Virus record (IMG/VR): IMGVR_UViG_3300025131_000033 | Span: 1-63,741 of that record | Source of the DNA: a virus | Strand: one strand, 5' to 3' | Length of the DNA stretch: 63,741 bases | Shown: positions 1-63,741 of the stretch, piece by piece | How the letters are laid out: each line of letters begins with the position of its first letter | Numbering within the stretch: position 1 is the stretch's first letter | Made by a program: the position numbers and the translations under genes | The notes under the pieces: model-generated | Database searches by the model: none | Told to the model about the DNA's origin: nothing | The model's input: only the letters and a program-made list of their open reading frames with translations

Positions 1-1
1 G

Positions 2-70
2 GGTTGTCCGAACTTACTTTATGACCCGAATACAAAGTTTCTAAATCAAACATACTATTATATGTTGTGA
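2..70 (+). CDS. C-terminal end of an unidentified protein (partial)
   Basis: An open frame enters from the left edge and stops at TGA 68-70, giving 22 residues that end in QTYYYML. Its stop overlaps the GTG start of the next gene (GTGA at 67-70), the usual 4-bp translational coupling of phage operons, so it is probably the last part of a real upstream gene on the same strand. The fragment is too short to assign to a family. Confidence 0.5.
   Translation, partial: GCPNLLYDPNTKFLNQTYYYML
53..64 (+). promoter_or_regulatory. Candidate phage promoter element before the sigma-like gene
   Basis: TACTATTATATG lies a few bases before the GTG start at 67, inside the end of the upstream coding frame. 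The same TACTATWATA core recurs next to other gene starts in this window (near 1150, 4415, 52688 and 62379). Promoter function is inferred only from this recurrence and its resemblance to a -10 box. Confidence 0.3.
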
Positions 71-408
71 AAAATTATTATATTAATAACGAAGAATTTG
101 AAAAGCTCATCTTGTTATACCAGCAGGATCCAAAAGCTCACGAAGAAGAGCTTGTTTCTTTATTTGATCTGCTGATAACAAATATTATTGAATCATTTAA
201 ATTTAAGGTAGATCCTGATGATGCTAAACAAGATTGCTTCGCATTAGTATTAAAGACAATCAAAAACTTTAAACCTAGAAAAGGTACTGCGTTCAATTAT
301 TTTACTACGATAATAGTAAATAATTTAAAGCTTATATACACTAAGGAAAAAAAATATAAAAATAAGATTGATTCGTATATAGAAACGCAGAAAGATAAAT
401 TTAACTAA
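67..408 (+). CDS. Small sigma-factor-like protein (region 2 type, possible late sigma)
   Basis: This 113-residue protein resembles sigma-70 region 2. A D-D-A-K-Q-D segment is followed by a helix with the pattern FKPRKGTAFNYFTTII, similar to the core-binding and -10-recognition helices of phage late sigma factors and ECF-type sigmas. T4 gp55 is about 185 residues, so this version is short and appears to hold little beyond region 2. The start is GTG at 67, overlapping the stop of the previous gene. The 3' end overlaps the convergent thioredoxin-like gene by 8 bp. In T4, gene 55 also sits among recombination and redox genes, which fits the neighbours here. Its likely role is to direct host RNA polymerase to phage late promoters. 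The fold call is from pattern only. Confidence 0.6.
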   Translation: MKNYYINNEEFEKLILLYQQDPKAHEEELVSLFDLLITNIIESFKFKVDPDDAKQDCFALVLKTIKNFKPRKGTAFNYFTTIIVNNLKLIYTKEKKYKNKIDSYIETQKDKFN

Positions 409-721
409 GTTTTAAAGTTTTCAAAATATGAGGCAGATAGTCCTGGGACAGCGTTTTGTCCAACCTCAATTGAATAAGATGAGGTATTTTTGTTGTCTTA
501 AAGATAACAAAGCTGTGTGGCATCCGAAAACTATCAACGATATATAGTGTCTCACCTTTTTTACTGTCCTTATATTTTTCCTCTAGTTTACTTACAAGGC
601 TGGTACAGTACTCATCCCAAAGGGATGTAAACAGGACACTTACGGGGTAAGAATCTCTCTTAAACCTTTTGATTACTTTGTTTAGGTCGTTTTCTTTCGT
701 AAGAAAATCTAATTTAAACAT
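401..721 (-). CDS. Thioredoxin-fold protein with a single active-site cysteine
   Basis: The 106-residue protein has the general pattern of a phage thioredoxin or glutaredoxin. A beta strand SVLFTS leads into LWDEYCTSL (C39), where thioredoxins have W-C-x-x-C, and a later KIPHLIQL contains the expected cis-proline (P80). The first cysteine of the CxxC pair is replaced (W35-D-E-Y-C39), so ordinary disulfide exchange is unlikely; a monothiol or purely structural role is possible. It is the second gene of a short minus-strand unit starting at 1065. The family call rests on pattern, not on a search. Confidence 0.5.
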   Translation of the reverse strand: MFKLDFLTKENDLNKVIKRFKRDSYPVSVLFTSLWDEYCTSLVSKLEEKYKDSKKGETLYIVDSFRMPHSFVIFKTTKIPHLIQLRLDKTLSQDYLPHILKTLKLS

Positions 722-723
722 TT

Positions 724-1065
724 TTAATCTTTTTCTGTATATTTTCTAATGGCATCATCATGTAGAACATTATCTTTTATTTTACCTTCCCCTGATAAAT
801 CATGTTCTAAAACTCTTGTGTCAGCTAGTTGGACCTTACCATCCGCATCCTCTAGGACCGTAATGCCTGAGGAAGCTAAACCCTCCTTGTTTTCTAAGGC
901 ATATTTTTTAACTAGCTCTGCTAGTTCTTTATTCATGGCTTCAATACCCGTTAGAAATACGGTCTTCATAAAATCTGAGTCTGCTACATCCTCAGGTCTC
1001 ACCAGGTCGGCAAAATTCTTATAAGCTAGTGCTTCATCTTTACTTAAATTAACTTGTATACGCAT
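724..1065 (-). CDS. Hypothetical protein of the early/middle region
   Basis: The protein has about 113 residues, starts MRIQVNLSKDEAL and is rich in acidic and lysine residues with a helical middle. It has no recognisable family. I chose the ATG at 1065 because AAGGAA lies about 7 nt upstream; a longer frame back to a TTG at 1182 has no ribosome-binding site and would run into the divergent gene. An in-frame ATG at 1143 lies next to a CTATAATAG element and is a second alternative. The gene is followed after 2 bp by the thioredoxin-like gene, so the two are probably cotranscribed. Confidence 0.6.
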   Translation of the reverse strand: MRIQVNLSKDEALAYKNFADLVRPEDVADSDFMKTVFLTGIEAMNKELAELVKKYALENKEGLASSGITVLEDADGKVQLADTRVLEHDLSGEGKIKDNVLHDDAIRKYTEKD

Positions 1066-1145
1066 ACGATTGTTCCTTCTTTCTCTAACTTTAATTTTCC
1101 AACTACCAATGTCTAGTTTTATATTTGTAAGAGGACTCTCCATTT

Positions 1146-1156
1146 TACTATTATAG
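1146..1156. promoter_or_regulatory. Candidate bidirectional promoter element
   Basis: TACTATTATAG lies in the gap between two divergent genes. Read on the minus strand it is CTATAATAGTA, so a -10-like hexamer (TATTAT or TATAAT) exists on both strands. It is 16 bp upstream of the nuclease gene at 1172. The same core occurs in two other divergent gaps in this window. Confidence 0.35.
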
Positions 1157-1171
1157 AGCGAGGTCAAATTT

Positions 1172-1699
1172 ATGGAAGACAATTACGATATTTCTAATCT
1201 AAAAGAAAAAAAGAAGATCAACAGTAGGACCAAGGGCAGCACCTTTGAGCGCCAGATATGTAAAATGTTTAATAAGAGGTTCAACACCTCTGAATTTTGT
1301 CGGAGTCCAGGATCAGGAGCTTTTGCTACAACCCATTCATTACCTGAACACTTAAAAATTTATGGAGATATAATTACTCCAGAAAAATTTAAATATTGTA
1401 TTGAATGTAAAAAAGGATACAATAACCAAAACTTATATAGTTTATATAATTATAGTAGCGACATCTGGGGATTTATAAACCAATGTGAAAAAGATTCGAG
1501 AAAATGTTACAAGATTCCTATGGTTATATTTAAACAAGATAGACAGCCTACACTAGCCATTATACCAGACCATGTACAGTTTGGAGATCAATATAAATCT
1601 ATTCAAATATCTAAAAAGAAGGATGGATTTATTATTAAATATAATATCTATCTATTTGAATCTATACTTGAGAGTTATGACTCGCTGTGGATGGAGTAA
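1172..1699 (+). CDS. Holliday-junction-resolvase-like PD-(D/E)xK nuclease
   Basis: The 175-residue protein carries the signature of archaeal Hjc/phage resolvase-like nucleases: KGSTFERQ (E26), RSPGSGAF near residue 44, GDIITP (D66) and the E-C-K catalytic pair in YCIECKKG (E78, K80). Spacing and length fit the family. Such enzymes cleave branched DNA and would resolve recombination intermediates before packaging, the role endonuclease VII plays in T4. The start is ATG at 1172, with GAGG upstream. Its 3' end overlaps the convergent 914-residue gene by 38 bp. The nuclease fold is fairly sure; the precise substrate is not. Confidence 0.75.
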   Translation: MEDNYDISNLKEKKKINSRTKGSTFERQICKMFNKRFNTSEFCRSPGSGAFATTHSLPEHLKIYGDIITPEKFKYCIECKKGYNNQNLYSLYNYSSDIWGFINQCEKDSRKCYKIPMVIFKQDRQPTLAIIPDHVQFGDQYKSIQISKKKDGFIIKYNIYLFESILESYDSLWME

Positions 1700-4406
1700 G
1701 GAGCTTCTCTAACAAAGCCTGTTGTCCTCTTAAGAATTCATAGACTACACTAGAATTTTCTTCTCCTGCTTTCATGTGTGCAGTCATCTTCTTAAGATCA
1801 CGATTGCTAACATAACCTATAAAACTAGGAGAATCTGTCTGTCTCTCTAAAGCCATCCTAAAAGTAATCTTTTCTCCATTTATAGGAAATTTAATATAAG
1901 TGACTGCGCCACTCACTTCAACTGTTAAGTTACCGTCTTGATGAGCCTGCCCTAGTTTTTCTGCTAATAGAGTTTGATCATAGCTAAATGACTCACCACT
2001 AGGTTTCATTACCATTTGAGACATTATCCCCTCATCCATGATTATCTGCGTAGCAGTGTTAACTAAAAATGCGCGGCACCCTGGTTCATCTTTATCTGCC
2101 TTTATTTTCTCTAACATATGAGCACGCACACAAGTCTCCTCCAAGGTAACTCGACTATCCCGATCACTAAGGTCTACCAGTTCTTCGTCCCCATTTACTT
2201 TAAATTTTAAAAGTACATTTTTAAATATTTCAGGAATCTTATTCAAAGCCCAGGTGTCTAGGAATTCTTCTCGTACTGTCTGGGCTACTCGTTCACCGCT
2301 AATAGTGTTAACCTTCTCATTAGCATCCCAGACCTGGGTATCTTCACTAATAGCAGCGAGTTTATCTATATCTTTTTGAATCTTGTCGGTCCACTTCTTC
2401 ATAGCAGAACGATCAGCCTTACTTAAACCACTTCGTTCATCTAATACTCCATAGTAGCGTTTAGATCCTGAGTCTGCGATTGGATTACCTTCATCATCCA
2501 CAATTGGTTTACCTTCATCATCCAAAGTATCATTAGGTTTATCTTTAGTAAACATCTCTCTTGCAGAAGAAATTAAAGCTTGGAATACAGATAATTGACC
2601 TTGTTTAGTACTACTACTCTTCGAAAATTTTTGGCCTGTACGAACTAGAAAAATAGGAGCTTTATCATCTGTTATCCCCATAGCATCTAATTTCTTCTCA
2701 GCCTTGTCTCTATTCTTCCCCGTTAGGTTACTTAGAATTTTTGCCCTAGTAGTTTCTTCTACCCTGGCATCCGACCCGTCCTCCTTCTCCTCGCGTTTCT
2801 TAAGATTTAAAGCATCAGCAGCTTGGATCGCCCTCTTTTTTGCATCTTCAGGATCCCCCGTAAACCCAAATGCACTATCCACTTTCAGTCCTACTTTTTG
2901 TGATGTACCTAATGGAATAATTCCATCACTACGAATATTTTCTAGCATCTTCATATTTTTAGATAATAAATTTTTCATATATGTTATTAATTCTTTTTTA
3001 TCGCTAAATATGTTTAATTGCTCCTCAATTTTCTCCATGACTGCTAGAGATTCAACCTCCACAGACCTACCATCTAACTCTTTAAGAATATTTTTAGCTA
3101 CTTCTCCTAAATTCTCTTCTTCTCCTACTTCAATAGGGTATTCAGAAGCTAATTGAGATAGCTCACTAAGATATTGGTTGGCCTCTTTTAGAAAAGCTTC
3201 TAAAGCCTCCCTAAATGCATCCTTATTGTTACTAACTAAAGCCGCAGCTATATCCACTGCTGCTCCAAGAGTAATCTCATTAAAACGCCCTTGAGCGTTA
3301 GCAGCCACCCCAGAATTCCCACCAGCGTACTCACTTTTTTCTACCTCACAGCCCTTAGCCTTAATACCCGCGAGCATAGCTTTTTGAAGTTGGGTTGTTG
3401 TTATTGCGATCCCCTTTGTTTTTGCTGTGCCTTGCTGGAATAAAATTACTCTCCCACCTTTTCCTAATCCAATTCTGTCATTAATATAATCACAATTTGG
3501 ACTTTCATATTCTAACGCCTCTAAAACTTCAGCATGAGCTTGTAGGGCTCCTTCTATTAATTTTGGATCAGCCTCAGTGGCAGGAACTTGTTCAAGCCCC
3601 GCAGGACGCTGGCCCCATCCGAGGACGCTGCCCTCCTCCTCCTCATACGTCATCCTCAAGATAATAGCTTTGGATAGTTGAGATTCTAACCCTCTATACT
3701 CACTGCCCCCAATCATTCCTCTTTGGGGGCTATCTTCATTCCCATGCGCCCCTTTTTTAGCACAAAGTTTTTTAAAAGCTTCACTTAAATTCTTTTTACA
3801 AATAACTCCTAAAGCTTCGAATGATTTTCTTAAGAGAGTAGTTAATTTTGGAGCGTTTATAAACCCTAAAGTCTTAAATAAAAAACCTAATTCTCCCTTC
3901 GCGGCCTCACCAGCATCTACAGCCGCAGCAGAGTCGGTCTCTTCGGTTCCATCTTCTCCTATGAATTTTTTTAAAAAATTCATATAATTTTTTGGACTAG
4001 CTTTTAGCTGAGGAGACAACTCTAAACTTTGACCATCTCCTATGGCTACCTCTCCAAATTCTTTTCCTGAACTAGCTTTAACAACATTCTGCTGTATCTC
4101 TGATGCCTGTTGACCCACTCTCTCCCCTGTTTCAGCGTCATGTCGCGGCAGTGCTGCGGCAGCAAGCCAAACTTTCATTGTTGTCCCTGGTTTCGTTTCT
4201 CCAGCCCAAGGAGTTTCGAACGTAGCTTGTTGAAATTGTGCATAATTTGTTTTAAGCCAATCCAAAGCGACCGTCTCTCCTTGCATTGCATCTTGCACAT
4301 TTTGCTGCTCTGATTCTTGATTCTCTGCTTCACTAATATATCTAAGCTTAAAAGATCTCTTTTTAAGCTTTTTATAACTCGCTAATAATTCTGTAAAATA
4401 ATCCAT
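1662..4406 (-). CDS. Large putative internal head/virion protein with a possible capsid-targeting leader
   Basis: The 914-residue protein matches no family I recognise. It is mostly soluble, helical and charged, without membrane segments. Its N-terminus (MDYFTELLASYKK...LRYISEAE) is basic and amphipathic and contains I-S-E followed by A at residues 24-27, which fits the L/I-x-E cleavage rule of T4 prohead protease and resembles the leaders of T4 internal proteins and Alt. It may therefore be packaged in the capsid and ejected with the DNA. It is the last gene of the tube-side minus-strand block but is separated from the tube gene by a hairpin, and a TTCTATTATA element just before its ATG suggests its own promoter. 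No Shine-Dalgarno is visible. Confidence 0.55.
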   Translation of the reverse strand: MDYFTELLASYKKLKKRSFKLRYISEAENQESEQQNVQDAMQGETVALDWLKTNYAQFQQATFETPWAGETKPGTTMKVWLAAAALPRHDAETGERVGQQASEIQQNVVKASSGKEFGEVAIGDGQSLELSPQLKASPKNYMNFLKKFIGEDGTEETDSAAAVDAGEAAKGELGFLFKTLGFINAPKLTTLLRKSFEALGVICKKNLSEAFKKLCAKKGAHGNEDSPQRGMIGGSEYRGLESQLSKAIILRMTYEEEEGSVLGWGQRPAGLEQVPATEADPKLIEGALQAHAEVLEALEYESPNCDYINDRIGLGKGGRVILFQQGTAKTKGIAITTTQLQKAMLAGIKAKGCEVEKSEYAGGNSGVAANAQGRFNEITLGAAVDIAAALVSNNKDAFREALEAFLKEANQYLSELSQLASEYPIEVGEEENLGEVAKNILKELDGRSVEVESLAVMEKIEEQLNIFSDKKELITYMKNLLSKNMKMLENIRSDGIIPLGTSQKVGLKVDSAFGFTGDPEDAKKRAIQAADALNLKKREEKEDGSDARVEETTRAKILSNLTGKNRDKAEKKLDAMGITDDKAPIFLVRTGQKFSKSSSTKQGQLSVFQALISSAREMFTKDKPNDTLDDEGKPIVDDEGNPIADSGSKRYYGVLDERSGLSKADRSAMKKWTDKIQKDIDKLAAISEDTQVWDANEKVNTISGERVAQTVREEFLDTWALNKIPEIFKNVLLKFKVNGDEELVDLSDRDSRVTLEETCVRAHMLEKIKADKDEPGCRAFLVNTATQIIMDEGIMSQMVMKPSGESFSYDQTLLAEKLGQAHQDGNLTVEVSGAVTYIKFPINGEKITFRMALERQTDSPSFIGYVSNRDLKKMTAHMKAGEENSSVVYEFLRGQQALLEKLLTPSTASHNSQV

Positions 4407-4410
4407 ATAT

Positions 4411-4420
4411 TATAATAGAA
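4411..4420 (-). promoter_or_regulatory. Candidate promoter element before the 914-residue gene
   Basis: On the minus strand TTCTATTATA ends 4 nt before the ATG of the 914-residue gene and just downstream of a terminator-like hairpin. It shares the CTATWATA core with elements near 53, 1150, 52688 and 62379. If used as a -10 box, the transcript would be leaderless or nearly so, which fits the lack of a ribosome-binding site. Confidence 0.3.
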
Positions 4421-4430
4421 AATGTAGAGA

Positions 4431-4462
4431 AGGCTCAGTCTAAAATTATATAGACTGAGCCT
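4431..4462 (-). terminator. Hairpin terminator after the tail tube gene
   Basis: A perfect 12-bp inverted repeat, AGGCTCAGTCTA and TAGACTGAGCCT, encloses an 8-nt loop. It lies between the stop of the tube gene and the next minus-strand start. No strong U-run follows on either strand, so it may terminate inefficiently or stabilise the 3' end of the sheath/tube message. Confidence 0.6.
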
Positions 4463-4489
4463 ATTCAAGGTTACGCTATCGTGTTCAAG

Positions 4490-5089
4490 TTAAACTGTAT
4501 AATTTCTTTGTTGCATAAAATCATACTTAAAAGTAACATCTATTGTGTGGAAATCATTAGTAGAATAATTAAATTCTCCAGCGGACCATTTGGTAGGCCA
4601 AACTCCAAACAAATCTACAGAAGCATGTGGAGTCATTTGATTATCTAATTGAATTACTTCAACTAAATTCATTTTAAAAGAAGCTCCAGGCTCACTAGCG
4701 TTTACATGCCTTGTCATTTCCCCAGTAAGAGGATCGTAGATATCGCTAAAGTATTGCCAAAGCTCTGTACCTGTCCGTCTTAAATAAGTATTATCAAAAG
4801 TTACCACCATATCCCCAGGAGTAGGTCTACCAGGATAGAAAACTTTATCATTTACTCTGTTAACAGGGATAGCTTCTAACGCCATCTCCAACCCTGTTAC
4901 CTTTTTAGCAGCTAACGTAAATGATTTAGGTGAGTCATTGTTTACACCTGGAGAAACTTGAAAATGAACCTCAAACTGGTAAGCTCTTACTGAATCAAGT
5001 TCTGTTGAGATCCAGGGTAATCCAGCACCATGATCGAAAGTACGATCAAACTCGCTCTTATAATATGAATTGGGTGTACCGTGTGACAT
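4490..5089 (-). CDS. gp19: Tail tube protein (gp19-like)
   Basis: The 199-residue protein follows the sheath gene and is of the T4 gp19 type: an N-terminal FDRTFDHGAG, RAYQFEVHF strand, AAKKVTGL, and a C-terminal KYDFMQQ strand typical of tube and Hcp-like folds. T4 gp19 is 163 residues, so this one is slightly longer. It polymerises into the inner tube of the contractile tail, through which DNA passes. Sheath-tube order with an 11-bp gap is the standard T4-like arrangement. A hairpin lies downstream. Confidence 0.85.
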   Translation of the reverse strand: MSHGTPNSYYKSEFDRTFDHGAGLPWISTELDSVRAYQFEVHFQVSPGVNNDSPKSFTLAAKKVTGLEMALEAIPVNRVNDKVFYPGRPTPGDMVVTFDNTYLRRTGTELWQYFSDIYDPLTGEMTRHVNASEPGASFKMNLVEVIQLDNQMTPHASVDLFGVWPTKWSAGEFNYSTNDFHTIDVTFKYDFMQQRNYTV

Positions 5090-5100
5090 AATTTAAACTC

Positions 5101-7335
5101 CTATAAATTTCCTAACTGTGCAGATTGATTCGTTACATTAATTTCGAAAATAAGAATCTCTGCGGATTTTGTGGGCTTCACAAGAACTTTACACCAAAGC
5201 TCGTTTCGATCTACCCTCACTGGTGTATTTACTGTCTCATCGCAAACAACACGGAATTCTGTTATCCCACGCCTCTTACGGATATCATCCAAGAAAGGAT
5301 TAAGAAGAGCTTCAATTTGTGACCAAGTAAAGGAATCATTAGGTTCAAATACAAATCTCCTTGTGGAAGCCATAATTATCTTTCTAATATAGATCATCAA
5401 TCTACGAACATTGATTCTATCAAGAGCCGTAGGCGATCTTTGAGCAGTCCTTTGCCCGAAGATAGTAATTCCTTGTTGTGGGAAAGCAACGATTGGATTA
5501 ACAACATTACCACCACTGTACAGTGCATCTCTATCCCCTTGGCTTAGTTTTAATTCTGTATCTGTAGGCTTGGTTAGTCTACCTCGCTGGAATCCTGCGG
5601 GAGCAATCCAACTATCAGCCACAGCATCAGTATATGCCATTTGTCTAGCAGCAAAAATAGTAGGATCAAACCATCTATCTTTCCCGTCAAAGACACTGAA
5701 TACTTTTAAGTGTGGGAAGTAAACAGCAGCATATGAACTATTTAGTGCAGCAGTTCTTGAACCAGCCGTACTAGAAGATCTTCCATTAGTCCAATCAATA
5801 GCATCCTGTGCTGTTCCAATTCCATATGGAGGTGCTACCAGAGCGATAAAGTCTTGAGTAGTTTCCGCTAAGGTGATAAGATTATTTTGAACGGCTTGAG
5901 TATAAATCCCAGGAACTAATGCAATTCCTACATTGATAGTCTCATCATCCAAAGCTTGCATCCCAGTCTTAGGATCTACAGAAGCGTTTCCAATAAGAGC
6001 AGCAGTATTTTCTGCACCATTACTGCCTCCTGTCATTGCTTGCCCTGTATCATTAACGAGCTTAATCCATCTACCTCCCCCGCCTTCGCCATCCAGGTTC
6101 CCCTGCACATAATTTGAAACAGCAGTGCCTGCTCCATTAGGATTTTTAACAGGATCTAACCATTGACTTTGCACATCAAATGCCGCAGTATCATTCCCAA
6201 ATATTAGGTTAGATATAGTATCTCCATAGTTTGCATTAGCCGTAACTGCAACGTCTGTATTTTCGTAAGTAATATTACCTTTAATTATATCAGAGGTAAG
6301 GTTGGTCTCACCAGTATTAATAATATCCTCAAGGAAACTTCCTGATGCTTGAAGACTTACTTGGAATTGTTCTTCAGTCACACCATCTTGATTAATTTTA
6401 ACTAAGAAAAGATCACTACCGAAATCTTCTATTCCTACCCCATTTCCACTAGTAGTTCCATCTGTCCTAAGTCCTTGATTATAACCTGCCCCTTCGTAAA
6501 GAGATATTACACTGTAATTACAAGAACTCGTTCCTGTATTAAGGAAGGTGGATCCATATGCCCTAACCGCTGAAGCACCAGTATCTGTAGCTCCATCCTG
6601 ACCTCCCGATGAAGCTCCATAATCAGTAACCACAGGAGCACTTACAGGAATTAAAGCTGAAAGTCCATCTGTACTTCCATCATCCGTAAAGGAAGCATTA
6701 TTATAAGCAGATACTCCTATGGAAGCTCCCGACCCAGCATAAGCCCCCACTAAAGCACCCGATAAACCTAATGTGGTATAACCCGTTCCATTATCAAAAC
6801 ACCCGACCTTATCTGCCTGTAGGGATCCTCCTACAACTGCTGCAATAGCCTGAGCCTGTCCTGAAGTGGCTGTACCTGTTGGAATAGAGAATTCTCTTGG
6901 AGTATTATATTGTGCCACCCCATTATTATCAAATACTTGAATCTTTAGATAAAGCGCCACATCAATTCCAAAGCCTGATGTAGCAGTTGATGTCCTAGAG
7001 TTAGGACCTCCAGAAACTAGAACCGCAGGGCATGAACCAAACGACATTAATGCTGATGCGTCTGTAGCTCCTGTACCCACTGCTCGGATAAAGTATAAAT
7101 TACTTGTCTGCTCTAGAATCTCTAAGGATCCTTCTAAAGCCTGCCCAGGAAGACCCTCACTAGGCTCACCAAAATTCCTAATTAAACTATTCTGGCTTGT
7201 AATTAAAGTTGCTTTATTTGTAGGACCTTTTCCAGCAAAACCTACAACCCCTACAATAGAAGTATTAATAGAAGGGGTGTATTCAGAAATATCCTTCTCA
7301 ACAGTATAGACACCTGGGCTTACGTAATTAACCAT
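5101..7335 (-). CDS. gp18: Contractile tail sheath protein (gp18-like)
   Basis: The 744-residue protein begins MVNYVSPGVYTVEKDIS, the hallmark start of phage sheath proteins (SPGVYxxExD), and continues with VGVVGFAGKGPTNKATLI. Its C-terminal third (DRINVRRLMIYIRKII..., FEPNDSFTWSQIEALLNPFL..., the strands after VRVDRNELWCKVLV) is the conserved sheath core that grips the tube. The middle, about residues 100-430, is rich in G, S, T and N and probably forms surface-exposed insertions. T4 gp18 is 659 residues. AGGAG precedes the ATG by about 7 nt. It lies between a 58-residue gene and the tube gene. Confidence 0.92.
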   Translation of the reverse strand: MVNYVSPGVYTVEKDISEYTPSINTSIVGVVGFAGKGPTNKATLITSQNSLIRNFGEPSEGLPGQALEGSLEILEQTSNLYFIRAVGTGATDASALMSFGSCPAVLVSGGPNSRTSTATSGFGIDVALYLKIQVFDNNGVAQYNTPREFSIPTGTATSGQAQAIAAVVGGSLQADKVGCFDNGTGYTTLGLSGALVGAYAGSGASIGVSAYNNASFTDDGSTDGLSALIPVSAPVVTDYGASSGGQDGATDTGASAVRAYGSTFLNTGTSSCNYSVISLYEGAGYNQGLRTDGTTSGNGVGIEDFGSDLFLVKINQDGVTEEQFQVSLQASGSFLEDIINTGETNLTSDIIKGNITYENTDVAVTANANYGDTISNLIFGNDTAAFDVQSQWLDPVKNPNGAGTAVSNYVQGNLDGEGGGGRWIKLVNDTGQAMTGGSNGAENTAALIGNASVDPKTGMQALDDETINVGIALVPGIYTQAVQNNLITLAETTQDFIALVAPPYGIGTAQDAIDWTNGRSSSTAGSRTAALNSSYAAVYFPHLKVFSVFDGKDRWFDPTIFAARQMAYTDAVADSWIAPAGFQRGRLTKPTDTELKLSQGDRDALYSGGNVVNPIVAFPQQGITIFGQRTAQRSPTALDRINVRRLMIYIRKIIMASTRRFVFEPNDSFTWSQIEALLNPFLDDIRKRRGITEFRVVCDETVNTPVRVDRNELWCKVLVKPTKSAEILIFEINVTNQSAQLGNL

Positions 7336-7345
7336 TTGTTATCTC

Positions 7346-7522
7346 CTAAGAGTTTGAAATATTAAAAATTCGTCTACGATGAAGCGTTTTAATTTGCTCA
7401 CTAATATAATGATCAGGGACAACAAGAGACTCCCCTGGCTTCATCCAAACTTCTTTACATCCTTTTTCTGTACTAAAAAATACAGTGAAGGTCTGTAGGC
7501 TATCATTTTTAACGGTTTTCAT
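7346..7522 (-). CDS. Small 58-residue protein upstream of the sheath gene
   Basis: An ATG at 7522 preceded by AGGAG (8-nt spacing) opens a 58-codon frame ending in TAG just before the sheath ribosome-binding site, so the two are translated from one message. The product contains EVWMKPGESLVVPDHYI and ends in RRRIFNISNS. It recalls the 82-residue protein at 11203-11451, which has VEIRPGEFFEA in a similar place. Function is unknown; a small tail or neck accessory protein is possible. Confidence 0.65.
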   Translation of the reverse strand: MKTVKNDSLQTFTVFFSTEKGCKEVWMKPGESLVVPDHYISEQIKTLHRRRIFNISNS

Positions 7523-7541
7523 AATTTTGTCTCCTATTCTT

Positions 7542-7557
7542 ATTTACTATAGTAAAT
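7542..7557 (-). promoter_or_regulatory. Perfect 16-bp palindrome upstream of the sheath unit
   Basis: ATTTACTATAGTAAAT is its own reverse complement. It lies between the stop of the PAAR gene and the ribosome-binding site of the small gene before the sheath. It contains TACTATA, shared with the other candidate promoter elements in this window. It could be a promoter for the highly expressed sheath/tube message, an operator, or a weak hairpin. Confidence 0.35.
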
Positions 7558-7578
7558 TACTTTTTTTGATAACTTTTT

Positions 7579-8391
7579 TTAGGTAACTGTAAATGACATA
7601 GAAGGGAACCAATTTGCTTCATTAGGTTCACCTACCTCCTGGTGTATATCTGGGTACACCCCATAATAAGAGGGGAAAGTAGTAGCTAAATTATTCCAGT
7701 ATATATCTGTGTTTAAGGTAAACACACCTTGATGGCTCTCTCCCGCTGCTAAACCATCCACAACTTCGCCATTTAACAGAGTAGCCCCCAGCAATGCTGC
7801 CGCTTCGGTCTCCAGGTTGAAAGGCCCAGCAGGGTTAAGATAAATATCATCGGGATTATCATTTTGTGTAGGAGTCCTATAGAAGCCTACAGTAAATGGA
7901 CCCGCATCTCCTGGACCGTAGTTTACTACAGTATAATTAAACAATACCCCTGGGGATGGAGCAATATAAACAGTAGGCATTAGATCAACATCTAATGGAG
8001 GAGAATTAGCTATCGCTGTGGGAGGAGTAATTGTAAAAACAGTTATAGCAAGATTAGATGCTACAATTCCTGTTTCATCTGGGACTGTACCATCAGCAAA
8101 TCCAGTTGCCCCAAAAACATTCATAGACCCCACTATATTAGTTGTTACCGCACAATGAAGAGGATCTAAGGGACACGGAGCATGAGGTAAAATTATATCG
8201 CCAGGGAGAGAAGCATTATAATTTTCAATAAATATATTTTGAGCCCCAGGTCCTTGTATTAATCCTCCCCCTGCATGATCTCCACTATAGGTTCTACATG
8301 CACCTGTTCCATTTATATAAACAGTATTACTTCCCGTCTGAAGATGGGTTATACAAGTAGCGGCAATATCAGCACGCTCTAGCCCAGGCAT
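7579..8391 (-). CDS. PAAR-like tail-tip protein fused to a CARDB-like domain
   Basis: Residues 1-85 of 270 follow the PAAR repeat plan: DIAATCITH, a GSNTVYINGTGACRTYSGD unit, a second AQNIFIEN...GD unit and HAPCPLDPLHC. Cys and His residues (C13, H16, H39, H70, C73, H79, C80) could bind the single metal of the PAAR tip. From about 115 to the end is an immunoglobulin-like stretch with VLFNYTVVNYGPGDAGPFTVGFYR, the pattern of CARDB adhesion domains. PAAR proteins cap the central spike of contractile machines and sharpen it for membrane piercing; the extra domain may be carried as cargo or bind the surface. It overlaps the start of the next gene by 1 bp. Confidence 0.65.
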   Translation of the reverse strand: MPGLERADIAATCITHLQTGSNTVYINGTGACRTYSGDHAGGGLIQGPGAQNIFIENYNASLPGDIILPHAPCPLDPLHCAVTTNIVGSMNVFGATGFADGTVPDETGIVASNLAITVFTITPPTAIANSPPLDVDLMPTVYIAPSPGVLFNYTVVNYGPGDAGPFTVGFYRTPTQNDNPDDIYLNPAGPFNLETEAAALLGATLLNGEVVDGLAAGESHQGVFTLNTDIYWNNLATTFPSYYGVYPDIHQEVGEPNEANWFPSMSFTVT

Positions 8392-9143
8392 TATAAGGTA
8401 ATCTCCATGTTGACTTTTTCGATTTTACCTGTAGCTGTTACTAAGAACTTAGGAGTAGGAATATAAGTTCTTACTACTATATTTATAGCCTTTTGTAATA
8501 CTCTATCGTCCTTATCCGCTGCTGATACATTTCCTACATCATCCTCACTCTCAATAAATCCTTTAGTAGCAGTTGAAAATTTAGTAGGTACTCCCATCTC
8601 AGGATTAAATTTTATTCTTACTTGTTCTAAAATCTGATCCATGTCTGCCATATATTTCGTCCAGATGTTTAGTTGGTATCTAATATTAATTGCTCTTGGA
8701 GCAAAACTTAAAATTCTAAATGCTCTATTCTTTTCGGCACTCCATATTTTATCATGCACCAACAGGCTGTCGTACCGTCTTCTCGTTTGATCATTATCAG
8801 AAGTAGTTTGCGAAATAGATAAAACTGGAAGAATAATATTATTTTCTTGTTTCAATTTGGCGACGGCACGTTCAGCATTAGCATGCATACATTTAATATT
8901 TATAAACTTCTCTTCTGAACTAATATATCCCACATCATTAAAAGATACAATCATTGCACGTAATAGTTCTTTATATACGTAAGATATATTACTCTCAGCC
9001 TGGGTCATTTTGTACAATTTTTTTCTAACCCCACCTTCTCTAGTATCCCAACTAGCATTTTTACTTGGAGGGTAGGATTCAATAGTAGATAGATCTATAT
9101 TAATCGCAGATTCAATGCTTGTACCACTAGAAGCCACTCTCAC
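8391..9143 (-). CDS. gp15: Proximal tail sheath stabiliser / tail terminator (gp15-like)
   Basis: The 250-residue protein shows the T4 gp15-type pattern: IKCMHANAERAVAKLKQENNIILPVLSISQ, then RRRYDSLLV, RILSFAPRAINIRYQLNIWTKYMADMDQILEQVR, ending in strands KINIVVRTYIPTP-like. gp15 forms a hexamer that caps the completed tube and sheath and joins tail to neck. T4 gp15 is 272 residues. It overlaps the gp14-like gene by 17 bp, consistent with coupled expression of neck and tail-completion proteins. Confidence 0.8.
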   Translation of the reverse strand: MRVASSGTSIESAINIDLSTIESYPPSKNASWDTREGGVRKKLYKMTQAESNISYVYKELLRAMIVSFNDVGYISSEEKFINIKCMHANAERAVAKLKQENNIILPVLSISQTTSDNDQTRRRYDSLLVHDKIWSAEKNRAFRILSFAPRAINIRYQLNIWTKYMADMDQILEQVRIKFNPEMGVPTKFSTATKGFIESEDDVGNVSAADKDDRVLQKAINIVVRTYIPTPKFLVTATGKIEKVNMEITL

Positions 9144-9705
9144 CTCCTGCGTAGCCTCCTAGCTCATCAGAGGCCTCCAAGATAGGAGTGTCCTGTACGT
9201 CTGGTGCGTCCCGTAGGAGCCTTGCAGAGCACGCTAGATGGTACACCCCATAAGCCTCAAAACTATCCTCTACAACCTCAAAGATCTCATAGGATTGGTC
9301 CTGGAAAGCAGGCTTAACTATATCCCCAGGAATTACCGCACGCCCTAGCTTACGCTCGATATAACTCTTATTAAATGTGAATAACTGATCATTGGTTAAT
9401 TGAATACCAAACTGAGTTAACTCCTCACTCATAGCAATAGGCTCGTAATGACCATGTACCACAATAGCATTCTTAGCTACGGGTTTATTTCTAGATTCCA
9501 TGTAGACAGGATCATAATCATCAGTTTGAAAATACTTATATAGATAGAACTTGGAACCAGCTAGACGAATCAGTTCATCGTCTACTAAATTGAAAAGATT
9601 TATATCAGCATTATTCTGATCAAATAGACTAAGTAAGCTGTCCTCACCATCAAGGTCAGGAAGCTCTGGTAGTTTAGTTGTTACTTTCCAATTTTTTTTA
9701 GACAT
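9127..9705 (-). CDS. gp14: Neck / head-completion protein (gp14-like)
   Basis: The 192-residue protein contains the block LIRLAGSKFYLYKYFQ...YDPVY, followed by IVVHGHYEP, FGIQLTNDQLFTFNKSYIE, GDIVKPAFQ and YEIFEVVEDSFEAYGVYHL. This block is characteristic of T4-type neck proteins. It lies between the tail terminator and other neck genes, as expected. It would sit at the portal vertex after packaging and help join head and tail. Assignment to gp14 rather than another neck subunit follows position and recalled motifs. Confidence 0.65.
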   Translation of the reverse strand: MSKKNWKVTTKLPELPDLDGEDSLLSLFDQNNADINLFNLVDDELIRLAGSKFYLYKYFQTDDYDPVYMESRNKPVAKNAIVVHGHYEPIAMSEELTQFGIQLTNDQLFTFNKSYIERKLGRAVIPGDIVKPAFQDQSYEIFEVVEDSFEAYGVYHLACSARLLRDAPDVQDTPILEASDELGGYAGGESGF

Positions 9706-9713
9706 TTAATTAT

Positions 9714-10337
9714 TTAGGGTCTTCTGGGAGTTGTTCCTTCTTTAGATGTGCCCTTGCCTCTGCCTGTGGGCCTCTGTCCAGCCTCCCGCGCCTTCTTCTG
9801 TGCAAGAAGGTGTCCAGCATCAGGGTTCGACCCAGGAACTTTAGCCCTGGTTCGTGCCGCTTCATCTTCTACATCTGCCTGAACTTGCGGATCAACTCCT
9901 CCAGGGCCAGGTTTTGTGGCTGCCACCTTAGAAGCAGGTATGCCCTCATATCTTTTATGAACTGAAGAAAGTTCTCGACCAGCACGTTCAGCAACTTCAT
10001 AAAGAATTCTTCCTATTCTTTGGTACTCAGTCCAAGCTCTTAGTGCTGGCTTTTGTTGTTCCTCTCCTGGTGGTCTTTTCACGGGTAATGGATTCTTAAG
10101 GCGTGCTACCTCTTGTTTTGCAGCCTCTGCCCCTGTTGTGGTTTGGCCCCTCTGACCTCCGTTCCCGTTCCCGTTCCCGTTTCCGTTTCCGTTTCCTCCC
10201 GTGGTTGTCACTCTTCCCCCTGGGCTCGGGTGTGGCCCTTGGGCTTTGGTCCTCATTTTTACTTTTTGCGGCGTGTAACGCTGCGGCGAGGTGCTTTCCA
10301 TTAAAGCTTGTACATATCTATTCATTTTTATATTCAT
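9714..10337 (-). CDS. Basic putative head protein with a leader-like start and an NG repeat
   Basis: The 207-residue protein is lysine- and arginine-rich and largely disordered. It starts MNIKMNRYVQALMESTS, where L-M-E (12-14) matches the T4 prohead-protease cleavage rule. A run of alternating Asn-Gly lies at 48-61. Residues 102-114, WTEYQRIGRILYE, closely match a segment of the 290-residue protein at 14054-14926. It is likely to be a DNA-binding internal or core head protein. The ATG at 10337 has AGGAAA 8 nt upstream. No named family is recognised. Confidence 0.55.
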   Translation of the reverse strand: MNIKMNRYVQALMESTSPQRYTPQKVKMRTKAQGPHPSPGGRVTTTGGNGNGNGNGNGNGGQRGQTTTGAEAAKQEVARLKNPLPVKRPPGEEQQKPALRAWTEYQRIGRILYEVAERAGRELSSVHKRYEGIPASKVAATKPGPGGVDPQVQADVEDEAARTRAKVPGSNPDAGHLLAQKKAREAGQRPTGRGKGTSKEGTTPRRP

Positions 10338-10346
10338 AATATTTTC

Positions 10347-11234
10347 CTAATAAGTTGTGAAGGCGGGTGGCTCTTCAATCTCATGAAGAAGTTCTTCTTT
10401 TAACTTCTCTTTTTCTTGTATACTTTGTTGAATCAAAGCTTGTCCATTCAGTTGTGCTCCTCCTCCAGGCGAGGGAAGTGTCCGATATTTTCCACGCACT
10501 TCTCCTAAAATTCCCATAGAAACTGCGAGAGCATATCGTTGAATCCAATTTCTATAGTAAGGATGAAGGGTAGCTGCATCTAAGGCTCTATAAACCAAGA
10601 TAACAGTTTGTGTATTCATAATAGGGGTGGGATATAATTGTAGAACATTACCATTTATAATATCCCAAGCTCCTTCTTGGCTAAGAACTTTTCTAATCAT
10701 CTCTAAGTGAGTTTGCATTAGATAAAAATCAGAAACACTAAAGTTACTAAAGAGGAAATTATCCTGAAAATATTTAATAAAGAAATCAAACTCTAATGAA
10801 CCTGCCATGTTTTGGATACTTAGGAGACTCTTCTTATATACAACATAGCTTAAATTATAGGCTATGTGCATTGGAAGAATATAAGCGTTCACTCCCCCTG
10901 AACATTCAAAGGAAGCCACCTGAGTAGTCCAGAAAGGAGCATGATAATCTAGATTAGTAACAGCTTCATCTATCGCTGTCTTCAGTTGATAGTCTGTAAG
11001 CTCTACTCTAACTACTGGATGCCCCAGCCTAGCCAAAATAAAATCTCTAATAGTTTCTTCAAATTTTGAAAATTCTACAGGCTCTCCTAGAGTAGTTATA
11101 TTTAGTTTACTAGCATCTATAGCTGTAGAATAAATATCTGTGTCCCCTAATAACCTACCTCCATAGGCTCCAAAGGTATCTCCATATCCTAATAACTTAG
11201 GATCAACCCTGGGTGCTGCTGCTAGTCGTGCCAT
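10347..11234 (-). CDS. Putative neck/head-completion structural protein (gp13 position)
   Basis: The 295-residue protein has a helical and aromatic-rich centre and a conserved-looking C-terminus, YRNWIQRYALAVSMGILGEVRGKYRTLPSPGGG followed by LNGQALIQQSIQEKEKLKEEL. I associate this block with virion structural proteins next to the neck genes of T4-like phages. Lying just before the gp14-like gene, it fits the position of T4 gp13 (about 309 residues). It starts inside the end of the 82-residue gene (32-bp overlap). The structural role is likely; the subunit identity is not proven. Confidence 0.55.
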   Translation of the reverse strand: MARLAAAPRVDPKLLGYGDTFGAYGGRLLGDTDIYSTAIDASKLNITTLGEPVEFSKFEETIRDFILARLGHPVVRVELTDYQLKTAIDEAVTNLDYHAPFWTTQVASFECSGGVNAYILPMHIAYNLSYVVYKKSLLSIQNMAGSLEFDFFIKYFQDNFLFSNFSVSDFYLMQTHLEMIRKVLSQEGAWDIINGNVLQLYPTPIMNTQTVILVYRALDAATLHPYYRNWIQRYALAVSMGILGEVRGKYRTLPSPGGGAQLNGQALIQQSIQEKEKLKEELLHEIEEPPAFTTY

Positions 11235-11451
11235 TTATTTTCTTTGCTTCTAATGACTCAGTGAAAGACTTTTTCTTTGATCGGCCTTTTTTTTGTAATA
11301 CTATCGTCTGTTTTTTTTCTTTTATAAGCTCAAGATGTCGAGATTCAACGGGGTGGGATGCTTCAAAAAATTCTCCTGGTCTAATCTCAACAATATCATC
11401 ATTAACATAAAGTAGCATATTCCATCTACATTTACTTCTGTATTTATACAT
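11203..11451 (-). CDS. Small hypothetical protein between capsid and neck genes
   Basis: The 82-residue protein starts MYKYRSKCRWNMLLYVNDD, has a short beta-rich first half (IVEIRPGEFFEA) and a basic low-complexity tail. GAGGG lies 4 nt before the ATG at 11451, supporting this start over the internal ATG at 11418. It is the first gene after the capsid terminator and overlaps the neck gene downstream. A resemblance to the 58-residue protein before the sheath (shared PGE context) is weak. Function is unknown. Confidence 0.55.
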   Translation of the reverse strand: MYKYRSKCRWNMLLYVNDDIVEIRPGEFFEASHPVESRHLELIKEKKQTIVLQKKGRSKKKSFTESLEAKKINGTTSSSTQG

Positions 11452-11481
11452 AAAACCCTCTAATGTATATAGGAAAGAAAA

Positions 11482-11517
11482 AGAGAGCCAGGGGATTTTA
11501 TTTTCCCCTAGCTCTCT
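11482..11517 (-). terminator. Terminator after the major capsid gene
   Basis: An inverted repeat of 7 bp (AGAGAGC/GCTCTCT), one mismatch, then 6 bp (AGGGGA/TCCCCT) encloses an 8-nt loop. Read on the minus strand it is followed by TTTTCTTT, giving a classical intrinsic terminator. It sits 22 bp after the capsid stop, so it would end the very abundant capsid message before the neck genes. Confidence 0.75.
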
Positions 11518-11539
11518 TGTATTATTGCTCTACTTCAGA

Positions 11540-12115
11540 TTAGCGAGGTACGCCAACACTGTTAATTGAAGTATTCCTAGCGAATGGCTGGTAGAGATAG
11601 TTAGCCGTAGGACCAACAATTCTAACAATCCGATAGTACCTGTTGTATGGCTCGATAGTAGCTTTACCGTAACGAGTCAAGATACCCTTCCTAGGCTGGA
11701 AGGTCTCAGGATCAACGATAGTTGGTAACTGCTGGAGAGGAATGTATGGAGCATAGACAAAGCCTGAATCCATAGCATTAGCTCCCTTGTAGCCAACCAT
11801 AATCTCGTCCTGTGGGTACATAGGATCAACATATAGATCGTAACGACCCATAAACTTACCCTTGTACTCAATACTATTCCTACCAATATTGGTAGGACCA
11901 TCTCGCCGCTCTACGCCACCTTCAAGTTTAGAAGCACTCTCTAGAAGTGAACAAACCAGAGGAGAGGTAAGTAGCCAACTACCTGCACCGCGCATGGTCG
12001 TGCGATAAATATCTTGCGAAGCAAGGTTAATTACCGCAAGCAGGTTGGAGTATATTTCTCCAACGTGACGAGGATACATACCTAGATCCGTCTGACTAAA
12101 ATCACAAATGAACAC
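11540..12115 (-). CDS. gp23: Major capsid protein, C-terminal part (separated by a 98-bp duplication)
   Basis: This frame gives the C-terminal portion of the gp23-type capsid protein: from NLLAVINLASQDIYRTTMRGAGSWLLTSPLV through SALGMKY-type strands to RNTSINSVGVPR. Its first 29 residues repeat the end of the N-terminal fragment (ICDFSQTDLGMYPRHVGE), because a 98-bp segment is present twice. The apparent GTG start at 12115 is not a real start. With one copy removed, the two frames join into a single protein of about 556 residues, close to T4 gp23 (521). Confidence 0.8.
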   Translation of the reverse strand: MFICDFSQTDLGMYPRHVGEIYSNLLAVINLASQDIYRTTMRGAGSWLLTSPLVCSLLESASKLEGGVERRDGPTNIGRNSIEYKGKFMGRYDLYVDPMYPQDEIMVGYKGANAMDSGFVYAPYIPLQQLPTIVDPETFQPRKGILTRYGKATIEPYNRYYRIVRIVGPTANYLYQPFARNTSINSVGVPR

Positions 12116-12225
12116 ATTCGACTCAGGATTACCGCAAGCAGGTTGGAGTATACTTCTCCAACGTGACGAGGATACATACCAAGATCCGTCTGACTAAAAT
12201 CACAAATGAACACATTCGATTCAGG
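12030..12225. repeat. 98-bp imperfect tandem duplication inside the capsid gene
   Basis: Two adjacent 98-bp copies (12030-12127 and 12128-12225) differ at three positions: two synonymous and one Ile/Val change. Because 98 is not a multiple of 3, the duplication breaks the capsid reading frame. Coding-type differences between copies point to two related strains joined in assembly rather than a living frameshift. Confidence 0.85.
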
Positions 12226-13308
12226 GATATGAGCCCCTAAGGAAACAGAAGTTCCTGTTCCTTCAGCCCCGTTAAAATCGTAGGTGAACTGAGAGGGAAC
12301 GAATACATTCGATCCAGCAGCACCCTCAATGTCACCATCAGCCCTGCTAATACCTGGGAAGTGCGATGCATCACCCATACTAATGTAACGATCCTGGTTT
12401 GTATTCAGATTAACTCCACCAAGATCAGTATTGTGAAGACCATAAGCAATCATCCGAACGTCTTCAATGATTTCGCGGTCGATCTCAAGTTGAAGTTCTT
12501 TTGAAAGGAGATCAGTAAGCTCACGCTCTAGATCTAGGTTATGGTACGCTTTAAGGTCTTGTGAAGCCTCAAGAGTCCATAGAGCCCGCATCTTACGAGT
12601 GTTAGCTACGATAGCCTGTTGCTCAATGTGGAAGGTCATCTCTGGAATACCAGTTCCAGCAAGACGCTCACCAGCCGAAAGCTGGAAGCCCATTACAGAA
12701 GAAGTATTGGGCCATGCAGCAATTCGGCCACCCATAGTACCCGATCCAGCACCAGCACCAAAGATCTGAGCACCCGAACCAGCTAGGACGTTAGAAACAT
12801 CGAAGCCACTAGAAGCATAGTCACCGTCTAGACCGATGCCCGTACCTACACCAGTATCAGTTACGAAAGTACCGTCGCCCTCGACAACAGCGTTCGATGC
12901 AGAGGTTGCAAGAGAACCAATAGCAGAAGCTGTTAGGCCCCGATATGTAAGGTTAAACTTGCTGTAAACTGTCTGGATATTAGCTCCAGAAGCTCTGTCG
13001 TTACCAATATAAAATACTTGGCTAACTGGGCCTTGCATAGGCTGAACACCAACAATGCTGTTGGCAATAAGTTCAGGGTATACTCGGCGTACAAGAGGGA
13101 AAGCAAACTTTTGGAAAGTACCAAGCTGACCAGTTGTGGTGGTAGCAGCGGTAATCGCCTCAGAAAGCCTATCCTCTACAATAGATTTAGCTTGGTTCTC
13201 AAGAAGTTGAGCAGTTACTCTACGGGTATATTCGTTTTCGATTCCCTCAAGTACAGGCTCCCATTTTTGGACCAGCTTTTCATCGTGCATATACATTCCT
13301 GTTTCCAT
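12082..13308 (-). CDS. gp23: Major capsid protein, N-terminal part (gp23-like)
   Basis: The frame encodes the first 394 true residues of a T4-type major capsid protein: a charged leader, L-S-E|A at 48-51 matching the prohead-protease cut of gp23, then FPLVRRVYPELIANSIVGVQPMQGPVSQVFYI, the classic start of the mature shell protein, and EMTFHIEQQAIVANTRKMRALWTLEASQDL with the P- and spine-helix region. After LLAVI the frame runs into 14 unrelated residues because of the 98-bp duplication at 12030-12225. AAGGAA precedes the ATG. It follows the scaffold gene, as in T4 (21-22-23). Confidence 0.9.
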   Translation of the reverse strand: METGMYMHDEKLVQKWEPVLEGIENEYTRRVTAQLLENQAKSIVEDRLSEAITAATTTTGQLGTFQKFAFPLVRRVYPELIANSIVGVQPMQGPVSQVFYIGNDRASGANIQTVYSKFNLTYRGLTASAIGSLATSASNAVVEGDGTFVTDTGVGTGIGLDGDYASSGFDVSNVLAGSGAQIFGAGAGSGTMGGRIAAWPNTSSVMGFQLSAGERLAGTGIPEMTFHIEQQAIVANTRKMRALWTLEASQDLKAYHNLDLERELTDLLSKELQLEIDREIIEDVRMIAYGLHNTDLGGVNLNTNQDRYISMGDASHFPGISRADGDIEGAAGSNVFVPSQFTYDFNGAEGTGTSVSLGAHIPESNVFICDFSQTDLGMYPRHVGEVYSNLLAVILSRMCSFVILVRRI

Positions 13309-13334
13309 AATAAAATAATTCCTTTTTTTATCTA

Positions 13335-13973
13335 TTAAGAGTTGGAGAAAGGCATGAATTTCATGACCTCATCTGTTAAGAACCGATTATCATCAGTTCT
13401 TTCTTCGTTAATCTCCCGATCTGCATTGGAGATAACAATAGCTTTTTCAGATGAGACAAATGCCTCGTCCTTGGAAGCCTCTAAATTTTCAACTTCTTCC
13501 TGAAGTTGACCGTTAACACCCCGAAGCTCTTCAACTTCAGATTCCGACAGCGATACTTTATTGTCTAGTACTTTAAGAGTTCCTTGAAGTTTTTCATTCT
13601 CATCAACAAGCTTATTCACTTGATCAACAAGGACATCAAATTCTTCTTGAAGTTCTCCATAATTACCAGTCATTTCAGTTAACGCATTTCCTTCATCTTT
13701 TTCAGAGAGTTCTAGTGACATCAAAGTTCTTACTGATTCAAATAATCTAGCGTTTCTAAATACTTCATCCTCTTCGGATAATTCAGCAAGAGCTTGTTCT
13801 TTTAATTGATCAATCTTAGTTCTTAAGTAACCATTTACTTTAGCTTCTAAGAGTGATACTTTTTCTTCTACCTGCTCATTAATAGTAGAATCTACCATCT
13901 TGAAAATTTCTTCAACAGTAGATTCATCTAGCCCATCAGGCAAAATTTCTGCAATATTTTTTAATTTACTCAT
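13335..13973 (-). CDS. gp22: Prohead scaffold/core protein (gp22-like)
   Basis: The 212-residue protein is acidic, almost entirely helical, and has long heptad-like stretches from about 85 to 170 (LQEEFDVLVDQVNKLVDENEKLQ...). It starts SKLKNIAEILPDGLDESTVEEIF and ends in NRFLTDEVMKFMPF. Lying directly between protease-side genes and the capsid gene, it fits T4 gp22, the main internal scaffold that is degraded by the prohead protease. T4 gp22 is 269 residues. AGGAG lies upstream. The call is by position and composition. Confidence 0.75.
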   Translation of the reverse strand: MSKLKNIAEILPDGLDESTVEEIFKMVDSTINEQVEEKVSLLEAKVNGYLRTKIDQLKEQALAELSEEDEVFRNARLFESVRTLMSLELSEKDEGNALTEMTGNYGELQEEFDVLVDQVNKLVDENEKLQGTLKVLDNKVSLSESEVEELRGVNGQLQEEVENLEASKDEAFVSSEKAIVISNADREINEERTDDNRFLTDEVMKFMPFSNS

Positions 13974-14053
13974 TAGTTATAAATCTCCTATGCATAAGTA
14001 GTTACTACGCTCAATAAATAATTTTAATTTTTTTTTAAAAATGTAGGCGTTGG

Positions 14054-14926
14054 TTAAAGAGTCCCTACTTCTTGCTCCCGATTCAATTGTTCCATTTTTT
14101 TCGCTTCCTCTTCCTCTTCTTTTTTCTGTTTTCTTTTCTCCATATAGTCTTGGGCTGCTTGAACATTCTGTCGTACCGTAGAGCCAGTCTTCGCTTTGGA
14201 TGAGCTACGCCCACCAGTCTGTGCTGCCTTTGTCCCTGCACGCCCAACAGTCTGTGCTGCCTTCGTCCCTGCACGCCCAACAGCACTAAGAACCCTGGAT
14301 CCCACACTCGCTGCCACCCTAGCTGCTCCCGCCGCCAGCGCCCCAATAGCAACTTCATCAACTCTATAGCCCATAGACTCAGCAATCAGCCTGCCGATTA
14401 GTCGGTACTCAGTCCACTCAGGTAATTTACCAGTTGGTCCTACAACCCCTGATCTTCCTGTACTACTTCTACGTCTAAGAGTAGTTCTCAAACTTTGTCT
14501 GCTTAATTTCTGCTCACCTTTAGCAGCAGCTAATCTACCGTGAAGTGCCCTTCGCGCTTCAGCAGCCTTCCCTGCTCTCTCGGCTTTTTCCGCAGCAATT
14601 GCTTCTGGACTCAGCTTCCCTAGAGGAGATGGAGTAACTGGCTCTTCTTCAGCAGTTTCTCGTTCTTCCCTATCTTTTTGTGCTGCTGCTGCCTTTGTGT
14701 CTATCTCTTTCTGTCGTGCCTTAGCATTAGCTTCTTGCCTCTTCATCGCACGCTCTACATTTTTGCTGATACGATCAGCCTCACTCTTATGTAGTAACTG
14801 TTGTGCTAACCTTCTATTGGCAGCACCCCCAGTTATTCCTCCTTGCAGAGTACCAGCTACTCCTTCTGAGATATTTTTTTTACGTATAAAATACCGACCT
14901 AGAGATACATAAGGATCATTAGGCAT
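14054..14926 (-). CDS. Basic putative internal head protein with tandem short repeats
   Basis: The 290-residue protein is rich in Ala, Arg, Lys and Gln. I-S-E followed by G (19-22) near the start fits the prohead-protease rule. Residues 171-183, WTEYRLIGRLIAE, match WTEYQRIGRILYE of the protein at 9714-10337. A 10-residue unit, VGRAGTKAAQ, is repeated around 215-240, visible as a direct DNA repeat near 14218-14283. The C-terminus is a K/E-rich helix. Its place between scaffold and protease suggests a core or internal DNA-binding protein. No family is recognised. The start overlaps the end of the protease gene by 8 bp. Confidence 0.55.
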   Translation of the reverse strand: MPNDPYVSLGRYFIRKKNISEGVAGTLQGGITGGAANRRLAQQLLHKSEADRISKNVERAMKRQEANAKARQKEIDTKAAAAQKDREERETAEEEPVTPSPLGKLSPEAIAAEKAERAGKAAEARRALHGRLAAAKGEQKLSRQSLRTTLRRRSSTGRSGVVGPTGKLPEWTEYRLIGRLIAESMGYRVDEVAIGALAAGAARVAASVGSRVLSAVGRAGTKAAQTVGRAGTKAAQTGGRSSSKAKTGSTVRQNVQAAQDYMEKRKQKKEEEEEAKKMEQLNREQEVGTL

Positions 14927-15704
14927 TTTTTTGTGCTCTACCTCTAACTACCTCAGCAATTCTATGCCAATGACCATCAGCCTTTACTAGTTCGAAAGTT
15001 TCATTCTTCTCTTCACATGCAAGTTTTTTCGCTCTCTTTTTAGCAGCCTTAGTGCCACCTTTTATTCCAGAATAACCTCGTTTTGCATCTTCTTCAATCC
15101 AAGGCTTATAAGCTTCACGCATTTTGGACTCAAGCATGGTAACAAAGTTACTTTCTTTCTGTAACTTACTCTGAGTCTCTCTAGCAAATTTAGATTGAGT
15201 AGACTCAGCAATGCCAGGATAAGCTCCTCTAGTTGAAGGATCAGCAACTAGATCGAAGGTTACTAATTTAAAGTCTTCATTAACAACTTTATTTCCTGTA
15301 TGATCTTCGGATAGTGTTCCCATACCCCTTGAAGAGATGCCAATCTTTACTCCACCATTAATTAAGGCTTGAGCGGTAAGCCCAGCAGGAGTCTTAAGAA
15401 CCTCAGCTTCTCCAATAACTTCATTACCTTTCATTTCTAACTTAGTAACTAGATGAGAAGCATTAGAAAGTTTTACAGTCTCATTTTGGGGGTGATCAAG
15501 CTCCCCACATAAGCGTCTCTCAGTTATTAGAGGTTGCAGCTTACTGATTTGTCCTTCTAGAACTGCGGTAGGATAAATTCTTCCATTATTATTAGCTTCC
15601 ATAGCTCTCTGAAATGTACCCCGAATTTTCATCACTCCATTTTTACTGCCCTCTTCAATAACTTGAAGATTTTCTATAATAAATACGTCTTGTAATAATT
15701 GCAT
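14919..15704 (-). CDS. gp21: Prohead core serine protease (gp21-like)
   Basis: The 261-residue protein carries the T4 gp21/herpes-assemblin-like pattern: GRIYPTAVLEGQI, then the catalytic histidine block CGELDHPQ (H71), SHLVTKL, and the nucleophile block IGISSRGMGTL (S124 or S125). It activates in the prohead, removes the scaffold and trims capsid and internal proteins after L/I-x-E, allowing the head to expand. T4 gp21 is 212 residues; the extra C-terminal basic tail here (KRGYSGIKGGTKAAKKRAKKL) is lysine-rich and may be self-cleaved or bind DNA. Gene order protease, scaffold and capsid matches T4, with one extra gene inserted. Confidence 0.88.
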   Translation of the reverse strand: MQLLQDVFIIENLQVIEEGSKNGVMKIRGTFQRAMEANNNGRIYPTAVLEGQISKLQPLITERRLCGELDHPQNETVKLSNASHLVTKLEMKGNEVIGEAEVLKTPAGLTAQALINGGVKIGISSRGMGTLSEDHTGNKVVNEDFKLVTFDLVADPSTRGAYPGIAESTQSKFARETQSKLQKESNFVTMLESKMREAYKPWIEEDAKRGYSGIKGGTKAAKKRAKKLACEEKNETFELVKADGHWHRIAEVVRGRAQKNA

Positions 15705-15705
15705 G

Positions 15706-16161
15706 TTATTTCTTCTTTTCTCCTTTATCTAAGCGACCATCTTTGCCGCCAATCCCTCTTTCTTTTCTTATAGTTCTACTTCCATATTTTTTTGCTAACT
15801 TATCAGACGCAGTTCCGTGTCTCAACATAGTGCGTGCTGCATGCTTTGTAACACTAGCAAAATCTGATGAAGGCGTTGAACTTCCTTTTGTAAACCCCTT
15901 AGCGATCTTTCCTTTTCCACTCTTCTTACCCCACTTTCCTTTGGAAGTAACATACAATCTTCCAGCAGACTTTGTAGACCAAATTTGCCCATAGTAAGTT
16001 TGGCTGAGAGCGTCCTTAATACTTTTATATGTTTTTACTCTTCCTTTTCTCGATTGAGTTATAGTTTTTTTGGCCCCTTCTCTAGATGTATATTTTTCGC
16101 GTCCCTTAATACTTCCTCTTTTAGCTTCATTAAGTACATCTATTGCTGCCAGTATATTCAT
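15706..16161 (-). CDS. Small basic internal head protein with a T4-like capsid-targeting start
   Basis: The 151-residue protein is very rich in Lys, Arg and Gly. It starts MNILAAIDVLNEAKRG; L-N-E followed by A (10-13) has the same layout as the leader of T4 internal protein III (F-I-A-E followed by A). Cleavage would leave a strongly basic mature protein suited to bind packaged DNA. It lies one base from the protease gene. No named family is recognised; the internal-protein call is inference. Confidence 0.55.
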   Translation of the reverse strand: MNILAAIDVLNEAKRGSIKGREKYTSREGAKKTITQSRKGRVKTYKSIKDALSQTYYGQIWSTKSAGRLYVTSKGKWGKKSGKGKIAKGFTKGSSTPSSDFASVTKHAARTMLRHGTASDKLAKKYGSRTIRKERGIGGKDGRLDKGEKKK

Positions 16162-16680
16162 TTACTTTCGAGACCTTCTAGCCATTGCCTGTTTAAATAC
16201 ATCTCTAGAATTTTTAAAATTACTAGGAAGAGTAGCCTTAGTAGAAGATCTATAACCTCTTGCAGATGGTATTTTTACTTCCCCACTAGGCCCAGCTAAA
16301 TTCATACCAATTTGTCCTGTAGTAGTTGTTGCCATAGTCATTTCAGATAAAAGTTCTTTTACTTCTCTCAGAAGACCTAACAATTCATCTACCTTTTCTT
16401 CTGCAATTAAAGAAGGTTCTTTAATTTCTTCCTTCTCCTCGGGATCTGTCCACACTATTTCAGGAATAGCTTCAGCAGGGGGAGAGGTTTGAGGATGGAA
16501 TGCCTCACCTAAAATTTCCTCCATCATTGTATTGGGAATTTGAGTGCCTCTAATATCTCTCCCAGCAGGGGCAGCCTGAGGTGCGTTTCTATCTCTAGAA
16601 GGAGGAAGGGCTTTCCCTTGTTGAACATCCTCTACCTCTCCTTGAATTAGTTTTTCTGCGAAATCTCCTATACTATTCAT
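16162..16680 (-). CDS. Hypothetical head-module protein sharing a capsid-like motif
   Basis: The 172-residue protein has a proline-rich first half, a helical segment around 90-113 (EEKVDELLGLLREVKELLSE) and a basic tail. Residues 111-125, LSEMTMATTTTGQIG, resemble the cleavage-site region of the capsid protein (LSEAITAATTTTGQLG). It may therefore be cut by the protease at L-S-E or interact with the capsid. It also contains E-I-L-G-E followed by A near 55-60. No family is known. It is contiguous with the basic head gene downstream. Confidence 0.5.
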   Translation of the reverse strand: MNSIGDFAEKLIQGEVEDVQQGKALPPSRDRNAPQAAPAGRDIRGTQIPNTMMEEILGEAFHPQTSPPAEAIPEIVWTDPEEKEEIKEPSLIAEEKVDELLGLLREVKELLSEMTMATTTTGQIGMNLAGPSGEVKIPSARGYRSSTKATLPSNFKNSRDVFKQAMARRSRK

Positions 16681-16698
16681 AATAATAGAGACCTAACG

Positions 16699-17157
16699 TT
16701 ACTCTTGTTCTAAGCCACTCATAAGAAGATCTTTAAGGGCCGAATCAATTACTTGATCCACTTCCTCTTCATCTTCGTTTAGAGCAGAGAGACGTTCAAT
16801 AAGACCAAGAATTACATCCATATGCTCAACGAGACGCTCTTCATCAATAGCCTCCTCAAGCTGAGAAATACAAAGGGGACAAACATGAACAGCCTCTTCA
16901 AGGTCATCATCGTCATCGCCATTGTCATCCTCATCATCGTCCTTCTTCTTCTTCTTTTTCTTTTTGGACTTGTCACCCTTTTTGCCTCCGAATGCTTTGG
17001 AGTCACCATTCTCTTCATCATCGTCTTCCTCTAGTGGCTTCTGAATCTCTTCAGCTTCCTGTGCTTTACTCTCGGAGAGGGTAATTCCACACTTACCCCA
17101 AGCTGCTGATTCGAGAAGCTTATCACGAAATTCGTCGTTCAATTTAAAATTTTGCAT
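16699..17157 (-). CDS. Acidic/lysine-tract putative prohead core protein
   Basis: The 152-residue protein combines a run of lysines (about 64-72) with long Asp/Glu tracts, then a C-P-L-C knuckle near residue 93 and a helical acidic C-terminus. Such highly charged proteins next to protease and scaffold genes are typical of T4-like prohead core components (compare T4 gp67 and gp68 by position). AAGGA precedes the ATG at 17157. It is the first gene of the head cluster. The function is inferred only from charge and place. Confidence 0.5.
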   Translation of the reverse strand: MQNFKLNDEFRDKLLESAAWGKCGITLSESKAQEAEEIQKPLEEDDDEENGDSKAFGGKKGDKSKKKKKKKKDDDEDDNGDDDDDLEEAVHVCPLCISQLEEAIDEERLVEHMDVILGLIERLSALNEDEEEVDQVIDSALKDLLMSGLEQE

Positions 17158-17253
17158 ATCATAAATCCTTTATTCTTTTGGAGATATCTTATCTCTACCT
17201 GTATTTAGCAAAGCTTACCGAATAAACTGTTTTTATTTTATTTTTTGTAGATC

Positions 17254-20200
17254 CTACCTAGTTCTAGAGGAAGAACTAGCTTTAGTAGAAGGAACCCCAA
17301 ATGCAGATGAATTAGGACGAGTAGTAGCGGGTGGCAAGACATACACACCTACATCATCAATCAACGACATAACAGGAGCAAACTTATCAGGAAATACGCC
17401 CGTGGATCTTCGTCTATCGAGTTGAGTATGCGTATCCACACCTCCCGACATTTTAGTAGAAGGATATATTGTAATATTTTCTACGAGACCATCCCTAAGT
17501 TTGGGCCACAAGAGATTTACATTCTCTAATGCCACAAATTTATTGAATTCCATAGCACTTAACCTAGAAATAACATCCCATTCTAAAAGAGAAACTCCCC
17601 CTCCCTGTTTTTTAATAACATAATTTGCATTTAACTCTTTAATTATCTCATTAACTAGCCTCAATGTAGTTTTAGTTCTAGAGGGCTTTTGTGTTACGGC
17701 ACTCCCTACCTTATTTCCTACCCTATAACCTGTTTTAAATATTGGCAAGTCGGGATTAAAAACAGCTACCCTAGCATTAAGATCTTCAGAATTTTGAAAT
17801 ACATTAGTAGTGCCCTCATTATATGCATTCTTATACTCTATCCACTGAGTTCTTCTATCTTCGGTAAACTCTTTGTTTAGAGTAGGAGAAGCTGTTAAAG
17901 TACGAATAGCTTTTCCTGTTGAATCTAATGAAGTAAGAACAGATTTATTTCCCTGTACCAAATACTCGTCTCTGTTAGAAGGAAATAAGATATAAGACCA
18001 AGGAATATTTCTTACTAAATTAGGATGATCGGGGTTGGTCTTATTAGTAGCAGGTAAAAAATCTTCTCGCGTCACAGAAAAAGTCCCCGTAGAAGATGCA
18101 TAATAAGCAAATGGATCATCGTAATCAATAAATTGGACCCCATAATTCATTTTATATTTAATCCAATCTTGTACCGCTGCTAAACCTGCGGCTGTAGTAT
18201 AGTCTATCAACTCATAAGCAGCCGTAGTAGATTTTAAAAATGGAGACGCGGGAGATTGTGTAGTATAAATAGATGATAGAACTATTTTGAAAAACATAAA
18301 GTCTGGTAAAGGTGCCTCACCACTTAAATTTAAACTGTAATTATACTCCAAATCCGTGGCATCTGTTGAGGATACAGTTAAAGTTTTTTCTCCTGTTCCT
18401 CCTAGTAAATTTAATATCTGCTGTTGGTATGGTACAGGCAAAGTATAACTGTGGCCTACTTGAGATTTAGCATACAAACGTTTCCCATTAACAATAACAA
18501 AATCTCCGTCATTAAGTGTAAGATTAGCTCGCTGAACCACAACATCATCATCCCCAATATAAAATTTCTTAGCTTCCCCATTTATTACACAAGGGATATA
18601 TTTTCCCGTATCGGTGGCTAGAGTTTTCCAATTTTTAGCTATATCTTTCTGCTTACTGTTAGAAGGAAGAGAGTTGGGATCTAGAGGAATTTTATGTAAA
18701 TCTATAAGATTTAAGGCGGCTATAGTATTAATCACAGGATTGGAGTTGCGAATGATAGGCGTTATATTAGATTTCTGTTGTCCCAAGAGAGTAAACTGAT
18801 CAGCCCGTAAATTATCTATAGTTCCATTAACTACTCTGCTCTTAACAATAAATGCTATTTCCCTATCAGATAATGGAAGACCATCAATCCTAGTTATACT
18901 TCTCAGAGTCTTTAAGAAAGAAGGTTGTAGATTTAAAATAATATTTTGTGTAGTAAGATCAGACAAGGCTCCCGGTCTCCAGTCTTCAAATGTATTATTG
19001 TGTTTATGAATATAAAAAATACTTTTATTTATATTCCTTTTAAAAATATCTGTTCGTAAAATATCATTATCTACTATAGGACCTGTAGTTGGATTTTTGG
19101 ACATAATAGCTGTAGCAGGATCCAATAATCCTGTGGGATAATTCTTTGCTACAAAGGTATTCATTTGGGGATTATTTAAATTTAATACCGTAGTGCCTTG
19201 ACGAGTCTCTTCTATTAGAGGAGCAGTTACAGGCATCATACCTAATCCTTCTGTTAAAGGAGCCCCTTGAGCAGGTAGAGAACCTCCAGCCCCATTTTCG
19301 CTTGGTGTTGAAATGGGCTGGAATGGGTATGTGCCAAGCCCAGGGGGAGTTCCTCCTCCTCCTCCTCCTGACGATCCAGGAGTGCCAACTTTAGGAATCA
19401 CTCCAGTATTAGGAGGAAGGATACCCACAAATTTACCTCCTGCCCCACCTCCTGGAGTTCCTCCTCCAGTAGGACCAGGGGTTTTTACTCCTGGAGCCCC
19501 ACCTCCTGGGACTCCTCCTCCCGAAGGTCCAGGAGTGCCAACTTTAGGAATCACTCCAGTATTAGGAGGAAGGATACCCACAAATTTACCTCCTGCCCCA
19601 CCTCCTGGAGTTCCTCCTCCAGTAGGACCAGGGGTTTTTACTCCTGGGTTCGTACCTCCTGCCCCACCTCCTGGAGTTCCTCCTCCAGTAGGACCAGGGG
19701 TTTTTACTCCTGGGTTCCACCCTCCTGCGCCTCCTGGCACTCCTCCTCCAGTAGGACCAGGGGTTTTTACTCCTGGGTTCCACCCTCCTGCCCCACCTCC
19801 TGGTTCGGGAGGATCTGGCTGAATCCTTCCAAATTTACCCCCACCAGTTCGGTCGTACCGAGGAGTAAATGGTCCTTCAGGTGCCTTACATGCTACAACA
19901 CACGCCCCTTTTGTCTTGTGTGCTCCAGCGGGAGGAGGTTGATCTACATCAATATTTACAGGTTTACACCTCCAATTAGGGGCACCTGTACACAACCACC
20001 AAGTTACAGTCCGTGGAGTCAGAGGACCACCACCCCCTCCAGGAGGAGTACCACCACCACTACCTCCCCCACCAGTTTTAGGTGCAACCGCGCCTACACA
20101 ATGGATTATGCACTGCTCTCTGGACTTATACCCTCCAGGAGGAGGGGGGAGTTCAATACTCTGTGTTATGCCATCACACCTCCACTGAGGAGGGCCTGTA

Positions 20201-20430
20201 CACACCCACCAAGTTGCCCACCCAGGACCAACAGGACCAGGGCCTGGAGGACCAGTACCATCTCCAGGAGCAATAAATTTGGGAATCACAGGGGGAGGCA
20301 CTCCAAATTGTTCTCCACCACCACCACCGCCCCCAGGACCATCTATAACTAGAGGTAAAGGATAGTCGAGAAAATTTAGAAGTTCTCCTTGCCCAGGTAA
20401 TAGTTGTCCACATGCAAAAGAAGGAGCCAT
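17254..20430 (-). CDS. Large Gly/Pro-repeat virion protein with two cysteine-rich modules
   Basis: The 1058-residue protein has three parts. Near the N-terminus are two similar modules, W-x-C-T-G-P-P-Q-W-R-C followed by YKSREQCIIHC, and W-L-C-T-G-A-P-N-W-R-C followed by HKTKGACVVAC, each with four cysteines. A long glycine/proline repeat (units of GVKTPGPTGGG and GGKFVGILPPNTGVIPKVGTPG) spans about 200-370. The remaining 650 residues are mixed alpha/beta without a recognised fold. Two 120-bp identical copies lie at 19375-19647. It is probably an exposed fibre or decoration protein, since it heads the adhesin cluster. No family is named with confidence. AAGGAAA lies before the ATG. Confidence 0.55.
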   Translation of the reverse strand: MAPSFACGQLLPGQGELLNFLDYPLPLVIDGPGGGGGGGEQFGVPPPVIPKFIAPGDGTGPPGPGPVGPGWATWWVCTGPPQWRCDGITQSIELPPPPGGYKSREQCIIHCVGAVAPKTGGGGSGGGTPPGGGGGPLTPRTVTWWLCTGAPNWRCKPVNIDVDQPPPAGAHKTKGACVVACKAPEGPFTPRYDRTGGGKFGRIQPDPPEPGGGAGGWNPGVKTPGPTGGGVPGGAGGWNPGVKTPGPTGGGTPGGGAGGTNPGVKTPGPTGGGTPGGGAGGKFVGILPPNTGVIPKVGTPGPSGGGVPGGGAPGVKTPGPTGGGTPGGGAGGKFVGILPPNTGVIPKVGTPGSSGGGGGGTPPGLGTYPFQPISTPSENGAGGSLPAQGAPLTEGLGMMPVTAPLIEETRQGTTVLNLNNPQMNTFVAKNYPTGLLDPATAIMSKNPTTGPIVDNDILRTDIFKRNINKSIFYIHKHNNTFEDWRPGALSDLTTQNIILNLQPSFLKTLRSITRIDGLPLSDREIAFIVKSRVVNGTIDNLRADQFTLLGQQKSNITPIIRNSNPVINTIAALNLIDLHKIPLDPNSLPSNSKQKDIAKNWKTLATDTGKYIPCVINGEAKKFYIGDDDVVVQRANLTLNDGDFVIVNGKRLYAKSQVGHSYTLPVPYQQQILNLLGGTGEKTLTVSSTDATDLEYNYSLNLSGEAPLPDFMFFKIVLSSIYTTQSPASPFLKSTTAAYELIDYTTAAGLAAVQDWIKYKMNYGVQFIDYDDPFAYYASSTGTFSVTREDFLPATNKTNPDHPNLVRNIPWSYILFPSNRDEYLVQGNKSVLTSLDSTGKAIRTLTASPTLNKEFTEDRRTQWIEYKNAYNEGTTNVFQNSEDLNARVAVFNPDLPIFKTGYRVGNKVGSAVTQKPSRTKTTLRLVNEIIKELNANYVIKKQGGGVSLLEWDVISRLSAMEFNKFVALENVNLLWPKLRDGLVENITIYPSTKMSGGVDTHTQLDRRRSTGVFPDKFAPVMSLIDDVGVYVLPPATTRPNSSAFGVPSTKASSSSRTR
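19375..19647. repeat. Two 120-bp direct repeats in the Gly/Pro region
   Basis: The segment 19375-19494 recurs as 19528-19647, offset 153 bp (51 codons), so the frame is kept. It encodes the GGKFVGILPPNTGVIPKVGTPG unit and its flanks. Further partial copies of the GVKTPGPTGGG unit continue to about 19800. In-frame repetition is typical of elastic fibre segments. Confidence 0.8.
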
Positions 20431-20439
20431 AGGTTTTCC

Positions 20440-23226
20440 TTACATCAATAAATCTATTACTTGATCATCAGTATTTAAATCACGGTGATTACGGTTTTCG
20501 GCATCTGCTGTAATTGCGGTCATTGTCCAAGAAACACTAGGAAGAGTACATTTTCCTACACGGGGATTTCCTAAATACCCAACATTCTTTTCGTCAGTAA
20601 CAGGATCCATATCTTGTTCTAACATATTTTGTATGGGAACAATCCACGCAGCAAAACGCTCGGCGTTAGTGCCCGATCCACTCCCAGGAGCACCCGCTCC
20701 TGAACCAAACCTATTAACATACCAAGTACTACCTATTTTATGAGGTTGTATCATTGATGCTCCCTTAGAAACTACTTCCCCATCATCAGTCCCCCAGGTA
20801 CATCTAATATTGGGCGTACTCATAATCCAACCCACATAGATAGTAAAAAATTCCATACCATCACCAGTAGCATCTTTTCCTTTTTCTACCCATATTCCCC
20901 CATAATTACCAGACGAGGCGTGTTCAGTTCCACCTGGACTAAAGTTAACTCCTTGACCTCGGGGAGATAGACAATTTAATAGTTGAACATTCACATGGTA
21001 ATCTACCATATTTGGTGGTCTATTGAATTTAATTTTTTTCTTAACAAAATGGAATACAGCATTAGTTAGTGAGCGAGCACCAGTTTTGTTACAATTAATT
21101 TCCATACATAAAAAAGTTCCCTGCCTGGGGTCATCAGGATCATTTGATGCATCCTCTGATGGCGTGAGATGTGAAGCTATGCTACCTGCTACAATAGATG
21201 CATCACTACTTCTGCAATCTCCTGTTGGGAAGTTTGAGGGATACCGTAAGTCCCCCGTAGCCATAAAAGTAGTAATATAATCATTTGGAGCCAACCCAGC
21301 CGCAGGGCCTTCTAACGCATTCAACTCTGTCCATTTTGCTTTCTCCCATTGAGGTTTAACGGGAAGGGGCGTCTCTATTATATCGGCCCCAAATGATGCC
21401 CCAACCTTAGAGGTCAGTCCATTCTGCATTGCATCTAAAACATCAACATCATCAAAACGGGGAGAACTTTGTTGATATTTTCGTTGAGACATATAATCAT
21501 ACATAGCCCCTTCAGGGCCAAAAGCCAGCCCACCGAAAACATATCCAGTCGCTGGGACAACTACTCCGTTGCCCCCTCCTGCACCTGTGCCACCAGTGCC
21601 ACCCTCCGCTCCTGGAGGACCAGGAGGACCTGGAGGCCCAGGCATAGCTTCTATGTTATCTATTCTAAGATCTAATTGAGTCTTAACGCGCCTTATCTCA
21701 TAATCCATCTCAGCCGATCCTACAGCAGGATTAGATATGGACAATTGTGGAGAAGCAGCAGCAAGACCAGCCCTCTCATTATATGTTAATTCAGCAGTTC
21801 TAAAGAAGGGTCTAATATCAATTACATCTGTAGTAGCCACCACAGTAGAACCGTTTTGAACCCATATGTATGCCACAGGAAGAACTGATTGTCCTACTAA
21901 TTCAATAGCAGTATTTTCTAATTGTTGCAGAAGTAAAGGCGCAACATTCAAAATATCATCAGGAGCAGGGAAGGTTCCCCGAACGTCATAAGCAATATCA
22001 TTTGCAGAAGTTGCAGTAAAACCTAAATTTTCATTAAATTGATCCGCAGGCCAAGCCATAATTTCAGGATTTACTTCAGAATCTACTGCATTATATGGAC
22101 CATAGGCGTTTACACTAGCCTGATGATGAGAATCAAAATGCATTTTTAAACCTGCTCCTCTACATACTCCTAATGTAGGTTTGGTGATAGTAGTTCCTGG
22201 AGAATTGGGGGTAATCCCTCCTGTAAAAATCTGGGCTGAACTTGCATCTACAGTTTTACTATAAATAAACACCATATCAATTCTACTTTGTATCCCGTCA
22301 ATAGTTACTCGTTCAGAGGGGGGTCCACCACCAGGATAAGGATCTTTAAAATAATCAAAGTCTGTAGGGTCAAAAGGAGGAATTTCTACAGTGATTTCAT
22401 CACTTACATCTACAATAGCAGTTCTAGCTATACCCCTCCATCTTTTTATAAACTGAGATTCTAGCTGACTCATCATTGTAAATGAATTTGAATCAGTGTC
22501 TAGAGTATGTAAAGTAAAGTAACTAAGTTCATTATTGGTAGTTCGAGCCCACTCTAAAGCTTCTTGAACTACAGCAGGGACTCTCCAAAGTTCTCCAAAA
22601 TACTCTCCTGTATATGATATCTCTCCATGATTACCAATCTCCCAGTCTACACCACTAGCTGTCTGAGTTGTAGAATTCACACCACCAATAGGAACATTAG
22701 GATGCCTTTGAGGTCGAGCAAAAACTCTGTTCTCCAAGCCAGTCATTCCTATAGAATCTTGAGATAGAATACTTTTATACTTATTTAATACATTAACTAA
22801 TAAAGTATTCCAAGACGGTACGATACTATCCGAATCAGTTGAAGGAAAAGTTCCCTCATTTGCAGTAGCAATCTGAAATGAATCTACCTCTCCAGGTGCC
22901 CCTCCTGTGAAACCTTTTAAATATGATAAAGGTTCTCTATTCCACGCATCATTTACTCTTGCTGTATATCTTCCAGGCTTTACTCTTACTAATCTATCAG
23001 CCCCATTAGAATAAGGTCTTAACTCATCAATATCAACTCTTTTTGCACCTAATGAAGTGGTAGGATCTACTTCCTGAGCTAATTGATCCTTTAACCATAG
23101 ACAATTTTCTTGTAGTTGCTTGAGAGGCATATTATCCACTTCAAAAAAGTATGGATCATTAGCCTTGAAGTACCGAACAGGATCAGTAAATCTATAAACA
23201 CTATCTTTATAATTAAGTTCTGCCAT
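20440..23226 (-). CDS. Virion fibre/adhesin with DNMPL anchor and collagen-like segment
   Basis: The 928-residue protein starts with YFKANDPYFFEVDNMPLKQLQ, whose DNMPL element (31-35) is shared with the next protein and probably forms a common attachment domain. A short collagen-like run, GPPGPPGPPG followed by Gly-rich sequence, lies near 555-580 and would trimerise the fibre. The C-terminal third is beta-rich, with HVNVQLLNC, MEFFTIYVGW and similar strands, and may be the receptor-facing part. It abuts the 1244-residue gene by a 1-bp overlap. A structural role is likely; no specific T4 homologue is recognised. Confidence 0.6.
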   Translation of the reverse strand: MAELNYKDSVYRFTDPVRYFKANDPYFFEVDNMPLKQLQENCLWLKDQLAQEVDPTTSLGAKRVDIDELRPYSNGADRLVRVKPGRYTARVNDAWNREPLSYLKGFTGGAPGEVDSFQIATANEGTFPSTDSDSIVPSWNTLLVNVLNKYKSILSQDSIGMTGLENRVFARPQRHPNVPIGGVNSTTQTASGVDWEIGNHGEISYTGEYFGELWRVPAVVQEALEWARTTNNELSYFTLHTLDTDSNSFTMMSQLESQFIKRWRGIARTAIVDVSDEITVEIPPFDPTDFDYFKDPYPGGGPPSERVTIDGIQSRIDMVFIYSKTVDASSAQIFTGGITPNSPGTTITKPTLGVCRGAGLKMHFDSHHQASVNAYGPYNAVDSEVNPEIMAWPADQFNENLGFTATSANDIAYDVRGTFPAPDDILNVAPLLLQQLENTAIELVGQSVLPVAYIWVQNGSTVVATTDVIDIRPFFRTAELTYNERAGLAAASPQLSISNPAVGSAEMDYEIRRVKTQLDLRIDNIEAMPGPPGPPGPPGAEGGTGGTGAGGGNGVVVPATGYVFGGLAFGPEGAMYDYMSQRKYQQSSPRFDDVDVLDAMQNGLTSKVGASFGADIIETPLPVKPQWEKAKWTELNALEGPAAGLAPNDYITTFMATGDLRYPSNFPTGDCRSSDASIVAGSIASHLTPSEDASNDPDDPRQGTFLCMEINCNKTGARSLTNAVFHFVKKKIKFNRPPNMVDYHVNVQLLNCLSPRGQGVNFSPGGTEHASSGNYGGIWVEKGKDATGDGMEFFTIYVGWIMSTPNIRCTWGTDDGEVVSKGASMIQPHKIGSTWYVNRFGSGAGAPGSGSGTNAERFAAWIVPIQNMLEQDMDPVTDEKNVGYLGNPRVGKCTLPSVSWTMTAITADAENRNHRDLNTDDQVIDLLM

Positions 23227-26200
23227 TAGTTATCTCTCTTTAAATCAAATATATTAGACGATTTAAATCCTACTGTTGCGGAAGCATTTCCTTCATTAGC
23301 CTCTGCTCCTATTTGATCACTAGCCCTAGCTCTATATATTGTTACTTTTTTTGGTCGCCCAGACATACCTATAGATGCATTTTTAGCATTAGCAAAAGTA
23401 TTAGCCGCCGACTCATCTAACAAACATTGAGTAGGATTATCATCCACAAACTCTTCGCAGTAATAAAATCCTGAAGTCCACAGACTATCAAAAATGCCAT
23501 CCCCATCTGAGTCATGACTCAATTTTAATAAGTTGGGGTAAGTACCACTTATATTACTAAAGGCATTATTTGGATCTGTCATAAGAGCCGAAAGAGGTCC
23601 TGACATATTATAACACTGAGAATACACTTGATAAGCTGGTCCTAGGACTCCATAAAATTCATGGCCTAAAGGTGTTCCGTTATGATAACCACTCATATCA
23701 TTTTGTAGGAGCTTAGTTTCAGGTTTAGTAGAGAAATATAATCTAAATACTCCTTGATTCTCATAAGTATCAACGCCTGCTCCATAAATCCCTGCATCTG
23801 TGCCATCCATCCTAGTAGATACTTGCCCAACGAACCCCAATCCAGACATCGCAATACCAGCATGAGTTATTTCTTGGAGAGGATTACCTCCTATTGTATT
23901 ATTATTGTTATAACTTGAAGAAACAGTTATAAACCTTCCAAAGGGCTCATTAAATCCTACCCCAGATGGTGCATACCATACACTACTTCCTGCCCCAAAA
24001 GTATCTAAAACACTTAATATTCCTGTTTCGGGAGTAGAAGAAGGAGCACCTGATGCAGCAACACCAGCGTCGGTCTCTGCGGAGTTATCGGGCATAGTAG
24101 CAGAAGCCCATACAGCACTGGGACCATGATATCCTACATCGTAAGGATACATGGCACTAACAGAGCAGTAAGAAGCATTAAGTCTAGAAGTATCAGCAAA
24201 ATTCCAGATCATCAAGCGATCACACTCTGTCCCGCTTACATTAAAATAAATTCCATCCATAGGAGTACTATTAAGTCCTATAGGAAAGTTTACATTAATA
24301 GCATTAACTTGGCTATCCCCTGTGGCTCGTACACAGACTCCCCCTACACAAGCTCGTCTCATGTCCCCACCTGTTGCAGGGAACGCTCCACCATAGTAAT
24401 CTTGAGCTACCGTAAATTGATTAATAACATTGGGATTACCATCAGTATTAGTAGTATGGGTAGTAAAAGTAGGAGATATTAATGCTCTAAATTGTGTAAG
24501 AGCCTTATTACCAGGACCATTGTTTGCAGATAAATTAGCAAAATCATTATCACCCATTGCATTACTATTTTGAGGATTAGGGAAAAATTGAAGACACCCC
24601 GCTCCAAACAAACCACTTAAACCATAAGGACTCTGAATATCATAATCTACTCCATAATCCATTACTGTTCGCCCTGTAGGACTGTTATCCCAACAATGAT
24701 CAAATGCCCCTAGATTTTCTAGATTAATAGTTGAATTCTTGTTAGCAACCAAACAGGCTCTAGTAGAATGCAACTCAACCGAAGTATGGTTTCCTGTATC
24801 ACTTAAATCAAATGCACTCACGGCAGGAAGATAAGTTGCCTTCTCAATAGGGGGATTAATGTTGAGAACAGAATTATCTTCTACCAACGCATCTACACCA
24901 AACTGTCCAATAAATGTGGGTCCATGTAATCCTAAAGTAGAATTATTTTTTGCATAAATCCCTGCTGCATATTGTTGAGTAACATACGTAGTAGGACCAA
25001 TGATGAAAGTTGCTCCATTTTTAGTACCATAGAAATCTACCGTAGAGTTATTAATAGCACGAACTGCTAACCCATACTGAGGGGCTATGGTAGCGTTATC
25101 AACATCTCTTGGTAGAATATATGCATTTAAGAAGTCTGCTTTAGAATTCTCTACATTAATAGCGGGATAAGTTAGTACGGGCTGTGAGGCTCCTGTATAA
25201 GTTTCCCTACCATGAGCATACAGGAATGACATATTGCCATAGAGATTAGGTATGTTAGGTTTTTTAACGAAAGTAAAATGACTATTAGATTGTAAATCTA
25301 TGTGTTGTCCATTGTGAGAAAAGTCTGTTTGTCTAGACCTAGTTTGTCCCGCTGCTCCTGGGTATGCGGAGGAGTCTACTGAAATTTTAGAATTTGTAGC
25401 CACTAATCCTGTATGTTGTTGATCTTCAACACACAAATCTCTATATTTTAGATTCGAATTTTCTACTACAATTCCTTCTGGGTTACTATAAACATCTAGT
25501 AATCCCACAAGATTAAGATTTGAATTATATAATTCTATACCGTTTTTACTATTAAGTTCAAATGTAGAGATCCCCCCTGTCTGAATATTATTACTTACAG
25601 ACCGCCCCACTCCTCCTGTAAATTTAGAATTATCTAAACGCATTCCTGTAGTATTTCGAGATGCACACATCATTACATCAATCCCGCTTCCCTGAAATTC
25701 TCCAGGAACCGCTCTCTCTACAGTAGCTGATAAATTAGCACTCAGAGTTACATCACTATTTACTGCATGGAACCCTATTCCCCTATCAGGGTAGCGAGCA
25801 TTGTCAGCAGATAAATCATAATTTCTATAAGCAAATGCTGACCTAGAGAGCATTACTTTTGAATTATTAAATTTGAATCCAGCTTCTCGACACCTAACAG
25901 CCGCGCAATTTTCTAGTACTACATCTGAATTAGTAACTTCAATACCCGTAGGTCTTCCTGTATTTACAGTTTGATTGTATCCATCAACTACAAAATTTCT
26001 TACATAGATAGGACCATCACAATTTTTTATACTTAATTTCATTAAATGATTCAAGTATACTGATCCCCCTGCGCTAGTATTTATTGTAGGGGCTGCTCTT
26101 CTCATTAGTCCATCATCTAAAGGATTGATACAACTAAAATCATACGAAGTTCCTATAGTATTATCCGTATTTACATTCTCATAGGGATCTACTCCAAAGA

Positions 26201-26960
26201 AAAAATTATCATCAGCAGTATTACCTAAATTTCCAGGCGCAAAATTAGCTACTGTATTTTGAATACCTACAGTAAGAGGAGCTTGTTTACTTTCTAAATC
26301 GGGATATAAGAAAGTGTATACAGAACTTAGTCTGGATCCTCCTGATTTATTAGTGGAATCCGTCACGGTTAATACAGGAGAAACTACATTAATTCCTGAA
26401 GTACAAACTCCGTTGGTCTGCCCTATACCAGAAAATAAAGTAGCACTTAAATCAGCAGCGATAAATTTCGTTATTAAAGGAACACTCACATTGTAAGTAG
26501 GAGTAGTTACACCCATTATGCAGGAAGACGTAGTATAAACTTTAGAATATGCTCTATTTATAATTTCAATAGAACCCCCCTCTTCAATTCGGAAATTATG
26601 TAGCTCTAATTTCCCTAAATTTCCAAAATTACAAACTTCAATTAGAACAGGGAAGCGTACAATTTTAGGAATAGCTGCTATACAAGAACTTAGATCAGTG
26701 AATAGATTAGAATTCGCCTGTAAGCTCGCAGTATTAGCATCTGCTGATACTGTAAGAGCAAAACCAGTAAGCCCTGATGTGGGGAATCCCGCTTGCTCCC
26801 ACGACTCATAAGTTCTTTCTTCCAAATCATATAGGGGCATATTATCCTGCTCCCAGTTATAGAAAGAACTTGTATCAAATTTAGCTACAGTTGGAGTCCA
26901 TGAATTATAGAGCTTTACGCTCCCACTACTTGTATAAATATCGCCTGCTCTGAATACCAT
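23226..26960 (-). CDS. Beta-helix virion protein, possible polysaccharide-binding or -degrading spike
   Basis: The 1244-residue protein begins SFYNWEQDNMPLYDLEERTYESW, sharing DNMPL with its downstream neighbour. From about 280 to 720 it is made of short repeating strands with regularly spaced Asn (VTNSDVVLENCAAVRCREAGFKFNNSKVMLSRS..., ELYNSNLNLVGLLDVYSNPEGIVVENS), the pattern of a right-handed parallel beta-helix as in tailspikes and pectate-lyase-like depolymerases. No catalytic residues can be assigned. The C-terminal 450 residues are mixed beta. It is probably an exposed spike or fibre that binds or cuts host glycans. Confidence 0.6.
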   Translation of the reverse strand: MVFRAGDIYTSSGSVKLYNSWTPTVAKFDTSSFYNWEQDNMPLYDLEERTYESWEQAGFPTSGLTGFALTVSADANTASLQANSNLFTDLSSCIAAIPKIVRFPVLIEVCNFGNLGKLELHNFRIEEGGSIEIINRAYSKVYTTSSCIMGVTTPTYNVSVPLITKFIAADLSATLFSGIGQTNGVCTSGINVVSPVLTVTDSTNKSGGSRLSSVYTFLYPDLESKQAPLTVGIQNTVANFAPGNLGNTADDNFFFGVDPYENVNTDNTIGTSYDFSCINPLDDGLMRRAAPTINTSAGGSVYLNHLMKLSIKNCDGPIYVRNFVVDGYNQTVNTGRPTGIEVTNSDVVLENCAAVRCREAGFKFNNSKVMLSRSAFAYRNYDLSADNARYPDRGIGFHAVNSDVTLSANLSATVERAVPGEFQGSGIDVMMCASRNTTGMRLDNSKFTGGVGRSVSNNIQTGGISTFELNSKNGIELYNSNLNLVGLLDVYSNPEGIVVENSNLKYRDLCVEDQQHTGLVATNSKISVDSSAYPGAAGQTRSRQTDFSHNGQHIDLQSNSHFTFVKKPNIPNLYGNMSFLYAHGRETYTGASQPVLTYPAINVENSKADFLNAYILPRDVDNATIAPQYGLAVRAINNSTVDFYGTKNGATFIIGPTTYVTQQYAAGIYAKNNSTLGLHGPTFIGQFGVDALVEDNSVLNINPPIEKATYLPAVSAFDLSDTGNHTSVELHSTRACLVANKNSTINLENLGAFDHCWDNSPTGRTVMDYGVDYDIQSPYGLSGLFGAGCLQFFPNPQNSNAMGDNDFANLSANNGPGNKALTQFRALISPTFTTHTTNTDGNPNVINQFTVAQDYYGGAFPATGGDMRRACVGGVCVRATGDSQVNAINVNFPIGLNSTPMDGIYFNVSGTECDRLMIWNFADTSRLNASYCSVSAMYPYDVGYHGPSAVWASATMPDNSAETDAGVAASGAPSSTPETGILSVLDTFGAGSSVWYAPSGVGFNEPFGRFITVSSSYNNNNTIGGNPLQEITHAGIAMSGLGFVGQVSTRMDGTDAGIYGAGVDTYENQGVFRLYFSTKPETKLLQNDMSGYHNGTPLGHEFYGVLGPAYQVYSQCYNMSGPLSALMTDPNNAFSNISGTYPNLLKLSHDSDGDGIFDSLWTSGFYYCEEFVDDNPTQCLLDESAANTFANAKNASIGMSGRPKKVTIYRARASDQIGAEANEGNASATVGFKSSNIFDLKRDN

Positions 26961-27613
26961 TAGAAATTAAGTGTCCATCTAAATATTAAACTAAAATCAC
27001 TAGTTTTACGTATGTTGCTAAAAGTTCGATAAGCTACCAAAATAGAGGCAGTAGGACTACTATCCCCCCTCGGATTCTTTGCCAATAAACCAATCTCATT
27101 AAGATATGTCTCATTTGATTGAGAATCCGCTAGACCATTACATGCTTCATCATCTACCACTATAGTATAACGCACAGAATTATCTGCTATTCGTGTAACC
27201 TTATTTGCAGGAATTAATCCAAAAGCTACGCCTGTGGTATCGTTTTCATTAGTCATTTGAGTACCTTCCGCTATAAACAAATTACTTTCTGATCCATAAC
27301 TAGTGGTAGCCCCTCTTAAAGTTAAAGGACCAGACAACTGGTAAGTAGTACTAGTTTCTAAAACTCCTGTAGCTACATTAGTTGATCTCCCTGACACCCC
27401 TAATTGAAATCTGTCTATTTGATAATCTAAAACTACATGAGAACCTGAGGCTGTAAATAGATAAGCTAAATTAACCCCCATTCCTGACACAATAATATTG
27501 TGATCATCAAAGAGAACCTCTTCAACCCCATCATTATATCTTTTAATAATGGTCAGATGTCCATTAATACCTAATTCATCTGTAAAATTTTTCATAGGAA
27601 GTGCAATCTCCAT
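26960..27613 (-). CDS. Putative fibre-module structural protein
   Basis: The 217-residue protein is beta-rich. NGHLTIIKRYNDGVEEVLFDDHNIIVSGMGVNLAYLF near the start and SDFSLIFRWTLNF at the end match, in weaker form, the ends of the upstream 395-residue protein (DNLIVDGAGTLLADIM and LLIKWRLHFL), so the two are probably paralogues. An internal ATG at 27595, which overlaps the previous stop as ATGA, is an equally plausible start; the longer form from 27613 has no ribosome-binding site. It is likely a virion surface protein; function is unknown. Confidence 0.5.
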   Translation of the reverse strand: MEIALPMKNFTDELGINGHLTIIKRYNDGVEEVLFDDHNIIVSGMGVNLAYLFTASGSHVVLDYQIDRFQLGVSGRSTNVATGVLETSTTYQLSGPLTLRGATTSYGSESNLFIAEGTQMTNENDTTGVAFGLIPANKVTRIADNSVRYTIVVDDEACNGLADSQSNETYLNEIGLLAKNPRGDSSPTASILVAYRTFSNIRKTSDFSLIFRWTLNF

Positions 27614-28779
27614 TTAATTAATAAATCTTTATAATTTATACAGCCCGCCTCATCTGGACTAGCATTTTTATCTTTAATTTTTGCTATATTTCTTGTAAAT
27701 GATTTATTAGAAAACAATCTATATGTCCTAGGATTATTTAGAGGATCAAACGCATAAGGAGGAGTATTTCCTTTGAGAAGAGATGCAGGCATGTCTATTG
27801 TCCATAATCCCATATTAAATAGACCCCCATATAAGTTAGCTGCTCCCACATCCCCTGATCCCATAGTTACAGAATATTCTACCGTATAATCATTTATTGC
27901 CGAAGTTGCATTTGATGATCCTGAGAGACATAACCCACTATATGTACTACTCATTTCATATATATACCCCCCCGCAGCCACAGTGCGTGGAGTTCCAGAC
28001 ATAACCATATTCACAAAACCAGAAATATCCATAGAACTAGCTTCGTTAAATACTCCTTGATAGGGAGGTTGCTTTCTATTAGTTCCGCTCCCCCCTCCGT
28101 GATAGACTACCTCAGAAGAACGGAACGCCGTCTCACGGAACCCAGAATAATCTGTCCCGCCCACTCCTCCTACTCCCTGCTGTGTAGGTTGACCAGACCC
28201 CGCAGGCCAGCATCCTATAAGAGAGGCACATACAGAAGATAGAGACGATAGAAGGGTACTACTAAAAACAGCCGTATGATATGCAGATGGAATTAAATTT
28301 AAATTTTGCCCATTTCCTGGGATAATAGAACTTAAATCAATTCCACTTACTACTGCTGATACATCACTACTTAATTCTAAAGTAGTTAGTGTGGGGTCAG
28401 GATAATGAGGTAAGACATTAAGAGGTGAATAAGAACTTAAATTAAAAAACGAAGCAGTAGTAGCAACTTCGGGATCTCTTTGATTGAGGACAGCAATAAC
28501 TGCGCTGTTAATATAGATACCAGATAAAAGGGTTGCCTTTGCCTCAGAGTAAGCGTGAGCATTTTGCTGATACTGATTCGCTGCTGTCCCAAAAGATATA
28601 GCTTGAATAGTATAATTAGAAGTATCCAACATAGAGGATGTAGCATGATCTTTAATTGCCGACAAAGAGGGGGAAACTGTCATAATATCAGCCAGTAAAG
28701 TTCCCGCTCCATCTACAATAAGATTATCCTCCCTTACTAGGAGCTTATCGCCACAATATATTTCAACTTCTCCTCTCAT
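27592..28779 (-). CDS. Putative fibre-module structural protein, paralogue of its neighbour
   Basis: The 395-residue protein begins MRGEVEIYCGDKLLVREDNLIVDGAGTLLADI and ends YKDLLIKWRLHFL. Both ends resemble those of the 217-residue protein that follows, with a longer Ser/Thr/Gly-rich middle. Such composition is common in baseplate-attached or fibre proteins. It lies immediately after the large gpI-like gene (next base) and overlaps the next gene by 22 bp. No catalytic or membrane features are seen. Confidence 0.5.
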   Translation of the reverse strand: MRGEVEIYCGDKLLVREDNLIVDGAGTLLADIMTVSPSLSAIKDHATSSMLDTSNYTIQAISFGTAANQYQQNAHAYSEAKATLLSGIYINSAVIAVLNQRDPEVATTASFFNLSSYSPLNVLPHYPDPTLTTLELSSDVSAVVSGIDLSSIIPGNGQNLNLIPSAYHTAVFSSTLLSSLSSVCASLIGCWPAGSGQPTQQGVGGVGGTDYSGFRETAFRSSEVVYHGGGSGTNRKQPPYQGVFNEASSMDISGFVNMVMSGTPRTVAAGGYIYEMSSTYSGLCLSGSSNATSAINDYTVEYSVTMGSGDVGAANLYGGLFNMGLWTIDMPASLLKGNTPPYAFDPLNNPRTYRLFSNKSFTRNIAKIKDKNASPDEAGCINYKDLLIKWRLHFL

Positions 28780-31700
28780 TTAATTATCTGTCTGTATGAG
28801 TGTGTAATTATTAAAACTACTTTGTTTCGCAAATACCATTACTTGGGGATGTAATCTATAATTTAATCTACTTCCTCCACTTACTCCTAAATCACTCTTC
28901 TCAAGACTAGCATTTACATTAGGACCACTCTGCCAGTCCCTACCAGCCAAGTTCGTTGCATATAATCCAGTCCCACTACCACTTAAACCTTTAAAGAATT
29001 TTAACGTATCTCGTAATTGGTCCTTATCATAATCTAGTCTATCTTCGGTTACAAAAGGTCTTAAAGGAGTTCCTAGAGTAGGAACGCCTGTACCTGTTCG
29101 TATTCCTGCGTTATCTCTTTGTGTAGAATCTTCTAAAGAAATCGTGTCAATTAACATATACTTTTCAGGAACAGCGGGGGTCATAAAAAAGATTTCCACA
29201 ATATAATTTGTATCGTCTCTATGTACTTCATCTCTTAACTTATAAAATCTGTCAGGGATTGGAATTATGTCCTGATGTTCGTAATTATTATAGATTGTAT
29301 AATTTCGCGTATCAAAATTTAATTCGAATGTATCAAAATATTCATCACGTATATTATTTAGAGTGACATTGTTCACTACATCTACAGACTCAGTAGTATT
29401 GAAAAGACAAAATGTTTCAGTTCCTGGTGGTGTTTGTTTGGGAGGAAATCCAAAGAGATGAGAATAAGATATCACATCGCTCTTAGCTGTTTTATAACTG
29501 TCCTGCATCTCCCACTTACCTTTAGAAGTCCATGACCACATATAACCACTTCCAGTTAGTGGATCAAAAATAGGTTGAGTATGAATCCATACTCCCATTT
29601 GACCTCCTCCCATCTGAGGAGAATTTTCTTCGGCTATTAAGGCTTTAATTTTGAGCTTAAATTTATGATTTTTTATAAAATAATTTCTTCTCTTTCCATA
29701 AGAAGATAAATCAAATCTTATGCGAGGCAATCCTGCTGCGGTTTTACACTTAATGACAGGATTCCCAATTAAATAATTTTCTTCTTCTTGTTTTTTATAC
29801 ACCTTATCAATGTTAAATATATAGAAAGCATTTCCTATAGGACTCCCAGAAGTATTACAAAATTCTACACCACTTAATATATGCGGATTTCTAAACTCAC
29901 CATTATATGGTGCTCCTGAAACAAACTCGTATCCCGATAAGGGGACTACACAATCTTCTGCACCACTTGCTATATAAGTTCCCGAAGCAGGAACATTATC
30001 AATGCCTACAACATAACTCGCCACAGCGTACTTACTAAATACGCCAGAGGGGCTACTATCAATAGCACGCCCTGTATCAACACTAGAAGCAATATAGTCT
30101 ACCCCTGACGCTACAACAGCCGATCCTTCTACAGAGAAATCACAATTATATAAACCCTTCCCAAAAACCTGAGCAAAGATATTTCCCCCTGTTTCATCAA
30201 CTTCCCTAGCTCCTAAGGGATTAAGGAAATACTTATTATAATCTTTATTTAAATCTTGTACTCCCCTTCCAAATGCAAAGTTTCTATAATCATCAAAAGA
30301 GTTTAAGACTAACCCACTAGCAATAGCACTATTCATATAACTCTGGTGTTCATTCTTCCAATAAGAATTAGGAGTAGTACTAGCGTCTAAATCCGCGTAA
30401 AAACTCGCTTTCTTATCAAAAAATTTGTGCATTGTAATATAAATAGGAGGAATTTGTCCTCTATCAACATACCTAGCTGTAGATGCTGAAAATTCATCCC
30501 ACTTTGCATTAGATCCCAAAGCACTTAACCCTCTGTATGGGAAAGTAGTATTAGTAATTACCCCAGAAAAAGCTCTAGTAGAATTTAAATCTTCACAAGC
30601 ATGCCACACTCCAGAAGGATTAATAGGATCAACAATAGGAAAGAATTTTCCGGCTGAGGGGACATATCCTAGAGTATTTTCTCCCATACCAGAAGCGAGA
30701 GTGGGCGTTCCAGGGGCCTCCTCACCGCCTGCCGCTGGCTTACCAAACATAGAATACTCAATTGTAGAAGGATCCCAACTATGGGGAGAGTTAAAACCAG
30801 TTCTATCATAATAACCTTCAGTGGGAAGGGTATACCTAAAGTTTCTCCTGCGTATTGCTCTACGCCCAGTTGCACCAGTAGAAAGATAACTTAGACCATT
30901 TAATAGCGGGTCAGTTGTTAAATTATCAACATCCGTTCGTTGAAAAGTATTTAATCCTCCTCTTCCATCCTTTGTTCCTGGGGCTTGTCCACCCATATCT
31001 AACCCACTAAATTCAAAGCCAGCTAAAACAGATCCACTTCCATAACTAACAAAATTATCATCTTTATCCAGAGATAAGTATGACCATCTAGTAGAAGATA
31101 TATCATAGGGATCTAATGCACTTGCATTCAGATTAGTTTTAACTATAGAGTGCCCAGGGGAATAAGTTTTTGCTACTCTAGATGCGTTATATAACGCATA
31201 CTTAGAATCTCCTTCATATGTTGTTTTAGCAAAATCAAAATCTGTATTATCAAAATCTAAAAATAAATGTGAAGACTTACCATTCCATAATCCTAATAAA
31301 TTATTTTGGTATTCTGAAATCCTTCCTACCACATCATTGTAATTAGGGGGAGTTTGAACTGAACTAAAAAACATTAGGAAATCATTTAGACTTCCTAGAT
31401 TAGTATCATCAGTAATTCCTTTATCCAAAATAAAAGATTCTACTGAGCTTGCAAAGCTGGGTGGCACTCCAAAGCACTCTAACCGTTCTCTTAAAACAGA
31501 AACCAACCCTGGATTTAAAGAACAATCTTTATAATATTTGATCTCTTCAAACGGTGGGATAGGATAATTTACATGATTTCTGTAATTAAAGAAGAAAGTT
31601 AAATCTCCTGTAGCAGAGAGATAAAGATGTGTAGCCCCAGGCGCAGGATCGGGATGAGCCTCTTCTGCCATATAAACCCCATACCCTAATGGTCCGTCGC

Positions 31701-33321
31701 TGTGAGAAGCTTCCCATGCAGCTATCTGACCCCTCTCCAAGGCCTGCCTTTTAAATACCTCATACCCTCCATCCTGAGGTCTATGAACATGAAAGGGTTT
31801 CATTCCAGGCTCATTAGTAATTGTATATAATTTTGTTATGTCTCCAAAATCATCGAGTTCGTATAGTTTACTAGTAGGCCAGGGCTCTCCTGCTATTAAA
31901 AAGTAAGATGGAAATTTTTTATATAAATCTAATAAGATTGAATCTGTTACTAATTTTAAATTTCCCTCTAAACTACTTGTATTATATAGAAATACTCCCG
32001 CCTCTACAGCTAACCCAGGTGTCCAAGTGGTCAAATCCCTAAAATAAGGAGATTCAGTAGCTAAACTGTACCAAATTAAATGAGGAATATAAGATTCCCA
32101 TAACTCTTGTACTCTTCCCGAAACATCCAAGACCGAATCAACAATTAAATGATCAACGGCAAACTGTATAGCGTTTAAAGTTCCCTTTTTCTTTTGAAGA
32201 TTTACAGCTTCACGTAATTGCTGTCTCCATTTAAAAGCAGACCCACCCCATAGCTTGAAACCTATTAACTCTGCTAAATATTGTAAGTGCTCACTTTCAG
32301 CATTTTCTATATCATATATAAGACCTACTTTTTCTACCTGATCTGTTACATCAGCCATACTGAACCCAAGTCCAGTCAAAAATTTCCTTAAAGGTCCTTT
32401 AGATACAAAATCTACTAATTCCGTAGACGCTCCAATGTAACTATCAAAAGCATCCTTAACTGTAAAATCCTGCTGATCAATATATAAGGGAGAATAAATT
32501 ACATCTATTAAAGTTAGTAAATTTTCTAGCTTTTGAGTTCCACTTGTATAAGTAGCTGGGATGCCTCCTGCACTTGGGGAGTACACAGCATCCGTCGCCC
32601 CCGAAACATAAGTATCATCTATTAATCCTAAATTAGAAAATACAGTACAGGTAGCATAATTTCTCCATATAAAATTTTCGAATCCTTTAATTCCATCAAC
32701 TGTCTCAAGCTCGTTTCCCAAGTACAACGAATTTAAGGAACTTAATACGTATCCCGATGGTTCCCAATTGAGGCCACCGCCCGCAGAGGTATTAAGAAAA
32801 TAAAACCATCCTAATTTATCTATAAGATAATTATGAATACTACTTCCATCTGTACTTCCTGTAAGCCCAGACAAATATGCTATGTTATCTCCTACTCCTC
32901 CCCCCTGAGATCCAGTAGTTAGTGTAATTGCAGGTAAGAAAGTCCCTGATAGAAAATTATTAAAATCTGTACTCGTATCATAATGAGCTAGAGTAGTATT
33001 AAGAGGAACAAGTATTTGAGAATCAAAAGAATAAGGAGTAACTTTTGTTAGTTCATTTTGTTTTACAAAATAGGGAGATATTCCACTGATGTTATCTATA
33101 GAAGAAGTTGACGAATTTGGTACGGCTGAAATGGAGAGTACCTGCGAGATGTTATTAGCAGCCCGTAAATTAGTATTAATAATACGGGAAAGGGGATTTA
33201 ATTCTTGTCCACTTAAAGTTAGATCTTCTTCCAAATATAATTCAGGAATTACTGTTTCAAGTAAATCACCAAAATTACGCTTGGCATAAGTTCTAGGATT
33301 AGGTGTAAATTTATTACTCAT
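28780..33321 (-). CDS. Giant baseplate wedge protein with a P2 gpI-like domain (gp7 position)
   Basis: The 1513-residue protein follows the gp25 and gp6 genes, the place of T4 gp7 (1032 residues) and P2 gpI. Residues of about 330-400 (EKVGLIYDIENAESEHLQYLAELIGFKLW, KWRQQLREAVNLQKKKGTLNAIQFAVDHL) are typical of the tail protein I family, in which the protein helps link wedge and fibres. The remaining 1100 residues are beta-rich and aromatic and may carry fibre-binding domains. The start overlaps the stop of gp6 by 1 bp. The wedge role is likely, with large lineage-specific additions. Confidence 0.65.
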   Translation of the reverse strand: MSNKFTPNPRTYAKRNFGDLLETVIPELYLEEDLTLSGQELNPLSRIINTNLRAANNISQVLSISAVPNSSTSSIDNISGISPYFVKQNELTKVTPYSFDSQILVPLNTTLAHYDTSTDFNNFLSGTFLPAITLTTGSQGGGVGDNIAYLSGLTGSTDGSSIHNYLIDKLGWFYFLNTSAGGGLNWEPSGYVLSSLNSLYLGNELETVDGIKGFENFIWRNYATCTVFSNLGLIDDTYVSGATDAVYSPSAGGIPATYTSGTQKLENLLTLIDVIYSPLYIDQQDFTVKDAFDSYIGASTELVDFVSKGPLRKFLTGLGFSMADVTDQVEKVGLIYDIENAESEHLQYLAELIGFKLWGGSAFKWRQQLREAVNLQKKKGTLNAIQFAVDHLIVDSVLDVSGRVQELWESYIPHLIWYSLATESPYFRDLTTWTPGLAVEAGVFLYNTSSLEGNLKLVTDSILLDLYKKFPSYFLIAGEPWPTSKLYELDDFGDITKLYTITNEPGMKPFHVHRPQDGGYEVFKRQALERGQIAAWEASHSDGPLGYGVYMAEEAHPDPAPGATHLYLSATGDLTFFFNYRNHVNYPIPPFEEIKYYKDCSLNPGLVSVLRERLECFGVPPSFASSVESFILDKGITDDTNLGSLNDFLMFFSSVQTPPNYNDVVGRISEYQNNLLGLWNGKSSHLFLDFDNTDFDFAKTTYEGDSKYALYNASRVAKTYSPGHSIVKTNLNASALDPYDISSTRWSYLSLDKDDNFVSYGSGSVLAGFEFSGLDMGGQAPGTKDGRGGLNTFQRTDVDNLTTDPLLNGLSYLSTGATGRRAIRRRNFRYTLPTEGYYDRTGFNSPHSWDPSTIEYSMFGKPAAGGEEAPGTPTLASGMGENTLGYVPSAGKFFPIVDPINPSGVWHACEDLNSTRAFSGVITNTTFPYRGLSALGSNAKWDEFSASTARYVDRGQIPPIYITMHKFFDKKASFYADLDASTTPNSYWKNEHQSYMNSAIASGLVLNSFDDYRNFAFGRGVQDLNKDYNKYFLNPLGAREVDETGGNIFAQVFGKGLYNCDFSVEGSAVVASGVDYIASSVDTGRAIDSSPSGVFSKYAVASYVVGIDNVPASGTYIASGAEDCVVPLSGYEFVSGAPYNGEFRNPHILSGVEFCNTSGSPIGNAFYIFNIDKVYKKQEEENYLIGNPVIKCKTAAGLPRIRFDLSSYGKRRNYFIKNHKFKLKIKALIAEENSPQMGGGQMGVWIHTQPIFDPLTGSGYMWSWTSKGKWEMQDSYKTAKSDVISYSHLFGFPPKQTPPGTETFCLFNTTESVDVVNNVTLNNIRDEYFDTFELNFDTRNYTIYNNYEHQDIIPIPDRFYKLRDEVHRDDTNYIVEIFFMTPAVPEKYMLIDTISLEDSTQRDNAGIRTGTGVPTLGTPLRPFVTEDRLDYDKDQLRDTLKFFKGLSGSGTGLYATNLAGRDWQSGPNVNASLEKSDLGVSGGSRLNYRLHPQVMVFAKQSSFNNYTLIQTDN

Positions 33322-34925
33322 CAGTCTAGTAAACTAATATTCAATGTAAGATTATTTAATTGTATTATTTCATTAAAATCTACTGAAATATCAGTATTAA
33401 AATTATCTACAGTAGAGAATCTAATAGCATCAATTTCAAAAATACGTCTATTCAATTCAGTAACATATAAGGTTTGTCCAAAACTCATATTTTCTACATT
33501 CATATAAGTAAGAATTTTATCCCTAGCTCTAGCTGCTATTGCATCTTGTCGAGCTTCGTCTTTCTTATCAATATAAATAGTTACTATAAGATCTAAAGTT
33601 CTAATTAAACCATCTACAATTACAATCTCATCCGTTGCCATCTTCTTTTTATTAATAGATGTTAGCAGTTGAGTTTTGAAGGTAGGGGTAGCTTTCTGGA
33701 GTTGTACATCAGAGGCTTTTTCTAGTACATAAATATCAATAACATTAGCTGAACTATAAGCTTTTCTAGTGGTAGCGACAGCTTTTCCTATAGTACCAAA
33801 AGTACTAATAAACGTATTTGCAAAAACCATATAATCTTCTAAAGTTACAAGTCTATCCTGTCTCGCAAAAGTAAGGGGAGCCCATTTTTTAGCATGCTCT
33901 ACTGTTTCAGCATTCGCCCCTCCTGTAGCTATGGAAGTATTTGTGATAGCTCCTGGTCTAGCTACTCCATTAGTTGTAGCTATTGTAGTTGCATTTATTG
34001 CAAATGGATTTACGTTCCCTCTAGACCCTCCTCCCACTCTATATGTGACAAAATATGACGCAGTATCATCAGGAGAAATTCCTACTGTCCCATCCCCAAA
34101 TACAACTGTAGCGTTATAATTAGTTCCCTCTATTAGTTGGAATATCCTATCGGAACCTCCCGAAGCGAAATAAAGATTATCTACTTCAGTATAAACTCCC
34201 GAAACACTTGAATCAGGAGACGTAACAAAAACTTCTACACTTCCTTCAATGACAGGAGCTTGAGTTAGTGGAATTGTTTTAACTCCTTCCGTACTCCCAA
34301 AACCTCCTGAATCTGTAACTAAAACTCCCTCTTGAAATACTAAATTACTGTAAACAGTTTCTACTTCAGGATTGTCACTCTCTGTATTATACAAAAGAAT
34401 ATTTCCTGTAGGATTTGCTTTATCCACCAACCCATTTACTACCTTATATAGAGTATACGTCACAGAACCCCCATCCTCAGGAGAAGTAATACTTACAGTT
34501 CTAGCCGTAGGAGGAAGAGTATAATAAGCCTGTCCTCCTATATCAGCAGGGGGATCAGTAAAAATTATTTGTGCGTTGGCTGCGGCTGATAGAGGCCCGC
34601 GCATTCGCACCCCCACTAATTGAAGTAATTTTTTTATACTAGACCGCTGTTGTGCCGTAGCAAAAAAGTTTTCGTTAGCTAACATATCTGCTTTCATGGA
34701 CATTACAGATCCCATATAAGCGACTAATTCAATAAATACCATTCCTAAATCAGATTCTACAAAATAAGTATACTCTAAAGGATATACAGCTTTTATATAT
34801 TTAATTAACGAATTTCTTAGAGAAAGATAATCCGTAGCCGCGAAATCAATAAGAGATGGCCTCTTCCCTATAGGGAGATGGGCAAGATTCATAAAATCCG
34901 ACGCTATTGTTCCAGAAAAACTCAT
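33321..34925 (-). CDS. gp6: Baseplate wedge protein (gp6/gpJ-like)
   Basis: The 534-residue protein has the family pattern at its start: LIDFAATDYLSLRNSLIKYIKAVYP, then SDLGMVFIELVAYMGSVMSMKADMLANENFFATAQQRSSIKKLLQLVGVRMRG. The middle is beta-rich (FGDGTVGISP, the gpJ-like beta block) and the C-terminus has TYMNVENMSFGQTLYVTELNRRIFEI. gp6 builds the inner ring of the baseplate and triggers sheath contraction. T4 gp6 is 660 residues. It overlaps the gp25 stop by 4 bp. Confidence 0.85.
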   Translation of the reverse strand: MSFSGTIASDFMNLAHLPIGKRPSLIDFAATDYLSLRNSLIKYIKAVYPLEYTYFVESDLGMVFIELVAYMGSVMSMKADMLANENFFATAQQRSSIKKLLQLVGVRMRGPLSAAANAQIIFTDPPADIGGQAYYTLPPTARTVSITSPEDGGSVTYTLYKVVNGLVDKANPTGNILLYNTESDNPEVETVYSNLVFQEGVLVTDSGGFGSTEGVKTIPLTQAPVIEGSVEVFVTSPDSSVSGVYTEVDNLYFASGGSDRIFQLIEGTNYNATVVFGDGTVGISPDDTASYFVTYRVGGGSRGNVNPFAINATTIATTNGVARPGAITNTSIATGGANAETVEHAKKWAPLTFARQDRLVTLEDYMVFANTFISTFGTIGKAVATTRKAYSSANVIDIYVLEKASDVQLQKATPTFKTQLLTSINKKKMATDEIVIVDGLIRTLDLIVTIYIDKKDEARQDAIAARARDKILTYMNVENMSFGQTLYVTELNRRIFEIDAIRFSTVDNFNTDISVDFNEIIQLNNLTLNISLLD

Positions 34926-35389
34926 TTAATTAATACCTCTACATCAAATACAGCCAAATCTTCCTCAATAAGTTGAAGAACTAGTGTAACTTTTAAGGAG
35001 TTCCCCCCCGCAGGGCCTACCTCCCCGAAAGGAACTACAGACAATTTTACTATTCTAGCTCCTATAATATATCTACCAAAGGAGTATAAAATTTCTCTTT
35101 TAATAGATTCGAAGGTTGATTCCGTTAGAGGCTCAAACAAATACTTGCGTAAATTACAACCAAAACGAGGAAGCATAAGACGTTCCCCTTTTTGAGTTCC
35201 TAATAATTGCCTAACTGAATCTCTAATAAGATTTCTTCCACTCTCTCTTTTTAGAAAACCCCCCGTATCTCTTCTTTTTCCAAAAGGAAAAGTAAGTCCA
35301 TAAGTTACCCTTTGGAGTTCAGCCGTATTCCTATCTAAAGGTGGAAAATATGTAGTTCCATAAGTCGTTACAGTTTTATTTATTCCCAT
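34922..35389 (-). CDS. gp25: Baseplate wedge protein (gp25/gpW-like)
   Basis: The 155-residue protein is of the gp25-like lysozyme-fold family: a central VRQLLGTQKGERLMLPRFGCNLRKYLFEP block containing the R-x-x-x-P-R-F-G loop that joins baseplate to sheath, followed by FESIKREILYSFGRYI and a beta C-terminus. gp25 nucleates sheath assembly on the baseplate. T4 gp25 is 132 residues. The order gp25-gp6-large wedge is conserved in contractile tails. Confidence 0.88.
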   Translation of the reverse strand: MGINKTVTTYGTTYFPPLDRNTAELQRVTYGLTFPFGKRRDTGGFLKRESGRNLIRDSVRQLLGTQKGERLMLPRFGCNLRKYLFEPLTESTFESIKREILYSFGRYIIGARIVKLSVVPFGEVGPAGGNSLKVTLVLQLIEEDLAVFDVEVLIK

Positions 35390-35401
35390 AGATAAACTCC
35401 C

Positions 35402-37375
35402 TTAAGAGAAGGGTTCCTTTCTTTGGTCTAGGTAATTATTAAGAGAATTTAAGAGTGCATAATATACCCTGGCTAACATCCAGTCTGCATTCCCCTGATC
35501 CCCTTGATCGGCCTCATTTAATAACCATGCTAAGGGATCTAATGTATCAGCCTGACCACCAAGTTTTGCTGGCATAAGTAAATCATGTAATTCATACGAA
35601 TCATAATCTGTACCATCAGCATTTTTTATATGGTACACTTCATCCAATCCTGAACCTTCCTGATCCACATACCCGCTAGTAGGTCTTATTAACTTCCAAA
35701 CACCACCGCTTGCATTAGGTAGACTGCTGTAAACCGCTGTCGTATCAGCCCCAGAGGTTTGATAATGTCCCCATTTATAAGGGCTGGCGCTTATACTTAA
35801 TCCCCGTCTTCTCTCCCAAGGTTGCGTAGGATTACCACTCATACTACTATCGTTAATCAGGTCATTATCTACATCAGTAGTAACTAACGCACCAGTCGAA
35901 CCTGCGGGGGATGAGTCATACTTAGCTTTCTTCCCTGTAAAGGTTCCTTGAGTTGCCGATGTTATTACCCCATCAACATCAAAATCAGTAGCTGCTGATG
36001 CAGTAGAATTACCCATCGTCTTAAATACTTCAGCAAATGAGTAGTTCCTGTTATTAGTAGGAGCACCACTTAAAACAGGTAAGAAAGAATGTCCCTCAAA
36101 TCTCTGCGGTAAAGGTCCAGTTAAAGGAACATTTTCTTTAGTGATTCCAGCAATTTGTGCTATAGTAGCATACATATCAACAGCATCTACAAAAACATCA
36201 GTAGTTCTATTTCTTTCTGTAATGAATGAAGCACTTACAATAAGAGGAACTCTGGTCCCTCTTTCATAAACTGAATCCTTCATTCCTCTAGCCTTGTCTA
36301 GATCTCCCCCCTTTCTATTAGGCAAATATGTTTCTCCTTGACCCTGAAGCCACTTCGTATATACAGGGCCTAACCCACTATTATCCGCGTCATTAGTGCC
36401 CATGCCGCCACCCCCATTATAGAATCTGAGAGCACTAGCGTAGACATTCATAGTGTCCATGTTATTATAATCAGACCCGTTATCTCCCATAAAGATGAAA
36501 ACAGTTCTACTTTTCTTTGTTTCATCAATAGAGGAAAGGAAAGAACTTAACATCCAGTCCATATCTTCCACCTGAGCCATTTGGTTCACCCAAGCTGCAC
36601 TAGCATTAACACCCGCTTCGTCCTCCTCTGTTATTGTAGCTGGCGTGACCCTTGACTCCTGATAGTAACGATCATAATTTCCTTGAATACTATTCGAGGA
36701 AAAGAAAAGATCATTGTTATAAACCATAGCACTAGGAGGATACGTATTCGGTTGATGTGCAGCGTTTAAGGGTAAATATAAAAAGAAAGGTTCTTTTAGG
36801 TGGTTGTATGTATCAACTGCTTCAGCTATAGTTTTATGAGTTGCGTAAGAGGAAAAATCTCCTTGATTGTATGCTATCCTATCCTCTGGAGAAGTCCCAC
36901 CCCCTGCTGCGTCGGTTCCTGAAAGAGATTGATCAAATGAAGTGTATCCATAATCAGAAACAGTTAGAACTGTTCCATTCTTATTCATATAATAATTTAT
37001 ATACCCCATTTTTTCATCATGAACGCCTTGTCCTGTTTCCCAATACGCAGCCCCATCCTTAGTTGTAAGATCATTATGTCCTGGCATTGGAGGTTTATTC
37101 AAATTCCAGAACATGGCTCGATAATCATCCCACTTCCCTACTGCTGATATATGATCCCAGCCTGTGCCAGAAGCTGATTGAGGTGTAGGATAATCACCAT
37201 TATACTCATAGTAGGAACCTAATTGATCCCACTCAGCTAAATGCCATTTTCCAACCATCCCACTTCTGTAACCTTTTGATCTTAATAACTCAGGTAAAAT
37301 CTTAAAGTTAACTCCTGAAGTCCAAACAGACTCTCTGCCATCAGCGGAACGAACAATTTGAGATAAAGGCTTCAC
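35402..37375 (-). CDS. Sulfatase domain, C-terminal part of the LamG-sulfatase virion protein
   Basis: This frame continues the sulfatase begun in the fragment at 37372-40725; its GTG start is an artefact of the 116-bp duplication. Visible motifs are MVGKWHLAEW (K43, H45), NAAHQP (H207), FIFMGDNGSDYN (D298, N299, metal ligands) and GMKDSVYERGTRVPLIV (K366, sulfate contact). These match the second half of the arylsulfatase active site in the alkaline phosphatase superfamily. In the joined 1735-residue protein they fall at 1121, 1123, 1285, 1376, 1377 and 1444. The end is Tyr/Ala-rich, without recognised domains. It would hydrolyse sulfate esters, probably on host surface polysaccharide; the substrate is unknown. 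Confidence 0.85.
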   Translation of the reverse strand: MKPLSQIVRSADGRESVWTSGVNFKILPELLRSKGYRSGMVGKWHLAEWDQLGSYYEYNGDYPTPQSASGTGWDHISAVGKWDDYRAMFWNLNKPPMPGHNDLTTKDGAAYWETGQGVHDEKMGYINYYMNKNGTVLTVSDYGYTSFDQSLSGTDAAGGGTSPEDRIAYNQGDFSSYATHKTIAEAVDTYNHLKEPFFLYLPLNAAHQPNTYPPSAMVYNNDLFFSSNSIQGNYDRYYQESRVTPATITEEDEAGVNASAAWVNQMAQVEDMDWMLSSFLSSIDETKKSRTVFIFMGDNGSDYNNMDTMNVYASALRFYNGGGGMGTNDADNSGLGPVYTKWLQGQGETYLPNRKGGDLDKARGMKDSVYERGTRVPLIVSASFITERNRTTDVFVDAVDMYATIAQIAGITKENVPLTGPLPQRFEGHSFLPVLSGAPTNNRNYSFAEVFKTMGNSTASAATDFDVDGVITSATQGTFTGKKAKYDSSPAGSTGALVTTDVDNDLINDSSMSGNPTQPWERRRGLSISASPYKWGHYQTSGADTTAVYSSLPNASGGVWKLIRPTSGYVDQEGSGLDEVYHIKNADGTDYDSYELHDLLMPAKLGGQADTLDPLAWLLNEADQGDQGNADWMLARVYYALLNSLNNYLDQRKEPFS

Positions 37376-37501
37376 CCCACCACTAAACCTTTTGATCTTA
37401 ATAACTCAGGTAAAATCTTAAAGTTAACTCCTGAAGTCCAAACAGACTCTCTGCCATCAGCGGAACGAACAATTTGAGATAAAGGCTTCACCCCACCACT
37501 A
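37270..37501. repeat. Exact 116-bp tandem duplication inside the sulfatase gene
   Basis: 37270-37385 and 37386-37501 are identical. The unit is 38 codons plus 2 bases, so the duplication shifts the frame and splits one gene into two. Both copies encode VKPLSQIVRSADGRESVWTS and its flanks. Perfect identity and a length in the range of short-read assembly overlaps suggest an assembly artefact; a very recent real duplication is the alternative. Confidence 0.9.
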
Positions 37502-40500
37502 GCATCATACAATATGTACTCATTCCCTAATCCTTGAAGACCTCCCCATAACTTTTCAGACTTAGTAGTTCCTACAGTACCCATACCATGTCCCCAATAT
37601 CCCGACACTTGATCGGATATCTTGAAATTAGGACTACTAAAAGCCTGCTTACCTGTTAAAATAGATGCTCTAGTAGGTGTGCATAGTGGTGTAGCGTGAG
37701 CATTCATAAATGTCACCCCGTTTACAGCTAAACCACTCAAAGTAGGAGTATGGGGGTAAAGATTTATTCCATCAGTTTCATGCCCTGGATCTAAATTACT
37801 GAAAGGAGATGATACACTTTCAGCAACACCAAGATCATATGGATTTTGAGAGTGATACATACTTAAATTATCTATTCCTATATCATCAACTAAGATTAAT
37901 ACAACATTAAATCCTTCTCCTGTTAGATAATTAAATTCATGTAACTTTAGATCAATATTTTTAAAGTAACCTCTTTGAGCCTCATGGTTATTTCGCACCT
38001 CAAAATCATTAATAGGTTTTCCATAAAACTTGAGACTTCCTAAATGCCCCTTAAATCCACTTTGGAGCCCTCCTCTGTCTCCTCCCATAAAATTACCATA
38101 TTGATACATACCATCAGTATAGCCACCCCCAACTATCCAAGGAGTATAGAATGGGTTTAAACGGGGTCCTTCCTGGAGTGTAGACGGACCATCTACTGTA
38201 GTTGAAGAATATTCAAAACTATTGTCCTTCTTAAAAGAAGGTAAATTTGGAGTTGTAAAGGCATCTACACCAAATACAGCGTCAATACCAGACGTAGTTA
38301 CTAAAGATCCGTCTACATAGAATCTTATTTCATTTGTAGTAGGATTTAGGGTGACATCTACCAAAATAAAGTTAGAAGAAACATTTCCAAAGGCTGTATC
38401 TACTAAATCTACCTTCATTTTATAGAAAGTAGCTACATTTTCGCACACATCCTTATTAATCCATGAACAAGACGAAAAATCCCGTGATTGCGTAGGAGCT
38501 ATAAAGAAACTTAATGACGATGCGGGGTCATTTTGTTCATTATTATTACTATAACCTGTATTTTCTTGTGAAGATGCTGGGTCATTTTGTTCATTATTAT
38601 TACTATAACCTGTATTTTCTTGTGTAATACGCCTATCCCGTGTAAATCCCATTACCATCCCACGAACAAATTGATCTCCTCGATCATTTTCTAGATGATC
38701 GAGGTCTCTAGGTACTCCTTGATGATCTAACGCCGATGCTCCTTCTTTCGCTCCCACATTTTCACACCCTAAAATTACTTTTGTTAAGGAAGAAGCAGTT
38801 GCACTGGCCCATCCATCCCCTGCATTTGTAATATCTGGAGCATATGCCCAAAATTCAATGGAAAATCCACTAGGATTATATGTTAAATCTCGGAATTCAG
38901 AAGTATCAGGCAATCTACTAAAGGATCCCATAGCCGACGCGCCTATATTGTTAGTTGATTTATTCTTAGTAATCCCCTCAAAATAAGGAATAGAGAGTCC
39001 ATATGGGAATACACTAGGTCTATTTGTCCCTAATAATTTAGCATTATTGTACTGATCTGTAGTAGCACAGTTAGTTATGAAATAATCAGTAGAAGAAGGA
39101 GTTACTAGCTTAGTTTCTAAGAAATTATAAATAGCAAAAAGATTTTCAGTAGCTATTTGATCAGTTAAAGAGAGAATTGTTCCATCCTGAGTCCCTGAAG
39201 CACTATAAATAATACTGCCTTTCCCTACTTTAGGAACATGGAGATGCCGAAAACCTATAGAAGCGGGTTTAGGAGGAGCTTGAACGAATGTTGTCTGAAT
39301 AGGAAGTACCATCCCTGTTACTTCTCCTTGCTCAAAGACTAATGCCTTTTGTTTCTCTAAATCTACGGTTAAATTATATTCTTCTAAGTAGGCAAAGTCA
39401 TTGATTGGCACCTTTCCCATAGCAAAAGGAGGGGATGTACCTGACGGTCCATATATTTGAGGAGCTTTATAAGCTATTTCTATCTGTTTTTTCCTTCTAT
39501 TAATCTTACTATTATGATTAGCTATTTCAGATATTATCTGTTGCCTCTGATTTTGGACAATTGATGAGTCATCTCCGTATTGAACAATATAATCCTGTAA
39601 ACTTCCAGATAGATCATAAATATGCTTATCCCTTTGTCCTAGTAGGACATTTAAAAAGTGATCTTTATCATAATTAGCTTGCATACCTAAACTATCGTCA
39701 ATTCTAAAAACATCAAATATATTTTCAGTGAATTTATTAAGAGATTTTATGGAAACTGCGTCCCCTTTTCCCCCTAAGTTGGGATCATAATTATAAGTCC
39801 ACGCATCTCCAACGGGAACTATCCCCGAAATAGCTAGAATAATAGGATCAAGTCCTCCCGTTTGAGAATCGTAGTAAAGACCGTCTGATGTGAGAATATA
39901 TTGCCCAGTAGTAGCAACAGGAGGTCCATAAACTAATCTAAATACATCTCCTTCGGCATCCTCTATTTCCTCGTCTTCTTCTAACCCAGGGTCAGGAACG
40001 GCACATCTCGGAAGATTTGTTCCTGAGAAAATCCAATCAAATTCAGGAGAATCTGAGAAACAAGGCTCTAACTCTGGATTAGCTTGTCTCTCCTGAAAAA
40101 CTCTATTAATCTTCGCAATCATATCATTACAATTATTAATGAATTCTGATGCATTGTCAATTCGTGCCTTAGCCCCAGCATTCATAGTAGTTATGAGGGC
40201 ATCTTGTTCGTCAGGAGATAAGGAAGCATTCATAGTACTCGAATTTCCACTATTAAAAGATTCAAGATCCTTAAGTTTATTAAAACAATCAATTATACTA
40301 TTTACCTGATTGCTAATATTTTCATAATTTGCATACAAAGTGGCCGCCCCTGCTGATATAGCACCAAACCCTGCGGCAAGAGCGTTTATTTCACCCAAAA
40401 TACTTAGATTATCATTATCCATCCCCAAATAACCATCATTTACTTTGAATTGAAATAAACCTGTATCAGTATTAAATTCAATAAGTCCATTATCTGCTAA

Positions 40501-40725
40501 TTCTGTTTTTACCCATTTTGAAATATCAGACATTGCATTTGCTTTTCCTTGAAGGAAAGAGTCCTGTATACTTCCTAATACACCCCCAGGCAACAAACTA
40601 AGAGCATCTTGAGCTAAACTAAACAAACAAGTAGGAAGTCCCCATGACATTCCTATAGATTGAAATAAGCCTGCACCTCCTATTTGCTGTATTCTTAAAT
40701 ATGAAGTAAGATCAAAAGCACCCAT
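37372..40725 (-). CDS. Virion structural protein: LamG-like domain plus sulfatase N-terminal half
   Basis: The frame encodes 1113 true residues of a protein that continues in 35402-37375. Residues 1-600 are a structural region with a hydrophobic start and coiled segments (RQQIISEIANHNSKINRRKKQIE). Residues of about 600-925 are a concanavalin A/LamG-like jelly roll: FSIEFWAYAPD, EIRFYVDGSLVTTSG, GHLGSLKFYGKPINDFEV. The sulfatase begins at 938: NVVLILVDDIG (D947, D948 bind metal) and CTPTR at 1015-1019, the C-x-P-x-R site whose Cys becomes formylglycine. The gene lies between spike and gp25, within the baseplate run, so the enzyme is probably on the virion. The last four residues are frameshifted. 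Confidence 0.85.
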   Translation of the reverse strand: MGAFDLTSYLRIQQIGGAGLFQSIGMSWGLPTCLFSLAQDALSLLPGGVLGSIQDSFLQGKANAMSDISKWVKTELADNGLIEFNTDTGLFQFKVNDGYLGMDNDNLSILGEINALAAGFGAISAGAATLYANYENISNQVNSIIDCFNKLKDLESFNSGNSSTMNASLSPDEQDALITTMNAGAKARIDNASEFINNCNDMIAKINRVFQERQANPELEPCFSDSPEFDWIFSGTNLPRCAVPDPGLEEDEEIEDAEGDVFRLVYGPPVATTGQYILTSDGLYYDSQTGGLDPIILAISGIVPVGDAWTYNYDPNLGGKGDAVSIKSLNKFTENIFDVFRIDDSLGMQANYDKDHFLNVLLGQRDKHIYDLSGSLQDYIVQYGDDSSIVQNQRQQIISEIANHNSKINRRKKQIEIAYKAPQIYGPSGTSPPFAMGKVPINDFAYLEEYNLTVDLEKQKALVFEQGEVTGMVLPIQTTFVQAPPKPASIGFRHLHVPKVGKGSIIYSASGTQDGTILSLTDQIATENLFAIYNFLETKLVTPSSTDYFITNCATTDQYNNAKLLGTNRPSVFPYGLSIPYFEGITKNKSTNNIGASAMGSFSRLPDTSEFRDLTYNPSGFSIEFWAYAPDITNAGDGWASATASSLTKVILGCENVGAKEGASALDHQGVPRDLDHLENDRGDQFVRGMVMGFTRDRRITQENTGYSNNNEQNDPASSQENTGYSNNNEQNDPASSLSFFIAPTQSRDFSSCSWINKDVCENVATFYKMKVDLVDTAFGNVSSNFILVDVTLNPTTNEIRFYVDGSLVTTSGIDAVFGVDAFTTPNLPSFKKDNSFEYSSTTVDGPSTLQEGPRLNPFYTPWIVGGGYTDGMYQYGNFMGGDRGGLQSGFKGHLGSLKFYGKPINDFEVRNNHEAQRGYFKNIDLKLHEFNYLTGEGFNVVLILVDDIGIDNLSMYHSQNPYDLGVAESVSSPFSNLDPGHETDGINLYPHTPTLSGLAVNGVTFMNAHATPLCTPTRASILTGKQAFSSPNFKISDQVSGYWGHGMGTVGTTKSEKLWGGLQGLGNEYILYDASGGVKPLSQIVRSADGRESVWTSGVNFKILPELLRSKGLVVG
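38519..38626. repeat. 54-bp in-frame tandem duplication in the LamG-like region
   Basis: 38519-38572 and 38573-38626 differ at one base and encode the 18-residue unit QENTGYSNNNEQNDPASS twice (residues 702-737). The reading frame is kept. It is the third tandem duplication in one window, so it may share an assembly origin with the two frame-breaking ones, or it may be a real loop expansion. Confidence 0.8.
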
Positions 40726-40728
40726 TTT

Positions 40729-41994
40729 TTATTCAACTCCCCCTTCTCCATAATTAGGATAGTCAGAACCAATAATTGGAATAGCGGGAAGAGAGAGTTC
40801 AGAATTTAAGTGAATTTGTGTTCCATCAGCATTAATGTTACCTCCAGATTGAATATTAACATCTCCTCCTGCCGCTAAATTAAGATTACCCGTTGCTCTC
40901 ATATTAATAGTTCCATTACATTCTATATCTATATTTCCCGCTGACTGTATCTCTACCTTTCCCGAAGATTTAATTCTAATAACACAGTCACCACTCCCAT
41001 ACCCTGGTCTTGGAACTACTGTACCTACTCCTTCACCTCTAGTTTGAAGTTGAATCACTTGTTGTGACCCTCGGGTATTTAGGCACTCAAGAAAAATTCT
41101 TCCAGTTCCAAAGCCGTGAGTGGGAGAATAATTATCTTGTTGGCTTGTATCAGTAAAAATATTTACATCTTTGAACTTACTTTGAATATTTATATTTCCA
41201 TACTCTGCATTACTTGCAATAGGAGGAGGTAGCCATTGAATAGGAGGAGGCAACATGGATTTTTTAGATCCTGTAGACGAATTGAGGATATTAAGCTCCT
41301 TACCATCTTGAATTTTTATAGTTGTAGTTCCCCCTGCCGAGTCATATAATTGATCTCCCGCACTTTCAACTTGAATTTTTGACATTCCAGGAGCAAACAG
41401 TGAAGGATTACCTATTGCGGCGAAATGTTGGTTAGATAAAGTTATCCTACTATTATTTCCACTATCAAGTATTATGGAATCAACACCAGGAGTATCATCT
41501 AGAGTAATTTTCTTTCCTAGAGCGGATACTAGCTCAGTTTTCCAATTATAAAACGAATCATTATTCTCTTCAGCTATTATCAACCCTCCACCATGGGATC
41601 CTCTGAAACTTTGTCGCATAGGAAGTCCCTTAGCTCTAAGAGATTTAGAATCCGCAGCCGCATATGGGCTTACTGTAATCTCATCAATTTTTCCTCCTAC
41701 GATGGAATCATAACTAGGGAAAAAAGTAGATCCTAAGTAAAAGTATTTTTCTGAATGACTAGGTTTACATACTAAAATTATATTATCCACTACAGGAGGA
41801 GCTATAAATCCCCCTTCTGTTTGTGTTACCCAGGGTGAACAGTACCAGACTGTTTCAGCCCCAGAGTCTAGTCCTGGAAAAAAGATTTCCGCTTTAAACG
41901 ACCCAGTACTTCCTGGATCATAGATAGAAACCACTTTTGCTAAACAAATAATAGTTCCGGCATATGATTGAGCTTCAGATTGGGGTGTAGTCAT
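40729..41994 (-). CDS. gp5: Central baseplate spike (gp5/VgrG-type, beta-helix needle)
   Basis: The 421-residue protein has an N-terminal OB-fold-like segment (IICLAKVVSIYDPGSTGSFKAEIFFPG, a common opening of gp5 and VgrG proteins), a middle domain, and a C-terminal run of short V-x-I-x-x-x-G repeats (KVEIQSAGNIDIECNGTINMRATGNLNLAAGGDVNIQSGG, split here only for reading) typical of the triple-stranded beta-helix needle. No lysozyme domain like that of T4 gp5 is seen. As a trimer it would form the membrane-piercing spike, capped by the PAAR protein at 7579-8391. It directly follows the hub gene. Confidence 0.75.
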   Translation of the reverse strand: MTTPQSEAQSYAGTIICLAKVVSIYDPGSTGSFKAEIFFPGLDSGAETVWYCSPWVTQTEGGFIAPPVVDNIILVCKPSHSEKYFYLGSTFFPSYDSIVGGKIDEITVSPYAAADSKSLRAKGLPMRQSFRGSHGGGLIIAEENNDSFYNWKTELVSALGKKITLDDTPGVDSIILDSGNNSRITLSNQHFAAIGNPSLFAPGMSKIQVESAGDQLYDSAGGTTTIKIQDGKELNILNSSTGSKKSMLPPPIQWLPPPIASNAEYGNINIQSKFKDVNIFTDTSQQDNYSPTHGFGTGRIFLECLNTRGSQQVIQLQTRGEGVGTVVPRPGYGSGDCVIRIKSSGKVEIQSAGNIDIECNGTINMRATGNLNLAAGGDVNIQSGGNINADGTQIHLNSELSLPAIPIIGSDYPNYGEGGVE

Positions 41995-41999
41995 TATAA

Positions 42000-44900
42000 T
42001 TATGGTGCTAGTGTAATTTCGAATGTGTTAGGATCCACTGCTACCTTTCCTGAACTTATTTGGTGTGTCACATATTGCGCTCTAGCATCGGTTATCTCAA
42101 ATCCTTCAGCGGAAGAGGAAATGCCCCCCTCTAGAGTTCCGCGTATAGCATTACTTAAATTTTTAATTAATCCAAATTCAGAATAAGCCTTTCCTTTAGC
42201 ATTTATTACATGTTTAAACCGAAATATTTGATAACTCCCAGTGAAAAATCTAGCTAATGCTGTTGGTGGGAGCATTCCTGCATGTACCTGAGAAATTACA
42301 GGTAGATCCTGTCCGATAAGCATACAATTTTTCGAGATATTACCTACATTTGATAAATGAAAAAGGGGAAGAGTTGTGATATCTACTTGAACTGCCTTTC
42401 TATACATCTGAACTATAAAATCATTTAACATTGCAACAGGATTACCAGGATACCCCTGCTCAAAAGGGATAGTTACTGCGCCTGTTCTATTATTTAATAC
42501 AGTTTTGTATAAATCTACTGCAAGTTTTGCGGTCTGTGTAATTGAAGTTCGTAGTTCGGTTCCTATCAAGCGACCACGGCTATAACCTGGATCTAATTTA
42601 GCTATTATATCGTTCTCGACATCTGCCCAGGAGTGTGTCCTATCACCTATAACTTTTTCTCCCCAATTAGTCCTTATTAGATAATTAAGTACATCAGCAC
42701 CACTCCCAAAAACAAAACCCCATCTAGAAGAATCCTCGGATAATCCTGTCGTTATTGCTGCTCCTCGGAGTCGTACAACATTATGAAACATAAGTTGTAA
42801 TTGAACAAAATAAATACTTCCAAATTTATATTTTAAATCTGATACATTTGGATTTTCTACATTAAATCGAAAAATAGGAACATTTCTTTTTATCCAAGAA
42901 TCTCGAAACTCTTCAACAAGAGACTCCGTTACATCTTCACTTGCAGTACCACCCCCTTCTAGTTGCTGTTCTGCTTCGCTCTTAGACCAATAACTAGTAT
43001 GTCCAAACGGTCCATAAGTATTCTCAATTGGGGGACTCACTAAACTACGTATATACTTCCCATAGCCTTGGGTAAAAATTACTCTTTCTACAGGATGTAA
43101 AGGAACGAGATTTTGTTGTCCTATTTTTAAGTTCTGTAAAGATAAAGGAGCCAACCTATTTATCTGAGCGCGAGATTCTAATAGGTGTGCTTCCGTTTCG
43201 GCTCTCTGCGACTCAGAAAGAGGGCTCAGGCTGGCAGGCTCCTCATCAGGTGAGGGATCAGGAGCCCACCCTACCTCAAGTTCTGCCATAGATCGTTGTA
43301 TATCCACCTCTAGGTAATCTAGTTCTCGATCTACGTATTTTGCTATTTTTTCTTTTTCCACCAAATCCGCTAAGTTTTTGGATATTAAATCAAAATCTCC
43401 CTCCCCATAAAGAAAATTAGAAATTAAATAAGGATCTCCAAAAATTATGGTAGGCTCATTTGGATCAAAAGTGTGTCTTCCTCCAAAAAATCTAGAAGCT
43501 CTACGAATAGGACTTGCTAGATTCTCTTTATTCCACATATTCAATTCAATAGCTTTCCAATATTTTGAGAATTTTACATTAGTTTCAGTTATTAGGAGAG
43601 GTTGCCTTAATGGATAGAAACCTTTACACATTTTTTGGATCAAACTATAAACCCCATAAATTGCCTCTTCATGGTCTGGTAGTCCTCCTCTCACCGAATT
43701 CATACGGAAAGCCTTATATACGCTATCTACCCAGTACATCAGGAGTTGCTGCGCGTCACGTTCCCCATGCTCGGAGGGCTCTGTCGTATATCCCTCGCCT
43801 CCCCCACTCATCCACCTTTGTAAGTTACGGTGAATTCGTGGCTGGTGTGGTTGTCTCTCCGTAGAACCCGTAAGATCCCCAGCACCAGCACCAGCGCCGA
43901 ACCGACCGCAGTGCCGCTCATCCGTCATACCATCATCTAATACCAAGCGAAGTCCTAACGTATTTAATAAATCTTCTAAAATAGCTTGTGTTTTAATTAT
44001 ATGTATTAATTCGGGCTTAGATATGTCCGAATCCCTGAGAGAACGCCAAAGTTCCTCCAAAGATGATGCTATGTTTTTAGCTTCAATCTCTTTGATAATT
44101 TTCTTTATAACATAGGAACATACATAATTTAAATCAGGTAAAAGAACTATTACATTTTTTGATTGCGTAGCTTTAGAAATATAATCTTTAAGAATATCAG
44201 TAACTATTAAATGGAGATCTATTTTCTCAATAAATTTCACGCCCGATTCCCCTAACAACCCAGTCAGAAGATTACCATACTTAGTTCTTTGTTCTATAAA
44301 TACCTGTTCGCCTAATTCGTCGGGGTGAGTTTCTTTAGCTGGGTTATTCTCGGCAAAGTCTGCTACTTCATCTTTTAACATAACTCGACTTTCCTCCTCA
44401 AACCTTGGATTTTTAGGCTTCTGAGCGCCATATATTGGTTCCCCCGTGGGCCTCCCCCCTCCAGCTAGAGAAGGAAGGTCCATAAATAGTAAACGTGTCT
44501 CAAAACTACCTGAATGTTCTAGTGTAGTTAAACCTGCAAAATTAAACTTATCCGATTCTCCACGACAATATGAATTTAATCCCCCTAAATTTATATTTAC
44601 AACTTCTCCTCTAGGTCCGCGTCGGGCAAGAGGGGATATAGTATGAAGTACAGGCTGAAATTCTAGTGTTATCTTTCTAGAACCTTTTATTTCTATGGTT
44701 GCATTAGACATCATCATGGAATGAGGACCAGCCCATACATCAGTATTAGTTCCTAATCCATATGCAATATAAAAATGTTTATTTCCAAAGGCGGTGGTAA
44801 ATCTTCGCTGAAATTCTGCTGCTTGTTCGGTAGTTAAGGCCCTACCCTCAGGAGGGGGAGGAGTATGAATACTAGGAAATGACCCTCCTACCGCACTTTC

Positions 44901-45206
44901 TAAATCAGTATTAACAAAACGAGACTCAAACTCATTAAAAGGATCAATAAAAGATAGAGTCATCGTCTGATCCCCTGCATTTACTCCAAAAGTATGCTCA
45001 AAATTTATTAAATTGGGGTTAGAAGTGTTGTCAAATAATAAGAATTCTTTATCATCACTAGTTAAAAGTGCGACCCCCCCTTCCCCTACAGGACTTAATA
45101 AGTTAGACCCCTGGCCTGCTTTTTTTAAAATTTGTTCAATTACATTCCTTTTCCAACTAATAATAATAGATGCACTGGGAATTTCATTACGGGTAGCGGG
45201 TGACAT
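42000..45206 (-). CDS. Large baseplate hub protein (gp27 position)
   Basis: The 1068-residue protein sits between gp53-like and spike genes. Its start (SIIISWKRNVIEQIL, then LINFEHTFGVNAGDQTMTLSFIDPFNEFE) looks like the first tube-like domain of hub proteins, and the C-terminus has IYFVQLQLMFHNVVRLRGAAITTG and GSYQIFRFKHVINAKGKAYSEF, a second such domain. The middle is a long charged insertion containing a GC-rich low-complexity loop near residues 425-470. T4 gp27 is 391 residues, so the protein is nearly three times as large. The hub role follows order and end patterns; the insertion is unexplained. Confidence 0.55.
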   Translation of the reverse strand: MSPATRNEIPSASIIISWKRNVIEQILKKAGQGSNLLSPVGEGGVALLTSDDKEFLLFDNTSNPNLINFEHTFGVNAGDQTMTLSFIDPFNEFESRFVNTDLESAVGGSFPSIHTPPPPEGRALTTEQAAEFQRRFTTAFGNKHFYIAYGLGTNTDVWAGPHSMMMSNATIEIKGSRKITLEFQPVLHTISPLARRGPRGEVVNINLGGLNSYCRGESDKFNFAGLTTLEHSGSFETRLLFMDLPSLAGGGRPTGEPIYGAQKPKNPRFEEESRVMLKDEVADFAENNPAKETHPDELGEQVFIEQRTKYGNLLTGLLGESGVKFIEKIDLHLIVTDILKDYISKATQSKNVIVLLPDLNYVCSYVIKKIIKEIEAKNIASSLEELWRSLRDSDISKPELIHIIKTQAILEDLLNTLGLRLVLDDGMTDERHCGRFGAGAGAGDLTGSTERQPHQPRIHRNLQRWMSGGGEGYTTEPSEHGERDAQQLLMYWVDSVYKAFRMNSVRGGLPDHEEAIYGVYSLIQKMCKGFYPLRQPLLITETNVKFSKYWKAIELNMWNKENLASPIRRASRFFGGRHTFDPNEPTIIFGDPYLISNFLYGEGDFDLISKNLADLVEKEKIAKYVDRELDYLEVDIQRSMAELEVGWAPDPSPDEEPASLSPLSESQRAETEAHLLESRAQINRLAPLSLQNLKIGQQNLVPLHPVERVIFTQGYGKYIRSLVSPPIENTYGPFGHTSYWSKSEAEQQLEGGGTASEDVTESLVEEFRDSWIKRNVPIFRFNVENPNVSDLKYKFGSIYFVQLQLMFHNVVRLRGAAITTGLSEDSSRWGFVFGSGADVLNYLIRTNWGEKVIGDRTHSWADVENDIIAKLDPGYSRGRLIGTELRTSITQTAKLAVDLYKTVLNNRTGAVTIPFEQGYPGNPVAMLNDFIVQMYRKAVQVDITTLPLFHLSNVGNISKNCMLIGQDLPVISQVHAGMLPPTALARFFTGSYQIFRFKHVINAKGKAYSEFGLIKNLSNAIRGTLEGGISSSAEGFEITDARAQYVTHQISSGKVAVDPNTFEITLAP

Positions 45207-45214
45207 TTTTTACT

Positions 45215-45517
45215 TTATACTGGAATTAGTATCTGTTCGTTTACTTTGAATCCCTCAAAAGGATCTGTAATATTATTTACAAGCATTAATAACCACCAAT
45301 TTTTAGGAGTTCCATAGAATAAAGTAGAAATAAGATCAGGTCTATGCTGATACCCCTGAGGAATATAACCTACCTCATAATTCGTATTCCTACTCATATT
45401 TATAATATAATTATCAAAATAGGGAGTATTTACTATAGTACTAATTTTTGCATTTCTATGATTAACAAGTTTATAACCAAGTTCATAAGGTCCTCTATTT
45501 TCTCCTAAAGATGTCAT
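45215..45517 (-). CDS. gp53: Baseplate wedge protein (gp53-like)
   Basis: The 100-residue protein ends in RPDLISTLFYGTPKNWWLLMLVNNITDPFEGFKVNEQILIPV, a pattern of gp53-like and LysM-type tail proteins in which a small domain clamps the hub or wedge. T4 gp53 is 196 residues, so this one is about half the size. It overlaps the upstream gene by 4 bp and precedes the hub gene. The family call comes from the conserved W-W-L-L-x-x-x-N-N-I-x-D-P-F block. Confidence 0.7.
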   Translation of the reverse strand: MTSLGENRGPYELGYKLVNHRNAKISTIVNTPYFDNYIINMSRNTNYEVGYIPQGYQHRPDLISTLFYGTPKNWWLLMLVNNITDPFEGFKVNEQILIPV

Positions 45518-46542
45518 AGTACACCCATCCCTCTGCCCCCTGTAAGTTCAGATAAATAACCAGGATCCATTGATTGATGTTTTTGTGTAACAACCGATTC
45601 CCACCCAGCTAGATTATCTCTAGATACAATTAGATTATTAGGCTCTTTAAATTCTTGAAAATTTCCTGCTCTTAATTCTTCTAATTTCATATTAACTTTT
45701 ATTCGTCTAGGCAGTAAGGTTTGTAAATCATATCCTACTGCTTCTTCCCACTCTATACTGTAATCTTGAGCTAGACAGGGAACATCTTGATACATTATAC
45801 CATGTATCAATCTTATTATAGGAGGACCATATATAGGATTAGTAGCATTATTTACAACACTAGTTCTTATGATATTTACCCAGTAAATAATTAGATCAAT
45901 AGTACTATATCTACGAATAAGCTCTAGTTTCTTCTTATCGGGAACGGTCGCCATGGTCTCGAACCCGCGCAGGACGGTCCCCGGCGGCAGGTCTTCGAGG
46001 TCCAGGGCCTCCCCAGGAGTCTCTCCTAAGTAAGTCTTCTTAATATAGGCTTTATCCCTTAGTTTTAAATAGGGATGAAATTGTAATACTTGTTTAGCTG
46101 TACTTTCTACATTTTCTAAATCTAAATATTGATAAGCTATTTTAACTGAAGGATTAGAAATACCACCCTCGACTCCTACTTCCCCCGTATGTTCAGGAGA
46201 TTTGAAGCGCATCCTATTCTTATGGTCTCTATCATTAATTCCCAGCTTCATAAAGGAACTTTTAGTTAATTCAGAATGTTCATCTTCTATATGAGGAAGA
46301 GTAAGAAAAAAAGATAAATCAAATTGTCTAGAATCTGCTCCTAAATAAGCATAAAGATTACTAGATCTTGCTATCGTAGAATATTTTTGATAGCGTGCTC
46401 TTTTTCTTTCCCTAATGCTTACATTTTCAAAAAATGGAAGTTCTACAATATAATAATCCTCGTCTGGGATGGGACTAGGGAAATAAAACATTAACTTAGT
46501 ACGTTCAGGAAGTGCTCTATCTATAATTCTCATATTTGCCAT
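45514..46542 (-). CDS. Baseplate/tail-tube initiator protein (gp48/gp54-like)
   Basis: The 342-residue protein follows the tape measure gene. It contains SIRERKRARYQKYSTIARSSNLYAYLGADSRQFDLSFFLTLPHI, a tube-protein-like beta module, and a C-terminal PCLAQDYSIEWEEAVGYDLQTLLPRRIKVNMKLEEL strand set. These fit proteins that start tube polymerisation on the baseplate, such as T4 gp48 and gp54 (about 320-365 residues). A 60-bp stretch at 45961-46020 is far richer in G+C than the rest of the gene. It overlaps the gp53-like start by 4 bp. Confidence 0.6.
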   Translation of the reverse strand: MANMRIIDRALPERTKLMFYFPSPIPDEDYYIVELPFFENVSIRERKRARYQKYSTIARSSNLYAYLGADSRQFDLSFFLTLPHIEDEHSELTKSSFMKLGINDRDHKNRMRFKSPEHTGEVGVEGGISNPSVKIAYQYLDLENVESTAKQVLQFHPYLKLRDKAYIKKTYLGETPGEALDLEDLPPGTVLRGFETMATVPDKKKLELIRRYSTIDLIIYWVNIIRTSVVNNATNPIYGPPIIRLIHGIMYQDVPCLAQDYSIEWEEAVGYDLQTLLPRRIKVNMKLEELRAGNFQEFKEPNNLIVSRDNLAGWESVVTQKHQSMDPGYLSELTGGRGMGVL

Positions 46543-46556
46543 AAGTTATCCTCCAA

Positions 46557-48281
46557 TTAGTATGGATTTCCGGTGGAGGGCACCATTCTCATATGCTCTA
46601 GGCTAGTATCTATGCTTTGTAAGATATCTATCTGGTACTCTGAGAGCCTGTCCGACTCACCTGAGCCTGCGCCTGGAAGACCTAAGAAAAACTCTGCGTG
46701 TCTAGCTAAATCTTCTGCTTCGGCTCTTACCCTATCTGAAGCACTTTCCCTCACCAGTGTTCGTGTGTCCCCCGCAATATCTCGCATTACCTCCAGTCCC
46801 TCTCTCTCTAACGCAAGTCCTTCCTTAAAAGCCTCTAGAGTTGGGATAATAAAGGTCTTTGCCCAACTTCCCTCTTCTCCTACTCCTAGAAGCTCTCCTA
46901 TCATTCCTCTCGTAGTAAATGCAGCTAATAAATCCCTCTGACTCGCCTCCATCGCTGCCCCCACTTCATCTGCTATAGTTCCTCCTCCTGTGATTTGTTT
47001 CCATATACCTTTTACTAATCCTAGTTTGCCTCTACTACCTGCTGTTGCAATAAGTACTAGTCTAGAAAATACATCAGCCAATAATGCTGATGTGGTTACT
47101 AAAAACTTGAGAGTTGGAATTACGGATTCCCATATTCCTTTAAACGAAACCCAGAAATTTTGAGCCATATCAAAAACTGTTACCAGCGTCTCCATAATAA
47201 ATATTACTATTCCCCTCATACTCACCTCTATTTCAGGAATACGTTTATCTATAAAATCACCCATTGTTTTAGTTATCGCCTGACCTAATTGAGAAAACGT
47301 TTCAGTCACATCTAAAACAGTTGGGAATAACTTAAAACTGATAACCTCATATAGTGGAGTCCATACTTCAGCCCTTAATGTCTCCATTGTTCTAGCAAAA
47401 TCAACTTTAGTTGTTGCATCTTTTTCTATACTATTTTCAAGAGCTTCAGCTAAGGCAGGAAAATGTAGATTATGTTGCCCAAACATACGTTCAGCTACTC
47501 CAACCATTAATGCAAATTTATCTGATCCTGCTGTGAAATTTTCTATTTTAACTCCCGCAGTCGTAAACGCATCTCTTAGTATCTCTACCGCTTGAGCAGT
47601 AGTAGTGGCAGCAGCTAATTGTTCTCTTACACCACCTATACCTAGCATAGTTAATTTTTGAAACCCTTCTATGCTAGTATCCATAATGGAACCCATGACA
47701 GCCTCAAGGGGTCCTGCCATAGCGGTGCCTAATTCACCCTGTAACTTAACCATAGCCTCAGTTACTTGTTGTCCCATCCCCATTAATCGCATAGCTGGGA
47801 ACGACTTAGATAAATTATTCAAAGAATTTACTAGTACTTCAGTACTAATATTATATGTATCATTCACCTCCAGTAGGTTTACAGCTAAACTATTTGTTGC
47901 TTCTTCTGATAAGCCTAATACCTTGTGTAATGCAGCAAAAGTGGGAGCAGTCTTAGCGAAAGCTGTCCCCGTCAACATTTGCTGATTAATGAGTTTAGTT
48001 ACTCCCGCTGTATTTCCATGAAGGCCAGCTTCCAAAGCCATGAAAGCTCCCATCATTTTTGTGCTTAAATCACCCCGTAAGCCTTCTACAGATGATGAGA
48101 ATTTTGCCTGGGCAGTAGTATACGTCATGCCCAATTCTAAGGAAGCTTTTTGTGCTCTATCTCCGAATCCTATACTCTTATTGAATGCTCCCTCCACAGC
48201 CTGTGTTAGTTTGTCTACACCTTTGGCGAGACCTCCCATGCCCTTTTCTAAGGCTCCTAATGCTACTAAGGGATTTACCAT
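46557..48281 (-). CDS. Tape measure / tail length protein (gp29-like)
   Basis: The 574-residue protein is helical and Ala-rich, with a Gly-rich start (LVALGALEKGMGGLAKGVDKLTQAVEGAF), long amphipathic helices and two or three hydrophobic stretches near 350-410 (IVIFIMETLVTVFDMAQNFW, LKFLVTTSALLADVF). This matches tape measure proteins, which fill the tube and enter the host membrane on infection. T4 gp29 has 590 residues, so the expected tail length is similar to T4. It precedes the tube-initiator-like gene. Confidence 0.75.
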   Translation of the reverse strand: MVNPLVALGALEKGMGGLAKGVDKLTQAVEGAFNKSIGFGDRAQKASLELGMTYTTAQAKFSSSVEGLRGDLSTKMMGAFMALEAGLHGNTAGVTKLINQQMLTGTAFAKTAPTFAALHKVLGLSEEATNSLAVNLLEVNDTYNISTEVLVNSLNNLSKSFPAMRLMGMGQQVTEAMVKLQGELGTAMAGPLEAVMGSIMDTSIEGFQKLTMLGIGGVREQLAAATTTAQAVEILRDAFTTAGVKIENFTAGSDKFALMVGVAERMFGQHNLHFPALAEALENSIEKDATTKVDFARTMETLRAEVWTPLYEVISFKLFPTVLDVTETFSQLGQAITKTMGDFIDKRIPEIEVSMRGIVIFIMETLVTVFDMAQNFWVSFKGIWESVIPTLKFLVTTSALLADVFSRLVLIATAGSRGKLGLVKGIWKQITGGGTIADEVGAAMEASQRDLLAAFTTRGMIGELLGVGEEGSWAKTFIIPTLEAFKEGLALEREGLEVMRDIAGDTRTLVRESASDRVRAEAEDLARHAEFFLGLPGAGSGESDRLSEYQIDILQSIDTSLEHMRMVPSTGNPY

Positions 48282-48291
48282 TTAATATTTC

Positions 48292-48750
48292 TTATTCTTC
48301 AAGTCTACTAATCTTTCTAAGAGGACCCCAAACACGACTTACTATATACGTTCTATAACTATCCTCAGGTATTACTATATCTGCCATCTCGTCTACTGGA
48401 TCACTTTCACCTTCAATATTTTCCAAATCTTCATATACATCTAACCCCTGGTCTTGTTTTAATTCTCCTAATTTATATAGAACCTCAAGAGAATCGAGAT
48501 TAAAATTAGCATCTACAGGTAATGTAAAGCCTGTCATTAGTTTATTTCCTGTACGTGCATTCCTAAATACAGGTTTTACTAGAAGAAATACCCTAGCTGC
48601 GCGACTTCCCACACCTTCCCCCAATTGGTATCTAAAAAATAGTACATCTCCAGGGTAACAACTCCCCACTGTAACTATAGAAACCCTAGTACGGGGGTCT
48701 GCCCCAATTTTTTTTAAAAAATTCGAAACTATTGGTGAAAATCTAGACAT
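48292..48750 (-). CDS. Hypothetical protein upstream of the tape measure gene
   Basis: The 152-residue protein has a beta-rich first half (RVSIVTVGSCYPGDVLFFRYQL, AARVFLLVKPVF), an acidic middle and a conserved-looking end, YRTYIVSRVWGPLRKISRL. It is the first gene of the minus-strand baseplate run, and a divergent plus-strand gene starts 40 bp away. An AT-rich stretch with TATATAAT lies in that gap. Function is unknown; a tail-assembly role is suggested by place only. Confidence 0.5.
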   Translation of the reverse strand: MSRFSPIVSNFLKKIGADPRTRVSIVTVGSCYPGDVLFFRYQLGEGVGSRAARVFLLVKPVFRNARTGNKLMTGFTLPVDANFNLDSLEVLYKLGELKQDQGLDVYEDLENIEGESDPVDEMADIVIPEDSYRTYIVSRVWGPLRKISRLEE

Positions 48751-48790
48751 GGCGTATATTATATATTATTCTTGAAGTATAAAACAAACA

Positions 48791-49087
48791 ATGCAAAGTG
48801 AAAATCTTGATATAGATATAATTGATTTTTTAGATCTATTAAATGAAACATTAAGTTATTCATTTGTAGAAAAATGGAGACATAAATACTCTGAAAAATT
48901 TATAAAGCATTTTCAATTAAGACTTCTCGCAGCCTTAAATAAACAAAAACCTCTAAAAATTGAAATGTTGTATAATTATCTAACTAAGAAGTGTAAGTAC
49001 TCGGAGGAGCAAGTAATTAACTTCTTCAACACTATTGAGATTGATATCTACTCTCCGTTTATTTACGGGCGTTTGAAGAAGAAGTAG
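48791..49087 (+). CDS. Small hypothetical protein on the replication strand
   Basis: The 98-residue protein is helical, Lys- and aromatic-rich (YSFVEKWRHKYSEKFIKHFQLRLLAALNKQK, then EMLYNYLTKKCKYSEEQVINFF). It has no recognised family. A small transcription or replication accessory protein would fit the plus-strand setting, but this is a guess. There is no clear Shine-Dalgarno before the ATG at 48791. Its 3' end overlaps the convergent nuclease gene by 29 bp. Confidence 0.5.
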   Translation: MQSENLDIDIIDFLDLLNETLSYSFVEKWRHKYSEKFIKHFQLRLLAALNKQKPLKIEMLYNYLTKKCKYSEEQVINFFNTIEIDIYSPFIYGRLKKK

Positions 49088-49841
49088 CCTTTAATTCTTC
49101 AATCTTTTTATTCACTTCATGTAAGGTGCAGAATTCAGGACAAGCATCTTTATAAGCACACCAGTTGCAGAAATCATTTCTGCTAGGCTTCATCTCATCC
49201 TTCTTCTTTTTACGAATCTTCCAGACCTCATCCACAATCTTTCTTAGATGAGCATTTATTTGAGGAATGGAATATTGAACAAAAACGAAGGTATTCGTAA
49301 GAGGATAATAATGAGCAGCAACGATGTTGGAGATGGGTGTCTCATACATTTTACTGATAGCGTAAGTATACCCCTTTAGTTGAGTATCCTGGTAAAGCTC
49401 CACTTTACTCTTTTGACGCTTTGAAGTCTTATAATCAATAATTAGGTAGCCACCGTCTTTTCCCTTGATAACTCGGTCAATTATACCATTAAGAGTAATA
49501 TCATCTTTTACGGGAACTTGGAAGACTAATTCAGTTGCGACCGTTTCTCCTAACTTTGCGTTAAATTTAAGAAAATTCTCAATACACGTTAAATCTTTGC
49601 CTGTGTACTTCTTTGATACCTTGTATGAACCCTTCACATCCTCAGCAATCTGCACTAATTCGTCCTTTGTGGTGGCTTTTACGCCATCTTCAAGAACTTT
49701 GTGGATATATGATCCAAAATGCAAAGCTTCGGTATTGGCCTCTTTGGGCTCAGGTAGCCTCTCAACATACCTATAACGGTACTTTAGCTGACATTGTTTA
49801 AAAGTCTGGAATTTTGATTCGGAAATTGTTTTTATGTACAT
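49059..49841 (-). CDS. RecB/Cas4-like PD-(D/E)xK nuclease with a probable Fe-S cluster
   Basis: The 260-residue protein shows the RecB-family nuclease motifs: GSYIHKVLE (H47), NGIIDRV (D122), YLIIDYKTSKR (D136, K138), and QDTQLKGYTYAI (the Q-x-x-x-Y motif). An early cysteine (C17 in QCQLKYRY) plus FCNWCAYKDACPEFC (C225, C228, C234, C238) match the iron-sulfur binding set of AddB, Cas4 and phage RecB-like exonucleases. It probably processes DNA ends for recombination or degradation. Its start overlaps the divergent primase start by 8 bp. Confidence 0.8.
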   Translation of the reverse strand: MYIKTISESKFQTFKQCQLKYRYRYVERLPEPKEANTEALHFGSYIHKVLEDGVKATTKDELVQIAEDVKGSYKVSKKYTGKDLTCIENFLKFNAKLGETVATELVFQVPVKDDITLNGIIDRVIKGKDGGYLIIDYKTSKRQKSKVELYQDTQLKGYTYAISKMYETPISNIVAAHYYPLTNTFVFVQYSIPQINAHLRKIVDEVWKIRKKKKDEMKPSRNDFCNWCAYKDACPEFCTLHEVNKKIEELKATSSSNARK

Positions 49842-50820
49842 ATTATCACCTCAGTTTATTAGAGACTATATTACTGAAAAGTTCAGCGATGTAGGCAAAC
49901 TCTCTGCAAATGGCCGCGAATTCATTCTTGAGTCCATATTTGTCGAGAAGGACTGGAAACGGCATATGAGCATCAATATAGATAGTGGTCTGTGGCAGTG
50001 CTTTAAAACAGGGCGTACAGGCAATTTCACCAGCTTCTACGCTCATGTGGAGAATGTTCCTTATTTTAGGGCGCAACGGGACTTATTGATTAAAAACTTC
50101 GAATTTCTTGGAGAGGAGATTCCCGAATTAGACAGACCCACACAAGAATACACTGAGCTAGATACATCAAAACTCAAACCTATCTCTATATCGTCAGCTT
50201 ATAGCGAAGATAAGAATGTCCTTTTAGCTTGGAGCTTTTTATTTGGGAGAAAGCTATTTGATGAAACCTCAGAAGAAAAAGAACCTTTCTACCTGTGTAT
50301 GCATGGGAAGTTTCACAACAGGATAATTATCCCTTTTCGTAAAGATGGGGTAGTTTATTACTACCAGGGTAGAACACTATTAGATGCTAGACCTAAGTAC
50401 CTCAACCCCTCTACAGAGATAGCTCCAAAGCCCTCAGATATCCTATATCCCTACGATGAAGAGGGCGATCTCCTAGTTGTCTGTGAGGGGCCTCTAGACG
50501 CTCTCTCGCTGCACTTGAGGGGTGTGAACGCTACATGTACCATAGGCTCCTCAATCAGCCCCACACAGGCTGAGATGCTGTCTACGTTCAAGGGAAGAAT
50601 CATCATGGGGTTTGACAACGACGAAGCAGGGCAACGAGGAATTAACAAATTTGACAGACTAAGAAAAGAGAGAAGGATGGACACCTTTGAAGTTTGCTTT
50701 CCTCCTTCTGGGCACAAAGATTGGAATTCAGCCCATATTGCTAACTTTGATTTAGACTCTCACATTACTAAAAATAGTAAGTTATACGATTTTGAATATA
50801 AAATGAGATCTAGTTTATAG
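49834..50820 (+). CDS. DNA primase (TOPRIM, DnaG-like)
   Basis: The 328-residue protein has the TOPRIM signature VVCEGPLDALSL (E218) and IIMGFDNDEAGQRG (D261, D263), preceded by the RNAP-basic-like stretch FHNRIIIPFRKDGVVYYYQGRTLL. The N-terminus (WKRHMSINIDSGLWQCFKTGRTGNFTSF) keeps the layout of the zinc-binding domain but has only one cysteine, so the zinc knuckle seems lost. It would synthesise RNA primers for lagging strands, like T4 gp61 (342 residues). It lies on the same strand as uvsW. Confidence 0.8.
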   Translation: MYILSPQFIRDYITEKFSDVGKLSANGREFILESIFVEKDWKRHMSINIDSGLWQCFKTGRTGNFTSFYAHVENVPYFRAQRDLLIKNFEFLGEEIPELDRPTQEYTELDTSKLKPISISSAYSEDKNVLLAWSFLFGRKLFDETSEEKEPFYLCMHGKFHNRIIIPFRKDGVVYYYQGRTLLDARPKYLNPSTEIAPKPSDILYPYDEEGDLLVVCEGPLDALSLHLRGVNATCTIGSSISPTQAEMLSTFKGRIIMGFDNDEAGQRGINKFDRLRKERRMDTFEVCFPPSGHKDWNSAHIANFDLDSHITKNSKLYDFEYKMRSSL

Positions 50821-51757
50821 TGAAGTAATAGGGAACTGTAATTACGGTTTCATTTAACAAGTTATATTTAGCTGTAACCCTATAAGTCCCCACAATACCT
50901 CCAAAACTAGCTACATTAGGATGAGTGGCTAAGGTAGTGGTATCAAATCTCCACAAAATAGTATTATCAGAAGTAATATCCACAGTTGCCCTAGTATCCT
51001 CGTAGCTAACCACCGTAACATGAGCAGGCAAAGCTACGGACCCCTCATTTACTTTTTGCACTTCAACCATTGCGCTTGTAATGGCTGAATCTTTAAATAT
51101 ATTTTTAATACTCTGATCTACATCCTTATTTGCTACCGTAATTTCAGTTGTAATTTTTAGATTTTCAATTGAACTTAAAGTGAGATGTTTATTAACTAAA
51201 CGGTTACGGGAGGTAAATATTAACGGTTGAGTTATAGTAAAGAACGTATCATTATATAAATGAAAATCATTAATTAAAGCTTGATAATCAGATCCTTCGT
51301 TAAATTTTACAGTCCAAATATCAATATAATCATTTACTGTCGAGGCTGAATTTATAATGTGAATGTTTGAGCCATTATACGAATAAAGTCCCCGCTGCTC
51401 CTGCGTTCCATCTAAGACACATACAAATTCTCCCTGTTTAACTCGATAAACTCCACTTAAAGAACTTACATCTATAGGACTATAATTTGTAGGATTTAGT
51501 GATCCCCCAGGAGTAGGGTGACTAGAAACTCCAAACTGAGCTACAATAAGACTAGAATCTATATCTGTCTTAATTAAATTATTATCCAGTACGCTATCGG
51601 GGGATGTATTATCAGCTTTCTTAAATACTGTTACTCCACTAATATCATAAGGGTCGTAATATTCACCATCATTAATAAAAAATGCCCTAAGAGCCACCCT
51701 CTGGATAACTGTGGGTCTATTGTGTCGATCAACTATATCAAATCCGTTTAATTGCAT
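50810..51757 (-). CDS. Putative virion structural protein after the gp26-like gene
   Basis: The 315-residue protein is beta-rich and starts MQLNGFDIVDRHNRPTVIQRVALRAFF; the end, GTYRVTAKYNLLNETVITVPYYFTI, looks immunoglobulin-like. No named family is recognised. It probably belongs to the tail or baseplate. Its start overlaps the end of the -1 frame extension of the gp26-like gene by 20 bp, and its 3' end overlaps the convergent primase by 11 bp. Confidence 0.5.
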   Translation of the reverse strand: MQLNGFDIVDRHNRPTVIQRVALRAFFINDGEYYDPYDISGVTVFKKADNTSPDSVLDNNLIKTDIDSSLIVAQFGVSSHPTPGGSLNPTNYSPIDVSSLSGVYRVKQGEFVCVLDGTQEQRGLYSYNGSNIHIINSASTVNDYIDIWTVKFNEGSDYQALINDFHLYNDTFFTITQPLIFTSRNRLVNKHLTLSSIENLKITTEITVANKDVDQSIKNIFKDSAITSAMVEVQKVNEGSVALPAHVTVVSYEDTRATVDITSDNTILWRFDTTTLATHPNVASFGGIVGTYRVTAKYNLLNETVITVPYYFTIN

Positions 51758-51920
51758 TTTCTTGTCGCTCCTGGTCTTCCCGTAAGAGGTTAAGGAATGT
51801 ACTCCTTTCTGTTCTTGTCATACCTCGTACATCTAGGTATGAGAATCTTCCCCTATTCACTAATATATAGGCTTCTAATAGAAGAGAATCAATATCAATT
51901 GTCTCTTCTAGCTCGCGTCG
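51738..51920 (-). CDS. -1 frame extension of the gp26-like protein (gp51-like position)
   Basis: An open frame of 60 codons, RRELEETIDIDSLLLEAYIL to QERQENAIKRI, begins exactly where a -1 slip on TTTTTTC would place the ribosome and ends at TGA 51738-51740. It has no good start of its own: only a GTG at 51860 and an ATG at 51821 exist, without clear ribosome-binding sites. It is helical and charged, like the C-terminal T parts of tail assembly chaperones, and has the position of T4 gene 51. A frameshift product would be 305 residues (245 + 60). Confidence 0.6.
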   Translation of the reverse strand, partial: RRELEETIDIDSLLLEAYILVNRGRFSYLDVRGMTRTERSTFLNLLREDQERQENAIKRI

Positions 51921-51926
51921 AAAAAA
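51879..51926 (-). promoter_or_regulatory. Programmed -1 ribosomal frameshift signal (slippery site plus hairpin)
   Basis: On the minus strand the codons AAT TTT TTC contain the canonical slippery heptamer T-TTT-TTC (51920-51926). After a 9-nt spacer comes a perfect 9-bp hairpin, TAGAAGAGA paired with TCTCTTCTA (51902-51910 with 51879-51887), with a 14-nt loop. The zero-frame stop TAG is the first codon of the stem. Site, spacing and stem all match known -1 frameshift signals. Confidence 0.7.
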
Positions 51927-52654
51927 TTTGCATCAATGGGTAGATCAACTACGGAGGCCTCCTTACAAGTATTGCATGCGAATTTAATTCTAGTTTCTAT
52001 CCCAAAATTTGTTTTCATAGCGTTTAGAATGACTCTTGTATCTTTAATTGGAAGTTTCTTTAAAACTTCCCCTACAACCGTTTTGTCTCTATGCCCATCA
52101 ATTTCTACTACAAATCTCCATAATTGAGAATATGCTTCTTTAGGATCGGCAAATAATTTTTCATCTTTTACCCGTGGCAACGAAACTTTAGCTTCCTTAT
52201 TTATAGAGGGAAGTGTAATAGTTACAGGATCCGTGAAATCTTCAGGAACTGGGATAATTTTTAATTGAGATAGCTTAATGACTGTTGGATTTTCGGCTCT
52301 ACAATGAGTACAGAGCAAGAGAACATTGTAATCGTCTCCATAGGATATTTCTCTTAATTTCATTAACAAATACAATTTATCTATCGTCAATAATTGTGAA
52401 ATATTTATATTTGTGGTACACTGTTGAAGAATTATATTAACAGGATCTTGATTTTTATTAGTTCCTAAAATATTTTTTTCATCTTCAAATGTCATAGGTC
52501 GAAGAGTAACTGGAGAAGAAGGATCTTCTAAGGTATATACCTTATTCTCAGACGGTAGATTTACTTCAACCGCAGCTTGAGAAGGTAAATCTGTCAATAT
52601 CTCATCAACGATTTGTTGTTTTGCATCTACTTGACTAGGGGTGGGTTCTAACAT
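51908..52654 (-). CDS. gp26: Baseplate hub/tail chaperone protein (gp26-like)
   Basis: The 248-residue protein has VTLRPMTFEDEKNILG near the start, a central Zn-knuckle-like CTHC (115-118), a second CNTC (227-230), and ends VVDLPIDANFFDAS, matching the T4-like gp26 family pattern (FGIETRIKFAC...LPIDANFF). T4 gp26 is 208 residues and acts in hub assembly. The last codons contain the slippery TTTTTTC, and a hairpin follows, so a fraction of ribosomes may make a 305-residue fusion. GGAGG lies 7 nt before the ATG; a TACTATAATAG element lies in the divergent gap. Confidence 0.7.
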   Translation of the reverse strand: MLEPTPSQVDAKQQIVDEILTDLPSQAAVEVNLPSENKVYTLEDPSSPVTLRPMTFEDEKNILGTNKNQDPVNIILQQCTTNINISQLLTIDKLYLLMKLREISYGDDYNVLLLCTHCRAENPTVIKLSQLKIIPVPEDFTDPVTITLPSINKEAKVSLPRVKDEKLFADPKEAYSQLWRFVVEIDGHRDKTVVGEVLKKLPIKDTRVILNAMKTNFGIETRIKFACNTCKEASVVDLPIDANFFDAS

Positions 52655-52682
52655 AAAATAACCTCCATTATTTTGGTTTGTA

Positions 52683-52693
52683 TACTATAATAG
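52683..52693. promoter_or_regulatory. Candidate bidirectional promoter element before uvsW and the gp26-like gene
   Basis: TACTATAATAG lies in the 43-bp divergent gap and ends 4 nt before the uvsW ATG. Its reverse complement, CTATTATAGTA, faces the gp26-like gene about 28 nt from that start. The TATAAT core would put a plus-strand transcription start at about the uvsW ATG, implying a leaderless message, consistent with the absence of a ribosome-binding site there. Confidence 0.4.
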
Positions 52694-52697
52694 TGTA

Positions 52698-54068
52698 ATG
52701 AAAATTCATATAAATATAATAAATTCTAAGATTCAAACAGATAATCCAAAGATTTTAGAGGCTCTATATGAATTGTACTCCTTTAAGATTCCTGGATCGG
52801 AATATTCACTAGCTTACAAACGCAGGAATTGGGATGGAAAACGTCACTTTATATCTAGAGTAGGAGTTTTTAAAACAGGATTATTAGATAGGGTAGTTAA
52901 GGATTTAAACAAAATTGAATGCACTCCTGAACTTGTGCATATGCCCATCTTTCCCATCCACACCGCAAATAACTGGCAGATTCAAGATTTTAAATATTAC
53001 GATTATCAAGAAGAACTGATCCTAAAGGGAATCAATCGTAAACGAGGGATTATTAAGTCCCCTACAGGTTCAGGAAAGACTCTCATCATGGCTGGATTAG
53101 TTAAAGCTCTTGCTGGGCAAAAAATGGTAATTTTATTTAATGCTAAACAATTACTAAAACAAACTTATGATTTTTTTACTAAAGACTGTCGCTTGGATAA
53201 TATTGGGATATGCTTTGGGGAGGGCTATATTGACGGTGACATTATGTTGTGTACTGTCCAAAGCATTGAGCGGATCCTTGATACACACCTCCAAAAAACA
53301 AAAGTATTAATGGTTGACGAATGCCATGAGTTTGCAAATGGAAAAACTACACTTGCTGCCATAAACTCATTTCCAAACGCAGAATATCGTATTGGATTTA
53401 CAGCTACACCTCCTTCTGATAAGATACCTAAATATAACCTAGAGGGCGCATTTGGTCCTGTATGGGAAATAGTGAGCACCGCAGATTTAATTGATTCTGG
53501 AAAGCTGACTAAACCTATAATACAATTGGTTGAACGATCATATACAGCTAGTGGTGTGGATGAAGATATGCCCTACCCAGAGGTATATGATGAATATATC
53601 GTAAATAATGATTTACGAAACAAAGTAATTAGAGAGATTACAGATGACATCAGAAAACGATTTAAGCGAGCCCGTATACTTATACTTACCAAATCACTTG
53701 ATCATGGAAGAGCCCTGGAAAACTTACTTGGAGAATCATGCGAGTTTCTTGAAGGAGCTAACTCCATCGGAGACAGGTATAAGGCTATATCTAGATTCAG
53801 AGGATCTAGATCGGCTCGCATCCTCATTGGCACTAAAATCTTGCAAACAGGGATCAACATCGAAGAAATCACACATTTCATTAACGCAAGAGGGATGAAA
53901 TCCGAGATAGCAACACTTCAGGCATTAGGACGAGCCCTTAGGCGACACGATTCCAAGGACAGAGTGTATGTCTATGATTTTCTAGATAAAGAAAAATATC
54001 TTAGAGATCACTCCTTAGCTCGCCAACGTCACTATAAAAAAGAAGGACATGAGACAAAAATAATATGA
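52698..54068 (+). CDS. uvsW: UvsW-like recombination DNA helicase
   Basis: The 456-residue superfamily 2 helicase has an N-terminal domain (YSLAYKRRNWDGKRHFISRVGVFKTGLL) typical of T4 UvsW, Walker A PTGSGKT (122-128), the DEAH-type box DECH (207-210), GFTATPP, and C-terminal motifs ILIGTKILQTGINIEE and LQALGRALRR. T4 UvsW is 502 residues. It unwinds branched structures and R-loops and moves DNA from origin- to recombination-dependent replication. It overlaps the small next gene by 4 bp (ATGA). Confidence 0.9.
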   Translation: MKIHINIINSKIQTDNPKILEALYELYSFKIPGSEYSLAYKRRNWDGKRHFISRVGVFKTGLLDRVVKDLNKIECTPELVHMPIFPIHTANNWQIQDFKYYDYQEELILKGINRKRGIIKSPTGSGKTLIMAGLVKALAGQKMVILFNAKQLLKQTYDFFTKDCRLDNIGICFGEGYIDGDIMLCTVQSIERILDTHLQKTKVLMVDECHEFANGKTTLAAINSFPNAEYRIGFTATPPSDKIPKYNLEGAFGPVWEIVSTADLIDSGKLTKPIIQLVERSYTASGVDEDMPYPEVYDEYIVNNDLRNKVIREITDDIRKRFKRARILILTKSLDHGRALENLLGESCEFLEGANSIGDRYKAISRFRGSRSARILIGTKILQTGINIEEITHFINARGMKSEIATLQALGRALRRHDSKDRVYVYDFLDKEKYLRDHSLARQRHYKKEGHETKII

Positions 54069-54292
54069 GAACATCACATGATATAAGAAAAAAAGCTTCT
54101 GCATTATCCGAAGCCGATAAAAAAACTCTCCTAACTCTTATAGAAGAGTTAAAATTTGTTATAGATCATCCTCAACTAAATGAGGACATGCTTACAAAGC
54201 TCGGAAATATAAGTACCACAATTAATACTTTTAGAGAAAACTATATGTGGCGTATCCTTAGAGCAGCTAAACAAAATCACATGCTAGACTAG
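54065..54292 (+). CDS. Small helical protein after uvsW (uvsW.1-like position)
   Basis: The 75-residue protein is helical (KKASALSEADKKTLLTLIEELKFVI) and is coupled to uvsW by an ATGA overlap. T4 has a 76-residue gene, uvsW.1, directly after uvsW, so it may be the counterpart; sequence alone does not prove this. Its stop lies within the upstream copy of a direct repeat that flanks the following tRNA. Confidence 0.55.
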   Translation: MRTSHDIRKKASALSEADKKTLLTLIEELKFVIDHPQLNEDMLTKLGNISTTINTFRENYMWRILRAAKQNHMLD

Positions 54293-54435
54293 CATGTAAA
54301 GACACATCCTTTCAGAAGCGGCTGTAGCTCAGTGGTAGAGCGCGACCTTGCCAAGGTCGATGTCGGGAGTTCAAATCTCCTCAGCCGCTCCAAAAATCAC
54401 ATGCTAAACTAGCACGTAGCTACGCACCTTTTCAG
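54273..54435. repeat. 43-bp imperfect direct repeats flanking the tRNA
   Basis: 54273-54315 and 54393-54435 agree at 35 of 43 positions; both contain AAAATCACATGCTA and end in TTTCAG. The copies are 120 bp apart and the second starts directly after the CCA end of the tRNA. The unit therefore looks like one leader-tRNA cassette followed by the leader of a lost second one. Confidence 0.7.
54318..54392 (+). tRNA. tRNA-Gly (anticodon GCC)
   Basis: A full cloverleaf can be drawn: acceptor GCGGCTG/CAGCCGC, D arm TAGCTCAGTGGTAGAGC, anticodon arm CGACC-TTGCCAA-GGTCG with anticodon GCC, T arm GGGAG-TTCAAAT-CTCCT (one G-T pair), discriminator T and an encoded CCA. It follows uvsW and the 75-residue gene on the same strand and would be processed from that transcript. 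It would support GGC and GGT codons in the phage's many glycine-rich virion proteins. Confidence 0.95.
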
Positions 54436-54472
54436 CAGTGGGCCACAACGGGCCATTTCCATTTTTTTATTG

Positions 54473-54706
54473 TCATTGTTCTACCTCAGGTATAACTATT
54501 GCTGGGTTAGCTAATTTTAGCTTTAAACCCCAGTTCTCCATATCTCGTCTCGTCCATTGATCTTGTAATTTATCTGTTAACGTCTCTAACTTATAATTTA
54601 TAGAGTTTAGCTCATTACTAATCCATAAAAGTCCTGTACAGATAATTATTACCAAACCTAATGGCAGTAGAGTATCTTTATTTATAATTGTTTTCTTTTC
54701 TGTCAT
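54473..54706 (-). CDS. Small single-span membrane protein, holin-like candidate
   Basis: The 77-residue protein has a short basic start, one hydrophobic helix at about 14-32 (LPLGLVIIICTGLLWISN), then an amphipathic/coiled segment and RRDMENWGLKLKLANP. Small one-span proteins next to late genes can be holins or spanins, but no endolysin is adjacent. It follows the fibre gene by a 1-bp overlap. The membrane location is fairly clear; the lysis role is speculative. Confidence 0.55.
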   Translation of the reverse strand: MTEKKTIINKDTLLPLGLVIIICTGLLWISNELNSINYKLETLTDKLQDQWTRRDMENWGLKLKLANPAIVIPEVEQ

Positions 54707-56478
54707 TAAGCTAACCTTTGTACGAATACTGTAGAACCTTGCATTAATTGAGCATTGTCCCCCGATCCCGAATTGATGGTTACAGATAAGGGTTCAGTTG
54801 TCCTTGCAAAACCCACCCAAGTTCCTACAAGATTGTGAGGATCAGTTACACTATGTACTCTAATATCAAACCTGTGAACTAGGGTTGAGCCTGTATAAAA
54901 GGACACAGTAATAGTTATGGCAGCACCCACCTCTGTAACCCCAACAAATTCCACTTTATATACCCCATCTGCGCTAACAGCTAGTTCAGAATCTTCATTA
55001 TTCCATAAATAATATCCATCTTCACCGCCCCGACCGACAGAGGAAACTCCCTGAACCGCAGTCCCCGCCCCAAAACTAATTTCAGAAGTTCCTGCTGTCC
55101 CATCTCCTACAGCACTTAAGAAGCAGAAAGCTCCAGGAGGAGAGGGGCAACTTAGTGAATCTATAGTAGGTAATGCTCCTGTCATAGTAGCTACTGAATT
55201 TTGAGAAGAGACAACAAGAGTTTTATTTAGCGTAGGAGTTCCAGTTACCGTAAGATCTCCCGTCATGTAAGTATCTCCACTTACTCCTAAATCACTTCCT
55301 ATATTTGTATTTCCATCAAAAGTAGAAGTTTTATTTTTAGCAGAACTTAGATCAGCTTCAAATTCAACTCGCGTTATATTACTATCCGTTGTTACTACAG
55401 TAGGAGCCTCTAGTGGCTCCCCGCCCGAATTTTTAGGAACAATCGGCAATTTGGTCATAATAAATCTTGTATTAACATAATCATACAGAAATATATTATT
55501 ACCTGTAATGTTCGCCTTAGTTTTATCGTCTCCAGGCCCGAATCCAGATACATAAACAGAAGAAGGTTCATTATTAAAAATAACAGGTAGGAGAATTCCT
55601 CCACTCACTTCAGCAGCAGATACATCCAAACCGTAGTCCCCGTATCCCTTCAATAGAGGATACGAGTCTGCTGTATTTCCTAGAATAGATAATTCATCAG
55701 TAAGATCTGTTTTTATTCTAGTAGCCGAAAGTTGGGTACAATTTTTAATTGACCTATCCCCCATATCAATATTGCCGCCCGCGCCTTCAGTTAGTACTAG
55801 ACCTGATACAGTAAGCACATTCCCAGCAAGCGGCAGATCCAAGATTGCTGATGTTCCTCCCATAACCCCTACATTATCAGAGTTAACCCCTATACTTGCT
55901 GTATTAGCAGCTATATCAGTATCGTTAGCAGTAATATTAGTGGTATTAGTACCAATATTCGTATTTAAAGTAGCAGCACTAGCCTCCGCAGCACCAGGGA
56001 ATAAATTCAAGGCTACAGCACTTGTATTTAAAGTAGCAGCACTAGCCTCAGCAAGCCCAGGGAATAAATTCAAGGCTACAGCACTTGTATTTAAAGTAGC
56101 AGCACTAGCCTCAGCAAGCCCAGGGAATAAATTTAGGGCACCCACACTCGTATCAAGGGTTGCTATATTAGTTGCATTAGTAGCAATGTTACCCGACACT
56201 GTTGAAATAGCTGATGTCGCCCCTATATTTGCAGAGGCCCCTTGAGCATATAAAGAAGCTCCTTGCCACAATCCAGAAATAGATCCAGGAACCGAGGCTG
56301 CTCCTCCTTCATCCCATTTAGCTGAAGAATCTACAACTTCTTGAATAGCACTCCGCACAGGAGTTGGAAAAATAGTACTAGGAGTTACATCTCCATCAGC
56401 TACGGAAAATTGAGCTATAGCTGAAGGATCTCCACTATCGGGGTCTGTTGAGACGTATACAGGAAGTTGTTCAACCAC
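54706..56478 (-). CDS. Repeat-containing tail fibre-like protein
   Basis: The 590-residue protein has an N-terminal part followed by three near-identical 21-residue repeats (SAVALNLFPGLAEASAATLNT), then N-I/T-x-N-x-T coiled-coil-like stretches (TNIGTNTTNITANDTDIAANT), beta-strand repeats (NTNIGSDLGVSGDTYMTGDLTVTG) and a C-terminal beta domain. This architecture is typical of trimeric phage tail fibres. Its N-terminus, MVEQLPVYVSTDPDSGDPSAIAQF, would attach to the virion. The tip should define host binding; no specific receptor can be inferred. Confidence 0.65.
   Translation of the reverse strand: MVEQLPVYVSTDPDSGDPSAIAQFSVADGDVTPSTIFPTPVRSAIQEVVDSSAKWDEGGAASVPGSISGLWQGASLYAQGASANIGATSAISTVSGNIATNATNIATLDTSVGALNLFPGLAEASAATLNTSAVALNLFPGLAEASAATLNTSAVALNLFPGAAEASAATLNTNIGTNTTNITANDTDIAANTASIGVNSDNVGVMGGTSAILDLPLAGNVLTVSGLVLTEGAGGNIDMGDRSIKNCTQLSATRIKTDLTDELSILGNTADSYPLLKGYGDYGLDVSAAEVSGGILLPVIFNNEPSSVYVSGFGPGDDKTKANITGNNIFLYDYVNTRFIMTKLPIVPKNSGGEPLEAPTVVTTDSNITRVEFEADLSSAKNKTSTFDGNTNIGSDLGVSGDTYMTGDLTVTGTPTLNKTLVVSSQNSVATMTGALPTIDSLSCPSPPGAFCFLSAVGDGTAGTSEISFGAGTAVQGVSSVGRGGEDGYYLWNNEDSELAVSADGVYKVEFVGVTEVGAAITITVSFYTGSTLVHRFDIRVHSVTDPHNLVGTWVGFARTTEPLSVTINSGSGDNAQLMQGSTVFVQRLA
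55961..56149. repeat. Three 63-bp tandem repeats in the fibre gene
   Basis: Units start at 55961, 56024 and 56087, each 63 bp (21 codons), with only a few differences. They encode SAVALNLFPGLAEASAATLNT. The frame is preserved; copy number changes would lengthen or shorten the fibre shaft. Confidence 0.8.
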
Positions 56479-56906
56479 TACACACCTCCACTAAACCTAA
56501 TAGAACCAGCACAGGTAGCAGCGGTGAAAGCTTCATTTACTGACTCAGAAACTCTTGCTTGCAATACACCACCTAAACCTCCCCCTGCAATATCAGAAGG
56601 AAGCCCACTCATAGCAGTAGCCAGGGTCAAAGTTGTAGTCAAATAAATATTACACTCCAGATCATAAATTCGTATTCCCCATCGTGGAGTAGCTCCCCCA
56701 CTGATCCTATTAAACATTAGTCTATAGGAATTTCCTTTAGCTCCTGCTAATGCACCTTTTAAATAAAATGTTATAGCTACATTTCCCGCACTTGCCCGAA
56801 AGCTTACGGAAGCATTTCTGGGAGATGGCTTTCTTCTTCCACTGGATTTAGATTCTCCAATATAGGGAGTTATTTGCCCATAAGGAGAAAAACTAATTCT
56901 AGACAT
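56478..56906 (-). CDS. Small putative virion surface protein
   Basis: The 142-residue protein is Gly/Ser/Ala-rich and beta-like (ASVSFRASAGNVAITFYLKGAL, WGIRIYDLECNIYLTTTLTL), with a basic stretch near residue 22. It lies between two other fibre-module genes, overlapping the next by 1 bp. No family is recognised. It could be a fibre tip or an adaptor protein. Confidence 0.5.
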   Translation of the reverse strand: MSRISFSPYGQITPYIGESKSSGRRKPSPRNASVSFRASAGNVAITFYLKGALAGAKGNSYRLMFNRISGGATPRWGIRIYDLECNIYLTTTLTLATAMSGLPSDIAGGGLGGVLQARVSESVNEAFTAATCAGSIRFSGGV

Positions 56907-57350
56907 TTAATTTCCTTTAGGACGTTGATAATCTCGTAGTGCATTTCCTGTAAATACTTGTCCATAGTTAATCATGAAAAAAGTTTGTTGAGCTTTATGT
57001 TGGGAAACATAAATTGTACTAACTCGATCAGTATCAGGTAGAAGAAGCTCAACAACTCCTTTTTCCGTACTTGCAACACCTCCTGGTACGCCGCTCGTAA
57101 GAGCACTGCTATTCAGAAGCATTGCTGCGGCTGGATAAATAGAATTTTCTGTCTTACCCACCGAAGCAATACTAGAAGCAGCAACTACAAAGAAATTTCC
57201 ACTATCTAGATTATTATTTCTTGACGATGCTGTTACTGAAACAAAATTACATTCTAGTAATCCATTAGAGCTATCTGTTAACGGAATTGCGCTAACTCCT
57301 ATATCGTGTAACAACGCAACTTTGGTATAAGGTTTAAATTGTTGTCTCAT
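56907..57350 (-). CDS. Small putative virion protein
   Basis: The 147-residue protein is beta-rich: FKPYTKVALLHDIGVSAIPL, LLECNFVSVTAS, GNFFVVAASS and GVVELLLPDTDRVSTIYVS. The composition suits a structural or adhesin role. The start overlaps the stop of the 536-residue gene by 4 bp (ATGA), so it is coupled to the portal-side operon. No family is recognised. Confidence 0.5.
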   Translation of the reverse strand: MRQQFKPYTKVALLHDIGVSAIPLTDSSNGLLECNFVSVTASSRNNNLDSGNFFVVAASSIASVGKTENSIYPAAAMLLNSSALTSGVPGGVASTEKGVVELLLPDTDRVSTIYVSQHKAQQTFFMINYGQVFTGNALRDYQRPKGN

Positions 57351-58957
57351 TTTTCATCCTTCATTTCTTTTCCACCTAGCTCATCGGCAAGCTCTTGTAC
57401 TAAACTTTCTAAATCAGAAAGTTCTTTATTTGCCTCTTTTTGAGAAGTAGGAGCTTTTGATTTTTCCTCATCTCCCTCTCCCCCTTCTTCCTCAGGAGCC
57501 TCTTCCTCCTTGGGAGCTTCCTTAGGCTCGGCTTTCTCTTCTTCAGAATCCTCATCTTCATCTTCTTTGGCGATCAATTTTTTTGTATTCACATTCTCAT
57601 CAGAAGGATATTCTTGATCTTTAGTCGCTACAATTTTAGCCTTCTCTTTTTTGAGAGCCGTTTTAACTTCTGACAACTCTGCGTCCTCAGAAACAATATC
57701 GCTCAATCGTGTTAAAGGTTCTTGAAAAGTTTGAGTGATTTCTAGAATATCGTCATAACCAGCTTCGCTGAATACTTCTTTAAAATATTCATTTATATCA
57801 ATACCTTCTACCCCTGATTTAGTCTTAAAAGATTGAGCAGTCTCGGATAGAACTTGTTTTAAAACACTTCCTTTAGGGGAAAGTCTAGAGAGGGCTTCCA
57901 AAATAACAATTTGAGTATTTATTAGACTTTTGAAAGATACAGGCTCTTGTAAATTTTGAATATTCACTCCATATTTTTCATTCATGGATTCAATAAACAT
58001 TTGCTTCACATCTTTTTTCATCTCAAAGATCGTGGACGCAAATTGCTGGACATCCTTTTCCGCTACCCCAATACCGTCTGCCTGAGCTAAACAATTGTTA
58101 AATGTATTAAACAAAGTCTTTTTAGACGCTAATGCAATAAAGGGAACATCTTGAAGAACTTCACAGAAGGTATCTACTATTTTCTCTGTATCCTCAAAAA
58201 TCATGCTCGCTAATTTTCTAACAGTAGAGTTAGTTGCCCAGATAAGCTCAAACTCTTTTTTAGATTCGATCAACTCTTTTTTTACTAATTCCTGTCTACA
58301 AATCATTTCATAGATAGACTCAGTTATACCATCTTTGAGGATGTATGTTTGATTCTCAGTCAACTCATCATACGTTAATTTAGGGAAATTAAATGCTGTA
58401 GAAACAGTGTTAGACAAATTAACTGCATTCCTAATTTCAGGGACAGCACAAATCTTTTCATTATTTTCCTTAAGAAAATTAACTAACTGAGGTGTGACCT
58501 CTAGTAGATTTTGAAACTCTGAGGATTCAATAATCTTTTCAACAGAGCTAAGTCGTTGGTGTTTCTGGTACAGTTTCTTTTGCAAGGAATCTAGCTTAAC
58601 TCTATTTTCCCATAGTGAGAGGATATCAGAAAAAGAGTTATCCGCAGACGAATACTCATTAAAATGAATATTTTCTACAAAAGAGTGTAGTTTGTCCGAC
58701 ACAAAGGAATCAAAAATTTCGTTATCTTCAAAAATAGACGAATCTTTGACATCTACTTTATGTAAAACTACATCCTTTCCAATTTCGTACTCTCCACTAA
58801 TTACTTTATTAGTTTCACTTAAATAAGTTACGATACTATTTTGACTATCAATGGAAAAGAGAGTAACATTCTCCCTTAGTGATCTACCAATACAATCTCC
58901 TAATTTTACTAAATAGGAAATCTTTTTGTCTCTATCTTCGAACAATTTTGAAAACAT
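57347..58957 (-). CDS. Large acidic-tailed protein downstream of the portal
   Basis: The 536-residue protein is mainly helical (long stretches from 120 to 400) and ends with a strongly acidic disordered tail of Glu, Asp, Lys and Pro (about 440-515), then a helix. It is directly behind the portal gene, so a head, core or portal-associated function is likely. GGAGAAA lies before the ATG. No family is recognised; its size and tail suggest a prohead core-type or internal protein, which is inference. Confidence 0.5.
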   Translation of the reverse strand: MFSKLFEDRDKKISYLVKLGDCIGRSLRENVTLFSIDSQNSIVTYLSETNKVISGEYEIGKDVVLHKVDVKDSSIFEDNEIFDSFVSDKLHSFVENIHFNEYSSADNSFSDILSLWENRVKLDSLQKKLYQKHQRLSSVEKIIESSEFQNLLEVTPQLVNFLKENNEKICAVPEIRNAVNLSNTVSTAFNFPKLTYDELTENQTYILKDGITESIYEMICRQELVKKELIESKKEFELIWATNSTVRKLASMIFEDTEKIVDTFCEVLQDVPFIALASKKTLFNTFNNCLAQADGIGVAEKDVQQFASTIFEMKKDVKQMFIESMNEKYGVNIQNLQEPVSFKSLINTQIVILEALSRLSPKGSVLKQVLSETAQSFKTKSGVEGIDINEYFKEVFSEAGYDDILEITQTFQEPLTRLSDIVSEDAELSEVKTALKKEKAKIVATKDQEYPSDENVNTKKLIAKEDEDEDSEEEKAEPKEAPKEEEAPEEEGGEGDEEKSKAPTSQKEANKELSDLESLVQELADELGGKEMKDEK

Positions 58958-58999
58958 AATATTTCTCCGTTACTAACTGTCTAAGTTTATATATGTTAG

Positions 59000-60820
59000 C
59001 TATTTACTAACTTCTTCGACTTTTTCTTCTTGTTTTTGAATTATTCTAGAAATAACTTCTTTTTCTTTATTTTCTAGAACTAGGATATCATCTAGATTAG
59101 ATAAGTTGCGAGTTGATTCAGTCTTAGTAGGTGGTTTATTTTCTGCGCTTTCTTGACCGCCCGCCGCTCCTGGTGGGGGAGCCGCACCTGGGGCTGGAGC
59201 CCCCCCTGGACCTGGAGGAGGTGCCCCTCCAGGAGCCCCACCCATCCCTAAAGGTGCCATAGCTTGCTCCTGTTCAGCCTGCTCTTTTTGATCTTCCTCC
59301 ATTTCTTTCTTCATTCGCTCTATTTCTACATCCGTCATATCGTAGTATTCTTTATAGATCTCTTCTTTAGAGAATAAACCTAAGCCTTGAACGGCTTGAA
59401 TAACTCTAGTTTTCTGTTCATCAAGATCGAGTTTTCGTTTAGCAGACATATCAGAAGGCTCTGGTAGTTGGATTCTCAATTTTTTAATTAAAGAAGGAGG
59501 AAATCCTTTTAATTGAAGATGTCGTTTTGCCATATTTTCTAAACCAACTTCAATATTAATTTGTACTCTATGAATAGTTCGCGCAAATTTGACATCTAAT
59601 TGAGAAAGGTTAGCCTTACGTTCTGGAGACTGATCTTTTTCAACAATATAATCTTTAGGAATTTTTAAGGCTGCTAATAACTTGTCTCTATAGTAACGAA
59701 CATCTTCAATTTCTCCTAAATTAGTGGCTCCAGGAAGAGTGTCAATTTTAGTTCCTTTTCCATTCTTACTAGGAACATAATAATCTTCATCCATACTCAG
59801 TGGATTAAATCTCGCATCTACCGTTCCCTGATTTGAGTTATAAAATTTCTCTTTTTTAAACTTCTCTTTGAGACGTTCAATATACATCTCAGCCTTACTT
59901 GTAGGAAGAGTCCCTGTATCGACATAGAAGATTCTTCTTTCGGGAGCACGGGTTAAACGATAAATCATCATTGCGTCTTCCATCATTTTTAGAGAACGAA
60001 ATACTCTATGACATAAGGCTGCTATGGATTTACCATAAGGGTAGAATATAGGATCGGAAGTATGAAGCCTATAGTGAACAATTTGATTCTTATCGAGTCT
60101 AATATACTTAAGAGGTTTTTCTACGGTATACTGAGAGCCATAATTAAAGTTGTCTTCATTAGGAATTTCTTGTAAAAAGTTTTTCAAATAACCAAACTCA
60201 TTCTCTACCCGCAGAATAAAATTAGGATTAAGAATCTTGATCTTTTTAATTCCTTCGTCTGGATTATTTACATCTAAAATTAGTTCAGTAAAGCAATCTC
60301 CGTACTTAACCGTATTTCTAATAATATCCCATAAAAATCTATCAAGTCTAACTCTCTTAAAAAGAGCCTCAATTTCTTGTACTACTAACTCACTCTCAGT
60401 TCTAATAGTCCATTTTTCATTTCTAGGACCTCTCTGGCTAGAATCATCGGCATAAATATCAAACGCTGCCCCAATTTCAGGATATTCATCCATCTCCTCG
60501 TATTCTTTATACCTGCGTCTCCTATTCATCTCCATCTGAGGAAGAATAGGATTACGTGTCACTCCACCAACGGCAGGACTATGATCACCCTTATCTTTTA
60601 TTACTTCTGTCTGAACAATTGTATCTCCACCATATTGAGTGGGCTGTCCTTTGTCCATAAGTTTTACAGCTTCGCCTTGTGTAGACGTAGCAAAAAACTT
60701 AGCTAAAAATTTTCCTATAGGCCCAGTAGGTGTAAAGAATCCCCCCGCTCTATTAGCGGTTCCTCCAAAAGTTGTGTAACCCTCTTCAATAGGTTTTTCG
60801 TTTTTTATTTCATCAGCCAT
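59000..60820 (-). CDS. gp20: Portal vertex protein (gp20-like)
   Basis: The 606-residue protein shows the T4-type portal pattern: YEEMDEYPEIGAAFDIYADDSSQRG, FLWDIIRNTVKYGDCFTELIL, KYIRLDKNQIVHYRLHTSDPIFYPYGKSIAALCHRVFRSLKMMEDAMMIYRLTRAPERRIFYVDTG (key parts), and GATNLGEIEDVRYYRDKLLAALKIPKDYI. Twelve copies form the DNA channel at one capsid vertex. T4 gp20 has 524 residues; a Pro/Gly/Ala-rich C-terminal tail is extra here. It overlaps the terminase gene by 16 bp, and the two act together in packaging. Confidence 0.92.
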   Translation of the reverse strand: MADEIKNEKPIEEGYTTFGGTANRAGGFFTPTGPIGKFLAKFFATSTQGEAVKLMDKGQPTQYGGDTIVQTEVIKDKGDHSPAVGGVTRNPILPQMEMNRRRRYKEYEEMDEYPEIGAAFDIYADDSSQRGPRNEKWTIRTESELVVQEIEALFKRVRLDRFLWDIIRNTVKYGDCFTELILDVNNPDEGIKKIKILNPNFILRVENEFGYLKNFLQEIPNEDNFNYGSQYTVEKPLKYIRLDKNQIVHYRLHTSDPIFYPYGKSIAALCHRVFRSLKMMEDAMMIYRLTRAPERRIFYVDTGTLPTSKAEMYIERLKEKFKKEKFYNSNQGTVDARFNPLSMDEDYYVPSKNGKGTKIDTLPGATNLGEIEDVRYYRDKLLAALKIPKDYIVEKDQSPERKANLSQLDVKFARTIHRVQINIEVGLENMAKRHLQLKGFPPSLIKKLRIQLPEPSDMSAKRKLDLDEQKTRVIQAVQGLGLFSKEEIYKEYYDMTDVEIERMKKEMEEDQKEQAEQEQAMAPLGMGGAPGGAPPPGPGGAPAPGAAPPPGAAGGQESAENKPPTKTESTRNLSNLDDILVLENKEKEVISRIIQKQEEKVEEVSK

Positions 60821-62352
60821 CGAAAGTCTTCCTCAGTCATAGCTCCTGTAGCAGTTTTCATCCTAAACTTCCAATTTTTTGAAGGCATAGGAGGTGCATC
60901 CTTGTGGGGGATTTTAGAAATATGTTCAAGTGGTGTTGTGTCCAATACATTTTTATACCCGTGTACAGCCAAAGCCAAGCTCATAATTAAATCATCATGA
61001 TGCCCTTTTTCAGCTTCAGCCCTTCCTTGATTTTTTATAATAAAAGTCATTAATTCGTCACATGTTCTTGTTGAGTTAATTTTGATTAAATCAGTTCTAA
61101 TAGCTTCCTCCAGATCAGCTAAAATAGTATCTCTGTTTTTTGCAGTTACCAAAAAACCTATCTCATCTCTCTCATCATACCATAAATTTTCATATTCATA
61201 AATATTATAGAGCCAATCAATTAGGTTATTTCCAATCGTATTTCGCTCACAAATAACATGAGCTATATTATATAGCATTCCCTCCTCTGCAATAATCTTG
61301 GCAAACTCATTTATTGGGGTTCGATTGGAATAAAACTCAGCTACTTGTTGCCCATTATACATATTAATAACATGAAAAGCTGAATAATCTCTATCGCGTC
61401 CCAAAGCAGTATCACACGCAATTATATAATTATAAAATGATTGAGGTTCTTGCCATACGCGCATTCTGTTATTATATTTAATATGATACTTTTCACTGGT
61501 TTGAGAAGCTATCTCTTTCAATACGTCCCCAGCAATATAAGTATCACCTGTTCCAAGGAAAGAGCATTCATATTCCTGGAGCCATTGTTTCATAGGCATA
61601 TTAGCTTTAGTAGTCTTTTCCCACTTATCTACATCTAGATCGTTAGCTTTCATTTCCTCATATAGCCAGGAAAAGCCTTCCTCTTGTCTTTGATATTCTG
61701 GGTGCTCTTGCCACCGAATATCAATAGGATGAAATGAGTTTGTACCTTCTACGGCTTTTCGATAAACATCATGATACCAATTGCCAATACCATTTACGGT
61801 AGAAAGAACAAAGGCTCTACCCCCCGTGGAGATAATGGGATAAACAGCAGCCCAAATGGTATCAATGTTTTCAATAAAAGCAGCCTCATCAATGATTAGA
61901 AGAGAGCCTGCTAATGATCTACCTGACTGCCTACCAGAAGGTCTGGATTTAATAGTTGAATTAGTTCCTAGCTTTAAGGTATGTTTATTATCCTCTACAA
62001 TTCCTGGTTTAAGAAATTTAGGGAGTTCGTCATACATGAGTTTAATTCTATCTAGAACCTCTGTTGCTTCCACATCTCCTTTGGAAAGGATAACTACTTG
62101 CTTATGTTTTTGAAAAATTATTACCCATAACGCATAACTGGCTGCGATTGTGGTACACCCTGCTTGTCGAAACTTTCTGAGGATATTAAATCTATTTTCC
62201 TCTAAATTTTCAACTATACGATGTTGAAATGGATAAAGCTTAAAAGGGACTAACCCCCTAACAGGGTGTGTAACTTTAATATATTCTGAAATAAAATAGA
62301 TAGGATCTTCCCTACATTTTTTAAACTCTTCTAATAAATCTTCTTTTTTCAT
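60805..62352 (-). CDS. gp17: Large terminase, ATPase plus nuclease (gp17-like)
   Basis: The 515-residue protein has FRQAGCTT (61-68) at the Walker A site, Walker B LLIIDEAAF (D155, E156), the coupling motif STVNG, and the RNase H-like nuclease motifs ACDTALGRDRDYS (D314), HVICERN (E369) and KGHHDDLIMSLALA (D453, D454). The usual P-loop lysine is replaced by Cys. It cuts and pumps DNA into the prohead through the portal. T4 gp17 is 610 residues. It is divergent from the glycosyltransferase gene with a 33-bp gap holding a TACTATAATAA element. GGGAG precedes the ATG at some distance. Confidence 0.92.
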   Translation of the reverse strand: MKKEDLLEEFKKCREDPIYFISEYIKVTHPVRGLVPFKLYPFQHRIVENLEENRFNILRKFRQAGCTTIAASYALWVIIFQKHKQVVILSKGDVEATEVLDRIKLMYDELPKFLKPGIVEDNKHTLKLGTNSTIKSRPSGRQSGRSLAGSLLIIDEAAFIENIDTIWAAVYPIISTGGRAFVLSTVNGIGNWYHDVYRKAVEGTNSFHPIDIRWQEHPEYQRQEEGFSWLYEEMKANDLDVDKWEKTTKANMPMKQWLQEYECSFLGTGDTYIAGDVLKEIASQTSEKYHIKYNNRMRVWQEPQSFYNYIIACDTALGRDRDYSAFHVINMYNGQQVAEFYSNRTPINEFAKIIAEEGMLYNIAHVICERNTIGNNLIDWLYNIYEYENLWYDERDEIGFLVTAKNRDTILADLEEAIRTDLIKINSTRTCDELMTFIIKNQGRAEAEKGHHDDLIMSLALAVHGYKNVLDTTPLEHISKIPHKDAPPMPSKNWKFRMKTATGAMTEEDFRWLMK

Positions 62353-62373
62353 ACAATTAATCTAAGTCTCCCT

Positions 62374-62384
62374 TTATTATAGTA
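62374..62384. promoter_or_regulatory. Candidate bidirectional promoter element between terminase and glycosyltransferase
   Basis: On the plus strand TTATTATAGTA ends 1 nt before the glycosyltransferase ATG; on the minus strand it reads TACTATAATAA about 22 nt before the terminase ATG. It shares the core with the divergent gaps near 1150 and 52688, and would give a leaderless plus-strand message. Confidence 0.4.
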
Positions 62385-62385
62385 T

Positions 62386-63078
62386 ATGGAAATCTACGCC
62401 TTAATATGTACCCGCTCTAGAACAGATATTAGCGAAACTACGGATAAACTAGTCTCCTTTTTATCTAGGTGTGGTATAAAAATTACTTTAATAGCAGGAG
62501 CGCAGTCTCTATTTCGTGCTTATAAGGGTGCATTTGAAAAAAATAATGCAAATCCAGAAGATATTATCATAATGTGTCATGATGATATAGAAATTAGAGA
62601 AAATCCCACTACTTTTATAGAAAAAGTTAAAAATACGCTAGATCGAGATATGGTAGCCTTCGCTGGTCCCGCAGGAACCACTTTTTTAGACAAAGATGCT
62701 ATTTGGTGGGAACAAGGTAGGTGGCAAAAGGGGTTACATAAAGGAAAAGTCACCCACATTGACCCTAAAGGCAAAGAATACTTAACATCCTACGGTCCTC
62801 CTGACGATGTAGTAGTATTAGATGGTCTATTTTTAGCTGCAAAAGCCAAAATGATCAGAGAAATTGGGTTAGATAAACCTGATTACTTTACAGGGGAGTG
62901 GGATTTCTATGATCTTCATTATACCTCCACTGCTTTTTTAAAAGGATACGTAAATACAGTTATTGATATGGATATTGTCCATCACTCCAGAGGTGAATTA
63001 GTAGGTAGAGACTCCTGGCACCTAAATAGAGCCGCTTTTATCGAGAATACTGAACTTCCTCTAAAAATATTTAAGTAG
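62386..63078 (+). CDS. Glycosyltransferase-like protein (GT-A fold)
   Basis: The 230-residue protein resembles small phage GT-A enzymes: MEIYALICTRSRTDISE, then IIIMCHDDIEI (H65-D66-D67, the D-x-D-type metal site), FAGPAG, VVLDGLFLAAKAKM, GEWDFYDLHYTSTAFLKGY and DIVHHSRGEL. It might add sugars to phage DNA, virion proteins or host glycan; the acceptor is unknown. It is alone on the plus strand amid late minus-strand genes, with the promoter-like element directly at its start, so it is probably expressed at a different time from terminase. Confidence 0.7.
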   Translation: MEIYALICTRSRTDISETTDKLVSFLSRCGIKITLIAGAQSLFRAYKGAFEKNNANPEDIIIMCHDDIEIRENPTTFIEKVKNTLDRDMVAFAGPAGTTFLDKDAIWWEQGRWQKGLHKGKVTHIDPKGKEYLTSYGPPDDVVVLDGLFLAAKAKMIREIGLDKPDYFTGEWDFYDLHYTSTAFLKGYVNTVIDMDIVHHSRGELVGRDSWHLNRAAFIENTELPLKIFK

Positions 63079-63079
63079 A

Positions 63080-63277
63080 CTACTTCTTTTTAGTAGTACG
63101 CTTCTTTTTAGGAGCTTTTGGTGGTGTTGGGGGAGGAGGCACCACTGCTGCAACTGTTGGGGTTGTTGTTATAATACCCCTAGCTTCTTGCTTCATCAAC
63201 TGGCGTCTTAAAGTTCTAGCATGCCCACTATTAGGGGGCAATTTTGATAATCGTCTTTCTAATCTCTCTTGTCTCAT
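63080..63277 (-). CDS. Small basic Pro/Lys-tailed protein
   Basis: The 65-residue protein starts MRQERLERRLSKLPPNSGHA, has a middle RRQLMKQEARGI, and ends in a Pro-rich then Lys-rich tail (PPPPTPPKAPKKKRTTKKK). It may bind nucleic acid or membranes through charge alone; no family is known. Its ATG overlaps the stop of the upstream 44-codon frame (ATGA), supporting both as real coupled genes. It is convergent with the glycosyltransferase, with a 1-bp gap. Confidence 0.5.
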   Translation of the reverse strand: MRQERLERRLSKLPPNSGHARTLRRQLMKQEARGIITTTPTVAAVVPPPPTPPKAPKKKRTTKKK

Positions 63278-63408
63278 ATCTTCAATCCTTTACCGTGTTT
63301 AATTTTTGATTCCTTAATGAAAAAAGCCTTAAGCTTTTTTTTGAGTTTCTCATTCTTCTCAAAGTATTTAGGACCTTTATTGTAAAAAGCCCTCTTCTTT
63401 CTCCTCAA
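63274..63408 (-). CDS. Tiny basic protein (44 residues)
   Basis: A TTG start at 63408 opens a frame that runs to a TGA overlapping the ATG of the next gene. The product is very rich in Lys (RRKKRAFYNKGPKYFEKNEK...). Coupling by ATGA supports it; the TTG start and lack of a clear ribosome-binding site weaken it. Without this frame the gap would be 138 bp in an otherwise packed region. Confidence 0.4.
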   Translation of the reverse strand: MRRKKRAFYNKGPKYFEKNEKLKKKLKAFFIKESKIKHGKGLKI

Positions 63409-63415
63409 ACTTTAA

Positions 63416-63682
63416 TCACTTATCTACCCCATAGTAATAAGGAGGATTAGCAATCCTAGGAGGCCAAAGCGAAGCAGGGAGAGCCACTGATTCTTCAATC
63501 ACCGCACTCTGCGTCTCCGTAACTCCTTCTGCCGCCAGAAGCCAATCAATTCCCTTCCATATACCATAGCCACATGCTCCAAACATACTCAACAAAACTA
63601 TTAGTTCAGCCAAGCTCATCTTAAACATGGAGAATGGATTCCTAAATCTGTCCTTAAAAAAGAACGCCCAAATTGGATTCAT
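63416..63682 (-). CDS. Small membrane protein
   Basis: The 88-residue protein has a basic, aromatic start (MNPIWAFFFKDRFRNPF), one clear hydrophobic segment at about 23-49 (MSLAELIVLLSMFGACGYGIWKGIDWLL) and a Pro/Tyr-rich tail. It might be a holin-like or host-envelope protein. The ATG overlaps the stop of the upstream partial gene (ATGA). Membrane location is reasonably sure; function is unknown. Confidence 0.55.
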   Translation of the reverse strand: MNPIWAFFFKDRFRNPFSMFKMSLAELIVLLSMFGACGYGIWKGIDWLLAAEGVTETQSAVIEESVALPASLWPPRIANPPYYYGVDK

Positions 63683-63741
63683 TTTTTCGTATTCCCGTTA
63701 ATAGCTTCAAGAAGTTTATCTTCTTCTTTTTTTCCGTCCTC
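63679..63741 (-). CDS. C-terminal end of an unidentified protein (partial)
   Basis: A frame open at the right edge gives the last 20 residues, EDGKKEEDKLLEAINGNTKK, and stops at TGA 63679-63681, overlapping the next ATG. It is charged and probably helical. Small terminase subunit would be one option from T4 order, but the fragment is too short to decide. Confidence 0.45.
   Translation of the reverse strand, partial: EDGKKEEDKLLEAINGNTKK

Follow-up and report, generated by a model that had tools for sequence, protein, structure and literature searches.

The stretch of DNA analysed here (the window) is IMGVR_UViG_3300025131_000033, a 63.7-kb virus fragment carrying the gene set of a T4-like contractile phage: tail tube, sheath, head–tail adaptor, major head protein, head protease, portal and large terminase, together with the gp25 and gp6 baseplate genes. 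Its terminase is only 31–35% identical to those of the best-ranked isolates, which sets this lineage far from isolated phages. Within the baseplate cluster, two ORFs that together encode a LamG-like protein joined to a sulfatase lie between a spike/hub-like gene and gp25. These genes share the minus strand and form an operon-like run whose order is kept in relatives. The features of the locus are listed in window coordinates.

40729–41994, minus strand: spike/hub-like baseplate gene, upstream (PHROGs baseplate assembly / hub).
37372–40725, minus strand: first ORF, 1117 aa, with structural N-terminus, LamG-like domain and start of the sulfatase (intact in the homologue L001).
38926–40725, minus strand: N-terminal region, residues 1–600, conserved by alignment in the baseplate-cluster LamG protein family.
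38515–38622, minus strand: near-exact, in-frame 54-bp (18 aa) tandem duplication in the LamG region (copies 38515–38568 and 38569–38622).
37948–38928, minus strand: LamG/concanavalin A-like domain, about residues 600–926, where the protein ends in most relatives.
37372–37926, minus strand: first part of the sulfatase, residues 934–1117 (PF00884, E = 1.5e-7).
37681–37683, minus strand: codon of Cys1015, the predicted formylglycine site (signature match PLCTPTRASILTG).
37270–37501, minus strand: exact, frame-breaking 116-bp tandem duplication (copies 37270–37385 and 37386–37501), absent from L001 and L002.
35402–37375, minus strand: second ORF, 657 aa, with the remaining sulfatase and C-terminal subdomain (PF00884, E = 3.5e-22).
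34922–35389, minus strand: gp25-like baseplate wedge gene, downstream (PF04965, E = 6.7e-11; phrog_261).
33321–34925, minus strand: gp6-like baseplate wedge gene (phrog_219, E = 1.9e-38).
26960–27613, minus strand: 217-aa tail-cluster protein, which in the window has no sulfatase (phrog_5417).

Elsewhere in the window, a 1058-aa tail-cluster ORF (17254–20430) contains Pro/Gly-codon-rich tandem repeats, their units being 153 and about 66 nt long (19359–19803), probably a fibre-like repeat, and a 63-nt unit occurs three times in tandem at 55961–56149 within ORF 54706–56478. A glycosyltransferase-like gene (62386–63078; PF13712, E = 3.8e-9) adjoins the terminase, and there is a single tRNA-Gly (GCC) gene at 54318–54392.

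Tandem duplications and the split reading frame

The first ORF stops early at the 116-bp tandem duplication. An earlier note on this DNA, made from the sequence alone, had described the coordinates, the minus strand, the duplication and the split frame as we found them, and had read the two ORFs as a single frame. Five natural full-length fusions (L001, L003, L043, L045 and L063), uninterrupted and 1682–1753 aa long, agree with that reading. Rather than remove the duplication and mend the gene, we searched the two window pieces separately and made use of these natural intact copies.

Two of the relatives, L001 and L002, are independent contigs from other samples with near-identical sequence, and both are uninterrupted at the 116-bp site; L001 encodes the whole fusion as a 1717-aa protein and does not have the 54-bp LamG-region duplication. 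The major head protein of the same record is also split, into ORFs 12082–13308 and 11540–12115, by a 98-bp, 97%-identical tandem duplication (window 12030–12225), and a relative (L149; the record of L043) has this gene as one unbroken frame. Because the near-identical relatives are uninterrupted and the capsid gene is broken by a similar duplication, the 116-bp frame break is very probably an assembly error; the 98-bp duplication is a probable assembly artefact as well. We infer that the near-exact tandem copies in this record are strain variants joined during assembly.

The sulfatase module and its LamG-like anchor

On the two window pieces, the Pfam sulfatase domain PF00884 matched model positions 2–62 (E = 1.5e-7) and 77–301 (E = 3.5e-22); on the intact copy the match reached model position 301 of 301 with E = 2.6e-31, a homology to sulfatases well above chance and in line with the complete enzyme that the earlier note had proposed. 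The first part of the module holds the metal ligands D947/D948 and the C1015-T-P-T-R site, C-x-P-x-R being the site where Cys is converted to formylglycine. The second ORF holds GKWH (K1121 and H1123), H1285, D1376/N1377 and K1444. These residue numbers, which had been given in the earlier note, proved exact when verified through the intact L001, allowing for the 18-aa duplication missing from it. The two PROSITE-type sulfatase signatures, C/S-x-P-x-R-x2-hydrophobic2-[TAR]-G (maturation) and G-[YV]-x-[ST]-..-G-K-W-H, are present both in the window and in L001, and 200 shuffled versions of the window proteome gave no match to either.

The active-site set DDCPRKHHDNK, comprising the metal ligands D, D, D and N and the catalytic R, K, H, H and K, is identical at 11 of 11 positions across the ten modules that span every one of these sites, although the modules are only about 37–57% identical to the first. 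In a PDB profile search the best match was the Pseudomonas aeruginosa arylsulfatase (1hdh, E = 5.2e-25); H, D-N and K line up within the parts to which the HMMER alignment limits this comparison. Past the Pfam domain, the protein carries a W-K-L ... E-L-Y-x-L ... D-P-x-E-L pattern, as in sulfatase C-terminal subdomains. The structural model of the sulfatase is poor (pLDDT 35), and its best 50 Foldseek matches in the PDB are all sulfatases. Across an alignment of 12 modules, conservation was nowhere high enough to support a pattern scan. Between close module pairs dN/dS is 0.21–0.32, and the module is under purifying selection. Domain identity and a complete active site mark the module as a full type I sulfatase.

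Residues 1–600 of the anchor are helical in the model and gave no Pfam or PHROG match and no known domain. For the following region, the LamG-like assignment made earlier draws support from the fold, the N-terminal/LamG model (pLDDT 52, low to moderate) matching mainly ConA-like/LamG phage proteins in Foldseek, but it is weak by sequence, with Laminin_G_3 reaching only E = 0.0048, below the cut-off, in a single relative (L009). Clostridial neurotoxin receptor-binding domains ranked first in the PDB fold search (TM 0.09–0.35, about 10% identity); we read this as a shared jelly-roll fold that is abundant in the PDB rather than as kinship, for which the sequence search gave no sign.

Relatives of residues 1–926 are encoded in 512 of 571 candidate IMG/VR stretches, the best 80 being kept. 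In the loci analysed, most of the LamG-domain ORFs (108 of 129, with some redundancy) end within 20 residues after the domain, and the remaining 21 all continue into the sulfatase; these 21 represent eight other records and the window, several being represented more than once. Because the LamG protein is common without a sulfatase, we take the anchor to belong to the core proteins and the enzyme to be an optional addition. A genome-contig scan with the LamG protein recovered just two contigs, one from a Prochlorococcus single cell and one from an Altibacter MAG, whose 32–35% identity is too distant to name a host. The former (L137, 130 kb) is a T4-like phage contig within a single-cell genome, with the same baseplate gene order and a 35%-identical LamG protein that has no sulfatase.

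Two fusion sites in one baseplate gene cluster

We found the sulfatase module in 17 more virus records, where its fusion partner is one of two proteins encoded within a single conserved baseplate gene cluster. In one group of records (clade A), it follows the LamG protein between spike and gp25, as in the window; a ninth further clade-A record (L049) shows the sulfatase end alone and then gp25. In the other lineages (B), it ends a paralogue of the 217-aa tail-cluster protein. The eight B records (L004, L005, L048, L051, L052, L152, L153 and L155) carry modules at about 30–44% identity, some of which miss one strict signature pattern yet keep the catalytic residues. An unfused paralogue directly follows the B fusion wherever the contig extends far enough, and L048 and L155 also encode the LamG protein, which there has no sulfatase attached. 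Tandem pairs of unfused 217-aa paralogues are likewise seen in records without sulfatase (L018, 20295–21556; L021, 20271–21531), which shows that this gene can duplicate independently of the enzyme. In 13 sister records of up to 92 kb, we found no sulfatase elsewhere in the record.

This survey of related phages, which the earlier note had called for, thus recovered the LamG protein both with and without the sulfatase, and added a second fusion site that the note had not foreseen. The position of the sulfatase gene between spike and gp25 was borne out by PHROG and Pfam matches and by the conserved order in relatives; domain searches, synteny and the natural intact homologues all support a LamG–sulfatase fusion in the baseplate region of a contractile phage.

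In a tree of virus lineages built on the gp6-like wedge gene (window 33321–34925), the carriers of the LamG fusion form one clade (SH-aLRT 96), and the other carriers fall in distant lineages. In a sulfatase tree rooted with Bacteroidota enzymes, the LamG fusions again form one clade (98/96), nested among the B modules, and the viral modules group apart from the sampled Bacteroidota sulfatases. On these trees, clade A derives from one gain that lies inside B. Most simply, the module would have been transferred a single time, from a 217-aa-type tail protein to the LamG protein, a direction that is tentative because the outgroup is narrow and has long branches.

Beyond these records, neither window ORF had a tblastn hit at E ≤ 1e-5 among 50,697 phage records. 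Permissive searches returned weak matches only, to unannotated fecal records and to bacterial-looking ‘phage’ records annotated as sulfatase, and no sulfatase tail protein among isolates. A distant match to the functionally unannotated PHROGs family phrog_19870 (E about 1e-6 to 1e-5) indicates that other phage-encoded members of the superfamily exist. When the sulfatase was the query, the genome-contig scan turned up no relative in cellular genomes; the Bacteroidota genomes gave weak sulfatase matches (best 54 bits).

Proposed role in entry and known systems

We consider it probable that this T4-like contractile phage carries the fusion in its virion as a polysaccharide sulfatase that depends on formylglycine and acts at entry. 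Its gene position and the fusions suggest that the sulfatase is part of the tail, and the attachment of the same module to a second tail-cluster protein points to a role in the virion. The baseplate-region anchor and the LamG-type glycan-binding domain would hold the C-terminal type I sulfatase in a virion protein; glycan binding is a known property of LamG-type domains in many proteins. In the infected cell, the Cys of the C-T-P-T-R site would be converted to formylglycine by a maturase, probably that of the host, bacterial formylglycine-generating enzyme (FGE) or anaerobic maturases acting in the host cytoplasm, where the phage protein is made. The matured enzyme would then be assembled into the tail. 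On the next cell, the LamG domain would bind sulfated surface polysaccharide and the sulfatase would strip its sulfate ester groups, so that the tail could engage the sugar layer or get through it. This model assumes a host with a sulfated surface polymer; virion incorporation, maturation, activity, substrate and a role in entry are what we infer for the sulfatase. There is a precedent in phage G7C, whose tail carries an enzyme that takes off no more than a decorating group, without cutting the polysaccharide, and is required for infection (PMC10743462).

As the earlier note had reported for the phage sequence, we found no FGE in the window, and none in 13 carrier records. All 14 are fragments, and we therefore go only so far as to call it plausible that activation of the sulfatase depends on a host maturase. 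Some phages do encode FGE, namely Pseudoalteromonas phages and UViGs (PMC10232697).

The anatomy of the fusion would be identical if the enzyme, carried in the virion, acted instead at release or on extracellular sulfated polymers such as algal mucilage or host exopolysaccharide, freeing progeny from decoy glycans. Receptor-destroying enzymes on virions follow a known logic, but an enzyme at the baseplate, close to the spike, would more likely act at the cell surface, and we regard this alternative as unlikely. It is less likely still that the sulfatase fold has been kept only to bind sulfated or phosphorylated glycans, with the Cys unmatured and no catalysis: although carrier records in which no maturase was found would fit such a protein, every catalytic residue (K, H and the Cys of C-x-P-x-R) is kept across strongly diverged modules, and a pure lectin would not need them.

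That the enzyme cleaves phosphate mono- or diesters rather than sulfate, as in the phosphonate monoester hydrolase (PMH) branch, seems to us highly improbable. The superfamily and Cys motif are the same and PMH chains appear with weak scores among the PDB matches, but the best matches are sulfatases, the W-K-L...E-L-Y-x-L...D-P-x-E pattern in the C-terminal region is of sulfatase type, and the metal ligands are sulfatase-like (D-D...D-N), whereas PMHs have D-Q...D-H. We give just as little credence to a real frame break with two products, a LamG protein bearing a truncated sulfatase and an inactive remainder. The break is present in the record as assembled, but the site is uninterrupted in near-identical sequences from two other samples (L001 and L002), and the comparable duplication breaks an essential capsid gene that is intact in the record of L043.

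The tail enzymes described so far from phages either cleave polysaccharides or take off acyl groups, and sulfated coats are common in the sea. If an entry sulfatase is indeed carried on the tail, it would extend phage tail enzymes to sulfated coats and represent a virion enzyme whose catalytic residue needs a dedicated modifying enzyme before assembly. A two-part rule for host range that can be tested would follow, requiring both a sulfated coat and a maturase, and through these two traits uncultured carrier phages could be linked to hosts; the phage modules could also supply new sulfatases for sulfated glycans. We are evenly divided on the broader proposal of a new virion-enzyme class, exchangeable formylglycine-dependent tail sulfatases that move between tail proteins and for which the previous host's maturase and coat sulfation would set the host range. 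Tail-borne glycan-modifying enzymes are known, as are sulfatases, and what appears new is their combination, which our tblastn search of 50,697 phage records did not find at E ≤ 1e-5; a literature search, with thin coverage of subscription journals and preprints, returned no description of a virion sulfatase.

With type I sulfatases (PF00884; 1hdh; the carbohydrate sulfatases S1_15/S1_16, 9bau and 9fo1) the phage module shares C-x-P-x-R, both signatures, the metal ligands, the catalytic K/H set and the C-terminal subdomain pattern. It differs from them in its size, about 800 aa against 450–550 aa, in being fused to phage tail proteins and in having no signal peptide on inspection by eye. The LamG/ConA-like virion proteins of T4-like cyanophages (S-PM2 Q5GQW3) give a ConA-like fold match to the anchor model, at an identity of only about 12%, and the S-PM2 structural protein is not known to contain a sulfatase. 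Phage-encoded FGE genes likewise link phages with the sulfatase maturation pathway, but as a maturase only, reported as an auxiliary metabolic gene without a virion sulfatase (PMC10232697). A parallel in logic is the deacetylase tailspike gp63.1 of G7C, which likewise removes a decorating group from a surface glycan, as we propose for a virion-borne phage sulfatase. That enzyme is an esterase on a podovirus tailspike, whereas here a sulfatase is joined to baseplate-cluster proteins of a T4-like myovirus and, unlike the deacetylase, needs a post-translational maturase. Between the otherwise near-identical phages G7C and Alt63, the catalytic domain of the tail enzyme has been exchanged (PMC10743462).
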